Source of the DNA: Stictocephala bisonia
Lineage: Eukaryota > Arthropoda > Insecta > Hemiptera > Membracidae
Assembly (NCBI GenBank): GCA_035578905.1
Contig: JAQJVL010000198.1
Coordinates: 992,001-1,056,000, forward strand
DNA: 64,000 bases
Direction of reading: 5' to 3'
Shown here: one piece after another, positions 1 through 64,000 of the stretch
Position numbering within the stretch: position 1 is the stretch's first letter
How the letters are laid out: each line of letters opens with the position of its first letter
Translations under genes and position numbers: made by a program
The notes under the pieces: generated by a model
The model's database searches: none
What the model was told of the DNA's origin: nothing
The model's input: the letters and a program-made list of their open reading frames with translations, nothing else

Positions 1-768
1 GGTACAATTACCATAAAGAACTAAACCGTACCTGAATACAGACTGAAAATATGCAAAATAGGCTGTTCTTATATAATTTTTTGGTACAATATTGTTCAAT
101 CTATTTAAAAGATAAATTACCCTTGATAGTCGTTTATTTAAATAGTCTATGTGATCGTTCCAGGTTAGCTGATTGTCAATATAAACCCCCAAAAATTTAA
201 TCGAATCCACAAAATTTTCATCCAATGAAATAGAACTAGGCTTAAGATGAAATAGTATGTTTTTGTTTTATTACAATTTAGCAAAAATCCATTTGAATTA
301 AACCAATTTAAAGCTTTAGAAAGAGTCTCATTAGCCATAATTTCCAGATCATTAATGTTTTTGCTTACGTTAAAGAAAGTTGTGTCATCGGCGTAAAGAA
401 TAATTTTAGAATCAGTTGTCGATGAAAGATCATTGATATATATCAAAAATAGGAGGGGACCCAGGACAGAGCCCTGTGGGACGCCCCACTCCATTTTCAA
501 TTCTTTTGACCACCTTCCATTGACACAAACGGTTTGCCTACGGTTGTTTAAATAGGATTCAAAAAATTTTAAAGATGGTTTACAGAAACCATAATGTTTT
601 AATTTTGCAATTAGAATTTTACTTTCAACACAATCAAAAGCCTTGCTCAGGTCACAAAAAGTGGCCTGCGCAAAGGCTTTGTCTTCAAAAGATAGGTGAA
701 TTTGTCTGACTAAGTTATCTAAAGCATTGAACGTTGATCTGCCCTGTCTAAAGCCGAATTGTGATGAA
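1..768 (-). pseudogene. LINE RT catalytic core and C-terminus, broken, cut by window start
   Basis: Reading minus, this holds FGFRQGRS (about 760), CDLSKAFDCVE (about 650), GVPQGSVLGPLLFLIYINDL (485-430) and the catalytic YADDTTF (about 400-380). The palm and thumb region FLGVYIDNQLTW (about 200-165) follows in another frame after a shift near 260, and further RT sequence runs to base 1. The stretch 500-165 is open for 111 codons. No 3' end is visible because the window stops. Confidence 0.85.
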
Positions 769-2440
769 TTAAAAATATTGTTGTTTTCTAAAAAATGAGT
801 AAATTTGTTTGTATACTAACTGTTCAATTAATTTTCCAAGTACCGGGATTATTGATATAGGTCGACAGCTCTGAGGATTGTGTTTTGGTCCATTTTTGTA
901 AATTGGGCATACACGAGAAATTTTAAGTTGATTGGGAAAAATGCCATCACTAAGCAGACGATTTACACATACTGCTAGAGGTTCAGTCAAACCAACAATA
1001 ATTCTTTTCAGTAAATTGTTTGACATATTATAAAAATCATTACTATCTGAATTTTTCATATTTTTAACAGCATCAAGAACATCTTTTTCTGTTACTGCTG
1101 ACCATTTAAAATGATTTAAACTATTATGGGTAGACCTATTGTCATCACTTAAAAGGTTTGGCAATTTACAATTTGTTTTCATTTTTATTTCCCTAACTGA
1201 ATTAATAAAATACCTGTTCAATACATCAGGTTCAATGTTAGGCTCACTTTTCTTGTTGACTTCTGTGTTATATTTAATAACATCCCATGCAGCTTTGCAT
1301 TTGTTTTTGCTAACTTCAATATATTTAACATTTGTGAAAAACTTTGCTTCATTAATAGATTTTCTGTATTGATGTTTTAATTTTGCAAAACTTAATTTAA
1401 TATCACAATTGTTTTTATCATTATTACATTTCATTAGACAATCTAAAAATAACAATCTATTTTTCATTTCAGCCAATTCAAATGTATACCAATCCTGGTT
1501 CAACTTTTTTTTCTTTGGTTTTTCAGTTTTCACTTTAATAGTTCTTGAGTAATAATTTAAATGATTTGTTATAACATTAAATATGTGTAAAAACATAGTA
1601 TCTGACGATTCATAACTACACTTGTGTAGCAAGAATGACCAGTCATGTGAGGCTAAACATGAAGATAAAGCTTCAATATTTTTCTTAGGCAAGTAAAATT
1701 TTATCTGGTAGTGCTTTGATGTTGTAAAACTGCCATTGAAATTAGAATTATTTGAATTAAAATCTGTTTGAACCGAAATTCCATCATGGTCGGAAAAGGG
1801 AAAGTGAAAAGTTGTTACAATTTGAATTGTTAAATGTTGTTTTAAAATAAAAATATTATCTAGGCAATTGTTGCCTCTTGTAGGTGTGTTATTATAGTGA
1901 TAAAAATTATATTGTTTAAACAAGTTAAGCAGCTCCCTTGAGGTTTTGCTATTTTTTGTCACATCAAAACTACTATTAAAATCACCCACTATTAAAATCA
2001 TAATTAATATCATAATAGTTCCATTGTGACATAAAATTTAAAAACAATTCTAGAATTCTAAGGAATTGATAAGGATCACCATTAGGAGAGTGATAGACAG
2101 AAACTACAATGGTTTTAGTGCTATCCAGAAATGCTGCCGATGCTTCAAAATTTAGTTCCTCACAAAATTGGCTCACATCACACTTCCTTGCAATTAAATT
2201 ATTATGAACAAATATAGAGGAACCGCCTCTAATGTGATTTGTTCTACAGTAAGCATCAGCACAATGGAACTCGCAAGGAAAGGATAAATTAATTTCATTT
2301 GTTAACATCCAGTGTTCAGTTTAACAAATAACTGAAATATTAGAATCAATTAAGAAACAATCCAAAGCATGAACTTTTTTCTTTAGCCCTTGAATATTTA
2401 AAAATATTATGTTAAAACTAGAAAAAGAAAAAGATTGGTC
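769..2440 (-). pseudogene. LINE endonuclease and N-terminal RT region, broken
   Basis: The endonuclease starts near 2440 with FLNIQG and includes TEHW, RGGSSIFV, the GDFNSSFD motif (about 1985-1960) and FSDHDGI (about 1800), the typical AP-endonuclease blocks of LINEs. After a Lys-rich linker the RT begins, with CRPISIIPVLGKLIE near 860. A TAA interrupts the frame just before TEHW (about 2326). A small duplication near 1980-2010 shifts the frame, and another shift lies near 780. The residues closely follow the LINE at 37.9-39.8 kb, which supports the reading across the breaks. Confidence 0.85.
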
Positions 2441-2886
2441 TACATTGACTGACTGATTTGTACAAGTTAGTGATTTACTAGGCCTACTAAATATACTGTT
2501 TTAAAGTGGGATGTGACAGAGATAAGTTGTTATTTGCTGTGGTCTCATGAGATGTGTGTGGTGTATAAGTAGAAACATGTGTGGACTGTGAATGTGTGTG
2601 GACAAAAGAGTTAGCTGCAGTGGAAGTAGGAACAGCACTTGACACACAACTGACCATGGAAAAAGGAACAGCACTCAACACACAACTACCAATGAGTTGA
2701 GAAGACACTTTACCGCTGCCAGTGTCAATTATGGGGTTGTCTGTTTGATGTTGAGTCGATGTCACTACACTTTGGCTTCCAGGTGTCATTATTCTTCGGG
2801 ATGGGGTGGTAGTTTCTAGATTTGACTCAATCAATTCTATTTCAGAATATTTTAGGTTGTTTGCAGAGGACTTCATAATCCAGTTC

Positions 2887-3576
2887 TCATTTTGTGAGTG
2901 ATTTACAAATCCAATCCAACTTGTGTTTAGCATCTATTATTGATTGATCTGAGAATCCCTGGAAATCAGTAATCATTCTATCAAAGTTGCACGTGTTCAG
3001 TTGATCTTGGTGCTTGGCTGAGTGTTTAACTGAAATATTTTCATGTACGTTATTTTTTGAAGCACAGTCATTCATTATTGTGGTTGATAAGGCGCTGCAG
3101 AGTTTTTTCTTCCCTATAATACTTAGATGCAGGCCATGTCGAGTATTACATTCCCTTGTCATTTTTGTTTTACTCATAGTTATTATATTAGCAGATTTTT
3201 TGTTTAGCTGTGTTATCTGTTTATTAATATCTTTATTTAATTGGGAAATAAGTTTATTGTAAGATGGTTTATCAAAACGATGAGGAATTCCAGGAAAGAT
3301 AACATTAGTCCAGTTGCTAAGAAATGCAACTGTGCCAACAATTTTGCTTGTTAAGACTGTTGGATTGCTTAGTATTGTAGGGACGTCATTAGTGCCACCC
3401 ATAAGAATAACATAGTCTTCTTTAGTGAAATCTGATGTTAGAGCAACAATATCATCAACCACCTCATGAAACTTTGCATTTGGCTTGTAGATGGATAAAA
3501 CTAGGTAGTCTTCCTGTAAGTTCCCTTGGAGTAGCTTGCCACATAACCGTCCATGGCTGTCAGCAACCAATAACAC
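2887..3576 (-). CDS. SGNH/GDSL-like hydrolase domain of LINE ORF1
   Basis: This 229-residue frame shows SGNH hydrolase blocks: ADSHGR at residues 5-10 (nucleophile Ser7), LMGGTNDV at 58-65 (Gly and Asn of blocks II/III) and RHGLHL at 146-151 (His150). The Asp normally three residues before the catalytic His is replaced by His147, as also happens in the LINE at 16-20 kb. Esterases of this type are known in CR1-like ORF1 proteins, where their role is unproven; lipid or membrane binding has been suggested. It follows the Ulp1 frame after 34 bases. An overlapping frame (2933-2487), rich in Ser and Thr, probably continues the linker. Confidence 0.75.
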   Translation of the reverse strand: MLLVADSHGRLCGKLLQGNLQEDYLVLSIYKPNAKFHEVVDDIVALTSDFTKEDYVILMGGTNDVPTILSNPTVLTSKIVGTVAFLSNWTNVIFPGIPHRFDKPSYNKLISQLNKDINKQITQLNKKSANIITMSKTKMTRECNTRHGLHLSIIGKKKLCSALSTTIMNDCASKNNVHENISVKHSAKHQDQLNTCNFDRMITDFQGFSDQSIIDAKHKLDWICKSLTK

Positions 3577-3610
3577 CTTTGGTTTAGTTTTAATTTCTTA
3601 GGTAGATTTC

Positions 3611-4465
3611 CTATGAATATGATGAGGGATTTTTCTTGATGGTAAACGTGTAACTATTTGCTTTGGGTTTTTTTTCTAAGCTAGGATGATGTGTGCATGA
3701 TTCAGTAACATTAGTTTTTTTGTACACTATGTGTTTTTGGCCCTTATGATTTTTTTGTTTATCAGTTTTCACAGCTTCATTGTTATGAGAATTTAAGGAC
3801 ACTAGATTACTGTAAATTTGGGTAGTTTCTATTTCAGTCATACAAGCTTGAATCTCCTTGTTTGACCGAACAACGCTAGATATTGAGTGATTTACATTTG
3901 TTTCACAATCAATCATAAGATCTCTTAAAGTTTTCACACTTAGGTTATGTTTGTTTTTTAAAATATAAGCTAGAGAAGCTCTCTTTTTAATGATGTTTAC
4001 TTCAGTAATTACTAGTTTTTCAATATAATGTATCTGCAAGCCACAGCTATTGACAAACATTCCCAACAAAAGCATCTCAATAGCACATATCACAAATACC
4101 CCACAGTCATAACTGTTGCTCTGCTGGGGCCCTTTAATTTCAGTAATATTCAACTTTGCATTTGTCCCCACTAAATACTTAAATAGTTTATTTGCTACCG
4201 TCTCTGCAGATGTTAGATTATAACTGTTTAATGAGTCAATGTGATAAAATGACTGTGAATGTTTAACATAGACAAGTACACTCCAGTGTGTACCTTGGTT
4301 TCCTGATGGGTACATTTGATCAGAATCATTTATCGGTATAAATAATATGTCCTTATCCCTGATATTTAGAGGGTCTATAAAATGATTAAAATCATTTACA
4401 CTTTTCACTGCATGGCTAGTAATTGGATTAATTATTAAAAAAGGAATATCTGTAATAATACAATA
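3611..4465 (-). CDS. Ulp1/SENP-like (C48) cysteine protease domain of LINE ORF1
   Basis: The frame is open from about 4465; the first ATG is at 4408 (265 residues to the stop). Counting from that ATG, the C48 catalytic set is complete: His41 in GTHWSVLVY, Asp58 in YHIDSLN, Gln95/96 and Cys102 in QQSNSYDCGVFV. This spacing and the DCG motif match Ulp1/SENP peptidases, which remove SUMO or NEDD8 from proteins; SENP8-like is my best guess. The tail (residues 130-265) is basic and low in complexity. Homology continues upstream of the ATG (residues INPITSHAV), so the true start is probably lost by 5' truncation near 4465, where a 20-bp palindrome begins. The true substrate is unknown. Confidence 0.8.
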   Translation of the reverse strand, partial: YCIITDIPFLIINPITSHAVKSVNDFNHFIDPLNIRDKDILFIPINDSDQMYPSGNQGTHWSVLVYVKHSQSFYHIDSLNSYNLTSAETVANKLFKYLVGTNAKLNITEIKGPQQSNSYDCGVFVICAIEMLLLGMFVNSCGLQIHYIEKLVITEVNIIKKRASLAYILKNKHNLSVKTLRDLMIDCETNVNHSISSVVRSNKEIQACMTEIETTQIYSNLVSLNSHNNEAVKTDKQKNHKGQKHIVYKKTNVTESCTHHPSLEKKPKANSYTFTIKKNPSSYS

Positions 4466-4483
4466 ATAATCGCCCGATTATTA
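4464..4483. repeat. 20-bp near-perfect palindrome, copy 1
   Basis: TAATAATCG-CC-CGATTATTA has 9-bp arms. A matching stretch of about 30 bases, including this core, recurs at 8441-8460 inside the hAT-type MITE. Here it touches the 5' edge of the Ulp1-bearing LINE. Function unknown. Confidence 0.75.
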
Positions 4484-4492
4484 CTATGGTTA

Positions 4493-4665
4493 CGTTTTTC
4501 TCAAGAGTAAGCTTTGTTACTGTCTATATTATAATGTGGTTTTGTCTTAGTGTCCTTAACAATTAATTGTACAAGCTTATATTATGTTTCTCACTTCACT
4601 TTGATTGTAATTGATCTAATTAACGAGAAAGAGCCTTTCAGAGAGTGAAGGTTATCACTACACTG
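4493..4665. repeat. Dispersed AT-rich repeat, copy 1
   Basis: This stretch resembles 7866-7984 plus 8809-8835 by eye: shared blocks include TAAGCTTT, GTCCTTAAC/ATCCTTAAC, CACTTCACTTT and a final AGAGCC...CAG...GTGAAGGT. The second copy is split by the hAT MITE at 7985-8800. No coding sequence. It is probably part of an older DNA element whose ends I cannot fix. Confidence 0.5.
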
Positions 4666-5084
4666 ATTGGCTGTCAAAAATTACAAATTAATTTTCTAAA
4701 AATAACTACGTTAATTTTGCCCCTATTTATATTTCACTAAAAATAACTAAAATAGCCGAGAGTCGTAAGTATTTTTCTTATTAATAGCATAAATTCGTTG
4801 TATTATAAAGTTTTTATTGAAATAGAAGAAGACATAATTTTTTACTTTATTTTATTGAAAACGTTAAAGGAATATAGACAGTTGTAGTTCATTATACAGC
4901 CATTAATAGATAATTAATAATCTCAATTTGGATATATACTGCACCTTAGTGGCAATATTGTAAACCACTACTAATAGACGCCATGTTAGAGATAACTGCG
5001 CTACTGGTGGACACTACAAGAAAACCTTTATACTTGTACTAAATACCGTAACCTAAACCTAATACAGCTTAGTCAAACTATTAA
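4666..5084. other. Non-coding spacer, nothing recognised
   Basis: AT-rich sequence between the dispersed repeat and the piggyBac element. No open frame, palindrome or repeat stands out apart from the TTAA at 5081-5084, which is the left target duplication of the piggyBac element. Confidence 0.5.
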
Positions 5085-7842
5085 CCTCTTCAGTGGATTT
5101 GGTCAGTATACTGTACAAATTCTAATTATATACTAGAGAGTAAATTTTTAAACTTTGGGCTAAAAATTTTGCAATGATGATTTTCTTTAATATATGACTC
5201 TTCTTATGACTTTTATTAACTGTAACAAAAAATATTTTATTTATTTATACCCTTTTTTTACTGTACGGTATAGTGTACAAATTCTCTCAATGAAATAATT
5301 ATGTTAGGATTGTATTGATAATAAATGCCATGGTTTAGATAGAAATATTTATTCAAAACAAGTTATTTTTACAAGGATTAGCAAATTATTTCTTTGTATG
5401 AAATTCATAAAAACAATTTCTCTTCTGGTTGATGCATAAATGCACCTTGCATTTATGGCAAAAGAAATGGGACCGATATTTACCACATGTACTGTTTTTA
5501 CACCTAGTAGGTTCGGTTTTTCCGTCATGAGTAGGTAGGTGATCTACTGAGTCTGTTTGAACACTCTGTAATGGACGTTGTTCATACCTTGACCTCTTTG
5601 TCTGAGGCATATTATCATCTGGATTGTTATTTGCCTTTTCATTTGATAGCCTTCCCTTCTTTTTGTTAGTGACTGGTTTACCTACTCTTATAATTTCTTC
5701 TGCCAGCTGGAGCCTAAAAGCAAGTAAGTCCAACTGTTCTTTCTTCGGGACCTTGAGAATTTGTGCTGTTCTCTTGTACTCAAGCCAAGAATTCGTTACA
5801 GCCATATCGATAGCATGGAAAATTACTCGTAATGTCCACTTTTTTGAGCGTACTGTGATTCTGTACAGTGCAATATATCGATTATAAAGGTCCACCCCGC
5901 CCATCGCAGAGTTGTACTCATTGACAACTTGTGGTCTTGTTACTTTTATATACGCTTTATCCCTTTTCTCCCATCTTTTGACCGTGTCAGTCTCACCTAT
6001 ACCGACATAGTTTGAGGCAAGAGATACTGTTTTATTATCGAGCCATTTTGTTACCACCACATCCCCATCGTCACTCACTACTTCCTCACTGAATCCCCTC
6101 TTTTCCTTCATCATTATTTTATCAGAAGTTAAAGGTGGTTTACTAAATCTATTCAATCTTGCAGTACAAGCTGCAAAAATCATCTTACTCTTTAAAATTT
6201 GAAGTAAGGCGTTAAGAAGAGAAATAATTGTCGAAAAACAATAAATTTCCAGGTTTCAAATTTTCAACCAGTTTCAAAACCACTGTCGCTCCCAATCCAA
6301 AGTCTCTGACATAATCCTTGTCCAACTCAGTATTTTGTCCCTGGTATAATACAAAATCATACATCATCCCACTTTTTCCTGCTAGAATGAAATTTTTTAT
6401 ACCCCATGGGCATGGTTTTCCTTTTACATATTGTTTCACAGATAAATTTTTCCCAGTAAAAGGAATAATCTGTTCATCAACAGACATGTACCGTTCTACT
6501 TGAATTTTCCTACATCTACTTGCTATGCAATCAAGTAAAGGGTGAACTTTGAAAAATATGTCATTGTTATTGGTCCTCTCCAAGTTATTTACAAAATGTA
6601 AGTTGTTCCTAATTGAGAAAAACCTTTTCAAAGGCATTTGTGCATCTCTGAACAAGCCGATGTTTAGACTCGAATCCCAGTACATTTTTACACGGGGTAA
6701 ATTTAGGGATCCCATCGCAATATGCAACGCAATTGCTGTTTCGATTTCCAAGAGTGTGCAATCTTTGAAACTAGTTTTATTATTTTGCATTGCATACATA
6801 TTTGTGCAATCACGAGCAGTCTCAAGTATGCTCTTTGGTACATACTTTTGAAAAAATATCAAAGGAGATGGTAGCATTGTGTACTCTGTTGAAAACTCTT
6901 AGTCCCAATCAGGGGGATCTCTTGTAGTAAACATTTCATTTTTCCATTGTATTTCTCTCTTACTCGTAACAATATTGTTGAATAACATACCTCTTTGATC
7001 AGCATTATCTAAAACTGGAGGGACAACATCATTTTGTATTTCTTGCTCTGGCAACACTTCCTGGTTGTTTGCTATAACAGTTGTTATGGCTTGATCAATG
7101 TCCAATATATTGTCCAATTGTTCATCAAACTGTCCATCACCTTCAATATCATTCATCAAATTATCCTCAAAAATGACATCATCACCAAAATTGACACCGT
7201 CTTCCACGTGTAAAATATCTGCTGGCAGTTCAAATTCACCCACCTCTTCTTCCCTGTCTGACAAATTTTCTATGTCGGAAATATCCCCATTTTCAATCAA
7301 ATCAAGGATATCACATGCTTTCAGAGTATGTTTAGACATTTCTGTTGGTGTTTGTTAGAACACACATAACCTAAAACTAATACACTAAACAACTAAAACT
7401 AAAACACTCACTAAAGGCAATTGTACATTATACTGTACATCACTTTTCAAATCAATGCCAAATAAAATATATGGTAAAAATGTACGATGTGAACTATTTA
7501 AAACCAAATACATACATTGAACAAACAAAATATGCACTTAACTAACCTTAATTCACTCTGAATTATTATAAAATTTCATTTGAAAAGTACATGTTGTTGA
7601 CATGGAAACAGACTGCATTAGATGGGCTGAGAATATGATTGGTTGAGATGTTTTGCTGTGGCCACAACAGGTAGCAGCACTATCCAATACAAAACTCAAT
7701 GTGCAGTATTCTGTACAAATGCCTTCACCAACACCAGCATACCTTATTTATTTATTTTTAACTACTGAAATTACATGTACACTATACTGTACAATGGACC
7801 TTAACATAGGTGAAAAAAATTGTTAAAAAACCACTGAGGAGG
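5085..7842 (-). mobile_element. piggyBac-family DNA transposon with TTAA target duplication
   Basis: The element is bounded by TTAA on both sides (5081-5084 and 7843-7846). Its terminal inverted repeats (TIRs) are CCTCTTCAGTGG at the left and CCTCCTCAGTGG (as complement) at the right: 11 of 12 bases match. The 2758-bp length and a single transposase frame on the minus strand fit piggyBac. Subterminal motifs with TACTGTACA or ATAGTGTACAAATTC recur near both ends (5108, 5265, 7425, 7775) and may bind transposase. TTAA-specific insertion is the hallmark of the superfamily. Confidence 0.95.
5386..7339 (-). pseudogene. piggyBac transposase, inactivated by one stop and one frameshift
   Basis: Three open pieces form one transposase. 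7339-6899 is the acidic N-terminus (MSKHTLKACDIL). 6877-6212 holds the first two catalytic aspartates: Asp134 in SVDEQIIPF and Asp216 in FFDNYFSS. 6183-5386 holds MGGVDLYN (third Asp98) and a Cys/His-rich C-terminal zinc motif (residues about 225-260). A TAA at 6899-6901 interrupts the frame with no frame change, so it is a nonsense mutation. A frameshift of one lost or two gained bases lies between 6212 and 6183. The position matching the fourth acidic residue (D450 in the Trichoplusia enzyme) is Asn101 here, by my alignment. Confidence 0.9.
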
Positions 7843-7865
7843 TTAAAGTGAATAATATTTAAAAG

Positions 7866-7984
7866 TAAGCTTTTCTTTTGTGTATATTATACAGTGGTTT
7901 TATCTTATCATCCTTAACTAATGCTCAGGGACTTATGCTCAACACTTCACTTTAATTTAATTTGAAATAACAATGATTTAAGAG
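7866..7984. repeat. Dispersed AT-rich repeat, copy 2 (left part)
   Basis: This resembles 4493-4620 and continues at 8809-8835 on the far side of the hAT MITE. That shows the MITE inserted into an existing copy of the repeat. No coding content. Confidence 0.45.
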
Positions 7985-8800
7985 TAGTGATGGGCACTAT
8001 CGACTGATAACAGTGATAACTATCGAAAAGTTTGTATCAGTCGAATGTTCTTAAAAGTAGTCGAATGAAAAAAGTCGTGACCACATGATCTCAATGTAAC
8101 CATTGAGAATGAGCGCCGAACTGCGGGACACTGCAAACAGTCATTGGAAATAATCGAGAGCAACCGAAAACACCCGAAGAGTTGTAAAAGTTGTAACTAT
8201 TTTTATTTGTCTAGTCATGAATGGATAAAAAATTATAAGAATTACGCGCTTATTGATCAATTAATTATTTTATGATCACGCATCTTGTAGTACACTATAG
8301 TTAATTAGGCTTTGGTAAAATTTATTTCACTAATACTTTTATGATGCAACTTACTTTTAGAATGGAAATTATTAATATGAAATGATTTTCATACAATGAA
8401 TGCCACAATAAGAACAGAAACATAATTTAGTTTCATACAATAATAATCGCCCGATTATTACTATAGTTTTTTGTCATGGACTACAATAATGTATCTGTAG
8501 TTAATTATGCCTATATTTAACATATACATGTATCATAATAACACATTTTACAAAATGATTAGAAAATAGTTGGTATATTTTCAAAGCTGTTTTGATATTC
8601 AATAACAAGTAGCAAATGACCAATTTAAAAAATGAATAAAGCAGTTGCGCTTGTACGAATGTAACAGTCAGTATACGTTGCTTGACTTGTTTGTTACGGC
8701 GATAGTTAGTTCCCCTCTCCATACAATAGTAGTCAGTAGTGATTTCCTACTATCGTATTGACAGTCGGTAGTCAATTTCAAAAGACAATACCCATCGCTA
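7985..8800. mobile_element. hAT-type MITE, 816 bp, with 8-bp target duplication
   Basis: The left end is TAGTGATGGGCACTATCG. The right end read as complement is TAGCGATGGGTATTGT. The outer ten bases match at nine positions. Flanks are TTTAAGAG (7977-7984) and CTTAAGAG (8801-8808), an 8-bp duplication with one mismatch; 8 bp is diagnostic of hAT elements. No transposase is present (longest frame 73 codons), so it is non-autonomous. It contains the second copy of the TAATAATCGCC palindrome at 8441-8460. Confidence 0.8.
8441..8460. repeat. 20-bp near-perfect palindrome, copy 2
   Basis: Same 20-bp core as 4464-4483, with flanking bases ACAA before and CTAT after also shared. It lies within the hAT MITE. 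Confidence 0.75.
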
Positions 8801-8808
8801 CTTAAGAG

Positions 8809-10020
8809 CCATTCAGTAAGTGAAGGTGAACTACTGAACCTTAGTCGTCACTAAGAAATAGTTCTAATTTATTATTGACTGTTTAAATATAACGCCTGGC
8901 TGATGCGGTTCGTAAAAGTTCTAAAGAATGTAATGGAATGCTTTCATTTGTCAAAATAATAAACCAACTAGATTTGGATACGAAACAGGCACTAACATAA
9001 AAAACGAAAGTACGAAGGGCATATATATGATCATGCAAAGATAAAGAGAAAAACTTTGGTAAGAAATACTGTGCTTCACAAAATTAACGACTTGACACCA
9101 AATTGTATGTAATATCATTTAATTTACCCATAGTTATATAACAAATGCTCTTGTACATAAAATGTACTATATTAAACAATAAACCTTCTAGAAGGTCAAT
9201 GGTAGCATAGACCTTCTATTATACCATTCTATTATACCACTATGATAATAGAAGGTATATGCAACTAGTATACGAAGAAAAGTGTAATTTATTACGAATT
9301 TTAGTTTTTTTAGATGAATTGGCACTTCCAAAACAAAAAGAGTATTTTTCATTGTAAAAGGTAGTTTTCCTTGTTTTATAATGCACTCTTTCAAAATAGG
9401 TTTATGGTCTTGAAATCAAAGATATTTAATCAAAAATGCTTGATAAATAAAATAATGAGAAAATATTTAATATCTAATGCCTTAAAGCTCTCAACTGATA
9501 GACCAGATTGTAGTATAGCCCAAATGTAGTTTTATCGGAAAACTTAAAAAATATTGTTTATAATTTTCAAGTGTTATTTCAAAGTAAATTATTATTCATC
9601 ATCTGAATCCAATAATACTTTCAGAATATTGAAAAAAAATAATAAATAAACTACCACCCATTACTCAAAATGAACAAATACTTGGACCTTGCATAGGTAC
9701 TTGAGTAAGGCATAAAATTACTACTTAAATTCAATATAGCTGTAACTAAAAAAGGGGGAATAGCTTTTTATGCTGAAAATAGCCAAATATTTGAAAAATA
9801 ATTAATATTTTTAAACATTCGATTTGGGCACTAATTAAAGACATGTTCGTCTAAAAATTTTAATTTAAGAAAAAAGGATTAAATATTTGGGTTCTTAATT
9901 TAGTTGTGACATTCACGTATGTTGGTGTGGTGACATGGTGACAACACTGATAACAAAATGAGATGCACGAAGGGAGGCATACAAGACAATACGTTATGAA
10001 CAGTCAATATAAGTCATGGT
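8809..10020. other. Non-coding spacer with one short palindrome
   Basis: The start (8809-8835) is the right part of the split dispersed repeat. Apart from the palindrome at 9206-9261 I see only AT-rich sequence without a convincing reading frame. Confidence 0.5.
9206..9261. repeat. Short palindromic element, copy 1
   Basis: The left arm CATAGACCTTCTATTATACC is followed by a partial repeat of TTCTATTATACC and the right arm ATAATAGAAGGTATATG. It is related to the palindromes at 49490-49529, 55112-55145 and 56171-56210. The extra internal repeat makes this copy longer than the 40-bp form. Confidence 0.7.
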
Positions 10021-10024
10021 ACTC

Positions 10025-10790
10025 TTCAAACTTCAAACTTGTTTATTTGGCCAAATCAACAATACATTTGCATTAGCTAAGTCAATACAATAATTTATAT
10101 ATATTATTAACTAAATCATTACACGGGAATTTATTAGCGACTACCAGCCAGAAACTCCCGGACGCTGTAGACTACTTCCTCCAAGAGCATTGTTTTAACC
10201 CCCCTCTTAAAAGAACGGTGATCCTGCTCGATCTTTAGACATAATGGGAGACTATTGTAAAGTTTTACAGCATTATAAAGGAATTGTTTTTGAAAAAATG
10301 AAGTTGAATGTTTAGGAATGGAAATATGATTGTTTTGCAGAATTGATAACTTTGACTGGAAGGAAAACTAAACATTGTAACATTGTTCTTAACAAACAGT
10401 AATGTCTCCAAGATATAAATGGAAGGGAATGTTAAAATTTTGCTGGCTCTAAATATTTCTCTGCATGATTGGTTTCTGGGGAGGGAGAAGATGACCCTTA
10501 TAGCCTTCTTTTGTAAGCGGAACAAAAAAGCGGTCCTTTGGCTTTCACTTCCCCAAACCGGTACTGCATATGAAAGATATGGGTAAATTATACCATAGTA
10601 AGCTGAAACGAGAACCTCGTTGCTCACTAGGTACTGTTTTCAGTGTCCGTAGGATGAAGACTCCGATTGAGACTTTATTGGCCACTCCTACAATATGTTT
10701 ATTGTAGTTTAAATTGTGATCAAAAGTAAGGCCAAGGAATTTCACATCCTGGGAAGAGTTCTTAATATTGTAAATGAAGGCCATACGTTA
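10025..10790 (-). mobile_element. 5'-truncated LINE fragment (RT C-terminus)
   Basis: On the minus strand, 10784-10545 reads FLGLTFDHNLNYNKHI and 10627-10265 reads LVSAYYGIIYPYLSYAVPVWG then LQKKAIRVI. These are the thumb and C-terminal motifs of Jockey/CR1-type RT. It resembles the LINE at 59.3-60.4 kb (AYYGVIYPYLSYGLALWGG). There is a frameshift near 10600. The 3' end is near 10025, where the minus strand reads AATAAACAAGTTTGAAGTTT. The catalytic core is missing. Confidence 0.85.
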
Positions 10791-11254
10791 TTAGTTAGGC
10801 TCCTCAGTTGTATTGTAAGTGGTTGAAGACTCCGACTGACAACCGTTAGTTGTTATTATCAATTACGGTACTGGTGTTATTTTAGTTAAACAAAACCATA
10901 TTTATTTTGTACTGACAATGTTATTTCAAATGATAACAAACTTATCATTCTGACCTTGCTAGTTAGTCGATAACAAAGTGTTTTTGTAACTTCTTATAAA
11001 GGGAATAAACTAAAATAATATTCATAAACTAAAATAAAATAGGCTAAGTCTAATGAGTTTGATTTCATTTCTGGATGACATAAATGGTAAAGAATAATTT
11101 TTGCCTTCACACTACTATATTCTGCCCACAAATAATCCTTTAGGTACGGTACTATATATAAGTAGATTCATTTTATTTTACAATTAAACCTGTCAGAACA
11201 ACCTATAGAGCAGTACAGTATTTCCGCTTGAGTGTTATTGGGTATCTACAGTAT

Positions 11255-13385
11255 CTTACATATAGCTGGATTGGATCACTCACTGACTGACATAAATGTT
11301 GAAGCACTTACCCCCATTAAATGTATACTTGAATCTTTATATATAGGGTGTTTGAAAAGTGTGGGGCAAAACTTCAGGAAATGATTAAATAGGTAAAAAT
11401 AAGCAAAAACGTTTTTATGAAGATGTCTTATTTCACTTAGTTTAGCGTCTGTCTCTCTATATGTGTGTTTAAAAAAGTACCATATCTCTTATATGGTATT
11501 AGCTATAGTTTTGAAACAACACGAATATTTAACTTCACATCACCTAATATACTCTAAACATATAAAATACTATTTTACCTGTTTCAAAATGGCGACCATT
11601 TAAAAATTTTAATGCTAAATTTCATGAAAACCAAAGCAAAATCAAAAAAATTGTTACGATACCTAATATTTAGCTTAAAAAGAAGCAAATGTTTTCGTAC
11701 CTTATTTGTTACAATCGAACATTAAATAACTGAGTAAATGTAATTTTTAAGATTATGTGCTAAATGTTTTTGCAACCTTCGTATACTTGTATCTACTGCA
11801 CTACCAGTCACATGTTTCATACAATCAGAAAAATTACGAGTAAAGATATTATTTACATTTTTAGAGTATATTAGGTGATGTGAATTTCAATATTCAAGTT
11901 TCAAAACTATAGCTAATACCATATGAGAGATATGGTACTTTTTAAACACACATATAGAGACAGACGCCAAAGTAAGTGAGATAAGACACATCTTCATAGG
12001 AATTTTTTCGCTTATTTTTACCTATTTAATCATTTCCTGAAGTTTTGCCCCACACTTTTCAAACACCCTGTATATAGCTAGATTGGGATCACTCACTCAC
12101 TCACTCACTAACTGACATGAATGTTGAGGCACTTCCCGGCGTCCTACCCCCATAAAGTGTATACTTGAATTGAAGCTCTCGGTCTGAAACCTCCAGAAAA
12201 ATTCACAAGTTTACTTTTTTCACTCATAAACAAGATGGCAGCCCTTTTTACCACAAACTGCCCCAATGCATTCTTATCGAAAAATCACAAAAAAGTAGTT
12301 TTATGAAAAAGCTTGAATACAATTTTCAAATCTTCCCACTTGTACACTCGTAACAAACCCGCACCCTATATATAAATGTTAGCTCAAAATCATAAAATTT
12401 TGGTTATTGGGAGCCCAAAAAATTTAAATTTTTGAAAAACTAAACTTTTTAATACTGATGTTATCTACTCAAATGGGGTATACATTTTAATATATTTTCT
12501 CCTGAATCCAAATATAGCATCAGATTTTGAAAAGGGCCAATAAATAATAAGGGGTATATAGCAGAAAAAAAACCAAAACAAAAAAGAGTAATATTAAAAT
12601 AAAATGCCTAAGTGGGGTGTCAAACTATAGACATTTATCTACCAAATCACATACCATTAAATTAAAAAAAAAGTTTAAGGACTCTGCCCCCAAATAAAAA
12701 TTATGTTCCAAAACCAAAAATTGGGTAATTTTAAACTAATATACCCAAGTGGTATCAAATTAAAGGTATTCTTCTTTTAATTACTAATATACCATACTAT
12801 TTTAGAGAAGACTATGTTTATGAGCTCCACTGCCCTACAAACAAAAATTCATGGGCATACTGGTTAAGAATCCTGACATAGGCCGATCCTCCTCACGTGG
12901 CGTAATGCCGAACTCCACAAATTGGTCTGTAGCAGAGTGTCTTGGCGAAGCCGCAGTCCAAGTTCCACAAAGGGGCTAAAGTTTGGGTCCCCAGGCGAGG
13001 CTGCAGGCTGAGCTTCCCTCACGAGCGTAGCGAGTGACAGGGTTGGTACGCGAAGAGTGCAGGGGTGTCCCCTAATATACTATAAAGCTCGATGTAGTGA
13101 CTGACACTAAATGTTGAAGAACTTCCCGGCATCCTACCCCCATTATATGTATACTTGAATTGAAGTTCTCGGTCTGAAACTTCAAGGAAAATTCACAAGT
13201 TTAATTTTTTTCACTCATAAACAAGATGTCGGCCCTTTTATTCCACAAAACTGCCCCAATGTATTTCTTATGTGAAAATCATAAAAAAGTAGTTTTTATG
13301 GCATAACTTGAGAAAAAACTTAACTAAAATGTTCAAACAATCACAGTTCTACACACGTAACAAATGCACATCCTATATTTTGGGG
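11255..13385 (+). mobile_element. Cluster of Helitron-like non-autonomous units
   Basis: Three related starts occur at about 11262, 12075 and 13083. Each reads ATAGCT-GATT or AGCTCGAT, then ACTCACTNACTGACA, GTTGAAGCACTT and CCCGGC-TCCTACCCCCAT. The unit ending at 13075 has a GC-rich subterminal part (CGAGCGTAGCGAGTGACAGG, then a weak hairpin) and ends GTGTCCCCTAA|T, a CTRR terminus before T as Helitrons have. The next unit follows head to tail. No Rep/helicase is present. Assignment rests on end structure only; a related copy is at 33.8-34.3 kb. Confidence 0.5.
11344..12070. mobile_element. Fold-back MITE with about 215-bp inverted repeats, TA target
   Basis: The left end (T)AGGGTGTTTGAAAAGTGTGG is mirrored by the right end, whose complement is CAGGGTGTTTGAAAAGTGTG. 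The inverted repeats extend for roughly 215 bp with scattered mismatches (11344-11565 against 11855-12070), including a shared ACCATATCTCTTATATGGTA block. The flanks are TA on both sides (11342-11343 and 12071-12072), which suggests a Tc1/mariner-type element. There is no transposase. It interrupts a Helitron-like unit and so is younger than it. Confidence 0.8.
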
Positions 13386-14230
13386 TATTTTAAAAATGTG
13401 ATAAGTGTTAGTGTTTAAGAAATTGACGCAGTCTATCTGGATTTATGCCAGTAATTGATGCAGCCATCAAGTAAGATGTAAACAGTGCAGATCTTAGAAA
13501 ACATTCCTGCGGGCTGGCCACTAATATTGCTAGCGTGGTGCATGTCGCTAATACCTAGCTGAGTAAATGTGTCTGTGACCTTAATACAGTTAAAAAAAAT
13601 GGCTGGATAAAAATTTGTTAATTAAAACTAAATTTATACATGTTTCTTTCATACTTAATACAGCCTACAACTAGGGAGATTTCATTATACAAGATTTTAA
13701 TAAGCACTTTTTCAGTGCTTGCACCCTTGATGCAGTAGGAAAATTATTATATAGATGTATGAGTGTTGCATTTAACTATTACAAGAAATATGTTGATCAC
13801 AACATTGTTAATAAAATAAAGTAGGCAAAGAGTCTGTTGGCTTTATCCAATAAGAACAATGTTATTTGCAAATCCATATTTTTTCTATTTTATTGAAAAA
13901 AAGTTATGAATAAAAGTTGTATACAAAGTTCTGATCATTGAAATAAATGTGTGTTTATGGTTTTATTAATATTACTTATGTGTAGGATACCTCAACAGAT
14001 CTAGGAGTGGGTGTAAGGGAGTTAACTTAATAAAATACCTCCTATTACGTTCTATGAATTTTGAAAGTTTTTTTATATCTATGTGTTAAATGCTTGAGTA
14101 TTTAATTTAACTCCTTGGCTTAAATAAAAGATGTTTTAAGTAGACCCAGTATGTCTATTGATAATGTTGCATAATTGTTGAGCATTATGACTGTAATAAG
14201 ATATGTAATTGTTAGTGACTAGATAATAAT
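13386..14230. other. Non-coding spacer, nothing recognised
   Basis: AT-rich sequence with no frame longer than about 60 codons and no clear repeat. Confidence 0.5.
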
Positions 14231-14234
14231 TGTC

Positions 14235-14675
14235 GGCACTGGTGGCGCAGTGTTGTAACCCAGCTACATGGGGACAAAGTGTTTGGGAGATTGTAGGCGA
14301 TAGGTTGGATGCTCGGTCCTCTTAATACCGGCATGGCGTCCGCTTGGTGGTTGCTATCGGCGTGGACACTACTAGATAAGTCTGGGGTGTCCATGTTGGG
14401 TGGTAATCATTGTGCGGATGTTGTGTGGGAGAGATAACTGAGTATCAGGCTTGTCAATCAGCTGAAAATCAGACCTGCACTACGTGGTTCGGATTCCACG
14501 TAAAGCTGTAGGTCCCTTAGTTGCCCTGGCTGTTGGGCTATTAATAAATTGCCCTTTCTGAGGAACAGTTGAACTCAGTTAGTAACCAGACTACACTCAT
14601 CCACACTCATCCTACACTCATAAAACCATTCATATTCGCCTTAAAATACGCACAACGTTGTGTCGGCGTCTTATA
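14235..14675 (+). mobile_element. tRNA-derived SINE, family A
   Basis: The head has an A-box-like GGTGGCGCAGTG (14241). A later B-box-like GTGGTTCGGATTCCACG lies near 14485. The 3' part reads GGGCTATTAAT, CTTTCTGAGGAACA, ACTACACTCATCCACACTCA, TTCATATTCGCC and GTCGGCGTCTTA. This 3' part is shared with the SINEs at 15.04, 23.81 and 31.62 kb, although the head differs. A common tail suggests both families borrow the same LINE machinery. Confidence 0.65.
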
Positions 14676-14902
14676 TGTAAGAATGTAAGAATATTTAAAC
14701 GTAAGATTGTTTTAATAGAATAATATGGTTTTATAGTTGTTCACAATATTTTTAAATTCAAAATCAATTCCATTTAATTTCTTAAAATTGTATTTTCTAT
14801 ATTTTATACATTTTAAAATTAAATTAAGATTTAAATTTGTGTTTGAATAATTACACATTTTTTTGTGTGCTTACACAATCCCAGGTGCTTCTGCAAATTG
14901 AA

Positions 14903-14939
14903 CCTGGGAATGAGCTTATTGTGCACTCTCATTCCCAGG
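14903..14939. repeat. Perfect 12-bp hairpin
   Basis: CCTGGGAATGAG (14903-14914) pairs exactly with CTCATTCCCAGG (14928-14939) across a 13-base loop. A third partial copy, CCCAGGTGCTTCTG, lies just before it. Purpose unknown. Confidence 0.7.
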
Positions 14940-15039
14940 ACCTAATTTTCCATCAAATCCCACGTCCTTGCTGAACCATGAGAGCTTCATGAGAATGCTT
15001 TCCTGCCAATCTCTTTGTTCTGTTTTCCATATTTATTTA

Positions 15040-15303
15040 TTTATTCATAAGACGCCGATCGTCAAGATATGGGCGAATATGGTTTCGATTGAGTGTGATG
15101 AGTGTAGTTGAGCGAATGTAGTTATTGTTACAAACTAAGGCCGACTATTCCTTAGAAAGTGTCATTAATTAATAGCCCAATGACAAATGAACAGCTGGTG
15201 GTTATCAGCTGATCCTTCTCAAAATGTATTGACTCTGATTGGGATCGAACTGACAACCTTTAGCACATGAAGCTGGGATTAAACCAACTACGCTACTGAC
15301 CAA
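15040..15303 (-). mobile_element. tRNA-derived SINE, family B, full head and tail
   Basis: Reading minus from 15303, GTCAGTAGCGTAGTTGGTTT is A-box-like and CAGTTCGATCCCAATC is B-box-like. The body is TTTTGAGAAGGATCAGCTGA, GGGCTATTAATTAATGACAC, GGAATAGTCGGCCTTAG and a tail GGCGTCTTATGAATAAATAA. Close copies are at 23810-24095 and 31622-31833. It is an RNA polymerase III-type retroposon and not a working tRNA, because the acceptor and anticodon stems do not fold in an obvious way. Confidence 0.85.
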
Positions 15304-15994
15304 TTTACATGGCTAACAACTGTATACAACAGCAAGGGTTTTATTCATCCTGGCCCATAGTACTTGGCAGTCGAATACGATACCATGGTTTTCATGTTAG
15401 TCTATATTATATTTTGGTATATTTAATATTTTATATAAATTTCATTTAATATTTTGTCTTTAAATAGCGCAACTAAATAATTAGTAACAATTACTATGAA
15501 ACATGGAAAAATAATGTTTCTTCAATAATAAAACAAGATTTTAATGGAATTTATTTTAATACAATACCTTGACTTTATGATTGAAACGCTAGTTGAATAT
15601 ATTTTAAATATTTATATTAATGAATTGATTTTCTTAACTTGGAAAAATAATGATTTGAGTTGTCCTTGACCCTCTTAAAAAGTTTTTAAGCCCTATGTGA
15701 TACAAATTTGTCTGGGCTCAGGAACCCCATCCGCACTCGGGGGTATTCCAGCCCCCTCCTTTCAAAATTGGCTGGATCCGCCTATGAAGGGAGTGAAAGA
15801 AAACATGAATAAGGAAAGACCAAAATCCACCATTGCTGTGGATACAAAATAAATATTTATGGAGAGGTTGATCTCCTTCTTAGCCTTACTCTGCTAATTC
15901 CTCATAGACTATTTGTCCGTGCGGGGAACTTATTGAGATAGAGAAAGGGGGCAACCAATACAGTACAAGATGAACGTTACTAATAAATATTTCT

Positions 15995-16085
15995 AGTTCA
16001 GGCTGGATTCGAATCTATGTAATTTTAACCCAGGCTCAAAGTTCTGACACCTTAAAACGCTTGGCCACTGCCTCCCTCCTTTTAC
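15995..16085 (-). repeat. Possible tRNA-like SINE head
   Basis: The minus strand reads GGAGGCAGTGGCCAAGCGTT then, about 45 bases on, AGATTCGAATCCAGCC. These look like A and B boxes of a Leu/Ser-type tRNA. I cannot fold a good acceptor stem, so a degenerate SINE head is more likely than a tRNA gene. Confidence 0.35.
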
Positions 16086-16562
16086 ATGAAGTATTGACCA
16101 TTTCAGAATTTATACTGAACTAGGATAATAAGATGATCAATATTATACTCAAAGTAAGACTATGTTATGTTTATTTTACAATGTATACCCAATTCATCGC
16201 AACAATTTCAGTAATTTTTTATTTATATTTATTTATTTATATCTTCTTTATTCATTAATATTACAAGAATACATTGAATGGTGTCAAGTATTAACCTAGG
16301 TCAATCAAATTAAAATAGTAATTAATACATACCATATACATGTCTTTGCAAAATTATGACTAAAATAATATCCTTATAGAAGTGAATAAAATATGAAATT
16401 TGTAATTTACATTTGTGTAACTGTTACAGTTCATCAAGTGAATACAGAGTTTTATTTATTAAATATATTTTAAGTTTATCCTTAAATTTTGATAAAGATG
16501 TTTCTGATTTGATATTTTCGGGTAATTTACTAGTAAATATTATTCCTGCATACTGTGGTTTT

Positions 16563-18123
16563 TTACAAAATAGTGCCAATCGATGAGAGGGTTAATTCGT
16601 TCCGCTGTCTAGTATAGTAATGATGATTATCGCCATTCAGTTTCTGCTGTCCGATTTTTGACCTAATGGATAGTACTACTTCGTAAATGTACATTCCATA
16701 GACAGTGAGAATTTGTAGTTTGGCAAATTTTTCTTTAACTGAAACTTGAGGTTTCAAATTTTTAATATGATTCTTATTACCTTCTTTTGCATTATTAAGA
16801 TTGATTCAAGATTTTTAAAATTTGTTGCACCGTACAAGGATATACCAAAATAAATGGTGGAATGTATGTATGCAAAATAAACCATTCTTAAAGTGTTTAT
16901 GTCACAAAGATATCTTAATTTTCTTATTGCAAATATACCGGATGATACTTTGGACAAAACTTTCATAACATGAAGATCCCAGTCTAAATTCATGTCCCAT
17001 GTTAACCCTAGAAAGTTTATCTCTTTAACCTGAGAAATTCCAAATTTACCAGTATAATTAAAAGGTTTATTTTTCCAACTCTTTGTTTGAAAAGCTATAC
17101 AGTTGTTTTTTTCTAAATTTAAAAGCGAACCATTTTGATTAAAATACTGACAGAGATGAGTTAAGTTCTCATCCAGCTTACTTTCAATTTCTTCCCAAGA
17201 TGGAGCATTAATATTTATATTTGTATCATCAGCATACAAACAAATTTTACTCGAAGAGCACAGTTTTGGAAAATCATTTAAAAAGCAAACAAATAAAATG
17301 GGACCTAAAATGGAGCCCTGTGGGACACCATATTTAATTATTTTCACTGAAGATTTGTAATGATTTCTGAAATGTTTACCATCTTGATGAGATATTTCTA
17401 CAAATTGCTTTCGATTACTTAAGTAAGATTCAATCCAATCATATGATTGACCCCTTAGCCCTAAATTATATAATTTAAATAAAAGAGATGAATGAGGAAT
17501 AGAATCAAAAGCTTTGCTCAGATCCATTAATATTCCCATTACCTTTCTGTTCTCATCCAATGAATTAATTACAGATTCAATGAATTCCGTTGCTGCCGTA
17601 ATGACAGACTTTCCCTTACGAAAACCGTGTTGACAGTCACGAATTAAATTATTTTTTTCTAAGAAATTGACTAGTTGCTCACAAGGCTCTTTCAAAAATT
17701 TTAGAGATAGTGGGAAGCATGGATATTGGTCTATAATTTTGAATATCAGTTTTTTTCTCCTTTTTAAAAAAACGGTATTACTTTGGCAATTTTGAGTTTG
17801 CTTGGAAACAAGCCTGAAATGAAGGATGAATTGATCAAATGAGAAATTGGTTTTACCAACTGAAATTTACAACTTTTTATCAAGCTTATCGGTACTTCAT
17901 CAAATCCTGAATTTTTTAAATTCTTTAAACTATCAATTATTTTTAATACTTCCTTCTCATCTATTGGCTTACACTTAAAAACATTATAATAATTATCATT
18001 CATACATAGGCTGGTAGTACTGACTTGATTGATTTCATTAGTCATAGTCTTATTCCTATCTAGTTTAGGTATAATGTTGCTTTCAACATAATTTAGGAAA
18101 TAATTATTAAAACTCTCACACAC
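16563..18123 (-). pseudogene. LINE reverse transcriptase, mostly intact core
   Basis: 18123-17764 is the N-terminal RT region ending KIAKVIPFF. After a frameshift near 17760 comes NYRPISML-type sequence, then an open 313-residue frame (17695-16754). That frame holds HGFRKGKS (23-30), MDLSKAFDSI (57-66), YGVPQGSILGPILF (122-135) and the catalytic YADD at 154-157, then FLGLTWDMNLDW and YGATNF. A last frame (16757-16563) adds the C-terminus after another shift. The catalytic Asp pair is intact, but the frame breaks make it non-functional. Confidence 0.88.
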
Positions 18124-18267
18124 AACAGCAGGATCATGAACAGATCTACCCTGAATGTTTACAGTAATGTTTCTTTCACTTGAAGTATTTTTCCCTACCT
18201 CATTGTTAATTATTTTCCATGTGGTTTTGTTAACATTTGAAGATAAATTAAGAGTTTTTGAAAAATG

Positions 18268-19320
18268 TCACTTTTTCTGCTCATACATTTTTTTTCTAAA
18301 TGATTTATTCATTTTTTTCACCTTTAAAAACAGGGAGTTATTTTGAGTTTCTCTAGCTACCTTGCTCAGTTCAATAATTTCTACTTTATCTGATTTAAGG
18401 TCTTTAGTGATCCATGGCTTTTTATTTTTAAAACTTCTATTTAATTTTCTAGGAAAGAATAAATTAAAATAAAACATAAATGTATCATAAAAAACATCAT
18501 ATTTACAATAAGGTTCTGCCATATATACATTATGCCATGACTCTGATTGTAATGCTTTAGAAAATTTGGACATGTTTGTTTCAGAGAATTTTCTAGAAAA
18601 TTCTGATATCACTGTGGACTTTCTGTTTTTTGTTTCTTTATTTAAAGATTTTAAGACTAGTAATTGGGCATCATGATCGGATAGTTGAGTATTTATTCCT
18701 GTTACACTAAGCAGATTTTTATCAATATTTGTAAAAATATTATCTACTGTATACAACTTTCTGATGTTTCTGTAATTCTGGTTGGGAAATCTACCAAAAA
18801 TGTCATGCCATTGGCTACCAGAACGTTATTGAGGTTTCTAGCCCTCCTGCTGTGTTCTGTCAAGTCAATATTTATATCGCCAATGACCACAATATTATCA
18901 AAATTTCTAACATTTCACTCAGTCTGTCAGTCGATGCTGCGTCATTTGATCTAATTGGATTTCTATAAAGCCCAGCTATTAATAAATTTGAATTTTTAAG
19001 TGGGAGAATATTCTTAAATTCAACAGTGCAACATTCAAAAACAGTTTCACTGTTTAGTTGCTCAATTTCTTTTAGATTGATCTTTTAAAAACTCAAGTGC
19101 GGCTTAGCTAAAATAATGACCCCACCTCCTCGGGAAGTTTGTCTGGCAAAACTGGAAATTAACGTGTAGTCTAAAATATTTATCCGTTCTAATGTTGGTT
19201 GAACCATTTTGTGTTCTGAGAGTACTACGATTTCAGGATTTAATTCAACTAGAGTAATTTCTAAGAATTCAACTGATGACTCAAGCCCCCTTATATTTTG
19301 ATGAAACACGGTTACGCCGC
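18268..19320 (-). pseudogene. LINE endonuclease, broken over several frames
   Basis: 19309-19085 starts with FHQNIRGL and contains LSEH and TSRGGGVIILAK, the first endonuclease blocks. GDINIDLTEH follows near 18885 in another frame, then NQLSDHDAQLLVL-type sequence (LSDHDAQ near 18680) inside 18756-18268. At least three frame changes separate the blocks. The Lys-rich end (NRSFKNKKPWITKDL) is the usual connector between endonuclease and RT. Confidence 0.8.
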
Positions 19321-19371
19321 TACAGTTTAAACTACTGTTGTGTGTGGGGAGCTTACATTGTGAGGTTGGCT

Positions 19372-20673
19372 TTACTTTTGCTCTAAAAAATAATTGACTT
19401 CCATTGAGTTAATTAAACCATTACTTATACTTAGAGAGTCATTGACGGTACGATTTCTTTCATCACTATCTAAATTATTCACATGAAGAATTTCACTTGT
19501 GTTTTTACCACAATTGCTCTGCTTTAGGGCCTCACAGTATGTGAGGTCACCCGGCACTATTACAACACTCTCACAACCAGCAGATATCTCAGGTGATTGG
19601 GAAACCTCTACTGTCGAAGTCTCGCGAGAGGTTGAAGATATGTTAACAGTCTCATCAAGATGCATGGACAGTGATGACTCACAGGATGCTGTTGGAGTTG
19701 ATTTTTCTGTTTCGTCATTTATTAGATTCTTTATTCTGTTTATAAATTCTCTGCGTGATAATCCATTACGTAGGCTTCGGACGGACTTTTGAAAATTGGA
19801 TACAATAGTGACTGTGGCATTGGTGCAACATTGAAACTTCAAAATGTTTTTTACAAATTGAGTCAAGTCCATTTTATCCCTTACACATCCAATAGGAGAA
19901 CAAATGAGATGTTTGAGGCCCCTGATTTTAAAGCCTTCAGTTAAGTCATTGAACGCGGCATTATAGTCTGATATGGTTGGCTTGCCAAAATATTTTTCCT
20001 TGGTGATTAAACTGTATACTGCAGCCCCATTTTCTGTGTTCTGTAAAGCCAGATGGCTGGTGAGACGTTGTGCAGTGATGGGTTTTCCGAATTCATTTTT
20101 GAAGACCACAGCGACTCCAGCTGTCATGTGTCGAGAATCTTGAAAGTCGCTAGAAATGCTGTGTGTAAATCCTACACTTGCATTGTTTCTATGGTATTTA
20201 ATCACTTTTGCCATATGTAAATTTATTATATTGACTGTACTTTTAATAGAGTTGTTAGAGTTGGGTGATAAATCTCCATGATTTCTAGAGTTTGTTACTC
20301 TGCTTGGTTGTTTTTGACAAGTTATTTCTCTTACAAAGTCTATGATCCTGTAAGCTAGTTTCTTTTTCCCTTTATAGTTTAAGTGCATTCCGTGTTTGGA
20401 AAAGTGATACCTTTGGAAATAGTCCAGATCAATTAGGCTAACATTACTCATTCTTGAGACAAGCTCTCTGATGTAATTGTTTGTCAATGCTATCTGATGA
20501 TGAGTGTCATCATTCGGCTGCAGATCAAACCGAGGGGGAATAGTTGTTATACATACAGGCCTCAAACTGCTTAAGGATTTAAGTTTTCCTTCCATTTCAT
20601 TGTAATTGCAATTTCTTTTACAACAGCGCAATGATAAGTTGTAAATGAAAGTTAGGTAGGCAATAAAACACAA
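19372..20673 (-). CDS. LINE ORF1: SGNH C-terminal part fused to TARG1/OARD1-like macrodomain
   Basis: This is a 433-residue open frame. Residues about 27-118 are the end of an SGNH hydrolase (TTIPPRFDL at 43-51, SKHGMHLN at 92-99). Residues about 150-300 match the TARG1/OARD1 macrodomain, which removes ADP-ribose from acidic residues. They show MTAGVAVVFKNEFGKP (183-198), YSLITK with Lys225, KPT at 231-233 and SPIGCVRDK with Asp266. Lys225 and Asp266 sit where TARG1 has its catalytic Lys84 and Asp125. The remainder is a Ser/Thr/Glu-rich linker. The first about 20 residues are probably flanking DNA read by chance, since the element seems 5'-truncated. Enzymatic activity is inferred, not shown. 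Confidence 0.85.
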   Translation of the reverse strand: MCFIAYLTFIYNLSLRCCKRNCNYNEMEGKLKSLSSLRPVCITTIPPRFDLQPNDDTHHQIALTNNYIRELVSRMSNVSLIDLDYFQRYHFSKHGMHLNYKGKKKLAYRIIDFVREITCQKQPSRVTNSRNHGDLSPNSNNSIKSTVNIINLHMAKVIKYHRNNASVGFTHSISSDFQDSRHMTAGVAVVFKNEFGKPITAQRLTSHLALQNTENGAAVYSLITKEKYFGKPTISDYNAAFNDLTEGFKIRGLKHLICSPIGCVRDKMDLTQFVKNILKFQCCTNATVTIVSNFQKSVRSLRNGLSRREFINRIKNLINDETEKSTPTASCESSLSMHLDETVNISSTSRETSTVEVSQSPEISAGCESVVIVPGDLTYCEALKQSNCGKNTSEILHVNNLDSDERNRTVNDSLSISNGLINSMEVNYFLEQK

Positions 20674-21697
20674 CTGTAATACTTTATTACAGCTTATAAT
20701 GTATTTACAATATTAAAGACTCCAAACCAAGTTGATAAAACTATAAAACAATCATGGAATCATGTATATCTCATACAACATATCATTTTTAAGTTCATAA
20801 TTTTATTTCAATGAGAACAATAAACTTTTCATAAGAGTAAAGCTAATTTAAAAAAAACCCACTGTAACTAAACAATGTACAAACAAATGACTTTCAGAAA
20901 CTATAAAGATGACATAAAAATGTTTTAATAATTATGAAACTGTGTTTTTTTTAACATTAGAAATTAACTTCACATATATTATTCTTTTTTAAACCTGCAT
21001 AGTGCATATTTGAGAGTGGACCCACAACGTTTTGTATGTGTTAAATGATTTAAATTGACAATATACTCAAATATCTGGAAAACGAGGATGAATCGGTATC
21101 CAGTACCAGTGTTTACTATATGGCTGTGTTGATCATGGCCAGTTATACACTCTAAATGTATTTAGTTGCCAGTTCAGTATGAGAGTGACAGTAAAATATT
21201 AAAATTTTTAATTCAGAAAACTGTTTTAGAGGGTATATTGCTAAACTAGATCAAAATGTTCATTGTTCTGTACATGTGATCTCATTTTGATTTATAGTTT
21301 TTATAGGTTTCAACAATTGTTTAAAATAAATAACATAATAATGAAACATCATTTTTTCATAGATATTTTTCTATTTTTATATACCACGGTAAATAGCAAA
21401 AACATGTTAACAATTATTTCATTATTACACTTTATTATATTTCTAGATTTTATTATTTACAGATCAATATATCTAATACAAATAATAGAGTATATGAATA
21501 ACAATGCAAGAAAAAACAGTTAAAATAAACTTACAGTGTCTAGATATACTATTTACACAACTGGGCAAAAACTATACTCTTCAAATCCAAACCTCCAATA
21601 TTTAATCAAAAATATTTATAGCATCTCTGTATTATGGGAAGGTTGAACTCCCAATGCACAGGCAATGCGCTGTCCAAAGGTAATAAGTGACAGTCCT
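20641..21697 (-). other. Probable deltaCOP 3' UTR and downstream flank
   Basis: The sequence follows the deltaCOP stop codon on the minus strand and has no other coding content. Candidate AATAAA poly(A) signals on the minus strand lie at 21431-21436 and 20683-20688. I cannot tell which is used. Confidence 0.5.
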
Positions 21698-21787
21698 CTA
21701 TACAATCTCATACTTCTCTGCGTAAAATACAGTTTCAGAAGAAAACTTGACTGGCTCTTCATCATCTACTGTTATCACTTCTGTGGC
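21698..21787 (-). CDS. deltaCOP: deltaCOP terminal coding exon
   Basis: 90 bases after acceptor ACAG: 29 codons plus TAG. It begins [17 protein letters not shown] and ends with EKYEIV, the near-invariant delta-COP C-terminus. It is too short to stand out as an open frame and is separated from the previous exon by 4.2 kb of transposon-filled intron. Confidence 0.93.
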   Translation of the reverse strand, partial: ATEVITVDDEEPVKFSSETVFYAEKYEIV

Positions 21788-24700
21788 CTGTGGAGAGAAA
21801 AATAAATTAGTGAAGAATTATTTCCTAAGTTTAAACATATTTCAACAAAACATTCAACAGTACTATATCTCCAGTTATATGGGAACAAACAGCGTGTTGA
21901 AAAAGTATGGAACCACCTTCATTTCTTTTGGATGGTTCCAGATAAAATTGAGAATAAGTGTATGGCTGTAAAATGCCTTCTTATACCTTTTGATATAATT
22001 TTTTTGAACCTAGTAGGAGAGCATTTGGAAGATATTATAAAAAATGCAACAACAATCAACTTGTTGCCTTTGTAACAAAACCAAATGTAATGTGCAAATA
22101 AACGATTTGAATTTTAAAAAGTTCTAATGGAAACTAAGACCCAACATTCTTCCATTAACCCTTTGCGATCAACATTGAAATATATGGGTTGTCCTCAGCG
22201 CACGCGTGGCCCGGCTGACTGGCCACTATAGAATTCCTTCTACGGTCGTATGGCCCGTGTGACTGCCCAATAAATTCATTCTCCATTTAGAAATAATTAC
22301 ATTATGCTGGTGTAGCCGTAAAGTAATTGTCAAACGAGAAAATATTGAACTAAATGAAACACCAGTTGTTTTTATTTTACTGCCAATCAAATCACAGGAG
22401 AATATAAAATAACAACGTGTCTTCCACTGCCTATTCACGTAGGCTATTGCAGTGAATGTTTGACAGTTGTTTACATCCTTTTTAATTAATTAATTAATTT
22501 TAAGCTTAATTAATTGTTTAATTTCATTTTATTTTGCAATAATATTTTAATTTCATTTTATTGTAGTGTATATTGGTTTCAATAAATGTCTTTTCATAAT
22601 TTTGTATTTTAATAATTTCTTATTTGTAGTTACACCAACACAACAGTTACTTAAGGATATAAACAATCATCATAATAATTATTTATTTATAAAACGTTGG
22701 TAAACTATTTTTATTCACGAATAAGTAATGAGACAAATCCATTGTGAGTGCATAGGTAACAAATATATTTATAGAGAATTTCGTTATTAAATAAATAGCA
22801 AGGTAAACTTTTTTAATTTTATCGAATACTAATAACTTTAAATATAAATGTTATGTACAAAATAGACAGTCAGGTTATTAATTATTATAATAAAATAGCA
22901 AATTTTAATAGTGACTGCACAAGTAGATTTGCAAACTATCATTTATTTAATTTTTTAAAATAAGTAACCAATGAAACTAGTATTTTACAATTAAATTGAA
23001 AATTGACGTTCATATTTATTAAATGGTCTGTTTAAATGTATAATTTACAATAGTTTTATAAAGTATCGGGTACCAGTTTTTTAAACTTTAAATATCCGAT
23101 GTCAATATTGCCGCTTGTAGCAGTAAATAATTCTGAGTTGATGGGAGGTAGCCGCCATGTTAAATACCGAGCTGGTGCTGAGAACGGCACGGCCCGGGAG
23201 ACGGGCCACGCGAGCGGCGAGGACAACTCACCAATAAATTATTCAGAGCTGTCTGGAATTTGTTGTGGCCCGGCAGCCGGGCCGCACGATCGCAAAGGGT
23301 TAACCAGTGGCCTTGTAATATCTCCATTATTGTTTTATCTTTTTTGTGTGTGTGTTACCTTTCATGGGATTAACCAAAGCAATATTTAAATATCTAAGTC
23401 TGCTTTTTTAAAATCAAAATGGTAGCTATGTATGACATAATTCTACTGGCTTAAGTACTTTGTTGAAGAAATCCAATTCTATGAAAACAATTTTTTTAAT
23501 CAGTAGATACTCATATAGAATTGTATGAAGTATATGTAGAAAATGTTTATATTAAACATTGCAGACGTTTCGGCTTAGTGATTTCAGCTTCGGACTCCCC
23601 AACTGAGCTGACAGTTAGTACTTCACTTGTTGAAATGTGGCCTATGTGAACTGGCGAGTTAATTAAAAAAAGATGAGTGATGGTGTTGACTAACTCATAA
23701 AAGGGTTGTTCAACTCTAGAAAGGGTGGTTTTGAGCCTGCTTATGAAACATCTACATTCTAATAACATCCTATCAGAGAATCAAAATGGCTTCATACCAG
23801 GCAAGGTCAATAGTCAAGGTAGCGTAGTTGGTTCAATCCCAGCTTCATGTGCTAAAGGTTCTCAGTTCGATCCCAATCAGAGTCAATACATTTTGAGAAG
23901 GATCAGCTGATAACCACCGGCTGTTTATTTGTCATTGGGCTATTAATTAATGACACTTTCTAAGGAATAGTCGGCCTTAGATTGTAACAATGACTACATT
24001 CGCTCATATACACTCATCACATTCATTCGAAATCCATATTCGCCCATATCTTGAAGATCGGCGTCTTATGAATAAATAAATAAAAAAATAAATAATCACT
24101 GCACTTACAGTTATTATAGAAAACATTCTGGACAACTTGGAGATTCAATGGAAACACTGTTAGTGGATGTTTCCAAATGCCTGGAGCTGATTTTGGCCAA
24201 GCTAGATGGTTGTTAATGGTGCAATAGGGGATTGGTTCAAAATCTACTTCTACAGAAAAAGGCAGCTGGTTAAGATTAAGCAGAGGAGAACAATAACAAT
24301 TAAATCAGGGCTGCTGAACGTAGTGAGATACCATGCTGGGCCCAATTCTTTTTGCATTGTTCACTACCAATCTTCCAAACTACATGAACACCTACAGTTA
24401 TACTGTCATGTTTCTGGGAGACTGTCCTCTTGACCAGCGACAAAGAACTTAAATCTCTTGATAATCAATGAACAAAAACCTGGTGTTTAATAAGAGTAAC
24501 ATTCTGCAGCTTGTTTTTATAAGGCTCTATGATAAGATATCATGACTTCCAATTATTTGAGTCTCTGTATTGATCAAACATCTGGGAGTGATCCTAGACA
24601 ATGACTTGCGCTGGTACTTCCACATTAACTCCCTCGCCAAAAACTAGGATCATCTATATTTGCACTGGAACGAATTAAAGTCATCACTACAACTGCCGCC

Positions 24701-27700
24701 ACTTGAGCAGCATATCATGCACTCACTCACAGAATTCCATATCAGATATGGAATAATCATCTGGGGCAGTGCTTCCAAGGAATACTTTAAGTGGGCTTTC
24801 GTACTGCAAAAGCGTGCTATAAGAATAATTAAGTTAGGTTAAAGGGCACTAGGCCAGGAATTAGTACATTGGAGAGATAGAACACAACAAACTTACCTTA
24901 GAAGACAAGTCTACTAACACCAGAGCAGTAAAGTAATTAACAAACACAAAAGAATCACACTATCACACATTTTCTGTACCACTGGCATATTCGTCAGGTA
25001 AGGAGAGGCAGAGAGTCTCTTTCTCTATACGAATACTTAGGTATCTCCTGTGACAACTGCAGGGTCAGATTTAAAAACTTCAAGATCCCAACAGTAACCT
25101 CTATCTACATTTGTGAAGTGGTCGCCTTTGCTTCCAACCAAGCTTTGCAGAGAAAAGTAAACTTGCATGGTCAAAACACCAAGCGTGCTACAGACTTCAA
25201 TTTGCCTGCACACAGAACATCCAGAAAACCTTCTTACTCCGGAGCTGGGCTCTTCAATCTCCTACCAACCAGTATCAAGAGCAGTGATTCGAAGATCCTC
25301 AAAAGAATATTGCAGAACTGGTTGCTTGAGGTTCCTGTCTATTGCATGGAACAATTTATTGACCATTGTGAAGAAAGACAACTAAATCTTATATCTTTTG
25401 TAAACATTTCATTTTTGTATCTCGCTAGTTGTATTTTGTTGACACTAGTTCTGAGTTCCATGTTTTTGTAATAAATCTGCTGTATCTCTCTCTCTCCCTC
25501 CCTCCCCCACCCTCTCTCTCGATCTGAAATTTAGGCCATGTGTCTGATTTTCTGATTGAACTTATTCAAAGATAATGTCTGATTGGGATATGAATTCAAT
25601 TCATAGCAAAATGTTAAAATTATGTTTTAAAAATAAATCAAATGTCTTGAACTTTATATCTAAGTTATATATACCAAACCTTCACAATTATTGTACCTTA
25701 TATCAACAAACATAAACTGATGAATAAAATAAAATTAACAAACAATAGTAGGTTAGCGTGAACCTCAGTTGTTGATTGAGAAAATAGTTAATAATTTATT
25801 ATACTGTTTATGTTGAGATCATGCGGCTATCAAAGCAAGTTGTCTGCTCTCCACCATCACAATTAGAACACATCAATACACAAGAGACTAAGAGACATAA
25901 ATCAATTAACTTTTATAGGCAAACAATATATTGATTTCGTACTCCTTCACTTTTTCTTAAGCTCCGAGTACAAATATTTTAATGTCCTTACTCGGAGATC
26001 AGCATAGGGCTTCTTAGAGAAGAAATTGACTGTGAGTGGGAAAAAGTCACTGGGAATGGCTGTAGCCGCAGTGAACTCGAGCGAGCCTGTACGGTTACTT
26101 GAATCTATCACCGTGTGGCTCCAGGTGAGAGTGTTCTTGCGGGGGTCATGAGAGTAGTCACCGTCACACTCGGAAACCACAGGCGTGCAACCAATCCTGA
26201 AAGAAAACCACACTTCTAATTACAAGAATTGTTGTGATTTTACATCTTAAAAAGCAAATATGTTTCCATATAAAAAAATGTTACTAGTATTTAACTATAT
26301 CTCCAAACAAATTGAGATTTCAACGCTTTAATGTGTGGTCCAATCGTTATGAGTTATTAACTCAACCTTAGCATATCATTAGGTGGATTGGATCTAAAAA
26401 CACTGCATTTTATTATTTGGATATTCCAAGAGTTCTAAAAAAAGGTACGATTTTCATCTCTGGTTTATTAATAAATAGCCTGACTGTTTATATTGGCAAC
26501 AATATTGGGACCACTATACTTACTTTACATTATCTCTTTGTTCACTGTGAAATGCATTGTAATTTACAATCTTTAAACTTTGATACATAAAACTTTAAAG
26601 CTCCTGATGATGGAAGTGTTAAGCACATTGAAGAGGCAATTATAATTAAAACATTAAATATTTCAAAATTATTGAATTAACATAAGTTACACTATCAAAG
26701 ATTACTTCTAAATTTCTTGATGAAGGCAAACAAAGAAATATTTTACAGATCGTATTTAAGATGAATTCCCTAAATTTAAAGCTCATTTGTAGACAAAAAT
26801 AGAACACCACCTTCTTATAAACATACCCTAATTAATATTGCTTGTCATAACATTTAACAAAACAAAACACACACTTAAAAAATAAGCATACTTTAAAATT
26901 CATAAAAGCAATAAGTTTTAGTAAAGAAGTACACAGTTTTGAAATTCAATTCTTTCCAAAATATTAAAAAGAACCGATAGAATTATTACATTTAAAAATA
27001 AGTTACGACAAGTTTTGTTTCTGCACGTGCACCCTCAAATGAATAAACCTTAGAATTTTATAATAAATTTAGAGTGATAAACTGTGAGCAGTCTTACGGC
27101 AGAGGTATGTGGATGGAGACATCATTCAATTCCAAGTGTGAGTGTTCCAGCTCATACTCAATGTTCACGTCACAACCCCCTTGACCATTCTCCGATGGCC
27201 AGCAGTTAACTGTAGAAAATCAAATAGTAAAGTTAAAATAAACAAGGGAAACTTTTAGAGATGCGTTCCTGCTATAAATAACTACTATTTTTGCATTACA
27301 GGGATTGTGGATGTACAGTGGAAGTTTTTTGTATTAAAAATCTAAAAGCCAATTCATTATGAAAAGAACACAATAAGGTCAAATAATATGAAAAATGTAT
27401 TAGACAAACTAGACTGAGAAATTTGATTATAGCACGTGTATTTGGAAAAACTGCTTTTTAAATGTGGGAAGGATGATAGGGAAGTGTCATAGAAGGAAGT
27501 AGAGAAAGCAGTAAAAAAGTTAAATCAGAGGAAATCTGCAAGAATAAATGAAGAAATGGTGGGTGGTAGGAGAAATAGGGATTGACCAATGAGGAAGCAT
27601 AATTTAACATCAAATGATTAGAGACAGGCAATTATAATTCATATATTCTCAAGAGAAGAAGTAGAAAGGGTGCCAAAATTATAGCACAATTTCATTAATG

Positions 27701-30700
27701 AGCCAAGGTCTTATCCAAGGACAGCTGATGAATGAGAAATATCATTTGGAATAAGCATGTCCAACTAAGATATATCATTAGGTTTGAATGCACTTTATTT
27801 ATAAATTATCTATGTATTTAAGACTCATGTCATCAAGATTTAAAATATTGATTGCAAGTGAATAAAGATGAACTTGATTAGTCCTTCTTACTAAGTAGGT
27901 TGCTGATTATAAAAAGGGCAATTACTATCAGCGAATGAGCCAACTAATGCTCAATGTGGAATTCAAACCATGTAGTATTGGTCTGAATTTTTTGTTTTCT
28001 GACAACCAGATACTCAGTTCTCTCAAGAATAACATCCGACCCCTGGCCACAATTCCAACACAGACACTAGTTATTATTATGGCTTCTTTAACAATTTGTA
28101 CATCGATGGTAAACACTGGGTGGCCGCCCTGACAGTATTAAGAATAGTGAGAACAGAACCCATCACTACAACCTCAACAGCGTTACACCACAACGCTAAA
28201 TAATTAATATAGGACACAGGAAAACTAAAACAGAGAAGATAAGTCTACAAACACAAACACTTGACGCATAATACAGATAGTGCCACAAGATAATTTAACA
28301 ACCCCTTTTAGTTATTAATCTTAAAGTAATTTTTCAAAAGATTTACCATCAAAAACATTGACTTTTTCAGAGAATGAGAAAAGGTGCTGGATTAAATCTA
28401 AGGAAGAAAAAGGAGAAAATGCTGTATCCTTTTACCTCATAAAAATAGCACTGCTTATCTTTAAAAATGCTAATAACATAACCACTTGTAATATCTTTTA
28501 TCTCTTTCATATTCACACATTACTTGAACATTTTGCTAGTAAAATGATCAATTTGTTTTTCTTATGGTTTTGAATATATGATACACCAACTCACTTGAGA
28601 GTGGGACACAGGAGTCATCTTGTGACTGGAACCGCCATTTAAGGACTCCAACGTCGGTGGTGAGAGGAAATGGCTTAGATGGGTTTTTTAACCCAATCTG
28701 TGACTTCATTTTGAAAAGTTCTTTATCCACATTTGGATGTGTCTGAAAAATATATTATTTTTTGTAAATTAGGACATTTATTATAATCAACAAAAGTCAA
28801 CACTGATGATGGGTTTCAGACATTTTGTTGCAAATAGCAATATATAAACACAAAACATTTATTGGAAAAGAACAAGGAAATAGCAATTTACATATGTTCA
28901 GTATATGTAACTACAGTACTGAATCAAATACTACAGTTGTATAGAAATTAATATTATAAATTAAAACCCACAGCAATATTAATATGTAACTACACTAACA
29001 TTTATGAGTGGAGATAACATAGCTTTTGTAGTTATTTGATTAACTGTATGCAATGTATCAAATATTATAACATTGACTGTAGAAACGAATAGAAAGACCA
29101 AAGCAATTTGTTTGCTATAGACACGCACCTGTGTTGCTATCTAACTGTGAATGGTCTCAAACAGGTTACTAATAGACGAATATTTGGCGTACTATTAGCT
29201 CAGTTATTATTCACTTCAGCGTGAGCTGAACTGAAAACTGACTCCAGCAAATTTTTAAAGAAATAAATTAGTAGAATTCTTAAACAAGAAATTAGTTTAT
29301 ACCTGAAGCTGGATTCCTCTCGAGTCTCTATTCTCCAATATGACACGTATACGGCCATACTTAGCATCCGAGATTCGGAGAGTAACCAATCCGAAGAGTT
29401 CAAAGCTTTGCACTCCACCATCCCGACCCACCCTTAGCACCATCTTCTCCTCCTGCCGGAGATGAATGCTGCACATACGAAATTAATTATAATGATTAAA
29501 CTTAACTGATTAGCACTCAGCAGAGATCTTTCCTACCTCATTATATTCATCACAAATATTTAATAAAGTATAAAAAACTGGAACAAAGCAAGTCTTCTAT
29601 TTTGTTTTGTTTTTAGACACCGAAAGCTGAATTGACTTTCATGTCAATTAAGACTTTATGTAGCTCATAATCCAAAATTTGAATTTAGAGTGTGTTTTTG
29701 AAGTGGTATTAATTTTTCTTTAGTGTAAATTCTTCAGCATTGTTAGACTTGGAAGAAGCAAACCAATAAGTTTCTTTACAATATTCCCTGTTAGAAAAAC
29801 TGATTCATGTTGACTAATCTAATGTAAAGAAATAAAAAGCATACTAGGCAAAAAATATTCAAATAAAAAAATAAATAAAAATAGAACCAATGATAAAAGA
29901 AAGTAAAGAATTAAAAACATGCTAGGCAACATATTTAGATAAAATAACTAATTACAATACTACCCATTATATATTTCATTGAATAAAGCTTCCACTGTTC
30001 AATTTCTGGAAAACCAAAATTAAAACTTACTATACAATTTAAAATAAAAAATTAAAAAGAATTGATGTTCAATTGTTCACTTAGATATACTTTTCCTATT
30101 TATAAACTAGTAAAAATAAATTTGAGTATAGTTTAAAAATAAATACAATAGTCTCTAATAATCTAAAAAGAAATGTTGCACAAGTGAAAATTATAGATTA
30201 CTGATTCTATAATGGAAAACCATGTCTAAACAGGAGAAAACTGTAACTGTTGAGTCTTAAAAGACTATACACTAAACATGGCTTAAACAAGAGAAAAAAA
30301 ATTCACTTCCTGTCAAGACAAAACTCCCCTACCAAAAAAATGTATTCTGTTAAAAAGATCAGATGGAGTTGGATTAGTGTTATGTTTTTGTTCATTATAT
30401 GAAAATTAAAACCTAACCATCATTAAACATTATCAATTACAGAAATATACAGGCTTAGATATTATTTAGCTGACAAAGCATTGTACTCTATTAATAAATA
30501 TTTTCAAACTTAGTTGTAGTGCTGCATTTAAGTTTTAAAAGTAGTTTTAGATAAGTTGAAAATATTGACACTATTCAATGTATGTTTCATGAAGAGCTTT
30601 AAATGATTGATTGACAATTAAAATAATGATATAACAATTGGAAATAAGCAAACACAGACATACACAAAGCACTTAATTCAATATTTTATTGTTCATAAAA

Positions 30701-33700
30701 AATGTCATCACTGTCTTCAAGACATTAGTGTGTACCACTCAATTACAGGAGGCCGGAGGAGGGCTAAAATAGATTTCATTTTTGGCAGCAGTAAGTCGAG
30801 AATCAAGGTTTCTGAACTTCCCTCAAAGTTGCCAGTCGCTAAACTTGCATTACCTACATATCATTTTCCTACTCCTTATTACTTCTTGACTGTCACATTA
30901 CCACACCAACCGGACCGACAAATGTAGGATCAATGTGAGCCTACTGTAGTAATAATATTTAGATAATGCTACTTTCACATATACTGTACTGCAAAGTATA
31001 TGTAAATTAATTCTGATGTGTTGGTCCGTAGCCTGTAGGGCATTAATATCCCAAGTAAGATGAAGGACTCTGTATACATTTTTTATTCATACTTAATTCT
31101 ATAGAAATATGTTTTATTTCATGTCAAAAAACACATGTAAATACTATTTGCTGTATTTAAAATCAACTCACTCGTCAGTATTGACAAGGGAAGGTGCGGG
31201 AATCTTCGGGTTGACGATGGCCTGCTTGTTGAGGGCTGGAGTGACGACATTCTCTCCCTCAGACTTGAGCTGGTCAACAAAAGACTCCACGTCTCTCGTT
31301 TTGCTTCCCAGTTTCATTGCTTTAGTGCTGCTTGATACTTTCCTGTTAACAGATAGAATAGTAGAAAATTAGCTAACACTTCGACACAAACATCCAATAC
31401 TGAAGACAGTGAACCGTTCATTGTAAGAGAGGAGCTAAATCTCAGTTGTTTGGGTGACTTTTTAATGACGAGTTATCTGATTTTAAATCACATCTGAACT
31501 TTTATGAAATGTATTTTAATTTAATTTACATTAAAAAATCAACAGGTATTTTCAATATAATACTGAATTATTATTACAATTACTATTTTTCTGTAATATA
31601 ATGTAATTTATATGTATTACAAAATACATTTTGAGAAGGATCAGCTGATAACCACCGGCCGTTCATTTGTCATTGGGCTATTAATTAATGACACTTTCTA
31701 AGGAATAGTCGGCCTTAGTTTGTAACAATGACTACATTCGCTCATCTACACTCATCACACTCATTCAAAATCCATATTCGCCCATATCTTGACGATCGGC
31801 GTCTTATGAATAAATAAAATTAAAAAAATAAAAATAAATTTTCTGAACTTTGTAAGTATAAAATGTTTACTAATCAATTGTTAATTATTTAGATTTGATT
31901 AATCTATTGCTGTACTGAAATTTGCTACGGGATGCCCAATAAAATAACAGATTTTTTTACATAAAATGTTTGCATTTGAAGTTTCTCAATGAGCTGAACA
32001 TAAAAGGAAAGAGACAGTGCTAAAAATGGTGAGTTGGAACCTGGTTCAGTGGGACATGAAGGAGTTTACTGCTAAAGTCATCTTAGAGCACTAAACTGAA
32101 GATATTGATATTGAGGAATCCAGATGATAAAAATATTGGAAAAGTATGTTTAGCCACACTGGAGTTGATGTGTTGAGAAAGCATTACGAGACATTCTGTT
32201 GTCTACTAACAGGATCAATTAAAAATGGTAAATCAATAAACTATTCATGGCACATTAGTATAAATTAAATGTGAATATCAATTTGCTTGCTCCACTCTAT
32301 TGTATCTAACTACTCACACTGATGGAGTGTAGGGCTTGGACAGCTCGGAAGCAGAGTCGCCGATGACTGGTGAAGGGGAGAAGCCAGAAGAGCTGCCAAA
32401 TCCTCCTGCAGAGCCCATTCCGAACCCCACTCCACCTGGCCCACCCTTGGTTATCCCGCGTTTACCTGCCTCCATTCTTTGTCGCTGCAGCTCCTTGGCC
32501 TTCTCCCTCATCTTATTCTTTGCCTCTCTCTCTTGTGTCTGTAATAAAGATTCTTATTAAAGTTAACTTATTAATACATGTGTTTTAGGTCTACAAATTC
32601 AAATTTAGAAATGACTTACATTCAACATCTTAGGGACCTAAATCTAATGAGTAAGTGTTATGAAAACAATAGTAAAAAGTAAGATGAAATTATATTCTTA
32701 CTAGAGTTGATAACTTGAATTACTATTGACTGTTTACAGAATTTCTACTCAATATTACATAGTTACAAATCATTAAGGCTGAGATATACTACTGTTTGGT
32801 AAAAGTGATAATTGTAGAATGCAGTGAAATAGAACAAAATTACAGGTGTCCTGAAGTACTAGTTTTTAGTCTAATATTTACAATGCCTGGTCGTTCAGAG
32901 AAATTCTGTAACACATTTCTTTAGATGCTGGCTAGCTCAGCAGATAACCTGAGTTTAACTTTTTGTGAGATACAATACACTTTTCCTCTATACAGCTATA
33001 GTATATTAGTAGTCACATCTAAACACTGGTTTTTGTTAAATGGTAGAAAGGACTGTTCAGTCCTGCCTTGTTCAGAGTAAATCCTCTGCTTGTTTCAATA
33101 GAAAACAGTATATTTGAACAGAATTAAACTAAAACTCGATTTAATTATCAAACTAGACTGGCTACAAATATACTTGATAATATCTAGAGCTTTTAGGATA
33201 ACAGGGGAAAGGATTGATTGATCTCCAAGCCTTAGCAAATGATATAAAATTTATACAATACATTTACTATCACTAATTCTGTTATATAAATAGTTACATA
33301 CCTGACGAACGGCTTGATAAACCTTCTCTTCATGTGAATCCATTTCAACAAAAGTCCGAATTTGTGCAAGATTGACACTTTCTCTATACCCAAGAGCAAC
33401 GATTTCATCAAAGGCAAAGATAAGATTAAAAGCATGGTCGGCTATTTCAGACTCTTCCATGCTGCGACAGTATTCTGGGATCTAACAAACAAAATGGAAT
33501 TTTAGTATGGTATAGACTATAAATTAATAAACTGACTATATTGTATGATAGTCAATGTATGACTATATTGTATGGAAATGATTAAAGAAACTATATTGTA
33601 CTCTGTCCGGCGGATTAAACTTTATTCGCCCAAAAAAACTGGACGTAGTTCCAACTTCTCTCGCCAGTGTCGCATGACTTCTATACTTTCTTTCCCTTTA

Positions 33701-36700
33701 GAGCCCTCTTAAACTTCACATGGCTATCTATATTACTATAAAAAATTTAAATTCAGGATAGGAGGATGATACTTTTCTGTCAAGGGAAATATATATATAA
33801 GCCAAATACCACTGACTGGCTCACTCACTCACTCATCACGAAATCTCAAAAACCACCAAACGAATTGACACGAAATTTTAAAGGAAGTTAGCTTTAGTAT
33901 CAAAGGAACCCACTAAGAAAGGATTTTTAGAAATTCTATTCCTAAGGGGTACAAACAGCCCCTACAAGTTTCCTTTTTTCCACAAGAATAACACCGGGTT
34001 GATTTTAGTAAATTAATAAGAGCTGTTTTGTAAATAAATAAACATGTTTATTTTGTATGTTTGACATTATCCTACTGATGCAATCTTCAGCTGTTAAACA
34101 AAAACAAAGGGTATTTATACAAATAAATAGGTAGTAACGCAAGTAGTGTGAGTGAGATACTGTAAATAAGTTTAATATTGTGATTTTATGTTATATAGTT
34201 AGTCTACTATTATTTGTAATCAAAAGTCACATGCCGAGGCCGAAGTGTATCGAGCGCAGTGAGAGTTGGGGTTTGCATGCAAAGCGTGCAAGGGTGTCCC
34301 TTAGTATATATATATATATATATATATACACAAATCTGTATGTTAAAAAAAAGACTTCTATAACCGTTATCACGGGATGTTGAGTAAATCAGAAGTAAAT
34401 ATTTTCTCATCACTTAATCTAACCTAAAATAAATAAAAAATTTGATACCTGTATACTAAGCAAAAACCAAACAAAAATAGCACTCGTCAAAATGATGTAT
34501 GTACAAAATTGAAGTGATCATAATACTACAGCAACTAAAAAAATGAGATCAGCAGCCCAAAGATTTTTTTAACATTTTCAGTGCAGGAAAGGTACAGTTA
34601 TTTGCAACTTTGAAAACATGAGTACCCAGAGTGCTGCCAACTTACATGGGAGCCAAAAACCAATGAAGTAATTTTTACAGACATAATAAAAAAATTGAAA
34701 ACTTTTACAAGCATTTACATCAGTTTCAAGGGGTGTTAGTTAATATTCTGAAAACAAAGTTAGCATTTTGGGGACGTTTAGCATATTTTTCTTCAGCAGT
34801 TAATGTGTTAAATACATCTTGTTTCACTACTCATATGCATTTGATATGAGTAGTGAAACAACACTTTGGTTAATACAATTTGATTAAATTTGTTATTGAT
34901 CCAACCCTAACTAACTTAGCTTTAAAGGAGCACATCCAAAATAGTATGTGAAGTAAGCAAGCATTGTTAGTGTGGTGTGATTCCGTAAAGGTTACATTTG
35001 ATTTACCCAAGATAGTTGAGTGGTTGCACAAAGTGTCATCGTCAAAACAATTTGAACAGTAATATTTAGATAAAATGTGATAAAGTACAGACCAGTTCGT
35101 ATTTAAACCCATTAAAATTAATTAAATCAAATTGAAACATATAAATCAAAGAGGAATTCTCAATTGTAACTTACCACTCTAGAAAATAATCGTAAAGTTT
35201 CAAGATCTTCTAATATATTGGAAGCCTTTGTTGTTATTAGAAGCATGTAGAGTTTCTCCAGAGGTTGGTACACGTACCGCACTGATTCCGTCTCTACAAA
35301 CGTATGTTGTTTTCCTGTTGACATCAGTTTGGGGAAAGCAGCCAGGAGACCTTCGATGCGAGCTTTTGTCATTTCCACAAACTGCCTTGATACAATTGCT
35401 GTCATAAACAAAAAAATTACTACTGTAGCATTATTGTAAAATTTTCTAGATTTTATTCTTAATTTAGGGGAATACAATCATGCAATTTGCATGAGGGATA
35501 GGATTTTCCTTGCATTTTTTGCAGATGATTGCTAATACTTTTTAAGAACCGGTTTTACTTATAATAAATCAAAATGAAATTCATACCTTGCTACTTATGT
35601 GTTTTAACAATTTTGTATGTTTGGCAATCAAATTAAAAAAATAGGTTATCAAATACTTGCAGGACCAACTGGGGTTGCAGCTGATCTGAGATACTGTATT
35701 GAGAACTTAGGTTATCCGCAGACTGGTATCAATATAATTATAGATAAGTGCTGAAACCACTTAGCACGTGAAGTGCATATCATGCTAGACATATTTACAT
35801 GGCAAACAATAATTACTTAGCTCTCGACTTCTTCCCCCTAAGGTTTAATACCCATGTAACTTTAATACCCCCATTGTTGTGCATTTTCCAGTGGTGGTTA
35901 ATACCTCGTCATTCCATCCATGGTCTTTGATGAAAAACACTAAGTAGATAATACATGAAAACAAAATTGTATCTTTATCTTTATTTCCTGCAACTTATGT
36001 GCCGGCATTCAAAATCAATGTTACGTTTGTAACAATCTCATTTGTTAATCCAAACAGGTAATGACAACTGTTGAAATTATCAACTAGGATTATTTCAAAT
36101 AATTTTTGTCTATAATTTTATTTTGTGGTTTGTGGTTGTTTTACTAGCTATAATTTTATTTAATGTATTCAAATACTCCTGACATCCTAACGTTTTTATC
36201 AAAACTAATTTGTTTTTTAAATGATATACTACAATGCAACACTATGAATTAGAAACACATTTTCTTATACGCTACAATCTTTTTAGGATTGGAAACGTCT
36301 ACAAACATGGAGTAGAAAGATATTAAATTTTTACAATTGGTTGAATTTGATATTGTTTCCAGCATGATTCAAATTGGGCCAATTAGAACTAAAGTCAAGA
36401 ACTAATGCCTGGTTTATTTCTGGCATTGCTGAGGGCTAAGACGGTGGTTTGCTACATAACCGGCCCACCTGGGTTTGATTACCAGTGCAACCATTAAGTT
36501 TTTTCCCCAGTGCCACTTCCATGATTCATTGGAAGTCACTTAAAGCATTTGTCCAACGGGGCTTAAAAAAATGGCCTGACCATTGTAGGTAAGGATAACT
36601 CAATTTTAAGTTTGCATCTCTCACTAAAAGCAATAAAACATTTATTTTTAGCACGATACTCACTCTTTCCTGCTTTAGTGCAGACAGCAGCAGCAATTAG

Positions 36701-36703
36701 CAC
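21698..36703 (-). CDS. deltaCOP: Coatomer subunit delta (COPI delta-COP), nine coding exons
   Basis: Delta-COP is the medium (mu-like) subunit of the COPI F-subcomplex, which coats Golgi-derived vesicles for retrograde transport to the ER. Coding exons, 5' to 3': 36703-36664, 35398-35175, 33481-33302, 32538-32318, 31342-31172, 29468-29303, 28742-28595, 27209-27098, 26196-25992 and 21787-21698 (ten segments; the first carries only 13 codons). They give 518 residues plus an initiator Met from an upstream exon, against about 511 in vertebrates. The N-terminal longin-like part starts [13 protein letters not shown]; a Gly/Ser-rich linker lies in the fourth segment. The mu-homology domain runs from [17 protein letters not shown] to the terminal EKYEIV. 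All junctions have GT/AG ends and preserve frame. I see no lesion, so the gene looks functional. Confidence 0.96.
22159..23299. mobile_element. piggyBac-type MITE inside deltaCOP last intron
   Basis: It is bounded by TTAA (22155-22158 and 23300-23303), with perfect 12-bp TIRs CCCTTTGCGATC and GATCGCAAAGGG. Just inside each end are GC-rich, partly mirrored stretches with GGCCCGGC motifs. The middle is very AT-rich. No transposase: the open frame 23099-23389 crosses the element end and is not a gene. The ends differ from those of the autonomous-type element at 5.1 kb, so another piggyBac family moved it. Confidence 0.85.
23730..25475 (+). mobile_element. Decayed LINE in deltaCOP intron, interrupted by a SINE
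   Basis: 23735-23805 reads [14 protein letters not shown], an RT finger motif. The SINE at 23810-24095 interrupts it. RT resumes with ENILDNLE and [11 protein letters not shown] (about 24110-24200), then [14 protein letters not shown] (24590-24620) and RYGIIIWGS and LQKRAIRII (24745-24830). After about 230 unrelated bases comes the C-terminus at 25118-25380 ([20 protein letters not shown]). Many frame breaks; clearly inactive. Confidence 0.8.
23810..24095 (+). mobile_element. tRNA-derived SINE, family B, inserted in LINE RT
   Basis: The head has GTAGCGTAGTTGGTTCAATC (A box) and CAGTTCGATCCC (B box). The body and the tail GGCGTCTTATGAATAAATAA match 15040-15303 and 31622-31833. It splits the RT reading between FIPGK and the next RT segment, so it is younger than that LINE. 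Confidence 0.88.
25484..25522 (+). repeat. CT-rich microsatellite
   Basis: (CT)n with CCCTCC and CCCCCACC interruptions follows the 3' end of the LINE at 25475. Confidence 0.8.
25992..26196 (-). CDS. deltaCOP: deltaCOP coding segment 9
   Basis: 205 bases, acceptor TCAG and donor GTAAGG. It encodes [21 protein letters not shown] and [11 protein letters not shown]. The frame stays open for 15 more codons into the intron, but those residues do not match the family, and the conserved end is found 4.2 kb away. Confidence 0.94.
26197..27097 (-). other. deltaCOP intron, nothing recognised
   Basis: AT-rich intron between coding segments 8 and 9. No repeat or open frame of note. Confidence 0.6.
27098..27209 (-). 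CDS. deltaCOP: deltaCOP coding segment 8
   Basis: 112 bases, acceptor ACAG and donor GTAAGA. It encodes [20 protein letters not shown] through DVSIHIPL of the mu-homology domain. Confidence 0.95.
27480..27720 (+). mobile_element. Possible RTE-like LINE relic in deltaCOP intron
   Basis: Fragments such as [20 protein letters not shown] near 27497-27560 resemble the segment before the RT of RTE-type LINEs (a KLK-GKSAG-D motif). They are spread over frames with stops. Weak, by eye only. Confidence 0.3.
28595..28742 (-). CDS. deltaCOP: deltaCOP coding segment 7
   Basis: 148 bases, acceptor TCAG and donor GTGAGT. It encodes [16 protein letters not shown] and [15 protein letters not shown], all strongly conserved. 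Confidence 0.95.
29303..29468 (-). CDS. deltaCOP: deltaCOP coding segment 6, start of mu-homology domain
   Basis: 166 bases, acceptor GCAG and donor GTATAA. It encodes [20 protein letters not shown] through RGIQLQ, the first strands of the mu-homology domain. Confidence 0.95.
29470..31170 (-). other. deltaCOP intron, nothing recognised
   Basis: 1.7 kb of AT-rich intron between coding segments 5 and 6. I found no transposon end, hairpin or coding frame. The short open frame at 30730-30927 has no recognisable content. Confidence 0.55.
31172..31342 (-). CDS. deltaCOP: deltaCOP coding segment 5
   Basis: 171 bases, acceptor ACAG and donor GTGAGT. It contains [20 protein letters not shown], a conserved delta-COP linker motif, and ends SLVNTD. 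Confidence 0.93.
31622..31833 (+). mobile_element. tRNA-derived SINE, family B, 5'-truncated
   Basis: It starts at AATACATTTTGAGAAGGATC, after the tRNA-like head seen in the copies at 15.04 and 23.81 kb. It then matches them to the tail GGCGTCTTATGAATAAATAA. It lies in the deltaCOP intron between segments 4 and 5. Confidence 0.85.
32318..32538 (-). CDS. deltaCOP: deltaCOP coding segment 4 (charged helix and Gly-rich linker)
   Basis: 221 bases, acceptor ACAG and donor [26 protein letters not shown] is a conserved charged helix. It is followed by a Gly/Phe/Ser-rich stretch ([17 protein letters not shown]), the flexible linker that differs most between species. Confidence 0.95.
33302..33481 (-). 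CDS. deltaCOP: deltaCOP coding segment 3
   Basis: 180 bases, exactly 60 codons, acceptor TTAG and donor GTATGT. It encodes [20 protein letters not shown] through KVYQAVRQ, the end of the longin-like domain. Confidence 0.95.
33790..34305 (+). mobile_element. Helitron-like non-autonomous element in deltaCOP intron
   Basis: The start is TATATATATAAGCCAAATAC followed by GACTGGCTCACTCACTCACT and then AAAACCACCAAACGAATTGA, a theme common at insect Helitron 5' ends. The 3' part has GAGCGCAGTGAGAG and an 8-bp hairpin (TTGCATGC/GCGTGCAA at 34273-34291, one mismatch). Eleven bases later it ends GTGTCCCTTAG|T, close to but not exactly CTRR. It matches the unit ending at 13075. No Rep/helicase. Confidence 0.55.
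34819..34861. repeat. Perfect 18-bp hairpin in deltaCOP intron
   Basis: TTGTTTCACTACTCATAT (34819-34836) pairs without mismatch with ATATGAGTAGTGAAACAA (34844-34861) across a 7-base loop. It is not part of an element I recognise. Confidence 0.8.
35175..35398 (-). CDS. deltaCOP: deltaCOP coding segment 2
   Basis: 224 bases, acceptor ACAG and donor GTAAGT. It encodes [20 protein letters not shown] through LRLFSRV, part of the longin-like N-terminal domain shared by clathrin-adaptor small and medium chains. Confidence 0.95.
36385..36610 (+). mobile_element. Probable tRNA-derived SINE, family C
   Basis: GCTGAGGGCTAAGACGGTGG (A-box-like) is followed, about 40 bases on, by CTGGGTTTGATTACCAG (B-box-like). 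The rest has CCCAGTGCCACTTCC and GGGGCTTAAAAAAATGGCC. It does not share the tail of families A and B. It sits in the deltaCOP intron between segments 1 and 2. Confidence 0.5.
36664..36703 (-). CDS. deltaCOP: deltaCOP coding segment 1 ([13 protein letters not shown])
   Basis: The 40-base segment follows acceptor TTTAG and begins GTG, so residue 2 of the protein; no in-frame ATG precedes it. It ends in phase 1 before donor GTGAGT. An ATG-only upstream exon is required. Confidence 0.92.
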
Positions 36704-37127
36704 CTAAACAGATAAAAAAGCAATGTTATATCAACTAATTTATATAAACATTTAAATTGAAAACGTTGACAGAAAAATGAAAGGTGTCAAGAGTAAGGCA
36801 ATTATTCCTAATATTTTTATTAAATATTAACGTAGGAGTTTCAATATTAACGTGATTATAAATCAAATAACTTCAACAGAAAGTATGGCATCACTCGCAG
36901 CACCTTGAATTAGTTAATAAATGTTTAATTATTTCCATGCCACTTAATGTAACATTTTTGTTTTTTATAAAAAAGAATGAATTTAGTTGGATTAACCTCA
37001 GTTCTTACTTTGTTAGTTAGTATGTATGTTGAAATATGAATTTGCATGACACTGCTCAACATCGCTAAAAATGTGGGCAGATTTAATCTGACAGATTATC
37101 TGACAGATTGTTGCAGATTTAATCTGC

Positions 37128-37643
37128 AACAACATTGGTGGAGTCGCTGTCCTGTTCAGACACATGTTTGGAAGGCCGGACTTTACCAACTATGTTGATG
37201 GAAAACTCACAACACAAAAAATCCCTAACGGTGCAGTAATTTATAGCCTAGTTACAAAATCCAATTACAATAGTAAACCAACTCTTGAGGATTACAACAT
37301 GGCATTTAATCAACTTACAAGAGATTTCAAACAAAGGGGACTAAAGACACTCATCTGCTCACCGATGGGTTGTGTGAGGGATAAGATAACAATTAATCAC
37401 TTTGCCAAGAAAATTGTTGAGTTTCAGCTAGCTACAAAATCTACTGTACATGTAATATCATACAACCAGGAATCTGATAGAGTCTTGAAGGGGGGTCTTT
37501 CCCATTCTGACTTCCTGAAGAATCTCAAAGAAAGTATTGATCTAAACAAAAGCTTATCCGTCCAGAACAATAAATCTTTGTTTATGCCTCCTACACAAGA
37601 TGAGATGTCAACTCAGCCTGACCTTGTCCAACACTCCGGCTAA
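37128..37643 (+). CDS. LINE ORF1 fragment: TARG1/OARD1-like macrodomain
   Basis: The frame begins inside the domain (GGVAVLFRHMFGRPDF) and stops at 37641. Counting from the ATG at 37164, YSLVTK holds Lys29, KPT follows at 38-40 and SPMGCVRDK holds Asp70. These occupy the positions of the two catalytic residues (Lys84, Asp125) of human TARG1. TARG1 removes ADP-ribose from Asp/Glu of modified proteins. The N-terminal ADP-ribose-binding loop region is lost by truncation, so this copy cannot be active on its own. An overlapping Pro/Ser-rich frame (37600-37836) is the likely linker. Confidence 0.83.
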   Translation, partial: NNIGGVAVLFRHMFGRPDFTNYVDGKLTTQKIPNGAVIYSLVTKSNYNSKPTLEDYNMAFNQLTRDFKQRGLKTLICSPMGCVRDKITINHFAKKIVEFQLATKSTVHVISYNQESDRVLKGGLSHSDFLKNLKESIDLNKSLSVQNNKSLFMPPTQDEMSTQPDLVQHSG

Positions 37644-37759
37644 TATACCTCTGACTACACTCAACCCTCCAGCTTGTGAACAGCCCTCATTATCGTCCTC
37701 ACCAAGCATCCCCAGAAGCTCACCTAATGATACATCATCTGTCTCTCCTGTTATCTCTA

Positions 37760-39809
37760 GGACTTTCTCACCTTCACAGAAGACGACAGACAAATATTTT
37801 TTAGCAAACAATGTACAATTAAAAGCAGCAACTTAGGTAGACAATTTTGTAATGTAGCTGTAACTGATATACCTGTACATGGCTCAAGTAGTAGCTCAGC
37901 TTACAAAAATCAAAAAAGTTATCCTGTTAACTGTTTATTTTTAAATATTCAGGGTTTAAAAAATAAAATTGATATTGTTGAACATTTCTTACCACAAAGC
38001 AAACTAGATAAAGTCTCAATTATATGTTTATCAGAACATTGGCTTAGTAAAGATATTTGCAACATTGCGTGCCCAAAAGATTTTTATTGTGCAGCCAACT
38101 TTTGCAGAGAGAATAGCATTCGAGGGGGAACTTCAGTTCTCGTTAACAAAACACACAATTCAAAAAGTATTGACATATCACAATTTTGCTCAGAACTAAA
38201 TTTCGAAGCTTCAGCAGCTGCTTTAGATTCCCTTAAACTAATAATCATTTCAATTTACCATCCTCCCACAGGTGACCCAAAAATCTTCTTAGAAAACTTA
38301 GAAAATCTATTATGTTTTATCTCAACTCAGCGGGGTTATTCAACTATAATTGGTGGTGATATAAACGCCAAATTTGACATTACTTTAAACAAAAAATCTG
38401 TAGGAGACTTTCTTAATTTATTAAGACAACATAACTTCTTTTGCGTGAACAAAAATCCCACAAGAGGAGACCGCTGCCTCGACAATATATTTGTAAATTG
38501 CCCAGATCAAGTAACCGCATGTACAGTTCTTGATTTTCCCTTTTCAGATCACGATGGGCTCATCTTAAAACTAGAAAGAAACCAAAACTTACAGACCCCA
38601 TTACAAATAAATAAAAACACTAAAAGTACAAAGCCTTTAGAAATTACTTTTCCAAGATCAGCAACAGGTAATCTAGTAGACTGTCTGCTGGCGCATGATT
38701 GGGACAGTTTGATTATAAATGAAAAAAAATTAAGTGCTAAAGAATATTTTACTCTCTTTTTTGAAATCTTAATAAATAAATTAGTATATTGTTCAACTAT
38801 TAAAAACCCTAGTCACAAAGATAAAAATTTTAGAACCCAAAATATATGGTATACATGTGAAATGAAGCAAATGAAGGAGCGACTTTTGTTCTTACACAAA
38901 CTAATGAAGAATTCCAACTGTAAACGGTTACAACAAAGCTATGCAGATCTCAAAAGGCAATATAAAAAATCTGTAGAAGATGCCAAACTTGTTTATAATG
39001 CAGGTAAAATTGAAAGTAGTAGCAACAAATGTAGAGCTGCTTGGAAATTAATTAAAGAAAATACTGACAGTCCATCCCCTCAAGCAGATATGGCTGTTAC
39101 TCCAGATAGATTTAATAATTATTTCATTAACTCAGTTGCGCAAATTAAAAATGATATCATACAACCTAGTATTAACTGCTTAAATTTAACTCAAAATTAC
39201 CATATTAAAAAGAACAATTTTCATTTTGCAAGTGTCTCTTCTGATGATGTACTGGCAGCTGTTAAAAGATTGAAAAACTCAGAAAGTAAAGACATATTTA
39301 ATTTATCCAATAACATTTTCAAAAATATTCATCACACTTTTTTAATTCCTCTCACGTTATGCATAAACAAGTGCTTGGCTGAAGGTTTTTTCCCAGATGA
39401 GTTAAAGTTGTCCAGAATTTGTCCAATATTCAAAAAAGGCCCTAAAAATGAACCTGAGAGCTACCGTCCAATATCTATCATACCAGTTCTTTCTAAAGTT
39501 ATTGAAATTATAGTGCATGATCAATTGGTTGCATACCTAAATAACAGCAATTATTTAAATATAGAACAGTTCGGTTTTAGAAGAGGCAAGTGTACGGTCG
39601 ATGCTATCGCTGCTCTAATCAAGGAAATTCTTACCACTTTCGAGGACAAAGGCTTTGCTCAGGCTACTCTGTGTGATCTAAGCAAGGCATTTGATTGCGT
39701 TGATCATGCAGGGTTGATTGGAAAACTTAATTTTTATGGAATAACTGGAATTGCCTCAAATTTTTTTTCAAAACTATTAAAAAAATCGTATGCAAAAGGT
39801 TTACGTTAA
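37760..39809 (+). CDS. LINE ORF2: AP endonuclease and N-terminal RT
   Basis: The frame is open from about 37760 to 39809; no ATG lies in the endonuclease part, so its start is unclear. Endonuclease blocks: FLNIQGLKNK (37935), CLSEHWL (38030), IRGGTSVLV, GGDINAKFD (38353), TRGDRCLDNIF and FSDHDGL. RT blocks: SYRPISIIPVLSKVIE (39461), FGFRRGKCTVDAI (39572) and CDLSKAFDCVDH (39674). A frameshift after KLLKK, at a run of seven A near 39780, moves the remaining RT to the next frame. Confidence 0.9.
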
Positions 39810-40737
39810 CGGAAACTGGTCCAGTGAGGTTAATGTTCCATGGGGAGTGCCTCAAGGCTCAGTCCTTGGCCCTCTTTTATTCTTGATACAAATTAATGAT
39901 CTTCCTAATGTTTTAAAAGCAAAATCTTTCTTGTATGCTGACGACACAACTTTTCTTAATAAACATCCTGATTTTAACTGTTTACAAAAACTTGTTAGTG
40001 ATACCTTTGAAGAAGCATCAGTTTGGTTTAGATCAAACGGTTTCTTACTAAATGAATCCAAAACCCAAAACATTCTATTTAGCTTAAGACAAAATCCCTC
40101 AAAGGAAACAAAATTTTCTGATAGTGTAAAGTTCTTAGGAATCATTATAGATAACAAGTTGACGTGGAGCACCCACATTGAATTCATTTCAAAGAGGTTA
40201 TCAAGAGTAATTTATTTGTTAAGACGAATTATGACTTGCGTCCCAGAAACCTATGTAAAATCATCATATTATGCTTTTTTCCAGTCAATCATCAGATATG
40301 GATTTGTAATTTGGGGTAACAGTTCAAAAATTAGTGATATTCTTTTACTGCAAAAGAAGGCTATTAGAGTTATTTCAAAGTCACAACTGCGTGACCATTG
40401 TAGACCATTATTTATCAATCTTCAAATACAAACCATTATAAATTTATACATATTTGACTTGGTTTCTTATATTCTCAAAAACTCTGAATGTGTAACATTT
40501 GTTAGTGACTGTCATAATTACAATACCAGAAATAAGAACAACATCTCAATAAATCACTGTAGGCTTAGTACAACTCAACGTAGTCACGTTATCATATCTC
40601 AACAGCTGTACAACAAACTAAGACATCTAATTAATAAATATCCAACCAAATTATTTCTAACTAAATTTTTTAATTGGCTCGTTCAAAATCCATTTTACAC
40701 CCTAGAGTTTTTGAGTCTTAGGGAAATAGTTTTTTAG
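39790..40737 (+). CDS. LINE RT catalytic core and C-terminus
   Basis: 315 residues. WGVPQGSVLGPLLFL is at 18-32, the catalytic YADDTTF is at 49-55 (Asp51, Asp52), FLGIIIDNKLTW follows, then YGFVIWGNSS and LLQKKAIRVISK. The first residues (MQKVYVNGNWSS) continue the previous frame in a normal LINE, which proves the break at 39780 is a lesion and not a gene boundary. The stop is followed by about 125 bases of 3' UTR and an AATAAA at 40855. Confidence 0.92.
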   Translation: MQKVYVNGNWSSEVNVPWGVPQGSVLGPLLFLIQINDLPNVLKAKSFLYADDTTFLNKHPDFNCLQKLVSDTFEEASVWFRSNGFLLNESKTQNILFSLRQNPSKETKFSDSVKFLGIIIDNKLTWSTHIEFISKRLSRVIYLLRRIMTCVPETYVKSSYYAFFQSIIRYGFVIWGNSSKISDILLLQKKAIRVISKSQLRDHCRPLFINLQIQTIINLYIFDLVSYILKNSECVTFVSDCHNYNTRNKNNISINHCRLSTTQRSHVIISQQLYNKLRHLINKYPTKLFLTKFFNWLVQNPFYTLEFLSLREIVF

Positions 40738-41422
40738 TGCACATCTAAATCTGAAAGTAAAAAGTAAATTTGTTATTATTGAATATTATCTCAATTTTTG
40801 ACATGTGTGTAAACACTAATAATGACTTTGTCAATGCATTTTTTGTAAAATGGCAATAAAGATTGATTTGATTTGATTTGATTTGAACCATCAAATAAGC
40901 ACATGTATTTTTTCCATAAGAAAAGCCAGTAGGCAATCTCAACAACCCGAGTTTCAGTTTTAAAAAGACATTTGAAACATTTGTAAGTTGCAAACAACTA
41001 TTTATTTAATCATCTTTTAACAAATAATATCTTTAAAAATATAGCGCATTACATATCTAACATAACTTAAAAATGAATAGTTTATGAAAACAATTTTCAC
41101 CCAAGAGTTTTTTCTACCAGAGAAATCTTATTTTAAGATTTTTTTCCTTAATTTAAAATAGTTTCTGCACTTAAACATTTACAAAACTCTAATCCATATT
41201 GTATCCTTGAGTAAAATATTAACTTTCTTTTGAGGTTAGTGACATTTTGAATGGTTGTGATATGAAAACAAATATTATTTAGACTCCTTGCCAAAAATAT
41301 ATTCATCCCAATCTTAACCATTTTATACCTACAAAATAAGAATTCTGTAGAATATAATTTATTTACATTGTTACCTTCAACTATAATTTGGAAATCAGCT
41401 TTCATTTGATTACACACTCTCT

Positions 41423-42290
41423 CTAACACGAGCCATAAAATCTCAGAGATGGAAAGGCTTTTTTGGTCAAAAACGTTTTTAAACTGAGTTTAAAGGCTTT
41501 TAGTATCAAATTGAGGCTATATATTGACGTTTGTTTCAAAACGTAAATGCCTGAGGACATGTTGGAACAGAATTTCTCACCATGACCGTTACATTTAAAA
41601 CATAGATCAGAATGTATTCCAAATAATTTATTCAATCTCATTCCTTCGACTTCAGTATCATCTAATATTATGGTGAGCAATCTGAGTCTGTTTATCGTAA
41701 AAAGATTTGTCAGTAAATTATTTGTTTGATTTAGATTTAAGATTGTCCTAAAATGCATAAATTGAGTTTTTGTGAGCTGTTCAGTTCAAGACCATTTGCC
41801 AAAACCATTTGTCTAAAGCTTCAAAAACATTGTTAGTTAAGTTTTGCAGCGCATTAAGTTTGTAGCTTTTAGTATGGCTTTGGTATCGTCTGCATATAAG
41901 CTGAGTTGGGAATATAGATTTCACAATTCATTCACATATGCATAAAAGATAAGGGAGGCCCAATATGGACCCTTGGGGAACACCATAATGACATTCCTTC
42001 CAACTTGAACAATTATTACCATTCTTTATAAATGTTATTGTTCATTGATATTGATTTCTTAGATAAGATTTTATCTAGCTAAAGAATATTTTGATAAATA
42101 TTGTAATACTGAAGCTTTGTCAGCAAAATCTCATTCATTACACAATCAAATACTTTGGACAGATAGCAGAAAATTTCAGCCACGCTCATCAATCCATCCA
42201 AGCCATACCCATCTTCCCATAGAAGATTTGATAAAGCAAAAGCAGTATTGATCAGGTGATGGGGCAGCATTTTTTTAAAGGAGAAAATGA
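41423..42290 (-). mobile_element. Decayed LINE RT fragment
   Basis: Reading minus: CYLSKVFDCVMNEILLTKLQ (42190-42110), a degenerate GVPQG block (about 41985) and ADDT (about 41890). Then come FGIHSD and SNMSSGIYVLKQTS in 41758-41423. It resembles the LINE at 59.3 kb (FLGIHLDRGLTW, LTSGIYVLRQLS). Full of stops and frame changes. The 400 bases below 41423 hold nothing I recognise. Confidence 0.7.
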
Positions 42291-43015
42291 GTGATACGTT
42301 TGCAGATTATCTATGGTTTGGGGGAATAAGGAAGAAGAGGCACAAATACAATTGAAAGCATGGATGGTGGTGATGGCACAACTCAAAATAAAGTTTAATG
42401 TAAAGTAAACTGAGTTCACTATAATAACAAATATAGTTAAGAGAAAAATGGAGAAGCTGTTGTTGGAAGAGAGGATCAAATAAAAATATGTAGAACGTTG
42501 TGAGTATCTCTGTAGTGTATTGCAAGAGATTGACAGAATTGACAAAGAAATAAAATAATGGGGTGGCTATCAGGAGGATTTACCAAAACAGCTCCAAACC
42601 TGATATGAATAGTCATTTTCCTGAAATGTAAGGAGATTTTGTATAAAACCCATCATCTATATTGCTGTATGGAGGTACATAATATTTTGTACCTCACAGG
42701 GGTGACGGGACAGAGGGTTTAGATTAGAGCACACAGGATTGTAAAATGAGATGTTTAAAGGGTAGTGTAGGAGTGCCCAGACGAGATAGAATGAGGAATG
42801 AAGTAATTAGAAGGAGAGCTGAGGATGAGCAATTAGCGAATAGCAAAATGCATAGGAATAGACTAAGATGGTTTAGGCATGTAAAAACGATGGTGAATTT
42901 AGGGTGCCAGAGAGGGGCCATAAGTTGGAAAGAAATGGAAGAAAGGATATTCAGAGGAAGACCAAAGAATCTATAGCAGAATGGAATAAAATAATGTGTT
43001 GAGAGAAGAGGGGAA
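42290..43015 (+). mobile_element. Decayed RTE-like LINE 3' fragment
   Basis: 42746-42976 reads MRCLKGSVGVPRRDRMRNEV then RLRWFRHVKTM and FRGRPKN. This is the C-terminal signature of a LINE group (LRW-GHV-RM, GRP+). A better copy of the same region lies at 55393-55806. Upstream pieces (LLYGGT near 42665) fit the same protein in other frames. Confidence 0.7.
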
Positions 43016-43769
43016 AACCTACTTAACACTGAATGATTTTTAAAAAATAATCCTTTTTAAGATGTTTTATTATCTTTTACAGACAATTGGTATCTGTGCA
43101 CCTTCTAGATGATTAATAAATATTGATATTTTTATCCTAGTGATTAGCAGGTCTATAATGTCTGAAGAAATAATTTTTATTCTGTAAAAGACACATTTCA
43201 TATTTAAAAACAGACAATGTTTTATAGTGCAAATCTTACTTTTTTGATATATTTTTATTATTTAACATGTTTTCCCAGTTTTTTGTTGTTGTCTGGTTTT
43301 TGACAATGAACAAATTTGAATACTTTTTTGGAATGACAATTAGGCTATATCTAGAGATTTCACAGAAAAACTGTGTTTGTGGCAAATGGCATATAGCTCC
43401 TATATGCACCATGATAATAAAAACAAAAACTAGTGTAAGTAAAAAACACAAATTTATATATATTTCTCTCAGAGAGACAGGCGACAGTCCCAGTGGCCAG
43501 GTAGCCAATTTTGACGCAAATAAAGATTTTTGTGAGAATATAGGATTATGAAAAGTAAGGTTAGGTAAGTGTTTTTTTTTTTTTTACTGAAAACATTCAT
43601 TGTGGATATGCAATTCAACTGATTGCATCCCTCCTGAAGTCCTTAAGTTTTGTTGTATCATAATTGTTTCACATATAACTTTATATTTAAACTTTTTCAC
43701 GAAAATAGGAAAGTTCACTTCAAATCTCTAACTTGGATTTATAACACTATTACTGAAATTCGGCGACCC

Positions 43770-45330
43770 TTCTAAAGTATGTAACGTAATTACAGGCCAG
43801 TTGTCATTCAGTCCGCAATAGCAAAGATCTTCCGAGGAAATTGTTCTTTCCATCTCAAAAATTACATTATACCCGAACAACATGCTTTCTGCAAAGGAAA
43901 TCTACCTCAACAAATCTAGCAGTCTTTCGAAATCTAGTCAGCCTCCTAAAGGACACCAGATTGATAGTGTATACTTAAGACTTTTCAAAAGTCTGATATT
44001 GTGAGCCATATACACCTAATACAAAAGCAAAGTGCTTTTGGTGTTAATGGTCAACTATTGCAGTGGTTGAAGGATTATTTGATATTTGATAGATAGATGG
44101 CTCTGTATTATATTTGGAAGTGCACAATCTCAAAAAATTCTAGCACTCTGGTGTGCCTCAGGGTTCATTACTCGGCCAATGACTTATTTATTATTTATTA
44201 ATTTATTTATTAATGACATTGTTGAAAACATATCGGCCAAAAATTAATTGTTTGCCGATGATATAGATATTTAGTGAAATCAGCACATTTAATGATGCCA
44301 TTGTTCTTCAATCCAGTATCAATATAATAACAGACTGGTGCTCTAAAAATGAAATGGATCTAAATGCCCAGAAGTGCCTAATGAATAACTACCATAGAAC
44401 TCAATCCCCAGAAGAACATGAATACTTTATTAATGGATGCATGCTGAAGAGAGTCAACAGAGTGATTGTTTTGGGAATAGTCATGGTTCCTGGGCTGAAA
44501 TTCGAAGAACACCTTCTCCATGTATTTGGGAAAGCCAACTCTGTCATAGGTTTCATGATCAGGATATCAAGAGAGGGATTTTTTATTACTACTCTGAAAT
44601 TCTTCGTTATTTCACTAGTGCGGCCACATCTTGAGTATGGCTCGGTGATCTGGAACCCGTATCAAATTTGACACTGTGCACTTCTGGAGGGAATTCAGAC
44701 GATGCTACTAAAGCATATTGGAGTTTGACTTGCTTATAGGTTTGATTAGGTGCCCATGGAACAGTTGCTGATGGACCTTTATCTCCCTACCCTTGATATA
44801 AGACAGAAAAAACTAGACCTGATATTTCTCTTCAAGCTAATTAATAGCCACATAAACTGTCCGGAACTCCTAGCTCCTAGGACTTAAGAGCTTCACATGT
44901 GACCAGATCCCTACAATGCTTTAGCAGACACCACTTTTCTACCTCTTACAATTACAACAGCACCATTCCTAGAATCCTTAGGGCTGGAAACTCTATCTCC
45001 TCACAGATCAACCTCTTTGGGTAACCGGTGGATTCATTCAGGAGACAATTGGATGATATAATACGTAATATGTTCAAGATTGAATCCTTAAATGTGAAAT
45101 GTAACCAATCGTTAATTTCTTTATAGTTAATCATTGTTGAAATTTATTTGTTTATTGTTATTAATTGTATTGAATTGATACAAAAGAATATCCCTATTGT
45201 TCCTTGTACTTGAATAGAATTAATATAAGTATTAGGCCTAAGTTAGGCCTACTACATCACTTGTTTAATTTTATATATATATATATATTATAATATATAA
45301 ATGGTGCTGACTGTTTAAATAAATAAATAA
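43770..45330 (+). mobile_element. Decayed LINE RT fragment
   Basis: Pieces in order: YRPVVIQSAIAKIF (43790), EQHAFCKGN (43880), SGVPQGSLLG (44150) and FADDI-like sequence (44250). VLGIVMVPGLKFEEHL, RPHLEYGSVIWNPYQ and similar motifs lie in 44354-44671. The 3' end is TTTAAATAAATAAATAAG at 45316-45332. Multiple stops and shifts; inactive. Confidence 0.75.
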
Positions 45331-45332
45331 GA

Positions 45333-46120
45333 GATACATAAACATTTTCAAGGACATTTATGACAGTTTATTGAGTCCTGCCAACTTAACATAAAGTAGA
45401 TGAATTTTTTGAAGAAAATAAATAATGATCGTTAATATTGTAATGCTCTGAAATCTTAAATTAAATTATATTTGTAATAATAATATTATACATCACAAAG
45501 TCGTCAATACTATTTTCCCAATTTAACAACCCAAACCGCACTTTTAAACATTCATAAAGAGAACCCAAATCGCACTTTTAAACATTTATAAAGACAGAAC
45601 ATTTCATCACTCAGTAGAATCCCCCACCAGACCCCTAAGCAATCTGGTGTTCGTATTTTACTATGCAAATTTATGGCATACAATGTCAATTTCTGTTACT
45701 AAAACATTAACAGATAAGCTAATGGTCACGTAATTATTTTTTATAGCATAAAATGAATGATGCTATTTTATGCTAACGTAATACAATTTTTCATAACGTA
45801 GTATTTTTGTAGACCTAATCTGAATTGCATGTCAAAAGTGTAGGCAATCTTAATCTACATTTTAAGCTTTATTACTTCGTTTTCTGTGTCTAAAGTGAAA
45901 CTGGTAAAAGTGCCTCTAAAAGTGACTTAAAAAACGACTCTTTACAGCCCAAAATCGAAAAACTTTCTTGGGGGGGGGGAGGACCCCTGTCTCCCTTTAT
46001 TGCCGGGAGAGGCCCTCTGGGCACCACAGGATATTTTATATAAAATTCTCCCACATTGAATTTATCCTAGGTTGACAGGTCTGCATTCAGTTTTTTGGTA
46101 AAAGATAGGTTACCACACAA
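45333..46120. other. Non-coding spacer with a GC-rich repeat-like patch
   Basis: AT-rich sequence. 45955-46020 has a run of nine G then GAGGACCCCTGTCTCCC and a GC-rich stretch that looks like a repeat terminus, but I could not find its partner. A (TA)n run lies at 45272-45288, just before this interval. Confidence 0.4.
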
Positions 46121-46548
46121 CGGTGTGAAACTGGCCAGTATTTCCATCCAGCAAAAGAGAGAAGTGAGGGAGAAAAGAGTAAAATTTGAGGGAATTATGG
46201 GAAATATTACAAAAATTTAAAAATTATTCTAATTTTAAGTTTTTATGAGCAAAAATGTTTCCTACACGTTAGGACATTGTCATAAATATATTACCCATTA
46301 GGAAGAATAGTACGCCGAATTTCTTCAGGTGTACGATCATGACATGACTCACCAGGTAGGATGTAGATTAACATTACCACACTTTCATCAACACACTATC
46401 AAGTTAGTGATTTACTACAACAAGTACCTTTATATCTAATACAATTTTTGAAATTACTCTATTATACTCTGAGTAATAGCCAAACTAGGTACATTTGCTT
46501 TAGTAATACAGTAATATGCTTGGGCAGTTATTTATTATGTTTAAGAAA

Positions 46549-47220
46549 TATTTCAAAGTGCTGTAAGTTTAAAAAACGTCCGCAAAGCAATTTTTTGAAC
46601 ATGGCACATTGTACCTTGGGGTAATACCTTTCTGAATATAGTACACTGGCTGGGTCAAAATGTCCAAGTTATGAGATATTTACTGGTGAACTTGAAATAA
46701 ATAACGGACAGCCCCCTAAACCGCATATTTCAAAGTGCTGTAAGTTGTTAAAATGTCTGCGAAGCAAACTTTTGAACATGGCAAGTTGTACCTTCGGTTA
46801 GTACCTTTCCGAATTTAGTAGACTAGTTAGTCCAAAATATATAGGTTTTTAAATATTTACTGGTAATATAATAGCCAAGCAAATAATAGGTAGCCACCTA
46901 AACTGCCTATTTCAAAGTGCTATAAGTTGTTAAAACATCCGCAAAGCAATTTTTTGAAAATGGCAAATTGTACCTTTCCGAATATAGTATACTGGTTGGT
47001 CCAAAATGTCTAGGTTTTCAGATATGAACTTGGCGAAAATAACAGGCAGCTGCCTAAACCACCTATTTCAAAATTCTGAAAGTTGTTAAAACGTCAGCGA
47101 AGCAAACTTTTGAACATAGCACGTTGTACCTTGGGGTAGTACTTTTCTGAATATAGTAGGGTACACTGACTGGTCCACATGTCTTAAGTTGCGAGATATT
47201 TATTGGTGAACTTGGTTTAA
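46549..47220 (+). repeat. Forward tandem array, about four units
   Basis: Each unit starts near ATTTCAAAGTGCTGTAAGTT, followed by AAAACGTCCGCAAAGCAA, TTGTACCTT, GAATATAGTA and GATATTTACTGGTGAACTT. Starts lie near 46549, 46728, 46908 and 47065. Units differ by substitutions and small indels, so the array is not fresh. Confidence 0.8.
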
Positions 47221-47343
47221 TTAACTACTTGCGGCTCATCAATACTAAATAACTAAACAAGAAATATATAAATATATTTAAATGAAAGGTCAGTGATAAG
47301 TAATTAAGAAACAAATAACATAAAAATGTATTTAAAAAAATAT

Positions 47344-47885
47344 AGAAAATATCTCAAAACCAAGACATTTTGGACCAGCCAGTTTACTGTATTCGGAAAG
47401 GTACTAACCCAAGATACAACGTGCCATGATCAGAAAATTGCTTCGTGGACGTTTTTCAAACTTACAGCACTTTGAAATAGGCCGTTTAGGCGCCTGCCCG
47501 TTATTTGTGCCAAGTTTACCAGTAAATATCTCAAAGTCTAGACATTTTGACCTAGCCAGTGTACTATTTTCGGAAAGGTACTACCCGAAGGTACAATATG
47601 CCATGTTCAAAAGTTTGCTTCGCAGAAGTTTTTTTTAACTTACAGCACTTAGAAATATGCGGTTTAGGTAGATGCCTGTTATTTGCGCCAAGTTCACCAG
47701 TAATTATCTCAAAACCTAGACATGTTGGACCGACCAGTGTACTATATTCGGTAAAGTACTAACCCAAGGTACAACGTGCTACCTTCAAAAGTTTGCTTCG
47801 CGGACGTTTTAACAACTTACAGCACTTTAAAATAGGCAGTTTAGGTGGGTGCCCGTTATTTGCGCCAAGCTCATCAGTACAGCAC
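47344..47885 (-). repeat. Reverse tandem array, about three units
   Basis: The same unit as 46549-47220 in the opposite orientation. AAATATCTCAAAACC-AGACA begins units near 47346, 47525 and 47705, each ending with TTACAGCACTTTGAAATA-like sequence and GGCGCCTGCCCGTTATTTG or a variant. Two open frames (47426-47638, 47559-47762) arise only from the repeats. Confidence 0.8.
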
Positions 47886-48340
47886 TTTCAACGCAATAAT
47901 TTGTGTGAAGTTTTAAATCTATAACCTTGAAAACCTATAATACAGGTCAAGCTAACTGAACATATTATTAAATGTCCAGTCCTTGGGTTGTAGGTAGGTT
48001 CCTTAAAAAGATTAAGTGAATTACATGATAGTGTATTTATTATAATGAGGTTATATTTGTTGAATGCACACCTGAAGAAATTTGGCGTGAAAGTCATCCA
48101 AATGGATAATATATATTTGCTCTTTTTACTTCCTAGACATTGCCCTAACATGTCAGAAACAGTTTTTCTCATGAAAACTTGAATAAGAGCAATTTAAAAA
48201 AAATTTCCACAATTCCCTAAAAAAACCCCTTTCATCCATTTAAAACCCTTTTTCCCTCATAATTATGGAAAATCTCATATTTTCCCTTTTCCTAGATGGA
48301 AATGATGGACAGTTTCACACCCGTTTCCACACTTCAAAAC

Positions 48341-49150
48341 AACCTCCTCTATTCATATGCTCGCTTTTTACCACTTTATAAACAAGATATCAAAGGGCCT
48401 ATTTTGCTAGGCGTCTAGACAGTGAATAATTATTGAAGGACATTACAATGGTACAATACGTTTATTAGGTTTATTCATATGTCAATGAGTAGGCTAAGCC
48501 CACGATTTTTTAACAGCCATCACCTGGTTATCTAAAAGCCTATTACTGGATACCAAAACCAAGAACAGTTGCTTCACATCTATCCTCTGCATAGTAAATG
48601 TTACTTAACACCCTCTAGGCCATACATTGTTAACTTGGATGAACGATTATTTTTATTTTATTTTATTTCCAACGGTTACACCATTTTGTTAAAACAATAC
48701 AATGTCAATATGGTAAAATTAAGCTATTATAAAGTATACAAAAATACACACATAAGAATATATATATATAAGAATACACACACACATATAAAATATATAT
48801 ATATATATAATAAAACAATTTCTAATATTAATATGTTATACTACGGAATAATACTAAATCATACTAACATATACACTTATTGCAAACTATATAATAGGCA
48901 ATAGTAGGATTAGGCACTATAGGATTAGGCTTAGGCCTACTGGGCAATAGTTGCCATTCAAACTATGACCATGAGGTACATAATGAATATGAGAAGATGA
49001 AATTTAATTTAATATATCAAGATTTAATAGATTCACATAAACACATCTGAATATTATTTATTTACAATTATTCCTATACAATTCGTGCAATCGGCACATG
49101 AATGTTTAGTAGCTCCACTTTAACTAAAGTTGTTTAAAACATTTTGTACA
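48341..49150. other. Non-coding spacer with (TA)n runs
   Basis: AT-rich. Microsatellite-like ATATATATA runs lie at 48759-48770 and 48796-48810. An open frame at 48569-48904 is compositional and contains no known motif. Confidence 0.5.
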
Positions 49151-49159
49151 ATAACTTAC

Positions 49160-49162
49160 CAT
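49160..49162 (-). CDS. deltaCOP: Candidate deltaCOP initiator-codon exon end (ATG|GTAAGT)
   Basis: The minus strand reads TTTTCAGAAAAATG|GTAAGTTATT. This is an ATG directly followed by a perfect donor, which is what the phase-0 start of segment 1 (VLIAAA) needs. It is the best such site I found upstream of 36703. The exon would extend upstream as 5' UTR toward 49200-49450. Its first intron would be about 12.5 kb and would hold several transposons. Not confirmed by any transcript. Confidence 0.45.
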
Positions 49163-49489
49163 TTTTCTGAAAATTGGTCTGAAACTAAAATAAAAATTCT
49201 TCTATTAATTACTAAATGAAATTAAATGAAAACTGACATCTAATAAATTAGTTATGATTTGGCAAATGACGCAAACGTCCATATGGGCTGTGACTACGAC
49301 TACAAAGACAGTAAAATTAAATATTACAGTGATCAGCTGATTAAAACAAAACAGTTGGTTTGGTAGGCTGAACGTGACGTGTCCATAGCAGCGAGCACAG
49401 AATAACATAGAGGGGCAATAGGCCTGCCGCGAGTGAAGCCGGCCTGTCTAGCTAAGATGGCAGTAGGGCGGAATAAGTCACCCTAGTAC

Positions 49490-49529
49490 CATAGACATTC
49501 TATTATACCGCATTATAATAGAAGGTCTA
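49490..49529. repeat. Short palindromic element, copy 2
   Basis: CATAGACATTCTATTATACC then GCATTATAATAGAAGGTCTAG. Near-complete 40-bp palindrome, about 330 bases upstream of the candidate deltaCOP ATG exon. Confidence 0.75.
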
Positions 49530-49883
49530 GGCTAGTACCGCGCGCTTCTGGCCTACTTTCGTATAACGACAGAAAATATAAACTTCTCTATTTCATTACA
49601 AATAGTTGTTTTTAAAATTCGTAAGTTTGTTTAGAATAAAACATTAACAAATACTTGTGAGAAAATTAATCAAAATATGCTTACAATTTTACTTATTGAG
49701 CCTAAAAAATTTAATCGGCAGCAAACTTGGTCTGTTTAGCTCAAAATTAATGTATCAGAATAACTTTATCGGCAGGGTTAATTGTTAATACAACATGATT
49801 GTTTTATTTGTTAAAACTGGACAATGTAGACAGTAAATTACTTTATTTAAAAAATATTGGGTGTGCGTCGGACCACACGGTGG

Positions 49884-50188
49884 AAGTTATACTTCTTTGG
49901 CCATTCTCATACACCCACTCACGCACACAAACAGACAGGATATATAAATGAAATATAAGACATTTTTCAATATTATTCAATATATTTATCTTCAATATAT
50001 TATACGTGACTTCATTATTATCATATACACCTATATTATCAGTAATTTCATCGATTAAATTTCTTCGATTAACAATCGATTAATCGATATTTCTTAAAAA
50101 TTTGTTCTTACTTTTCAGCGTGACGCGGTTTCTCGACCAACATCCCATCCCAAAGTGTCTAACGGGCGCAAAGAAGTATAACTTCAAA
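49884..50188. repeat. Possible small MITE with 17-bp inverted ends
   Basis: GAAGTTATACTTCTTTG near the left end is matched by its exact complement CAAAGAAGTATAACTTC at the right. The motif is itself partly palindromic. I see no clear target duplication, and the repeats do not extend further. Confidence 0.4.
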
Positions 50189-50189
50189 A

Positions 50190-51465
50190 AAATGTTCTAT
50201 TACGAACTGTAACCTAAAAATTGGCTATATGATTTAAAACGTCCTTCTATAACTTTGAAAACTATGGGTAAGTCAATTTCATGTTTACTTAAATATTAAA
50301 TTAAGTGTAAATATTGATTTTTATATAGTTGCAAAGTAAATATTTCTGTGTATATGAAAAGGGATTTTATGTGTTATTGTTGAGAAGGAAGAGTTTCTTA
50401 AGTAGCATAAGAATGACCAGAGAGATTAACTTTTTTTAGTGTGTAATATGAAAATAATAAAAAGGGGTAAATTTGCATCAAATTTATGATTAGCCTAACA
50501 TTCAAGTTATATTACAAAACGACCTTATGGCATTATATGTTATTTCATGTCAAAAAAAGTACACATTACCTTTACAGATTTATTCATCACGAATAAATTT
50601 TTGGTCAATATAAAATTACTACCGTTATACTGTATCTTTTTCTCAAATTGTATTACATCTGAGTTATATAGCTTTTAGGATTCATTATTGACTTCTATTG
50701 TCCTTTAATATAAGTTGTGAATTAGATATAAACACACGAATATAAAACTAAAACTTTAAGTATATTACAACTGTTTACATTATTTCACAACAATGGAGTA
50801 TTTTTCTAAATGAGTACTATTAAAAGTAATACCACAGTATAAAACACATTTGGTAATACTATCAAAATGAGTACTATAAAACATAATACCATAATAATAT
50901 TAGTACGTTATGTGGATTATGTAGCCTATTGATAAGAAACAGCTGTCTTATCTGACGATAAGTAAATTGATTTCAAGCGGCGGCACAGATTTACCCTCAC
51001 AGTGCGCATAATCTGCTCAGACCGCCATCTTAAACTGAAAATTATGAGAAAACTACCCACGCCAGAAATTACAATCTACAAAGATAATGATTCAACTCAT
51101 TATCTACAACTTTCTCGCTGACGAAACATTTCTGACCAAAAAATAAAAAAAATCTACACATGCAGAAAATGTCAAGTCACGATTTATGAAGCACAAACAT
51201 TACTTTACTTTAAAATTAACTATGACTAAAAATTATTTTCGTTTTCTGGTTTATCTCATTATGATCCAAAATTTATCAAGGTATGTTAAATTTCAAAATT
51301 TTTACGTGTGTGTAAGTAAGTGAAAATACGGCGTATTTGAATCCTGGGATGTGATCCGTCCTATCTATGTCTATCTAAAATGGCGGACTTGGCTTCACTG
51401 CACTTACACACTGTTAAAGGGAATTGCCTCTCTATGTTATTCTATGTTCGTTGGTCCATAGAATT
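50190..51465. other. Non-coding spacer, nothing recognised
   Basis: AT-rich with no long frame. Two stretches contain CCGCCATCTT or AAAATGGCGG motifs (51028 and 51377), which can occur in promoters of housekeeping genes, but I see no gene start attached to them. Confidence 0.4.
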
Positions 51466-52148
51466 TCAACTGAAGGGCCGGAGGGAAAAAGGGGCAAAGT
51501 CACTTTGACCAAACTTTTCAGGAGAGACAATTTAAGGTTAATTTTTGAATATACACATAGTCATAGTCATAGCCAATTCTCTTTATTCGTATATACAAAT
51601 GTTGTACATGAATAGTGTCACATTAATTGATCTGTAACATTTTTCGTCAATTACAATAAAATATTCTAAATAATTATAACTAAAAAAATACACAAATAAC
51701 TTTACGTTTGTCCTGAGCACCCCTCAAGCTTTAGGATCACTTTACTCCCAGCATGTACAGGTCTCCGCCATACTATATGGTGCCTTATTAATCAAGATTT
51801 GTTGAACCTTTTTTTAAAGATTTTAAATTACTTCCGGACTTTAAATTGACCGGTATTTGTTTTAAAATTGTTGCCCCCATATAAATGTTTTTTCTTATAA
51901 AACTCTAAACTATGCTTTGGTAAACGTATGTCTTGTTTTTTCCTAGTTTCGTATGGGTGTCTTTCTTCACTTGGTTGAAAGTCTGACATGACTTTTGCTT
52001 TCACATACATCATTAATAAAACAAAAAATTCTATATTTAGTTACTGAATAAGTTGCCTTAATAATTTTGGAACCTTAATATATTAATAAAACAATTGTAT
52101 ACACTCATTTGTATGATAAAGTACATAATTGAAAATGGTAACAATCTG

Positions 52149-52199
52149 GAAGAGGGAAAAAAGGGCAATGTGCAGGACTTGTCCCCTTTTTCCCTCTTC
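52149..52199. repeat. Internal hairpin resembling the transposon ends
   Basis: GAAGAGGGAAAAAAGGGCAA is mirrored by TTGTCCCCTTTTTCCCTCTTC. The arms resemble the GGAGGGAAAAAGGGGCAAAG core of the 32-bp ends. Possible transposase-binding sites or remains of a shorter relative inserted end to end. Confidence 0.65.
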
Positions 52200-52863
52200 A
52201 AGTTAACCTTTTATGTGTCATAGGATGTTATTATAAGGAAAATTATGAAACCTCCATTAAAATCAAGAACATTATTTATTGAATGGGTAAGTTTTATGGC
52301 ACGCGCCAGTCTGTCCGTTTACCTCTTAAAAAGGAATAGCCCTCATTCTGGATTGGCTGTATTTTTCTTCTTGTCTCTCTTTTTTTCTCTTTTTTGTCTT
52401 GCCTCGAGTGTGGCAGGTTTGAAAAGTAATCCTTTGCTTGCATTTTACTGCAGAATTTTGAAAGATGTACCAAATCCTCGTATTTTTCATCTGATATTGG
52501 CACTGGTCCTAAAAACATAAGCAAAATTTTTGTAGACCTACGTGTTTAAAAGTACACTAATTTTTTAAACATAATGTTATCTTGATTTAAAAACTTCTCG
52601 GTTTCATAAATCTTAAGGACTCCTGACATTTCTTAATATTTTTGTAACAATATTATTTTACTAATTTTTTTATTTTCTTAATTTTAAGCTAAATTTTTGT
52701 AGGTACCGTAAGTGTTTCAAAGTACACTAATTTTTTAAACGTATTGTTATCATGATTTACAAACTTCTCAGTTTCATAAATTTTAAGGACTCTTGACATT
52801 TCTGACTATTTTAACAATATTATTCTATTATTTTTTTTATTTTCTTAATTTTTAAACTTACTG

Positions 52864-54411
52864 TTACGTACTTGATAATAAAAATTTATTTTTACCTGTG
52901 TGAGAGTGATCGGGAAGAGTGGATGGTTCTACGTTGAATCTACGCCTGGCTGGTAGAGTGATGACAGTGCTTTCCCAATGTCCGGAATAGTTATTCCTGA
53001 AGTACATGAGTCTTTCAGATTCAATAGTGAACTTAATTTCTCTTATGGGTCTTGTTTGAATGCAAAGTTTTTTCTTGTAAGTCAAGTTAAAGAACACAGT
53101 CCATGATCGCCAAAACGAGTAATCTACTTCTACAACAACGTATGGATTAGGTTTTTGTCTACAATCCCTGATGTGAAGTGTCCAGTCACTTGGCAGTTCA
53201 GCTCTAAAATTGTTTTTTACTAGAGCCATGTCTTTGTCCGTCTCCATATAGGAGTGCCCTCTTATTGGAAAAGTCATTTGTACAGTTTTGAACCTTTTTT
53301 GTACATGTGTCATATAATGGAGGAATCGTATCATCGTAATGTTTTTGTTCTGACCTCCACAAGAATCTGCGTAAATTTGGAGATTTTCAACATTTTTGTC
53401 GAGGTGGTTGTTTAAAAATTCAAAGAGCATTTGACAGACATTGTCACTGCCCTTTTTACCCTCTGATTCTGGATAGACAAAAAAGTAGCAAGTGTTATTA
53501 CTGAGAATGTGAATAATGAAACAAAAAACAGACAGCTGTCTTCTATAATAAATATCGTTTGTAGTAACATTAGGCACACACAAATTTTTTCCATAATCAA
53601 TGCATATGGCCTCATAGGTTTTTGTTTTCGATGCAGCCTTTCGTGCTCTTCTTTTCAAATCATAAAATTTTTCTGCCTTTAATTTGTGCAATTTTAATTC
53701 CGTTTCTTTATTCTTGAAGGATTCTTCAATTTTACCTCTTTCTTCTTGACTTTCAACACTTTTCAAATCATTTCTTAATGATTCTAATTTTATATGCATT
53801 TCATCGCAAAAACTACAAGTATCTGTTCTTGGGTAGCCAAAGGCTATGTTAAAGGATGTGTTAAAAACAGATCTGTAAGAGTCGTAAGAGACTTGTGTGT
53901 TTGGATGTAGCTCTTGAAAAAGTTTATGCATTTTTGATATATTCAGGTCCTCTGGTAAATATTTCTTTTTTGAGTCTTTAAGACAGTAATGGGCTCCTCG
54001 ACCCTTGAATGAATTTATATGGTCCTTAATCATTTGTTTTGTTTCCTCAGGGATAGCATGTTTTCTGTTCAAATGTTTTCCTCTTTGGTGAGGATCCCAT
54101 CAATTTCAATGAGTCCATTAAATATTCTACCTTCTTTTTTGATATGCCATGTATGACAGAAAATGCTTTCCGACAAACATCGTACTCTTTAACTACTCCA
54201 TCGACCATATCATATCCCTAACTTTATATTTACATGTTACATCTCTAAATTTCGCATCAGGTGTATTTACCCTAGGCCTACGACGCTGAACAAGCACAAC
54301 AGCCATCAAGCCGCACAAATAAGAATTTTGTTCATTTGTATTGTCCATCAGATTAAATTTAGTAAGAATGTTATCTCTAACCTCTAAAGGTATTTTTTCA
54401 AAGCATTTCAT
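52864..54411 (-). pseudogene. Putative RNase H-like transposase with CSFC and YADSCGGQNKN motifs, broken
   Basis: The main frame (54072-52864) has 402 residues: a basic N-terminus, a zinc-type Cys pair in DTCSFCDEMH (86-89) and a coiled-coil-like charged stretch (about 90-145). Three acidic positions follow: Asp159 in AICIDYGKN, Asp236 in IYADSCGGQNKN and Glu277/Asp279 in RGHSYMETDKD. I read these as a DDE/D RNase H-like triad. Similar uncharacterised proteins are common in insects and cnidarians, some labelled DUF7869 as I recall. An N-terminal piece (54411-54193, KCFEKIPLEVRDNILTKFN) belongs to it. At least two frameshifts near 54200 and 54080 join the pieces, with AFSVIHGISKKKVEYLMDSL between. 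Confidence 0.7.
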
Positions 54412-55111
54412 TTTACACTTACAGTCTGCCCCCGGCTCATGACTGCACCCTCATCTTCTTTAAAACATCTCGTAGTCTACCAATTCCTTTTCTTTTTTTA
54501 GAAGTCTTCTCCACGACACATCATCACTTATGTCACTTTCACTCTTATTGCACCAATATTATATTAATATAACATTTAGAGAAAACACCATCACAGATAA
54601 GCAAGAGTAACTTAACCTCACCTCTGACAAACAACAACAAAACAAACACTGCCTTCAGAATCATCTGTGATTCAAATCAGCAACTGATTAAGTAGCAAAT
54701 ATTTTATTATTTGTATTTAAAATAATGCTTCTAAGATGTAAATACATTTATAATAAACTCAGTCACTAAATGACAACAAGAAAAGTCACGGTTAATTAAG
54801 ATATGCATCGTTAAATTGGTGAATACAACCGCGTTCAGTCATGGACTTGACTCCTTCTTTCCACTACGCGCTGGTCTTTGCCCCTTCTTCCCTTTGGGCC
54901 CAATATTTCAAACCATTATTTTAAGGTGACGACCCGTTTTTCACACAAATCATTATATCTTGTGAATGTACTCTTTAAGAGCTACAACAATCTATCAAAA
55001 ACTCAATTTCGAAAAAAAATGTGACTTTGCCCCTTTTTCCCTCCGGCCCTTCAACTTCAAAATTAATCAATGCTTCCACTTTTATTGGTCAAAGACATTT
55101 AAAAGCAGTGT

Positions 55112-55145
55112 CATAGACCTTCTATTATATAAGAGAATGTCTATG
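55112..55145. repeat. Short palindromic element, copy 3 (shortened)
   Basis: CATAGACCTTCTATTATATA then AGAGAATGTCTATGG. The outer arms CATAGAC/GTCTATG pair, and the right inner half has lost several bases. It lies 60 bases beyond the right end of the transposon at 51472-55052. Confidence 0.6.
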
Positions 55146-55389
55146 GTCTTATGAATCGGAATAGTGAAGCATATTGTGGGCTCATTTATCCCAACTTAGC
55201 GTACACCATTCTCATTTGGGATAATGAGAGTCATTTATTAATTCATCAACGGTAAACCTATTTTGTACAATAATATCATACACAAAGATCAAAATATTTA
55301 CAAAAGATCAATAATTATATGTAAATATCTGAAATACATTGCTAAAGCTAAATAGTAAAATTACTCAATAATTTATAACTATAATTATA

Positions 55390-55824
55390 ATAATGACGTA
55401 TGGAGCTGAGACGTGGAGATTATCGGAAAGGGAGTGGAGTAGGATACAAGCGGGGGAGATGAGATTTCTAAGAGCCATCAAAGGCAAAACACGAAGAGAT
55501 AGGATCCAGAATGACGAGATAAGAAGAGGTTTAACTGAAGAGAGTTTGAGAATGGGGGTGGAGAGGTCACGGTTAAGATGGTACGGGCATGTGAAGAGGA
55601 TGAGACAAGAAAGAATACCTAGAAGAATGGAGGAGATGGAAGTGGTGGGCAGAAGACCCAGAGGAAGACCTAGGGGAAGATGGTTGGATGGCGTGAAAGT
55701 CGATGTGGAGAAGAGGGGGGTTGTGTGGGGGGAGGTGATGAGAAGAGAGATGTGGAATAACAAACAGGAATGGAGAGGCTTGGTGAACGCCCGAACCCAG
55801 GAGTGAACTGGAGCGGGTTTCCGG

Positions 55825-55856
<32 letters not shown>

Positions 55857-55857
55857 T
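55390..55857 (+). mobile_element. RTE-like LINE 3' fragment with (ATGT)n tail
   Basis: An open frame (55393-55806, 137 residues) reads YGAETWRLSEREWSRIQAGE, MRFLRAIKGKTRRDRI, RLRWYGHVKRM and GRRPRGRPRGRWLDGV. This is the well-known C-terminal region of RTE/Jockey-type insect LINE polyproteins, downstream of the RT. It is followed by (TATG)n at 55826-55854 as a 3' tail. Severely 5'-truncated but without breaks in the retained part, so fairly recent. Confidence 0.88.
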
Positions 55858-55921
55858 TATAATAACCAAGAATTGCAAAAGATGTATATGTACGCACTCA
55901 AAACACACATATGCATAAAAA

Positions 55922-55932
55922 ACGCGCGCGTG

Positions 55933-56022
<90 letters not shown>
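55922..56022 (+). repeat. (GC)n then (CA)n microsatellite
   Basis: CGCGCGCGTGCGCGCGC runs into about 43 CA repeats ending near 56022. Open frames here encode poly-His/Thr or poly-Cys/Val and are not genes. Confidence 0.95.
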
Positions 56023-56025
<3 letters not shown>

Positions 56026-56170
56026 TCTTTTACAAACCAGTCTTTTTACTAATTAACAATCTCCAATACATTGTAAAAACAATACATCATAATAATCAAT
56101 CAACGATACATTCAATCAACCAATATATCAATCAACACTAAGAAAACTAAGTCATAAAACTGTATAATAC

Positions 56171-56210
56171 CATAGATCTTCTATTATACCGGTATAATAG
56201 AAGGTCTATG
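56171..56210. repeat. Short palindromic element, copy 4 (best copy)
   Basis: CATAGATCTTCTATTATACC is followed directly by GGTATAATAGAAGGTCTATG: a 40-bp palindrome with one mismatch pair and no loop. It serves as the reference for the other three copies. Confidence 0.85.
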
Positions 56211-57000
56211 ATAATACTTTTCCAAGCTTCAAAAACGGATTATTCGCAGCATTCCCACTAGGATTGAAGAATCAAATGTCACTAATGCGAAAACACTATG
56301 TTTCTCTATGTCAGAAACACAATACACAAACCTAAAAAATATACAAACCCCTTAGCAGTCGGCACTTACCTCAAGGCCCAAACAAAATTGAATTCCATTT
56401 TCATTCATTCCAGTTGTCTCCATCTGTCGTTTTGAATATTTTGATAAACTTAACTGTCATAACAATAACCTAACTTATATACCATAAATAATGTTTATGT
56501 TGTTTTAAGTAAGTATAATTTGTACATTTAGGCTAATATTATTACTACCCAGAAAGTACACAATTACCTAATATTCTATGACAATGAAGGAAGGAAATAA
56601 TAGATACTAAGCACCTGTGTGATATGATGTTATGTTTGTAAATTTACAATTTCAAGATAGCAAACATACTGAACATTTGATCAAGTTTCAGGTCAAAATG
56701 GGTCTTTTATAATAACAAAAATAAATACAACTAAAGTAGAACACTAACCTAAAAATGTGTTACCAAGGTAACTGATTTGTTTATATATATTTACCAACAA
56801 TTTTCTATAAACACTAAATAGTTCTAGTAAGTGCTAGAATATTTAGTAACGCTTTATATATAGCGTATGGTTTTTTTGTTAGCTACCATTGTTTTTAATT
56901 TAAAATTATATGAAAGCTGTGTTTTTTACTTCAACGAAAACATTTGATTATAATAATATTTTTTAGAAAATAACAAGTGATCCACAAAGCTAAATCCAAT
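56211..57000. other. Non-coding spacer, nothing recognised
   Basis: AT-rich sequence with no coding frame or clear repeat. Confidence 0.5.
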
Positions 57001-57004
57001 CCAT

Positions 57005-58165
57005 CAAGCTATTTAATACCTGCCTCAATGATGATAGCTGATTCCTCTGTAAAACAGCACAGGGGGTACCCTGTAACTATGTGATCCATTGTTTGGATAG
57101 ACTCCCCGCAATCACATGACTGATCTAGTGTCAATTCCCATTTGTATTTCCAGTGGTTATATCTGCCCACTCCAGTTCGGAACTGATTTAACAGAGCCCA
57201 TTCTCTACAAGGGAAGTTTGTCCCAGCTACAGGTATTGATGGATTAGTAAGGAACTAATTTTGTCCATATAAACTGTTCCACGCTATGGTTAAGCTAGTG
57301 TTGGGCCAGAAATTTGACTATCTCATCTGGAAAGCAGCACGTAGAGGTGGGTTTCGAGATTTGATGTGACCGTTCTAACGGAGATGCTGGGTAATGGGTA
57401 GGTGCGGGGCAATCAAAATCTTATTGAATTTTTTGAGTAGTGCCTCTTGACGTCTTATCTCTGGAGAAGCTATATTGCATAGCCAAGGTTTTTAAGTTTG
57501 CCATGAGAGTGCCACTAATAGCTCTAATGGCCCTATTAAGTTGGGCATCAATCACTTTAGTATGTGCGTTATTCAATCACACGAGAGCACTTTAATCAGC
57601 TGCTGAATAAACTAGTGACAAAGCAGTAGTACACAGGATGTGTGTGTTGGCTCCGCAAGTTGTTTCAGTAATATGATGTACATTTGCCCTGGTTTTAAAT
57701 TTAACTGTTGTTTTTGAGAAACATCAGCTAAATTTAAAAAAGTTAAAGATCATCTTATTTAACCAGGCAAAGTTAGGGCTAAGGAGCCCTCTCTAATACT
57801 TAACCTGAGCACCAACGTGACTTCCAAATCACGGGAGCGGCAGGGCAAAATCTATTAGTGGTCACATCGGGAATCGAACTCGGACCAGCTGCGTGGCAAG
57901 CCAGTGCATTAGCCCCTTATCTACCGCCGCTCCAATAAGGGTGAAGATAGCTTTCAAACGTCAGCGATCAATCTAACATTACTCCCAGGTACTGTGGATG
58001 ATCAATGTGAAGGAGTTTTAAACCATTTAGAAAGATGTTCATTTTTCGATTAGCTAGTAGATTACTGTGAAAGCAGGCTACTTCAGTTTTTTATAGATTA
58101 GGATTCAGCTTCCAGGTTCTAAGCCGGGGGATTATATTGTTCGCGTCCACAGCAAATCTTTAAAG
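57005..58165 (-). mobile_element. Decayed Jockey-like LINE 3' part, interrupted by a SINE
   Basis: Reading minus from 58165: KTEVACFHSNLLANRKMN-like sequence and YLGVMLD (RT thumb, about 58100-57970), then the SINE, then THILCTTALSLVYSAA, AHTKVIDAQLNRAIRAISGT (about 57560-57500). The Cys-rich end is ALLNQFRTGVGRYNHWKYKW, CDCGESIQTMDHIV (57200-57080). These are typical Jockey/Juan C-terminal motifs. Stops and frame changes throughout. Confidence 0.8.
57764..57935 (-). mobile_element. tRNA-derived SINE, family D, inserted in Jockey-like LINE
   Basis: Reading minus from 57935: GGAGCGGCGGTAGATAAGGG (A-box-like), then GTCCGAGTTCGATTCCCGAT (B box with the canonical GTTCGATTCC). It sits between YLGVMLD...SLTFESY and the next LINE segment, so it inserted into that LINE. 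Confidence 0.7.
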
Positions 58166-59234
58166 TTGTACATATATCTGGGTAGTTCTAAATGAGCAAA
58201 AAACATTGTAGCTGGACCGTCACACATTTTTTATCTCCCAGCTATGGCAACTACCACACAAAAAATAATCAGTGCTAAAGTTACCACAAAAATATGTTAC
58301 AAAATAAATATAAATTTATAGTGGTATAAATAGTTTATACTAAAATGGGAATAACCCCTTATTTACATATTTATAACTTACCATTCTCATGGTTAGTAAC
58401 ATGCACAATATTTAGTCTAATTCGGCTAGCATTCAATATCACTATACTATATTTTATTGCTATAAAACGGCACTACACATATAACAAATTACTAAACAGT
58501 TGTTACAGAACGATTGTATATCATTATAATTATATTACAAATAATAAATATCACTATTCCTTTAGTTTTTAGAACAATAGGATAAAAAGAGGCTATAAAA
58601 AAAGTAGACAAAAATACTGAAACTTTTGTTTTGCTTCTATTTCATCTTGTTGTCATAGAAAGAAATCAGAAACACCATTTGATTCGTTGACTACCTATTT
58701 ATGATTCCATCTATGTATAATTCATCGAAATAATGTGAAATAGTTCACTGTAGGGAACAATTAAGTAACTGATGCAGTCAGCGGAATTAAGCCGACAAGC
58801 ATTTTGGTGACACATTTTATCAGCGTAAATCAGCCGACAGCTGGATAGAGTTATAAAATTAGCATGTTCTGTATAATTGTGTCAATTTAACAATGTCACT
58901 ACATATTCACAGATCTTGTACAAAATGACATAAGATTTTAAAAAAATAAATAAAAGAGTATACTACGTATGAATGCCACAGGCATTGAAAGAGAAACGAA
59001 GTCTTACACAAATTCTAAACTAAATAAATGCAGGAGCAGCTGTAGTAGCTAAAGGGCAAAGGTGATTGATTGATTGCTAAGCATCCACTTCGGTCTCAAT
59101 TTACATTGTGACCATGAAGTTTTTACACTTGTTCTGCTCTCGTGGTTTGGAAGTCATGTTAGTTTAGATTTCTAAGGTGGAAAAGCAGAGCTCTGAGGTC
59201 ATTTGTAGATTATACTTCAACCTCGGATTTATTG
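58166..59234. other. Non-coding spacer, nothing recognised
   Basis: AT-rich. The open frame at 58345-58572 is hydrophobic but matches nothing I know and lacks context. Confidence 0.45.
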
Positions 59235-59291
59235 GATCTAGCATTAGAAATACTTACGAACTCAATTTGTAAGTATTTATAATGCTAGATC
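59235..59291. repeat. 23-bp inverted repeat at a LINE 5' junction
   Basis: The left arm 59235-59257 (GATCTAGCATTAGAAATACT, then TAC) is the complement of 59269-59291 with one mismatch, across an 11-base loop. The right arm is part of the LINE coding sequence (VSIYNARSG), so the left arm is an inverted copy of the LINE edge. Confidence 0.8.
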
Positions 59292-60461
59292 GGGAGAAGA
59301 GAGAATTTACTATGGAGTCCCCCAAGGCTCCATGCTTAGTCCTCTCCTTTTCCTGATATATGTTAACGATGTTGGTTCATCAGTAGAAAAAGGGCGAATC
59401 GTCCAGTACGCTGATGACACGACTCTCTGTTTCAGCGCGAACTCTACCAAAGAGCTCGAAAAGATAATTTCCATTGATCTCAACAGTGCCATTCAACATT
59501 TCCAAAAGCTCAACCTCAGAACAAACGCTGCAAAATCGTCATTTGTTCAATTTTGTTTGTGCCAAACCAATTCAGATCAAAGTCCCACAGTCATGTTGGA
59601 TGAGACTGAGATTGAAGAAGTCTACTCGACTAAATTCCTTGGAATACACCTGGATCGAGGGTTGACATGGGGTTTTCACGTAGACAGTGTGTGTTCAAAA
59701 CTAACCTCAGGCATCTATGTCTTGAGACAACTATCCGAATACTGCCCGACTCAGGTACTGATGACGGCTTATTACGGAGTAATTTACCCATACCTTTCCT
59801 ATGGATTGGCCTTGTGGGGAGGTTGCACAAACGCATACTTTTCTAGAATTTTCATTCTTCAAAAAAAGGCAGTCCGAACCATCGCAAAATTGCACATGAG
59901 AGAGTCGTGCAAACCAGCTTTCAAAAGCTTGAAACTGTTGACATTACCCTGTCTCTACATCTTGAATACGTGCATTTTTTTCAAATCAAAGTGCAATCTC
60001 ATAAGAGGTAGTGACATACACTCCTATGCAACTAGAGACAGAGACAACTACCGAACTGGTAAACACAGAACGGTAGTTTATGAGCGTTTGCCTTCACAGG
60101 CAGGAGCCCAATTTGTCAACAGTCTGCCAAATTCGGTCAAAAGTGCCCCAATGCTCAAGGCATTCAAAACGCGTCTGAAGCAAGTTCTGATTGCAGAAGC
60201 ATTTTATAGTACAGACGCGTTTATGGCACACAACTGGGAGGCCCTGTGAACACACAGACCAGAGCTGTAATTGGATAGAATTCAAATGGATGACCTCTGA
60301 ATGCAAAATTGTATGTTTGAAAGTGACTTTGATGGAATGAATGAATGGAAAATTTTAGACTATTTAATTTATTAAACATTTATTAACATTTATGACTATT
60401 GCAATACAATGTACTTTGTCTGACGCAATAAAAAAAGTTATTATTATTATTATTATTATTG
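59269..60461 (+). mobile_element. 5'-truncated LINE with open RT C-terminal half
   Basis: The coding part begins inside the RT just before YGVPQGSMLSPLLFLIYVND and remains open to 60249. The 3' UTR holds an AATAAA at 60427-60432 and a (TTA)n tail at 60438-60460. It is the best copy of the family also seen at 10.0 and 41.4 kb. Confidence 0.92.
59287..60249 (+). CDS. LINE reverse transcriptase, C-terminal half
   Basis: The first in-frame ATG is at 59332 (305 residues), but the frame and homology start earlier, at YGVPQGS, because of truncation. Counting from the ATG: catalytic YADD at 26-29, FLGIHLDRGLTWGFHV at about 100-115, SGIYVLRQLSEYCP, AYYGVIYPYLSYGLALWGG and ILQKKAVRTIAKLHMRESCK. No internal stop. 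The N-terminal RT and the endonuclease are absent, so it cannot move on its own. Confidence 0.92.
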   Translation, partial: RSGEERIYYGVPQGSMLSPLLFLIYVNDVGSSVEKGRIVQYADDTTLCFSANSTKELEKIISIDLNSAIQHFQKLNLRTNAAKSSFVQFCLCQTNSDQSPTVMLDETEIEEVYSTKFLGIHLDRGLTWGFHVDSVCSKLTSGIYVLRQLSEYCPTQVLMTAYYGVIYPYLSYGLALWGGCTNAYFSRIFILQKKAVRTIAKLHMRESCKPAFKSLKLLTLPCLYILNTCIFFKSKCNLIRGSDIHSYATRDRDNYRTGKHRTVVYERLPSQAGAQFVNSLPNSVKSAPMLKAFKTRLKQVLIAEAFYSTDAFMAHNWEAL

Positions 60462-60479
60462 GGCTCCCCTGTTACTTAC

Positions 60480-61115
60480 TAGAAAAGGGTACCTATTACG
60501 AGCGGCTTAACCAGATCTAACATCTTTTTCCTCAGACAAGCTACCATTCTTTCTTCTGAGAGCTCGTCCCGGAATATTCTAATTCTTATGTGCTCCAGAG
60601 CTTATCACTCAATTAATAGGTGTCCTGCACCTCAAGAGCCTCACCACAAAACTGGTAACTGGTGTCTTCTCTGTAAATACCGATCGTTGCCAGATGATTC
60701 CTGAAGTGGCCGTGTCCAGTAATATACGTAAACACTGTCCTGATTTCATTCTGATTCATGGCAGTGAATGATTTGGTCAGAGTAGGGTTGGGTCCCCTCG
60801 GCAGAGATTTTGCAAAAGATTGGCCGGAACCCTCTGCCATTTGCTTTGGTGGTGATTTCTTGCCAAGTCCAGTATTTCAGTCTTGGCAGTGGTAAGTCCA
60901 ATACCACATATGGTATGAGCCCAATGAATGGAGTCATTGCTCTCATTTTAGCTAGGAAATCAGCCTCTTCATTGGCTGTGAGGCCATGGAACCTACATTA
61001 ATTGATCATTATTGAGGCAAGCCAAGGCACACATAGTTAAAAAACACTCTCAAGTGAGTCTTTAGGTAAATTGGCAGGTGTCAAGTGCTTTAAGAGCGAC
61101 TTGACTATCTGACAT
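60480..61115 (-). mobile_element. LINE relic with RNase H domain
   Basis: Reading minus from 61115: SDSQVALKALDTCQF (RNase H block), HGLTANEEADFLAK (the NE-AD block, near 60980) and a long tail with ITGHGHFRNHLATIGIY (60715-60680) and a CxFCG-like motif. This is the RNase H and C-terminus of a LINE of the I/R1/Jockey group. Three frames are used, so it is broken. Confidence 0.75.
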
Positions 61116-62107
61116 GAAATAGCCAAAAATCAAACATTATTAAAGTCAAGTTTCTTATTTCTATATACATGCCTAATTTTAGATATTTTAATCTTGTAAT
61201 TTTAGAAGGGATCAAAAAACTACTTTATCAGCATACTTTTTATAAGAATAAATGCATTTTGCGTAATTCATTTATTGATTTTTTTAAACTCAAAATTTGG
61301 AAAGTGTTTCAATTTCCTCCTAGTTTGAGTCTAAGACCTGTATCAGACATAAGTCTGTATCACATTATGAAATGAAAGCAAACCAAATTTCTGTGTTGCT
61401 ACTTATAGATTGTCATTTGCAACTTCTTTCAGTGTGTATCTTACAACTACTTGAATATATCACAAATTCCCTCAGATGTGTTGTTTCTACATAGTTGGTG
61501 TCAAAGAATAGGCTGTCATGTATGTTAAAATTTATGACAATGTGTTTAAGAATATGTCTGCAAAATATCTAAAATTATTGTCATTAAGGAAATTAGTAAA
61601 CTAATTGTAAACAATTTTTATTAGTTTTTAAATTTATTTATTTTGTGTTAGATAACCAATAAGAGTGAATCAATTTATTTCTACATGAAATACCAAATAC
61701 ATATCAATGCAGTGTTAGTGAATAATACAATAATAATCTATACAACACAAAAGAGTCTATATTCTTGATTGAAGTTAGCTAATAAACATAAATAAATAAA
61801 ATAATACACTACATTTTTTCTTTTCTCAATGGAAATAAGCCTACATGGGCTCGGTGGCCTATGCGTAGGCTTGAGTCGTTATTATAAAATATATTAATAA
61901 ATAAGAGAACGAAAAAAGATAAAAAGAAAAAAATTGCAAATATGAGCAGTTAACAGGTTTGACAGTTCATTAAGGAAAATGAGATACTAAGCAGAACAAT
62001 TAGTATCTCTGGTTAGGTTAGTATAGTAGGTGGGAGGGAGGTAAGAAGGGGGCAAGGGTCAAGCCCGCCCGTAATCCGGCGATATCAACGCCTCAGCCTT
62101 ATCAATA
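61116..62107. other. Non-coding spacer, nothing recognised
   Basis: AT-rich. The open frame at 61169-61375 shows no recognisable motif. 61840-61890 has CCTACATGGGCTCGGTGGCC, perhaps a decayed SINE head, but I could not support it. Confidence 0.45.
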
Positions 62108-64000
62108 CCGTCAACCGGGGTCACTTTGGCCCAAATTTCAAGTTTTTTGCTGAATTTTGTTCCATATATATGTAACTATTTAAAAAACCATTAAACCAGT
62201 ATTAGTTTTACTTTGTACATGAACCATTGAACATTTTAAAATAAGAAACAATAGTGTTAACCTCAATTAGGAATTTTTATTTAATATTTAAATTTGGGCT
62301 AAAGCTGACACTGACTTGGGGTCACTTTAGCCCAAATGTTAAATACCATATAAAAACCATGTCTTTGATGACTTGGGCTAAACCTACACATATTTTACTT
62401 TCAATATAGTTCATACTGTATATAAAATGGGGTTTAGGATGGTAGACAAATATTGGCACAATTAATAACAATTAATTTTAATAAGTAAACTAACGTAAGC
62501 CTAGTGACTTTTTCACAATGTAAAAACTAGGGGACTAAGTTAAATAATAATAATAATAATATAGGGCCTACTGAGAAAACTTAAATGAAAACTTGTAGTT
62601 CAGGAACCAAAAATTGGTTCCTCTTTAGCACTTTTGGTGGGTTGATTTTGCACAGAATGTCGTCCCATTGATATTCATGACAGTCGACCCGCTCTGGCCA
62701 CCTCCAGCACTTCAAACATTGCTGCATGCACTCAACAGTTACATTCTCTTTTGACAAACTGGTTATTTTCCCTGGGTATTTTTGACCATTATACAGAACA
62801 ATCACAAAATTGTCAATCTCACAGTCGTCAAAGGTTACCGGTACGTGCGATTTTTTGACACTTGCACGTGGTTCAACCCGAGTACTTGTAGGCCTACTTT
62901 TTGTACCGGTAGTCATTGGAGAACCACTGTCTATGCCTAATTCACAATCAGAGAATGTTTCAGACTCTCCATCTGACTCCAACAGTATCTGTAGTTCATC
63001 TTCGGACGAGGAACTTGGAGTAGGACTCTTCCGCTTCTTCTTTTTTGGGATAGATTTTTGCTTTCCAACAGGAGAAACTTGTTCACTTTCAGCAGTCAAG
63101 ACATCTTGAACAGAAATGCTCTTTCCAGCAGGAACTTCTACCTTTTTCCGCTTTTTTCTTGCCGAATTGGAAGGGTTAACATAGTCACTTCGGTTTTTCT
63201 CTAGTTGCTCCAAAAACGCCTCTCCGACATATCCAACATCATCCTCGGTCAATTTCTTAGGGAGACGATCGAGTAGCATCTGTTTGTTTAGTGGAAAAAT
63301 ACCTCATTTAGCAAAACCAGAGATAAGATTTGCAGCTTGGTTTCCCTTTAGGCCATTCATAAGCTCATTTAGCAGTCCTGGAAAAATGTCTTTAGGGACA
63401 GTCTGAAACTTGGCACTCGATTTAGACTCTTTCCATTTACGTAGTATGGATCGCCAAATTCTTTTCATCGGCGAAAAGAAAGCCAAGTCTAAAGGCTGTG
63501 TTAAATGAGTTGTATTAGGCGGTAAGCAAACAAACCTAATATTATGGTTTTCGCACAGTTCCAAAACTCTAATGCTAATGTGGGAAGATAGATTATCACC
63601 AATCATTACCTTAGGCCCAGCTAGATTTTTGACAGATGGTAGAAATAGCGATTCAAACCAATCTTCAAATGTATTGCAGTCAAACCAACCGCTCTTTGTC
63701 CGGTTGTAACGGCAGTTTTGTGGACCATTTTCGGTCCAAGTAGACCACAAATGTTCAGCTTTGAACACAACATAACATTTAAACATAACACGTAAACATT
63801 TGCCTTCGGCATTGCCGCAAAACATTACTGAGGTAGAACTTTTGGAAAAATTGCAAATATTCTCAACATACTTTGTGCCCCGTTTGCAAATGACCCGTTT
63901 ACTTCCGGGATCATCTGTCAGATTTGTTTCGTCATAATTAAAAATATGACTCGGCAGCACATTATCAAGTTCTTTAGCCAAATTTTCCATGTAACAATCA
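62108..64000 (-). mobile_element. pogo/Tigger-like DNA transposon, cut by window end
   Basis: A pogo-type transposase lies on the minus strand (63990-62581). The probable 3' terminus is near 62108, directly after TA (62106-62107): CCGTCAACCGGGGTCACTTT. The block GGGGTCACTTTAGCCCAAAT is repeated at 62321, and GGGCTAAA-type motifs recur at 62296 and 62373, like subterminal binding sites. The 5' end lies outside the window, so the terminal repeats cannot be compared. Confidence 0.8.
62581..63990 (-). pseudogene. pogo-like DDE transposase with one in-frame stop
   Basis: 63990-63304 (228 residues from an internal ATG; the frame continues beyond the window) is a DDE_1/CENP-B-type catalytic domain. 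It has Asp20 in FNYDETNLTDDPG, Asp132 in VMIGDNLSSH and Asp168 in PPNTTHLTQPLD. A TGA at 63304 follows GFAK, and the same frame continues GIFPLNKQMLLDRLPKKL (63279 onward). That matches the family (a GIYPLN motif), so the TGA is a point nonsense mutation. The C-terminal half has Lys-rich, nuclear-signal-like stretches, a Ser/Asp/Glu-rich acidic patch and a compact Trp/Cys region (FVIVLYNGQKYPGKI) ending at 62581. Confidence 0.88.

Follow-up and report, generated by a model that had tools for sequence, protein, structure and literature searches.

According to sections of PMC4120745, LINE ORF1 proteins are known to bind RNA or to carry esterase or PHD parts, and the esterase ORF1 was found in two vertebrate groups only. 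Passages of PMC3905857 and PMC5408684 also name the esterase in RTEX and Penelope-type elements. The catalytic residues of TARG1 are Lys84 and Asp125 in a section of PMC9411070; a section of PMC7050489 likewise assigns catalysis to Lys84 and residue 125, but prints the latter as Glu125. The TARG1 substrates described in these sections are ADP-ribose on Glu/Asp, the phosphate ends of nucleic acids, and thymidine in DNA, as for DarG. Within the open PMC text, outside of which lie subscription papers and Repbase reports, no paper was found that joins a macrodomain with LINEs, and none that joins Ulp1, ORF1, retrotransposon, and esterase. Macro, Ulp1, PWWP, and MBD are absent from the main text of PMC4120745, a survey of Jockey-superfamily ORF1s, and macro and Ulp1 are absent from PMC5408684, which deals with ORFs that rotifer retroelements have captured. 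The LINE ORF1 described here has a new set of modules, which may have been noticed before.

The window is a stretch of 64,000 nucleotides from the genome of Stictocephala bisonia. The open-reading-frame listing contains a minus-strand frame at 19372–20712, which contains the 3′ portion of a LINE ORF1. A preliminary description of this DNA had reported the frame at 19372–20673; listing and translation show that it is real and that every motif quoted from it is present. The catalytic Lys and Asp had been picked correctly, but their numbers were counted from a TTG codon at 20673, which lies in flanking DNA, and change when the frame is numbered from stop to stop. The features of this LINE copy, copy A, are as follows.

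16218–20604, minus strand: LINE copy A; 5′ truncation at 20604, 3′ terminus at 16218 carrying a tail of short A/T-rich repeats
19372–20712, minus strand: frame holding the ORF1 part, 446 amino acids from stop to stop
20329–20604, minus strand: C-terminal half of the SGNH/GDSL-type domain, HGMHL His block present, Ser block absent
19756–20262, minus strand: TARG1/OARD1-type macrodomain, extent from the family macro profile
19999–20001, minus strand: codon of Lys238, aligned with TARG1 Lys84 (Lys225 in the earlier numbering)
19876–19878, minus strand: codon of Asp279, aligned with TARG1 Asp125 (Asp266 in the earlier numbering)
16427–19342, minus strand: remains of ORF2 (endonuclease and RT) in several overlapping frames, located by tblastn with the ORF2 of locus L031

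Copy A shares 97.2% nucleotide identity with locus L035 over 4409 columns, and the matched stretch runs from 16218 to 20604 with none beyond. The matches of loci L046, L002, and L003 to the window also end at 20604 (L002 and L003 overlap L035 and L046), and the LINE part is therefore placed from residue 37 of the frame onwards, that is, from 20604 downwards. The LINE-derived part of ORF1 in the window is 19372–20604 on the minus strand, whereas residues 1–36 of the frame are flanking DNA read in frame. A tandem repeat occupies 16214–16252 at the 3′ end of the copy. The SGNH remnant matches positions 88–180 of the 181 in the family SGNH profile (hmmsearch, E = 1.3e-47), and RVT_1 was detected in ORF2 at 16754–17866 (E = 1.5e-27). 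Because ORF2 is split over several frames, copy A is taken to be a dead, broken, 5′-truncated LINE insertion. No convincing target-site duplication was found at the printed junctions of copy A, the sole candidate being 8 bases long, A/T-rich, and off the junctions.

Residues 180–286 of the frame align with human TARG1/OARD1 in a phmmer search of the PDB. The single window sequence matched five TARG1/OARD1 chains with E-values of 1.2e-5 to 3.3e-5 and gave one other match, at E = 1.4. A profile of 11 relatives, built from the window and its genome and including the near-identical window and L035 sequences, matched five TARG1/OARD1 chains with E-values near 1.5e-13 and no other chain within the limit of E = 0.1, so that the profile check for a non-macro fold placed the segment with TARG1/OARD1 chains alone. 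In the printed alignment with TARG1 chain 4j5r, K238 pairs with the Lys of LITK and D279 with the Asp of IGCGLD; their equivalence to Lys84 and Asp125 comes from a hand count on this alignment and a chain offset of 6. The earlier identification of a macrodomain that keeps the equivalents of both TARG1 catalytic residues is upheld by this alignment and by the PDB profile match, and the similarity makes homology of the segment to TARG1 almost certain.

The same 11-member profile yielded 120 matches among 5.8 billion proteins, and the 89 matches at 2.3e-23 or better were taken, by score, as LINE-type relatives. The other 31, from 9.3e-10 downwards, are mostly OARD1-like, although at least two of them are further fragments of the LINE type; the named fish proteins include the OARD1 of Clupea (4.8e-9) and of Silurus (6.0e-9). 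None of the 11 family macrodomains was detected by the Pfam Macro model, which may be the reason why annotation overlooks the domain. A search of the S. bisonia genome with PF01661 listed four other pieces.

The window, 46 loci, and 29 proteins supplied 83 domain rows, which comprise 72 unique sequences. Of the 65 unique macrodomains aligned at the position of the Lys (7 of the 72 have a gap), 64 keep it; for the Asp the count is 60 of 61 (11 gapped). These counts are not independent because the loci overlap in part and near-identical copies are included. Both residues are among the 30 invariant columns of the alignment of 11 macrodomains. About ten residues immediately ahead of the GCVRD motif are missing from locus L036, and protein P0023 was omitted from one protein alignment. 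Usable dN and dS were obtained from 152 of 595 macrodomain pairs. Between families, the median dN/dS of the macrodomain is 0.22 (17 pairs, dS 1.5–2.5), compared with 0.23 for the SGNH domain (74 pairs) and 0.40 for the protease (12 pairs) in the same dS range, all rough values with dS near saturation. One between-family macrodomain pair at dS 1.37 has a dN/dS of 0.13, and the 60 near-identical pairs have a median of 0.54 and a maximum of 1.9. Since this pair was the only one with dS of 0.8–1.5, the argument for selection leans on conservation, and dN/dS does not tell catalysis from binding.

The macrodomain-bearing LINE is repeated in the genome. At least 95 match rows, scored out of 5280 candidates, were found in the 1.68 Gb of the S. 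bisonia assembly; they correspond to about 93 copies, as the window copy accounts for one row and in two cases a single copy is split into a pair of rows. An open frame of 900 amino acids or more is present in 29 of the 95 rows, and at least two of these long frames are composite: the ORF1 of L033 runs on into ORF2, and L032 is fused to other retroelement sequence. The search for intact relatives, which had been proposed in the preliminary description, found many with macrodomain and long frames; intact ORF1s are larger than the one noted there. The eight compared pairs of copies are 98.4–99.3% identical over 3.1–6.9 kb, for example L037 and L044 (99.05% over 6854 nt) and L034 and L045 (98.4% over 6846 nt). 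For two pairs, L034/L045 and L041/L043, both ends of the match fall within each of the fetched stretches and the flanks differ, which indicates that these are separate, young insertions. Copy A is best explained as a member of a recently active LINE family with an endonuclease and RT.

Outside this genome, 19 of the 29 matches of the first protein search, all of the organism-labelled ones, belong to the sharpshooter Homalodisca vitripennis, a hemipteran, with 36–59% identity; a plasmid search gave no match. Copy A taken alone might suggest a chance join, an assembly error, or a host gene captured by a single copy, given its broken state and a frame that opens with 36 residues of unrelated flanking DNA. 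The copy survey, with 95 rows on many contigs, rules these origins out, and the order of SGNH and macrodomain is the same in Homalodisca and other protein records, which leaves next to no probability for them. The arrangement first described, in which a TARG1-type macrodomain follows an SGNH-type domain within the ORF1 of a LINE, is common to many elements with long open frames.

The full architecture of ORF1 was read from 16 fetched stretches that contain long open frames. The frames are 970–1104 amino acids long, with linkers between domains, and the order in intact proteins is a PWWP, MBD, or FLYWCH module, a SENP8-like protease, the SGNH fold, and the macrodomain, followed by ORF2. A Pfam search of nine ORF1s at E-values up to 0.1 detected PWWP in L041, L034, and L039, MBD in three of the nine (L040, at 1.7e-16, L038, and L037), and FLYWCH in L031. 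In L032 and L035, Pfam found no N-terminal module; the frame of L035 starts inside the protein, and that of L032 is fused to an apparent piece of an LTR element. Peptidase_C48 (Ulp1) was matched in all nine. Matches to SGNH/GDSL families are weak and limited to six of the nine, with L038 alone over the curated cut-off, and neither an RRM nor a zinc-knuckle was found by Pfam in the nine ORF1s. The preliminary description was correct about the SGNH domain and the macrodomain behind it, but missed the SENP8-like protease and the swapping PWWP, MBD, and FLYWCH modules.

The protease profile matched SENP8 in the PDB at 4.9e-37, two bacterial effectors at 6.4e-20 and 1.1e-19, yeast Ulp1 at 1.8e-9, and SENP1 at 2.8e-9, and its His, Asp, Gln, and Cys, aligned to those of SENP8, are invariant in the nine sequences. 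The MBD profile matched MBD2 (1.9e-17) and MeCP2 (1.1e-15), with binding a matter of prediction only, and the PWWP profile matched LD23804p (3.5e-18), presumably a Drosophila protein, HDGF (6.9e-16), and LEDGF (2.5e-14). The SGNH profile gave weak matches to five GDSL chains of the PDB, the best at 2.8e-4, and the ZfL2-1 esterase is not among the five. The Ser, Asn, and His of the SGNH fold are invariant in ten of ten family members. The residue three positions before the His is never Asp; it is His, Gln, or Asn in nine of the ten and Glu in one. In the ZfL2-1 esterase, by a passage of PMC3905857, Asp279 and His282 stand at this spacing. Judged by these residues, the SGNH part may be a dyad enzyme or no enzyme. 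The SGNH hydrolase reported earlier in the window frame is thus its C-terminal half with the His block, whereas the Ser block was lost by truncation and the triad Asp is missing from all ten family members.

RVT_1 was found in all six ORF2s at E-values of 5e-29 or better, and Exo_endo_phos was also matched in all six, over the curated cut-off in three. By eye, tandem 3′ tails are visible in five of six printed elements, and none is evident in L038. By its ORF2 endonuclease and RT, its 5′ truncation, and its short tandem 3′ repeats, the element is classified as an APE-type LINE. The 3′ repeats and the SGNH-type ORF1 hint at the CR1/L2 lineage, but are only suggestive. A short conserved motif, PGxx(S/T)(Y/F)xExxKQS, noticed by eye, is located near the C-terminus of ORF1, after a long variable linker behind the macrodomain, in L031, L035, L036, L038, L041, P0001, P0003, P0030, and P0034.

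Two further copies of related LINEs are present in the window. Copy B (37104–40737, plus strand) is a second macrodomain-bearing copy, 5′ truncated, and copy C retains an ORF1 of another composition.

37104–37643, plus strand: ORF1 fragment of copy B with a divergent macrodomain, Lys of LVTK and Asp of GCVRD present
37761–40737, plus strand: ORF2 of copy B (endonuclease and RT, Pfam) in two overlapping frames
3611–4477, minus strand: Ulp1/Peptidase_C48 domain of copy C (Pfam E = 3.1e-13; family profile E = 8.2e-44)
2887–3597, minus strand: SGNH/GDSL-type domain of copy C (family profile E = 3.5e-23; Lipase_GDSL E = 4.4e-4)
1–2529, minus strand: ORF2 of copy C (blastn, tblastn)

The macro profile matches the ORF1 fragment of copy B with E = 1.1e-53 at positions 56–178 of 178. 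In copy C, the profile search found no macrodomain after the SGNH domain at E ≤ 0.01. The ORF2 of copy C is 97.9% identical over 2532 nt to the ORF2 of L033, the ORF1 of which has a macrodomain. As one ORF2 stands behind ORF1s with and without the macrodomain, the pair is interpreted as the outcome of elements having recently exchanged their ORF1s.

The rest of the window holds remains of other repeats. Remains of a DDE_Tnp_1_7 transposase, which we take to be of the piggyBac type, lie at 5386–7354 on the minus strand in two overlapping frames (2e-36 and 9.8e-19), adjoined by a third open frame. A 411-amino-acid open frame with DUF7869 (1e-8) at 52864–54099 on the minus strand adjoins a 170-base tandem repeat (52518–52852), and an RT fragment of another LINE (RVT_1, 6.9e-14) is located at 59248–60249 on the plus strand. 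Two arrays of 177-base units, apparently in opposite orientation and about 190 bases apart, occupy 46548–47879. Rfam and tRNA scans of the window found nothing.

The family profile detected the macrodomain in 52 of the 54 proteins from two protein searches, a share biased upwards by queries that held the domain; the exceptions are P0053 and P0054. Seven PWWP or MBD proteins have SGNH and macrodomain with no protease detected (P0038, P0039, P0041, P0043, P0044, P0048, and P0049), and in P0022 and P0051 the order is macrodomain, Ulp1, and SGNH. The types of N-terminal module are interleaved in a tree of 22 macrodomains, with 8 changes against a mean of 8.8 after shuffling (as low in 65 of 200 shuffles). 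The tree is weak, with 4 of 19 inner branches starred, and the starred branches force two to three changes per module type. Simpler relatives resembling P0054 account for at least 82 match rows in the genome, with 74 of 5902 candidates scored; their frames are mostly about 550–700 amino acids long, and P0054 matches almost the entire length of such a frame. The length of the frames suggests that these relatives lack the macrodomain and, because they are numerous, that LINEs in general can do without it. The preliminary description had held that intact relatives lacking the segment would show a chance join. Such relatives exist (copy C, P0053, and P0054), but the macrodomain is conserved in dozens of divergent copies, and it is therefore a module that was gained or lost rather than a chance join.

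A tree of 24 hand-chosen LINE domains and 26 OARD1-like domains, the latter from the 31 lower matches (P0131–P0161) of the 5.8-billion-protein search, parts the two sets by a branch with 100/100 support and 3.06 changes per column. The tree excludes P0132 and P0147, which are fragments of the LINE type, as well as P0155, P0157, and P0160, and P0145 was cut to its macrodomain end; P0135 and P0145 form long-branched rows. The tree is unrooted and compatible with one gain of the macrodomain, and the length of the branch may reflect a shift of the substrate, even of the activity. P0145 is a 234-amino-acid protein in which an RNase H of the LTR-retrotransposon type (Pfam, 1.8e-19) is joined to a piece of a TARG1-like macrodomain; it may represent another retroelement that carries a domain of this type, or else a gene model that arose by chance.

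The best overall explanation, to which a probability of about 0.6 is assigned, is a modular ORF1 whose TARG1-type macrodomain would remove ADP-ribose. Hydrolase activity of intact copies is probable. The macrodomain would fold and work like TARG1: C1″ of the distal ribose would be the point of attack for the Lys, and the Asp would resolve the intermediate. The ADP-ribose could be attached by host PARPs or by DNA ADP-ribosyltransferases, and the targets might be ends of the element RNA or cDNA, nicks at the target site, ORF1, ORF2, and chromatin proteins, or the element's own RNP. ZAP is a PARP-family protein, and PARP2 acts at L1 integration sites. Human LINEs are restricted by ZAP, as stated in parts of PMC4441479 and PMC4423928, and a review passage in PMC7050489 speculates that RNA ADP-ribosylation possibly marks exogenous or transposon-derived RNA. 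The likeliest role would be to clear ADP-ribose locally, either while the element integrates or within the RNP; a role on nucleic acids or at the integration site is plausible, if somewhat short of probable. The anti-restriction or repair role supposed in the preliminary description is an inference as well.

MBD domains are specific for mCpG and PWWP domains for methylated H3K36, and SENP8/NEDP1 is a NEDD8 protease. The reader module, binding mCpG through MBD or methylated H3K36 through the HDGF/LEDGF-like PWWP, could take ORF1 and its erasing domains to chromatin where target-primed reverse transcription starts. Tentatively, ORF1 may be a portable modification eraser: the swappable reader would dock ORF1p at the target, and the NEDD8/SUMO and ADP-ribose that the host attaches to integration intermediates would be taken off by the SENP8-like protease and the TARG1-type macrodomain. 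Viral relatives of the Ulp1 fold mature polyproteins, and the protease could instead mature an ORF1p polyprotein, with the macrodomain as a released fragment. The length of ORF1, its linkers between domains, and the Ulp1-like proteases of NeSL/Utopia LINEs (in a section of PMC4640811) are in keeping with such processing, but the protease profile is far closer to SENP8 than to bacterial effectors or SENP1, and the domain order varies (P0022 and P0051), so that polyprotein maturation appears rather unlikely.

Other functions are conceivable for the macrodomain itself. It is unlikely to be an ADP-ribose reader that, like the ALC1 macrodomain, tethers ORF1p to PARylated chromatin at nicks: a pure reader has no need of the Lys, and both TARG1 catalytic residues are near-invariant, even though readers exist among ALC1-like macrodomains (in a passage of PMC7050489) and the N-terminal PWWP and MBD modules are also from reader families. 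A non-catalytic part that binds nucleic acid or packs the ORF1 RNP would fit the long branch to the OARD1-like set and the lack of RRM and zinc-knuckle in the nine ORF1s, as another part must bind RNA, but it is improbable given the conservation of the Lys, the Asp, and the SAGVA loop. Still less probable is an action on O-acetyl-ADP-ribose or free metabolites, for example against sirtuin-linked silencing, rather than on nucleic acid or protein. TARG1 hydrolyses O-acyl-ADP-ribose esters, according to part of PMC7050489, but such an activity would offer no obvious local advantage to an element with chromatin modules in its ORF1.

Viral macrodomains are counter-defence enzymes. If the macrodomain of the LINE strips ADP-ribose as proposed, the transposon would encode its own counter-defence against PARP-type restriction, the counterpart of viral macrodomains but from another macrodomain class, that of TARG1. 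A catalytic-looking TARG1 macrodomain in a retrotransposon provides a direct and testable link of ADP-ribosylation to the control of mobile elements in animals. The swaps of PWWP, MBD, and FLYWCH within one LINE family offer a natural set of variants with which to study whether integration is guided by the readers of ORF1.

The LINE macrodomain resembles TARG1/OARD1 (C6orf130, of the ALC1-like hydrolase class) in homologous sequence, the catalytic Lys and Asp, and an AG(V/I)A-type loop. It differs in being part of a multi-module protein, in having GC(V/T/I)RD in place of IGCGLD, and in its long branch, and its activity is predicted only. SENP8/NEDP1 is the best PDB match of the protease profile (4.9e-37), with His, Asp, Gln, and Cys aligned; the protease of the LINE is embedded in a larger protein and its substrate is a matter of prediction. 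A Ulp1-like cysteine protease, N-terminal in that case, is also described in the non-LTR elements NeSL and Utopia-1_TSP in a section of PMC4640811. Those are nematode elements with a restriction-like endonuclease, whereas the protease described here belongs to the separate ORF1 of an APE-type element and is closest to SENP8. CR1/L2 ORF1s with a PHD finger, in the portion of PMC4120745 that treats them, share with this family an "epigenetic reader" that is often N-terminal and shuffled among lineages, but the reader here is PWWP, MBD, or FLYWCH instead of PHD. ZfL2-1 and CR1 type IV elements, by passages of PMC3905857 and PMC4120745, have the same arrangement of an SGNH-type ORF1 domain ahead of an endonuclease-RT ORF2. 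In contrast to them, the LINE family of S. bisonia is without the triad Asp (ten of ten members) and adds a macrodomain, a protease, and a reader module.
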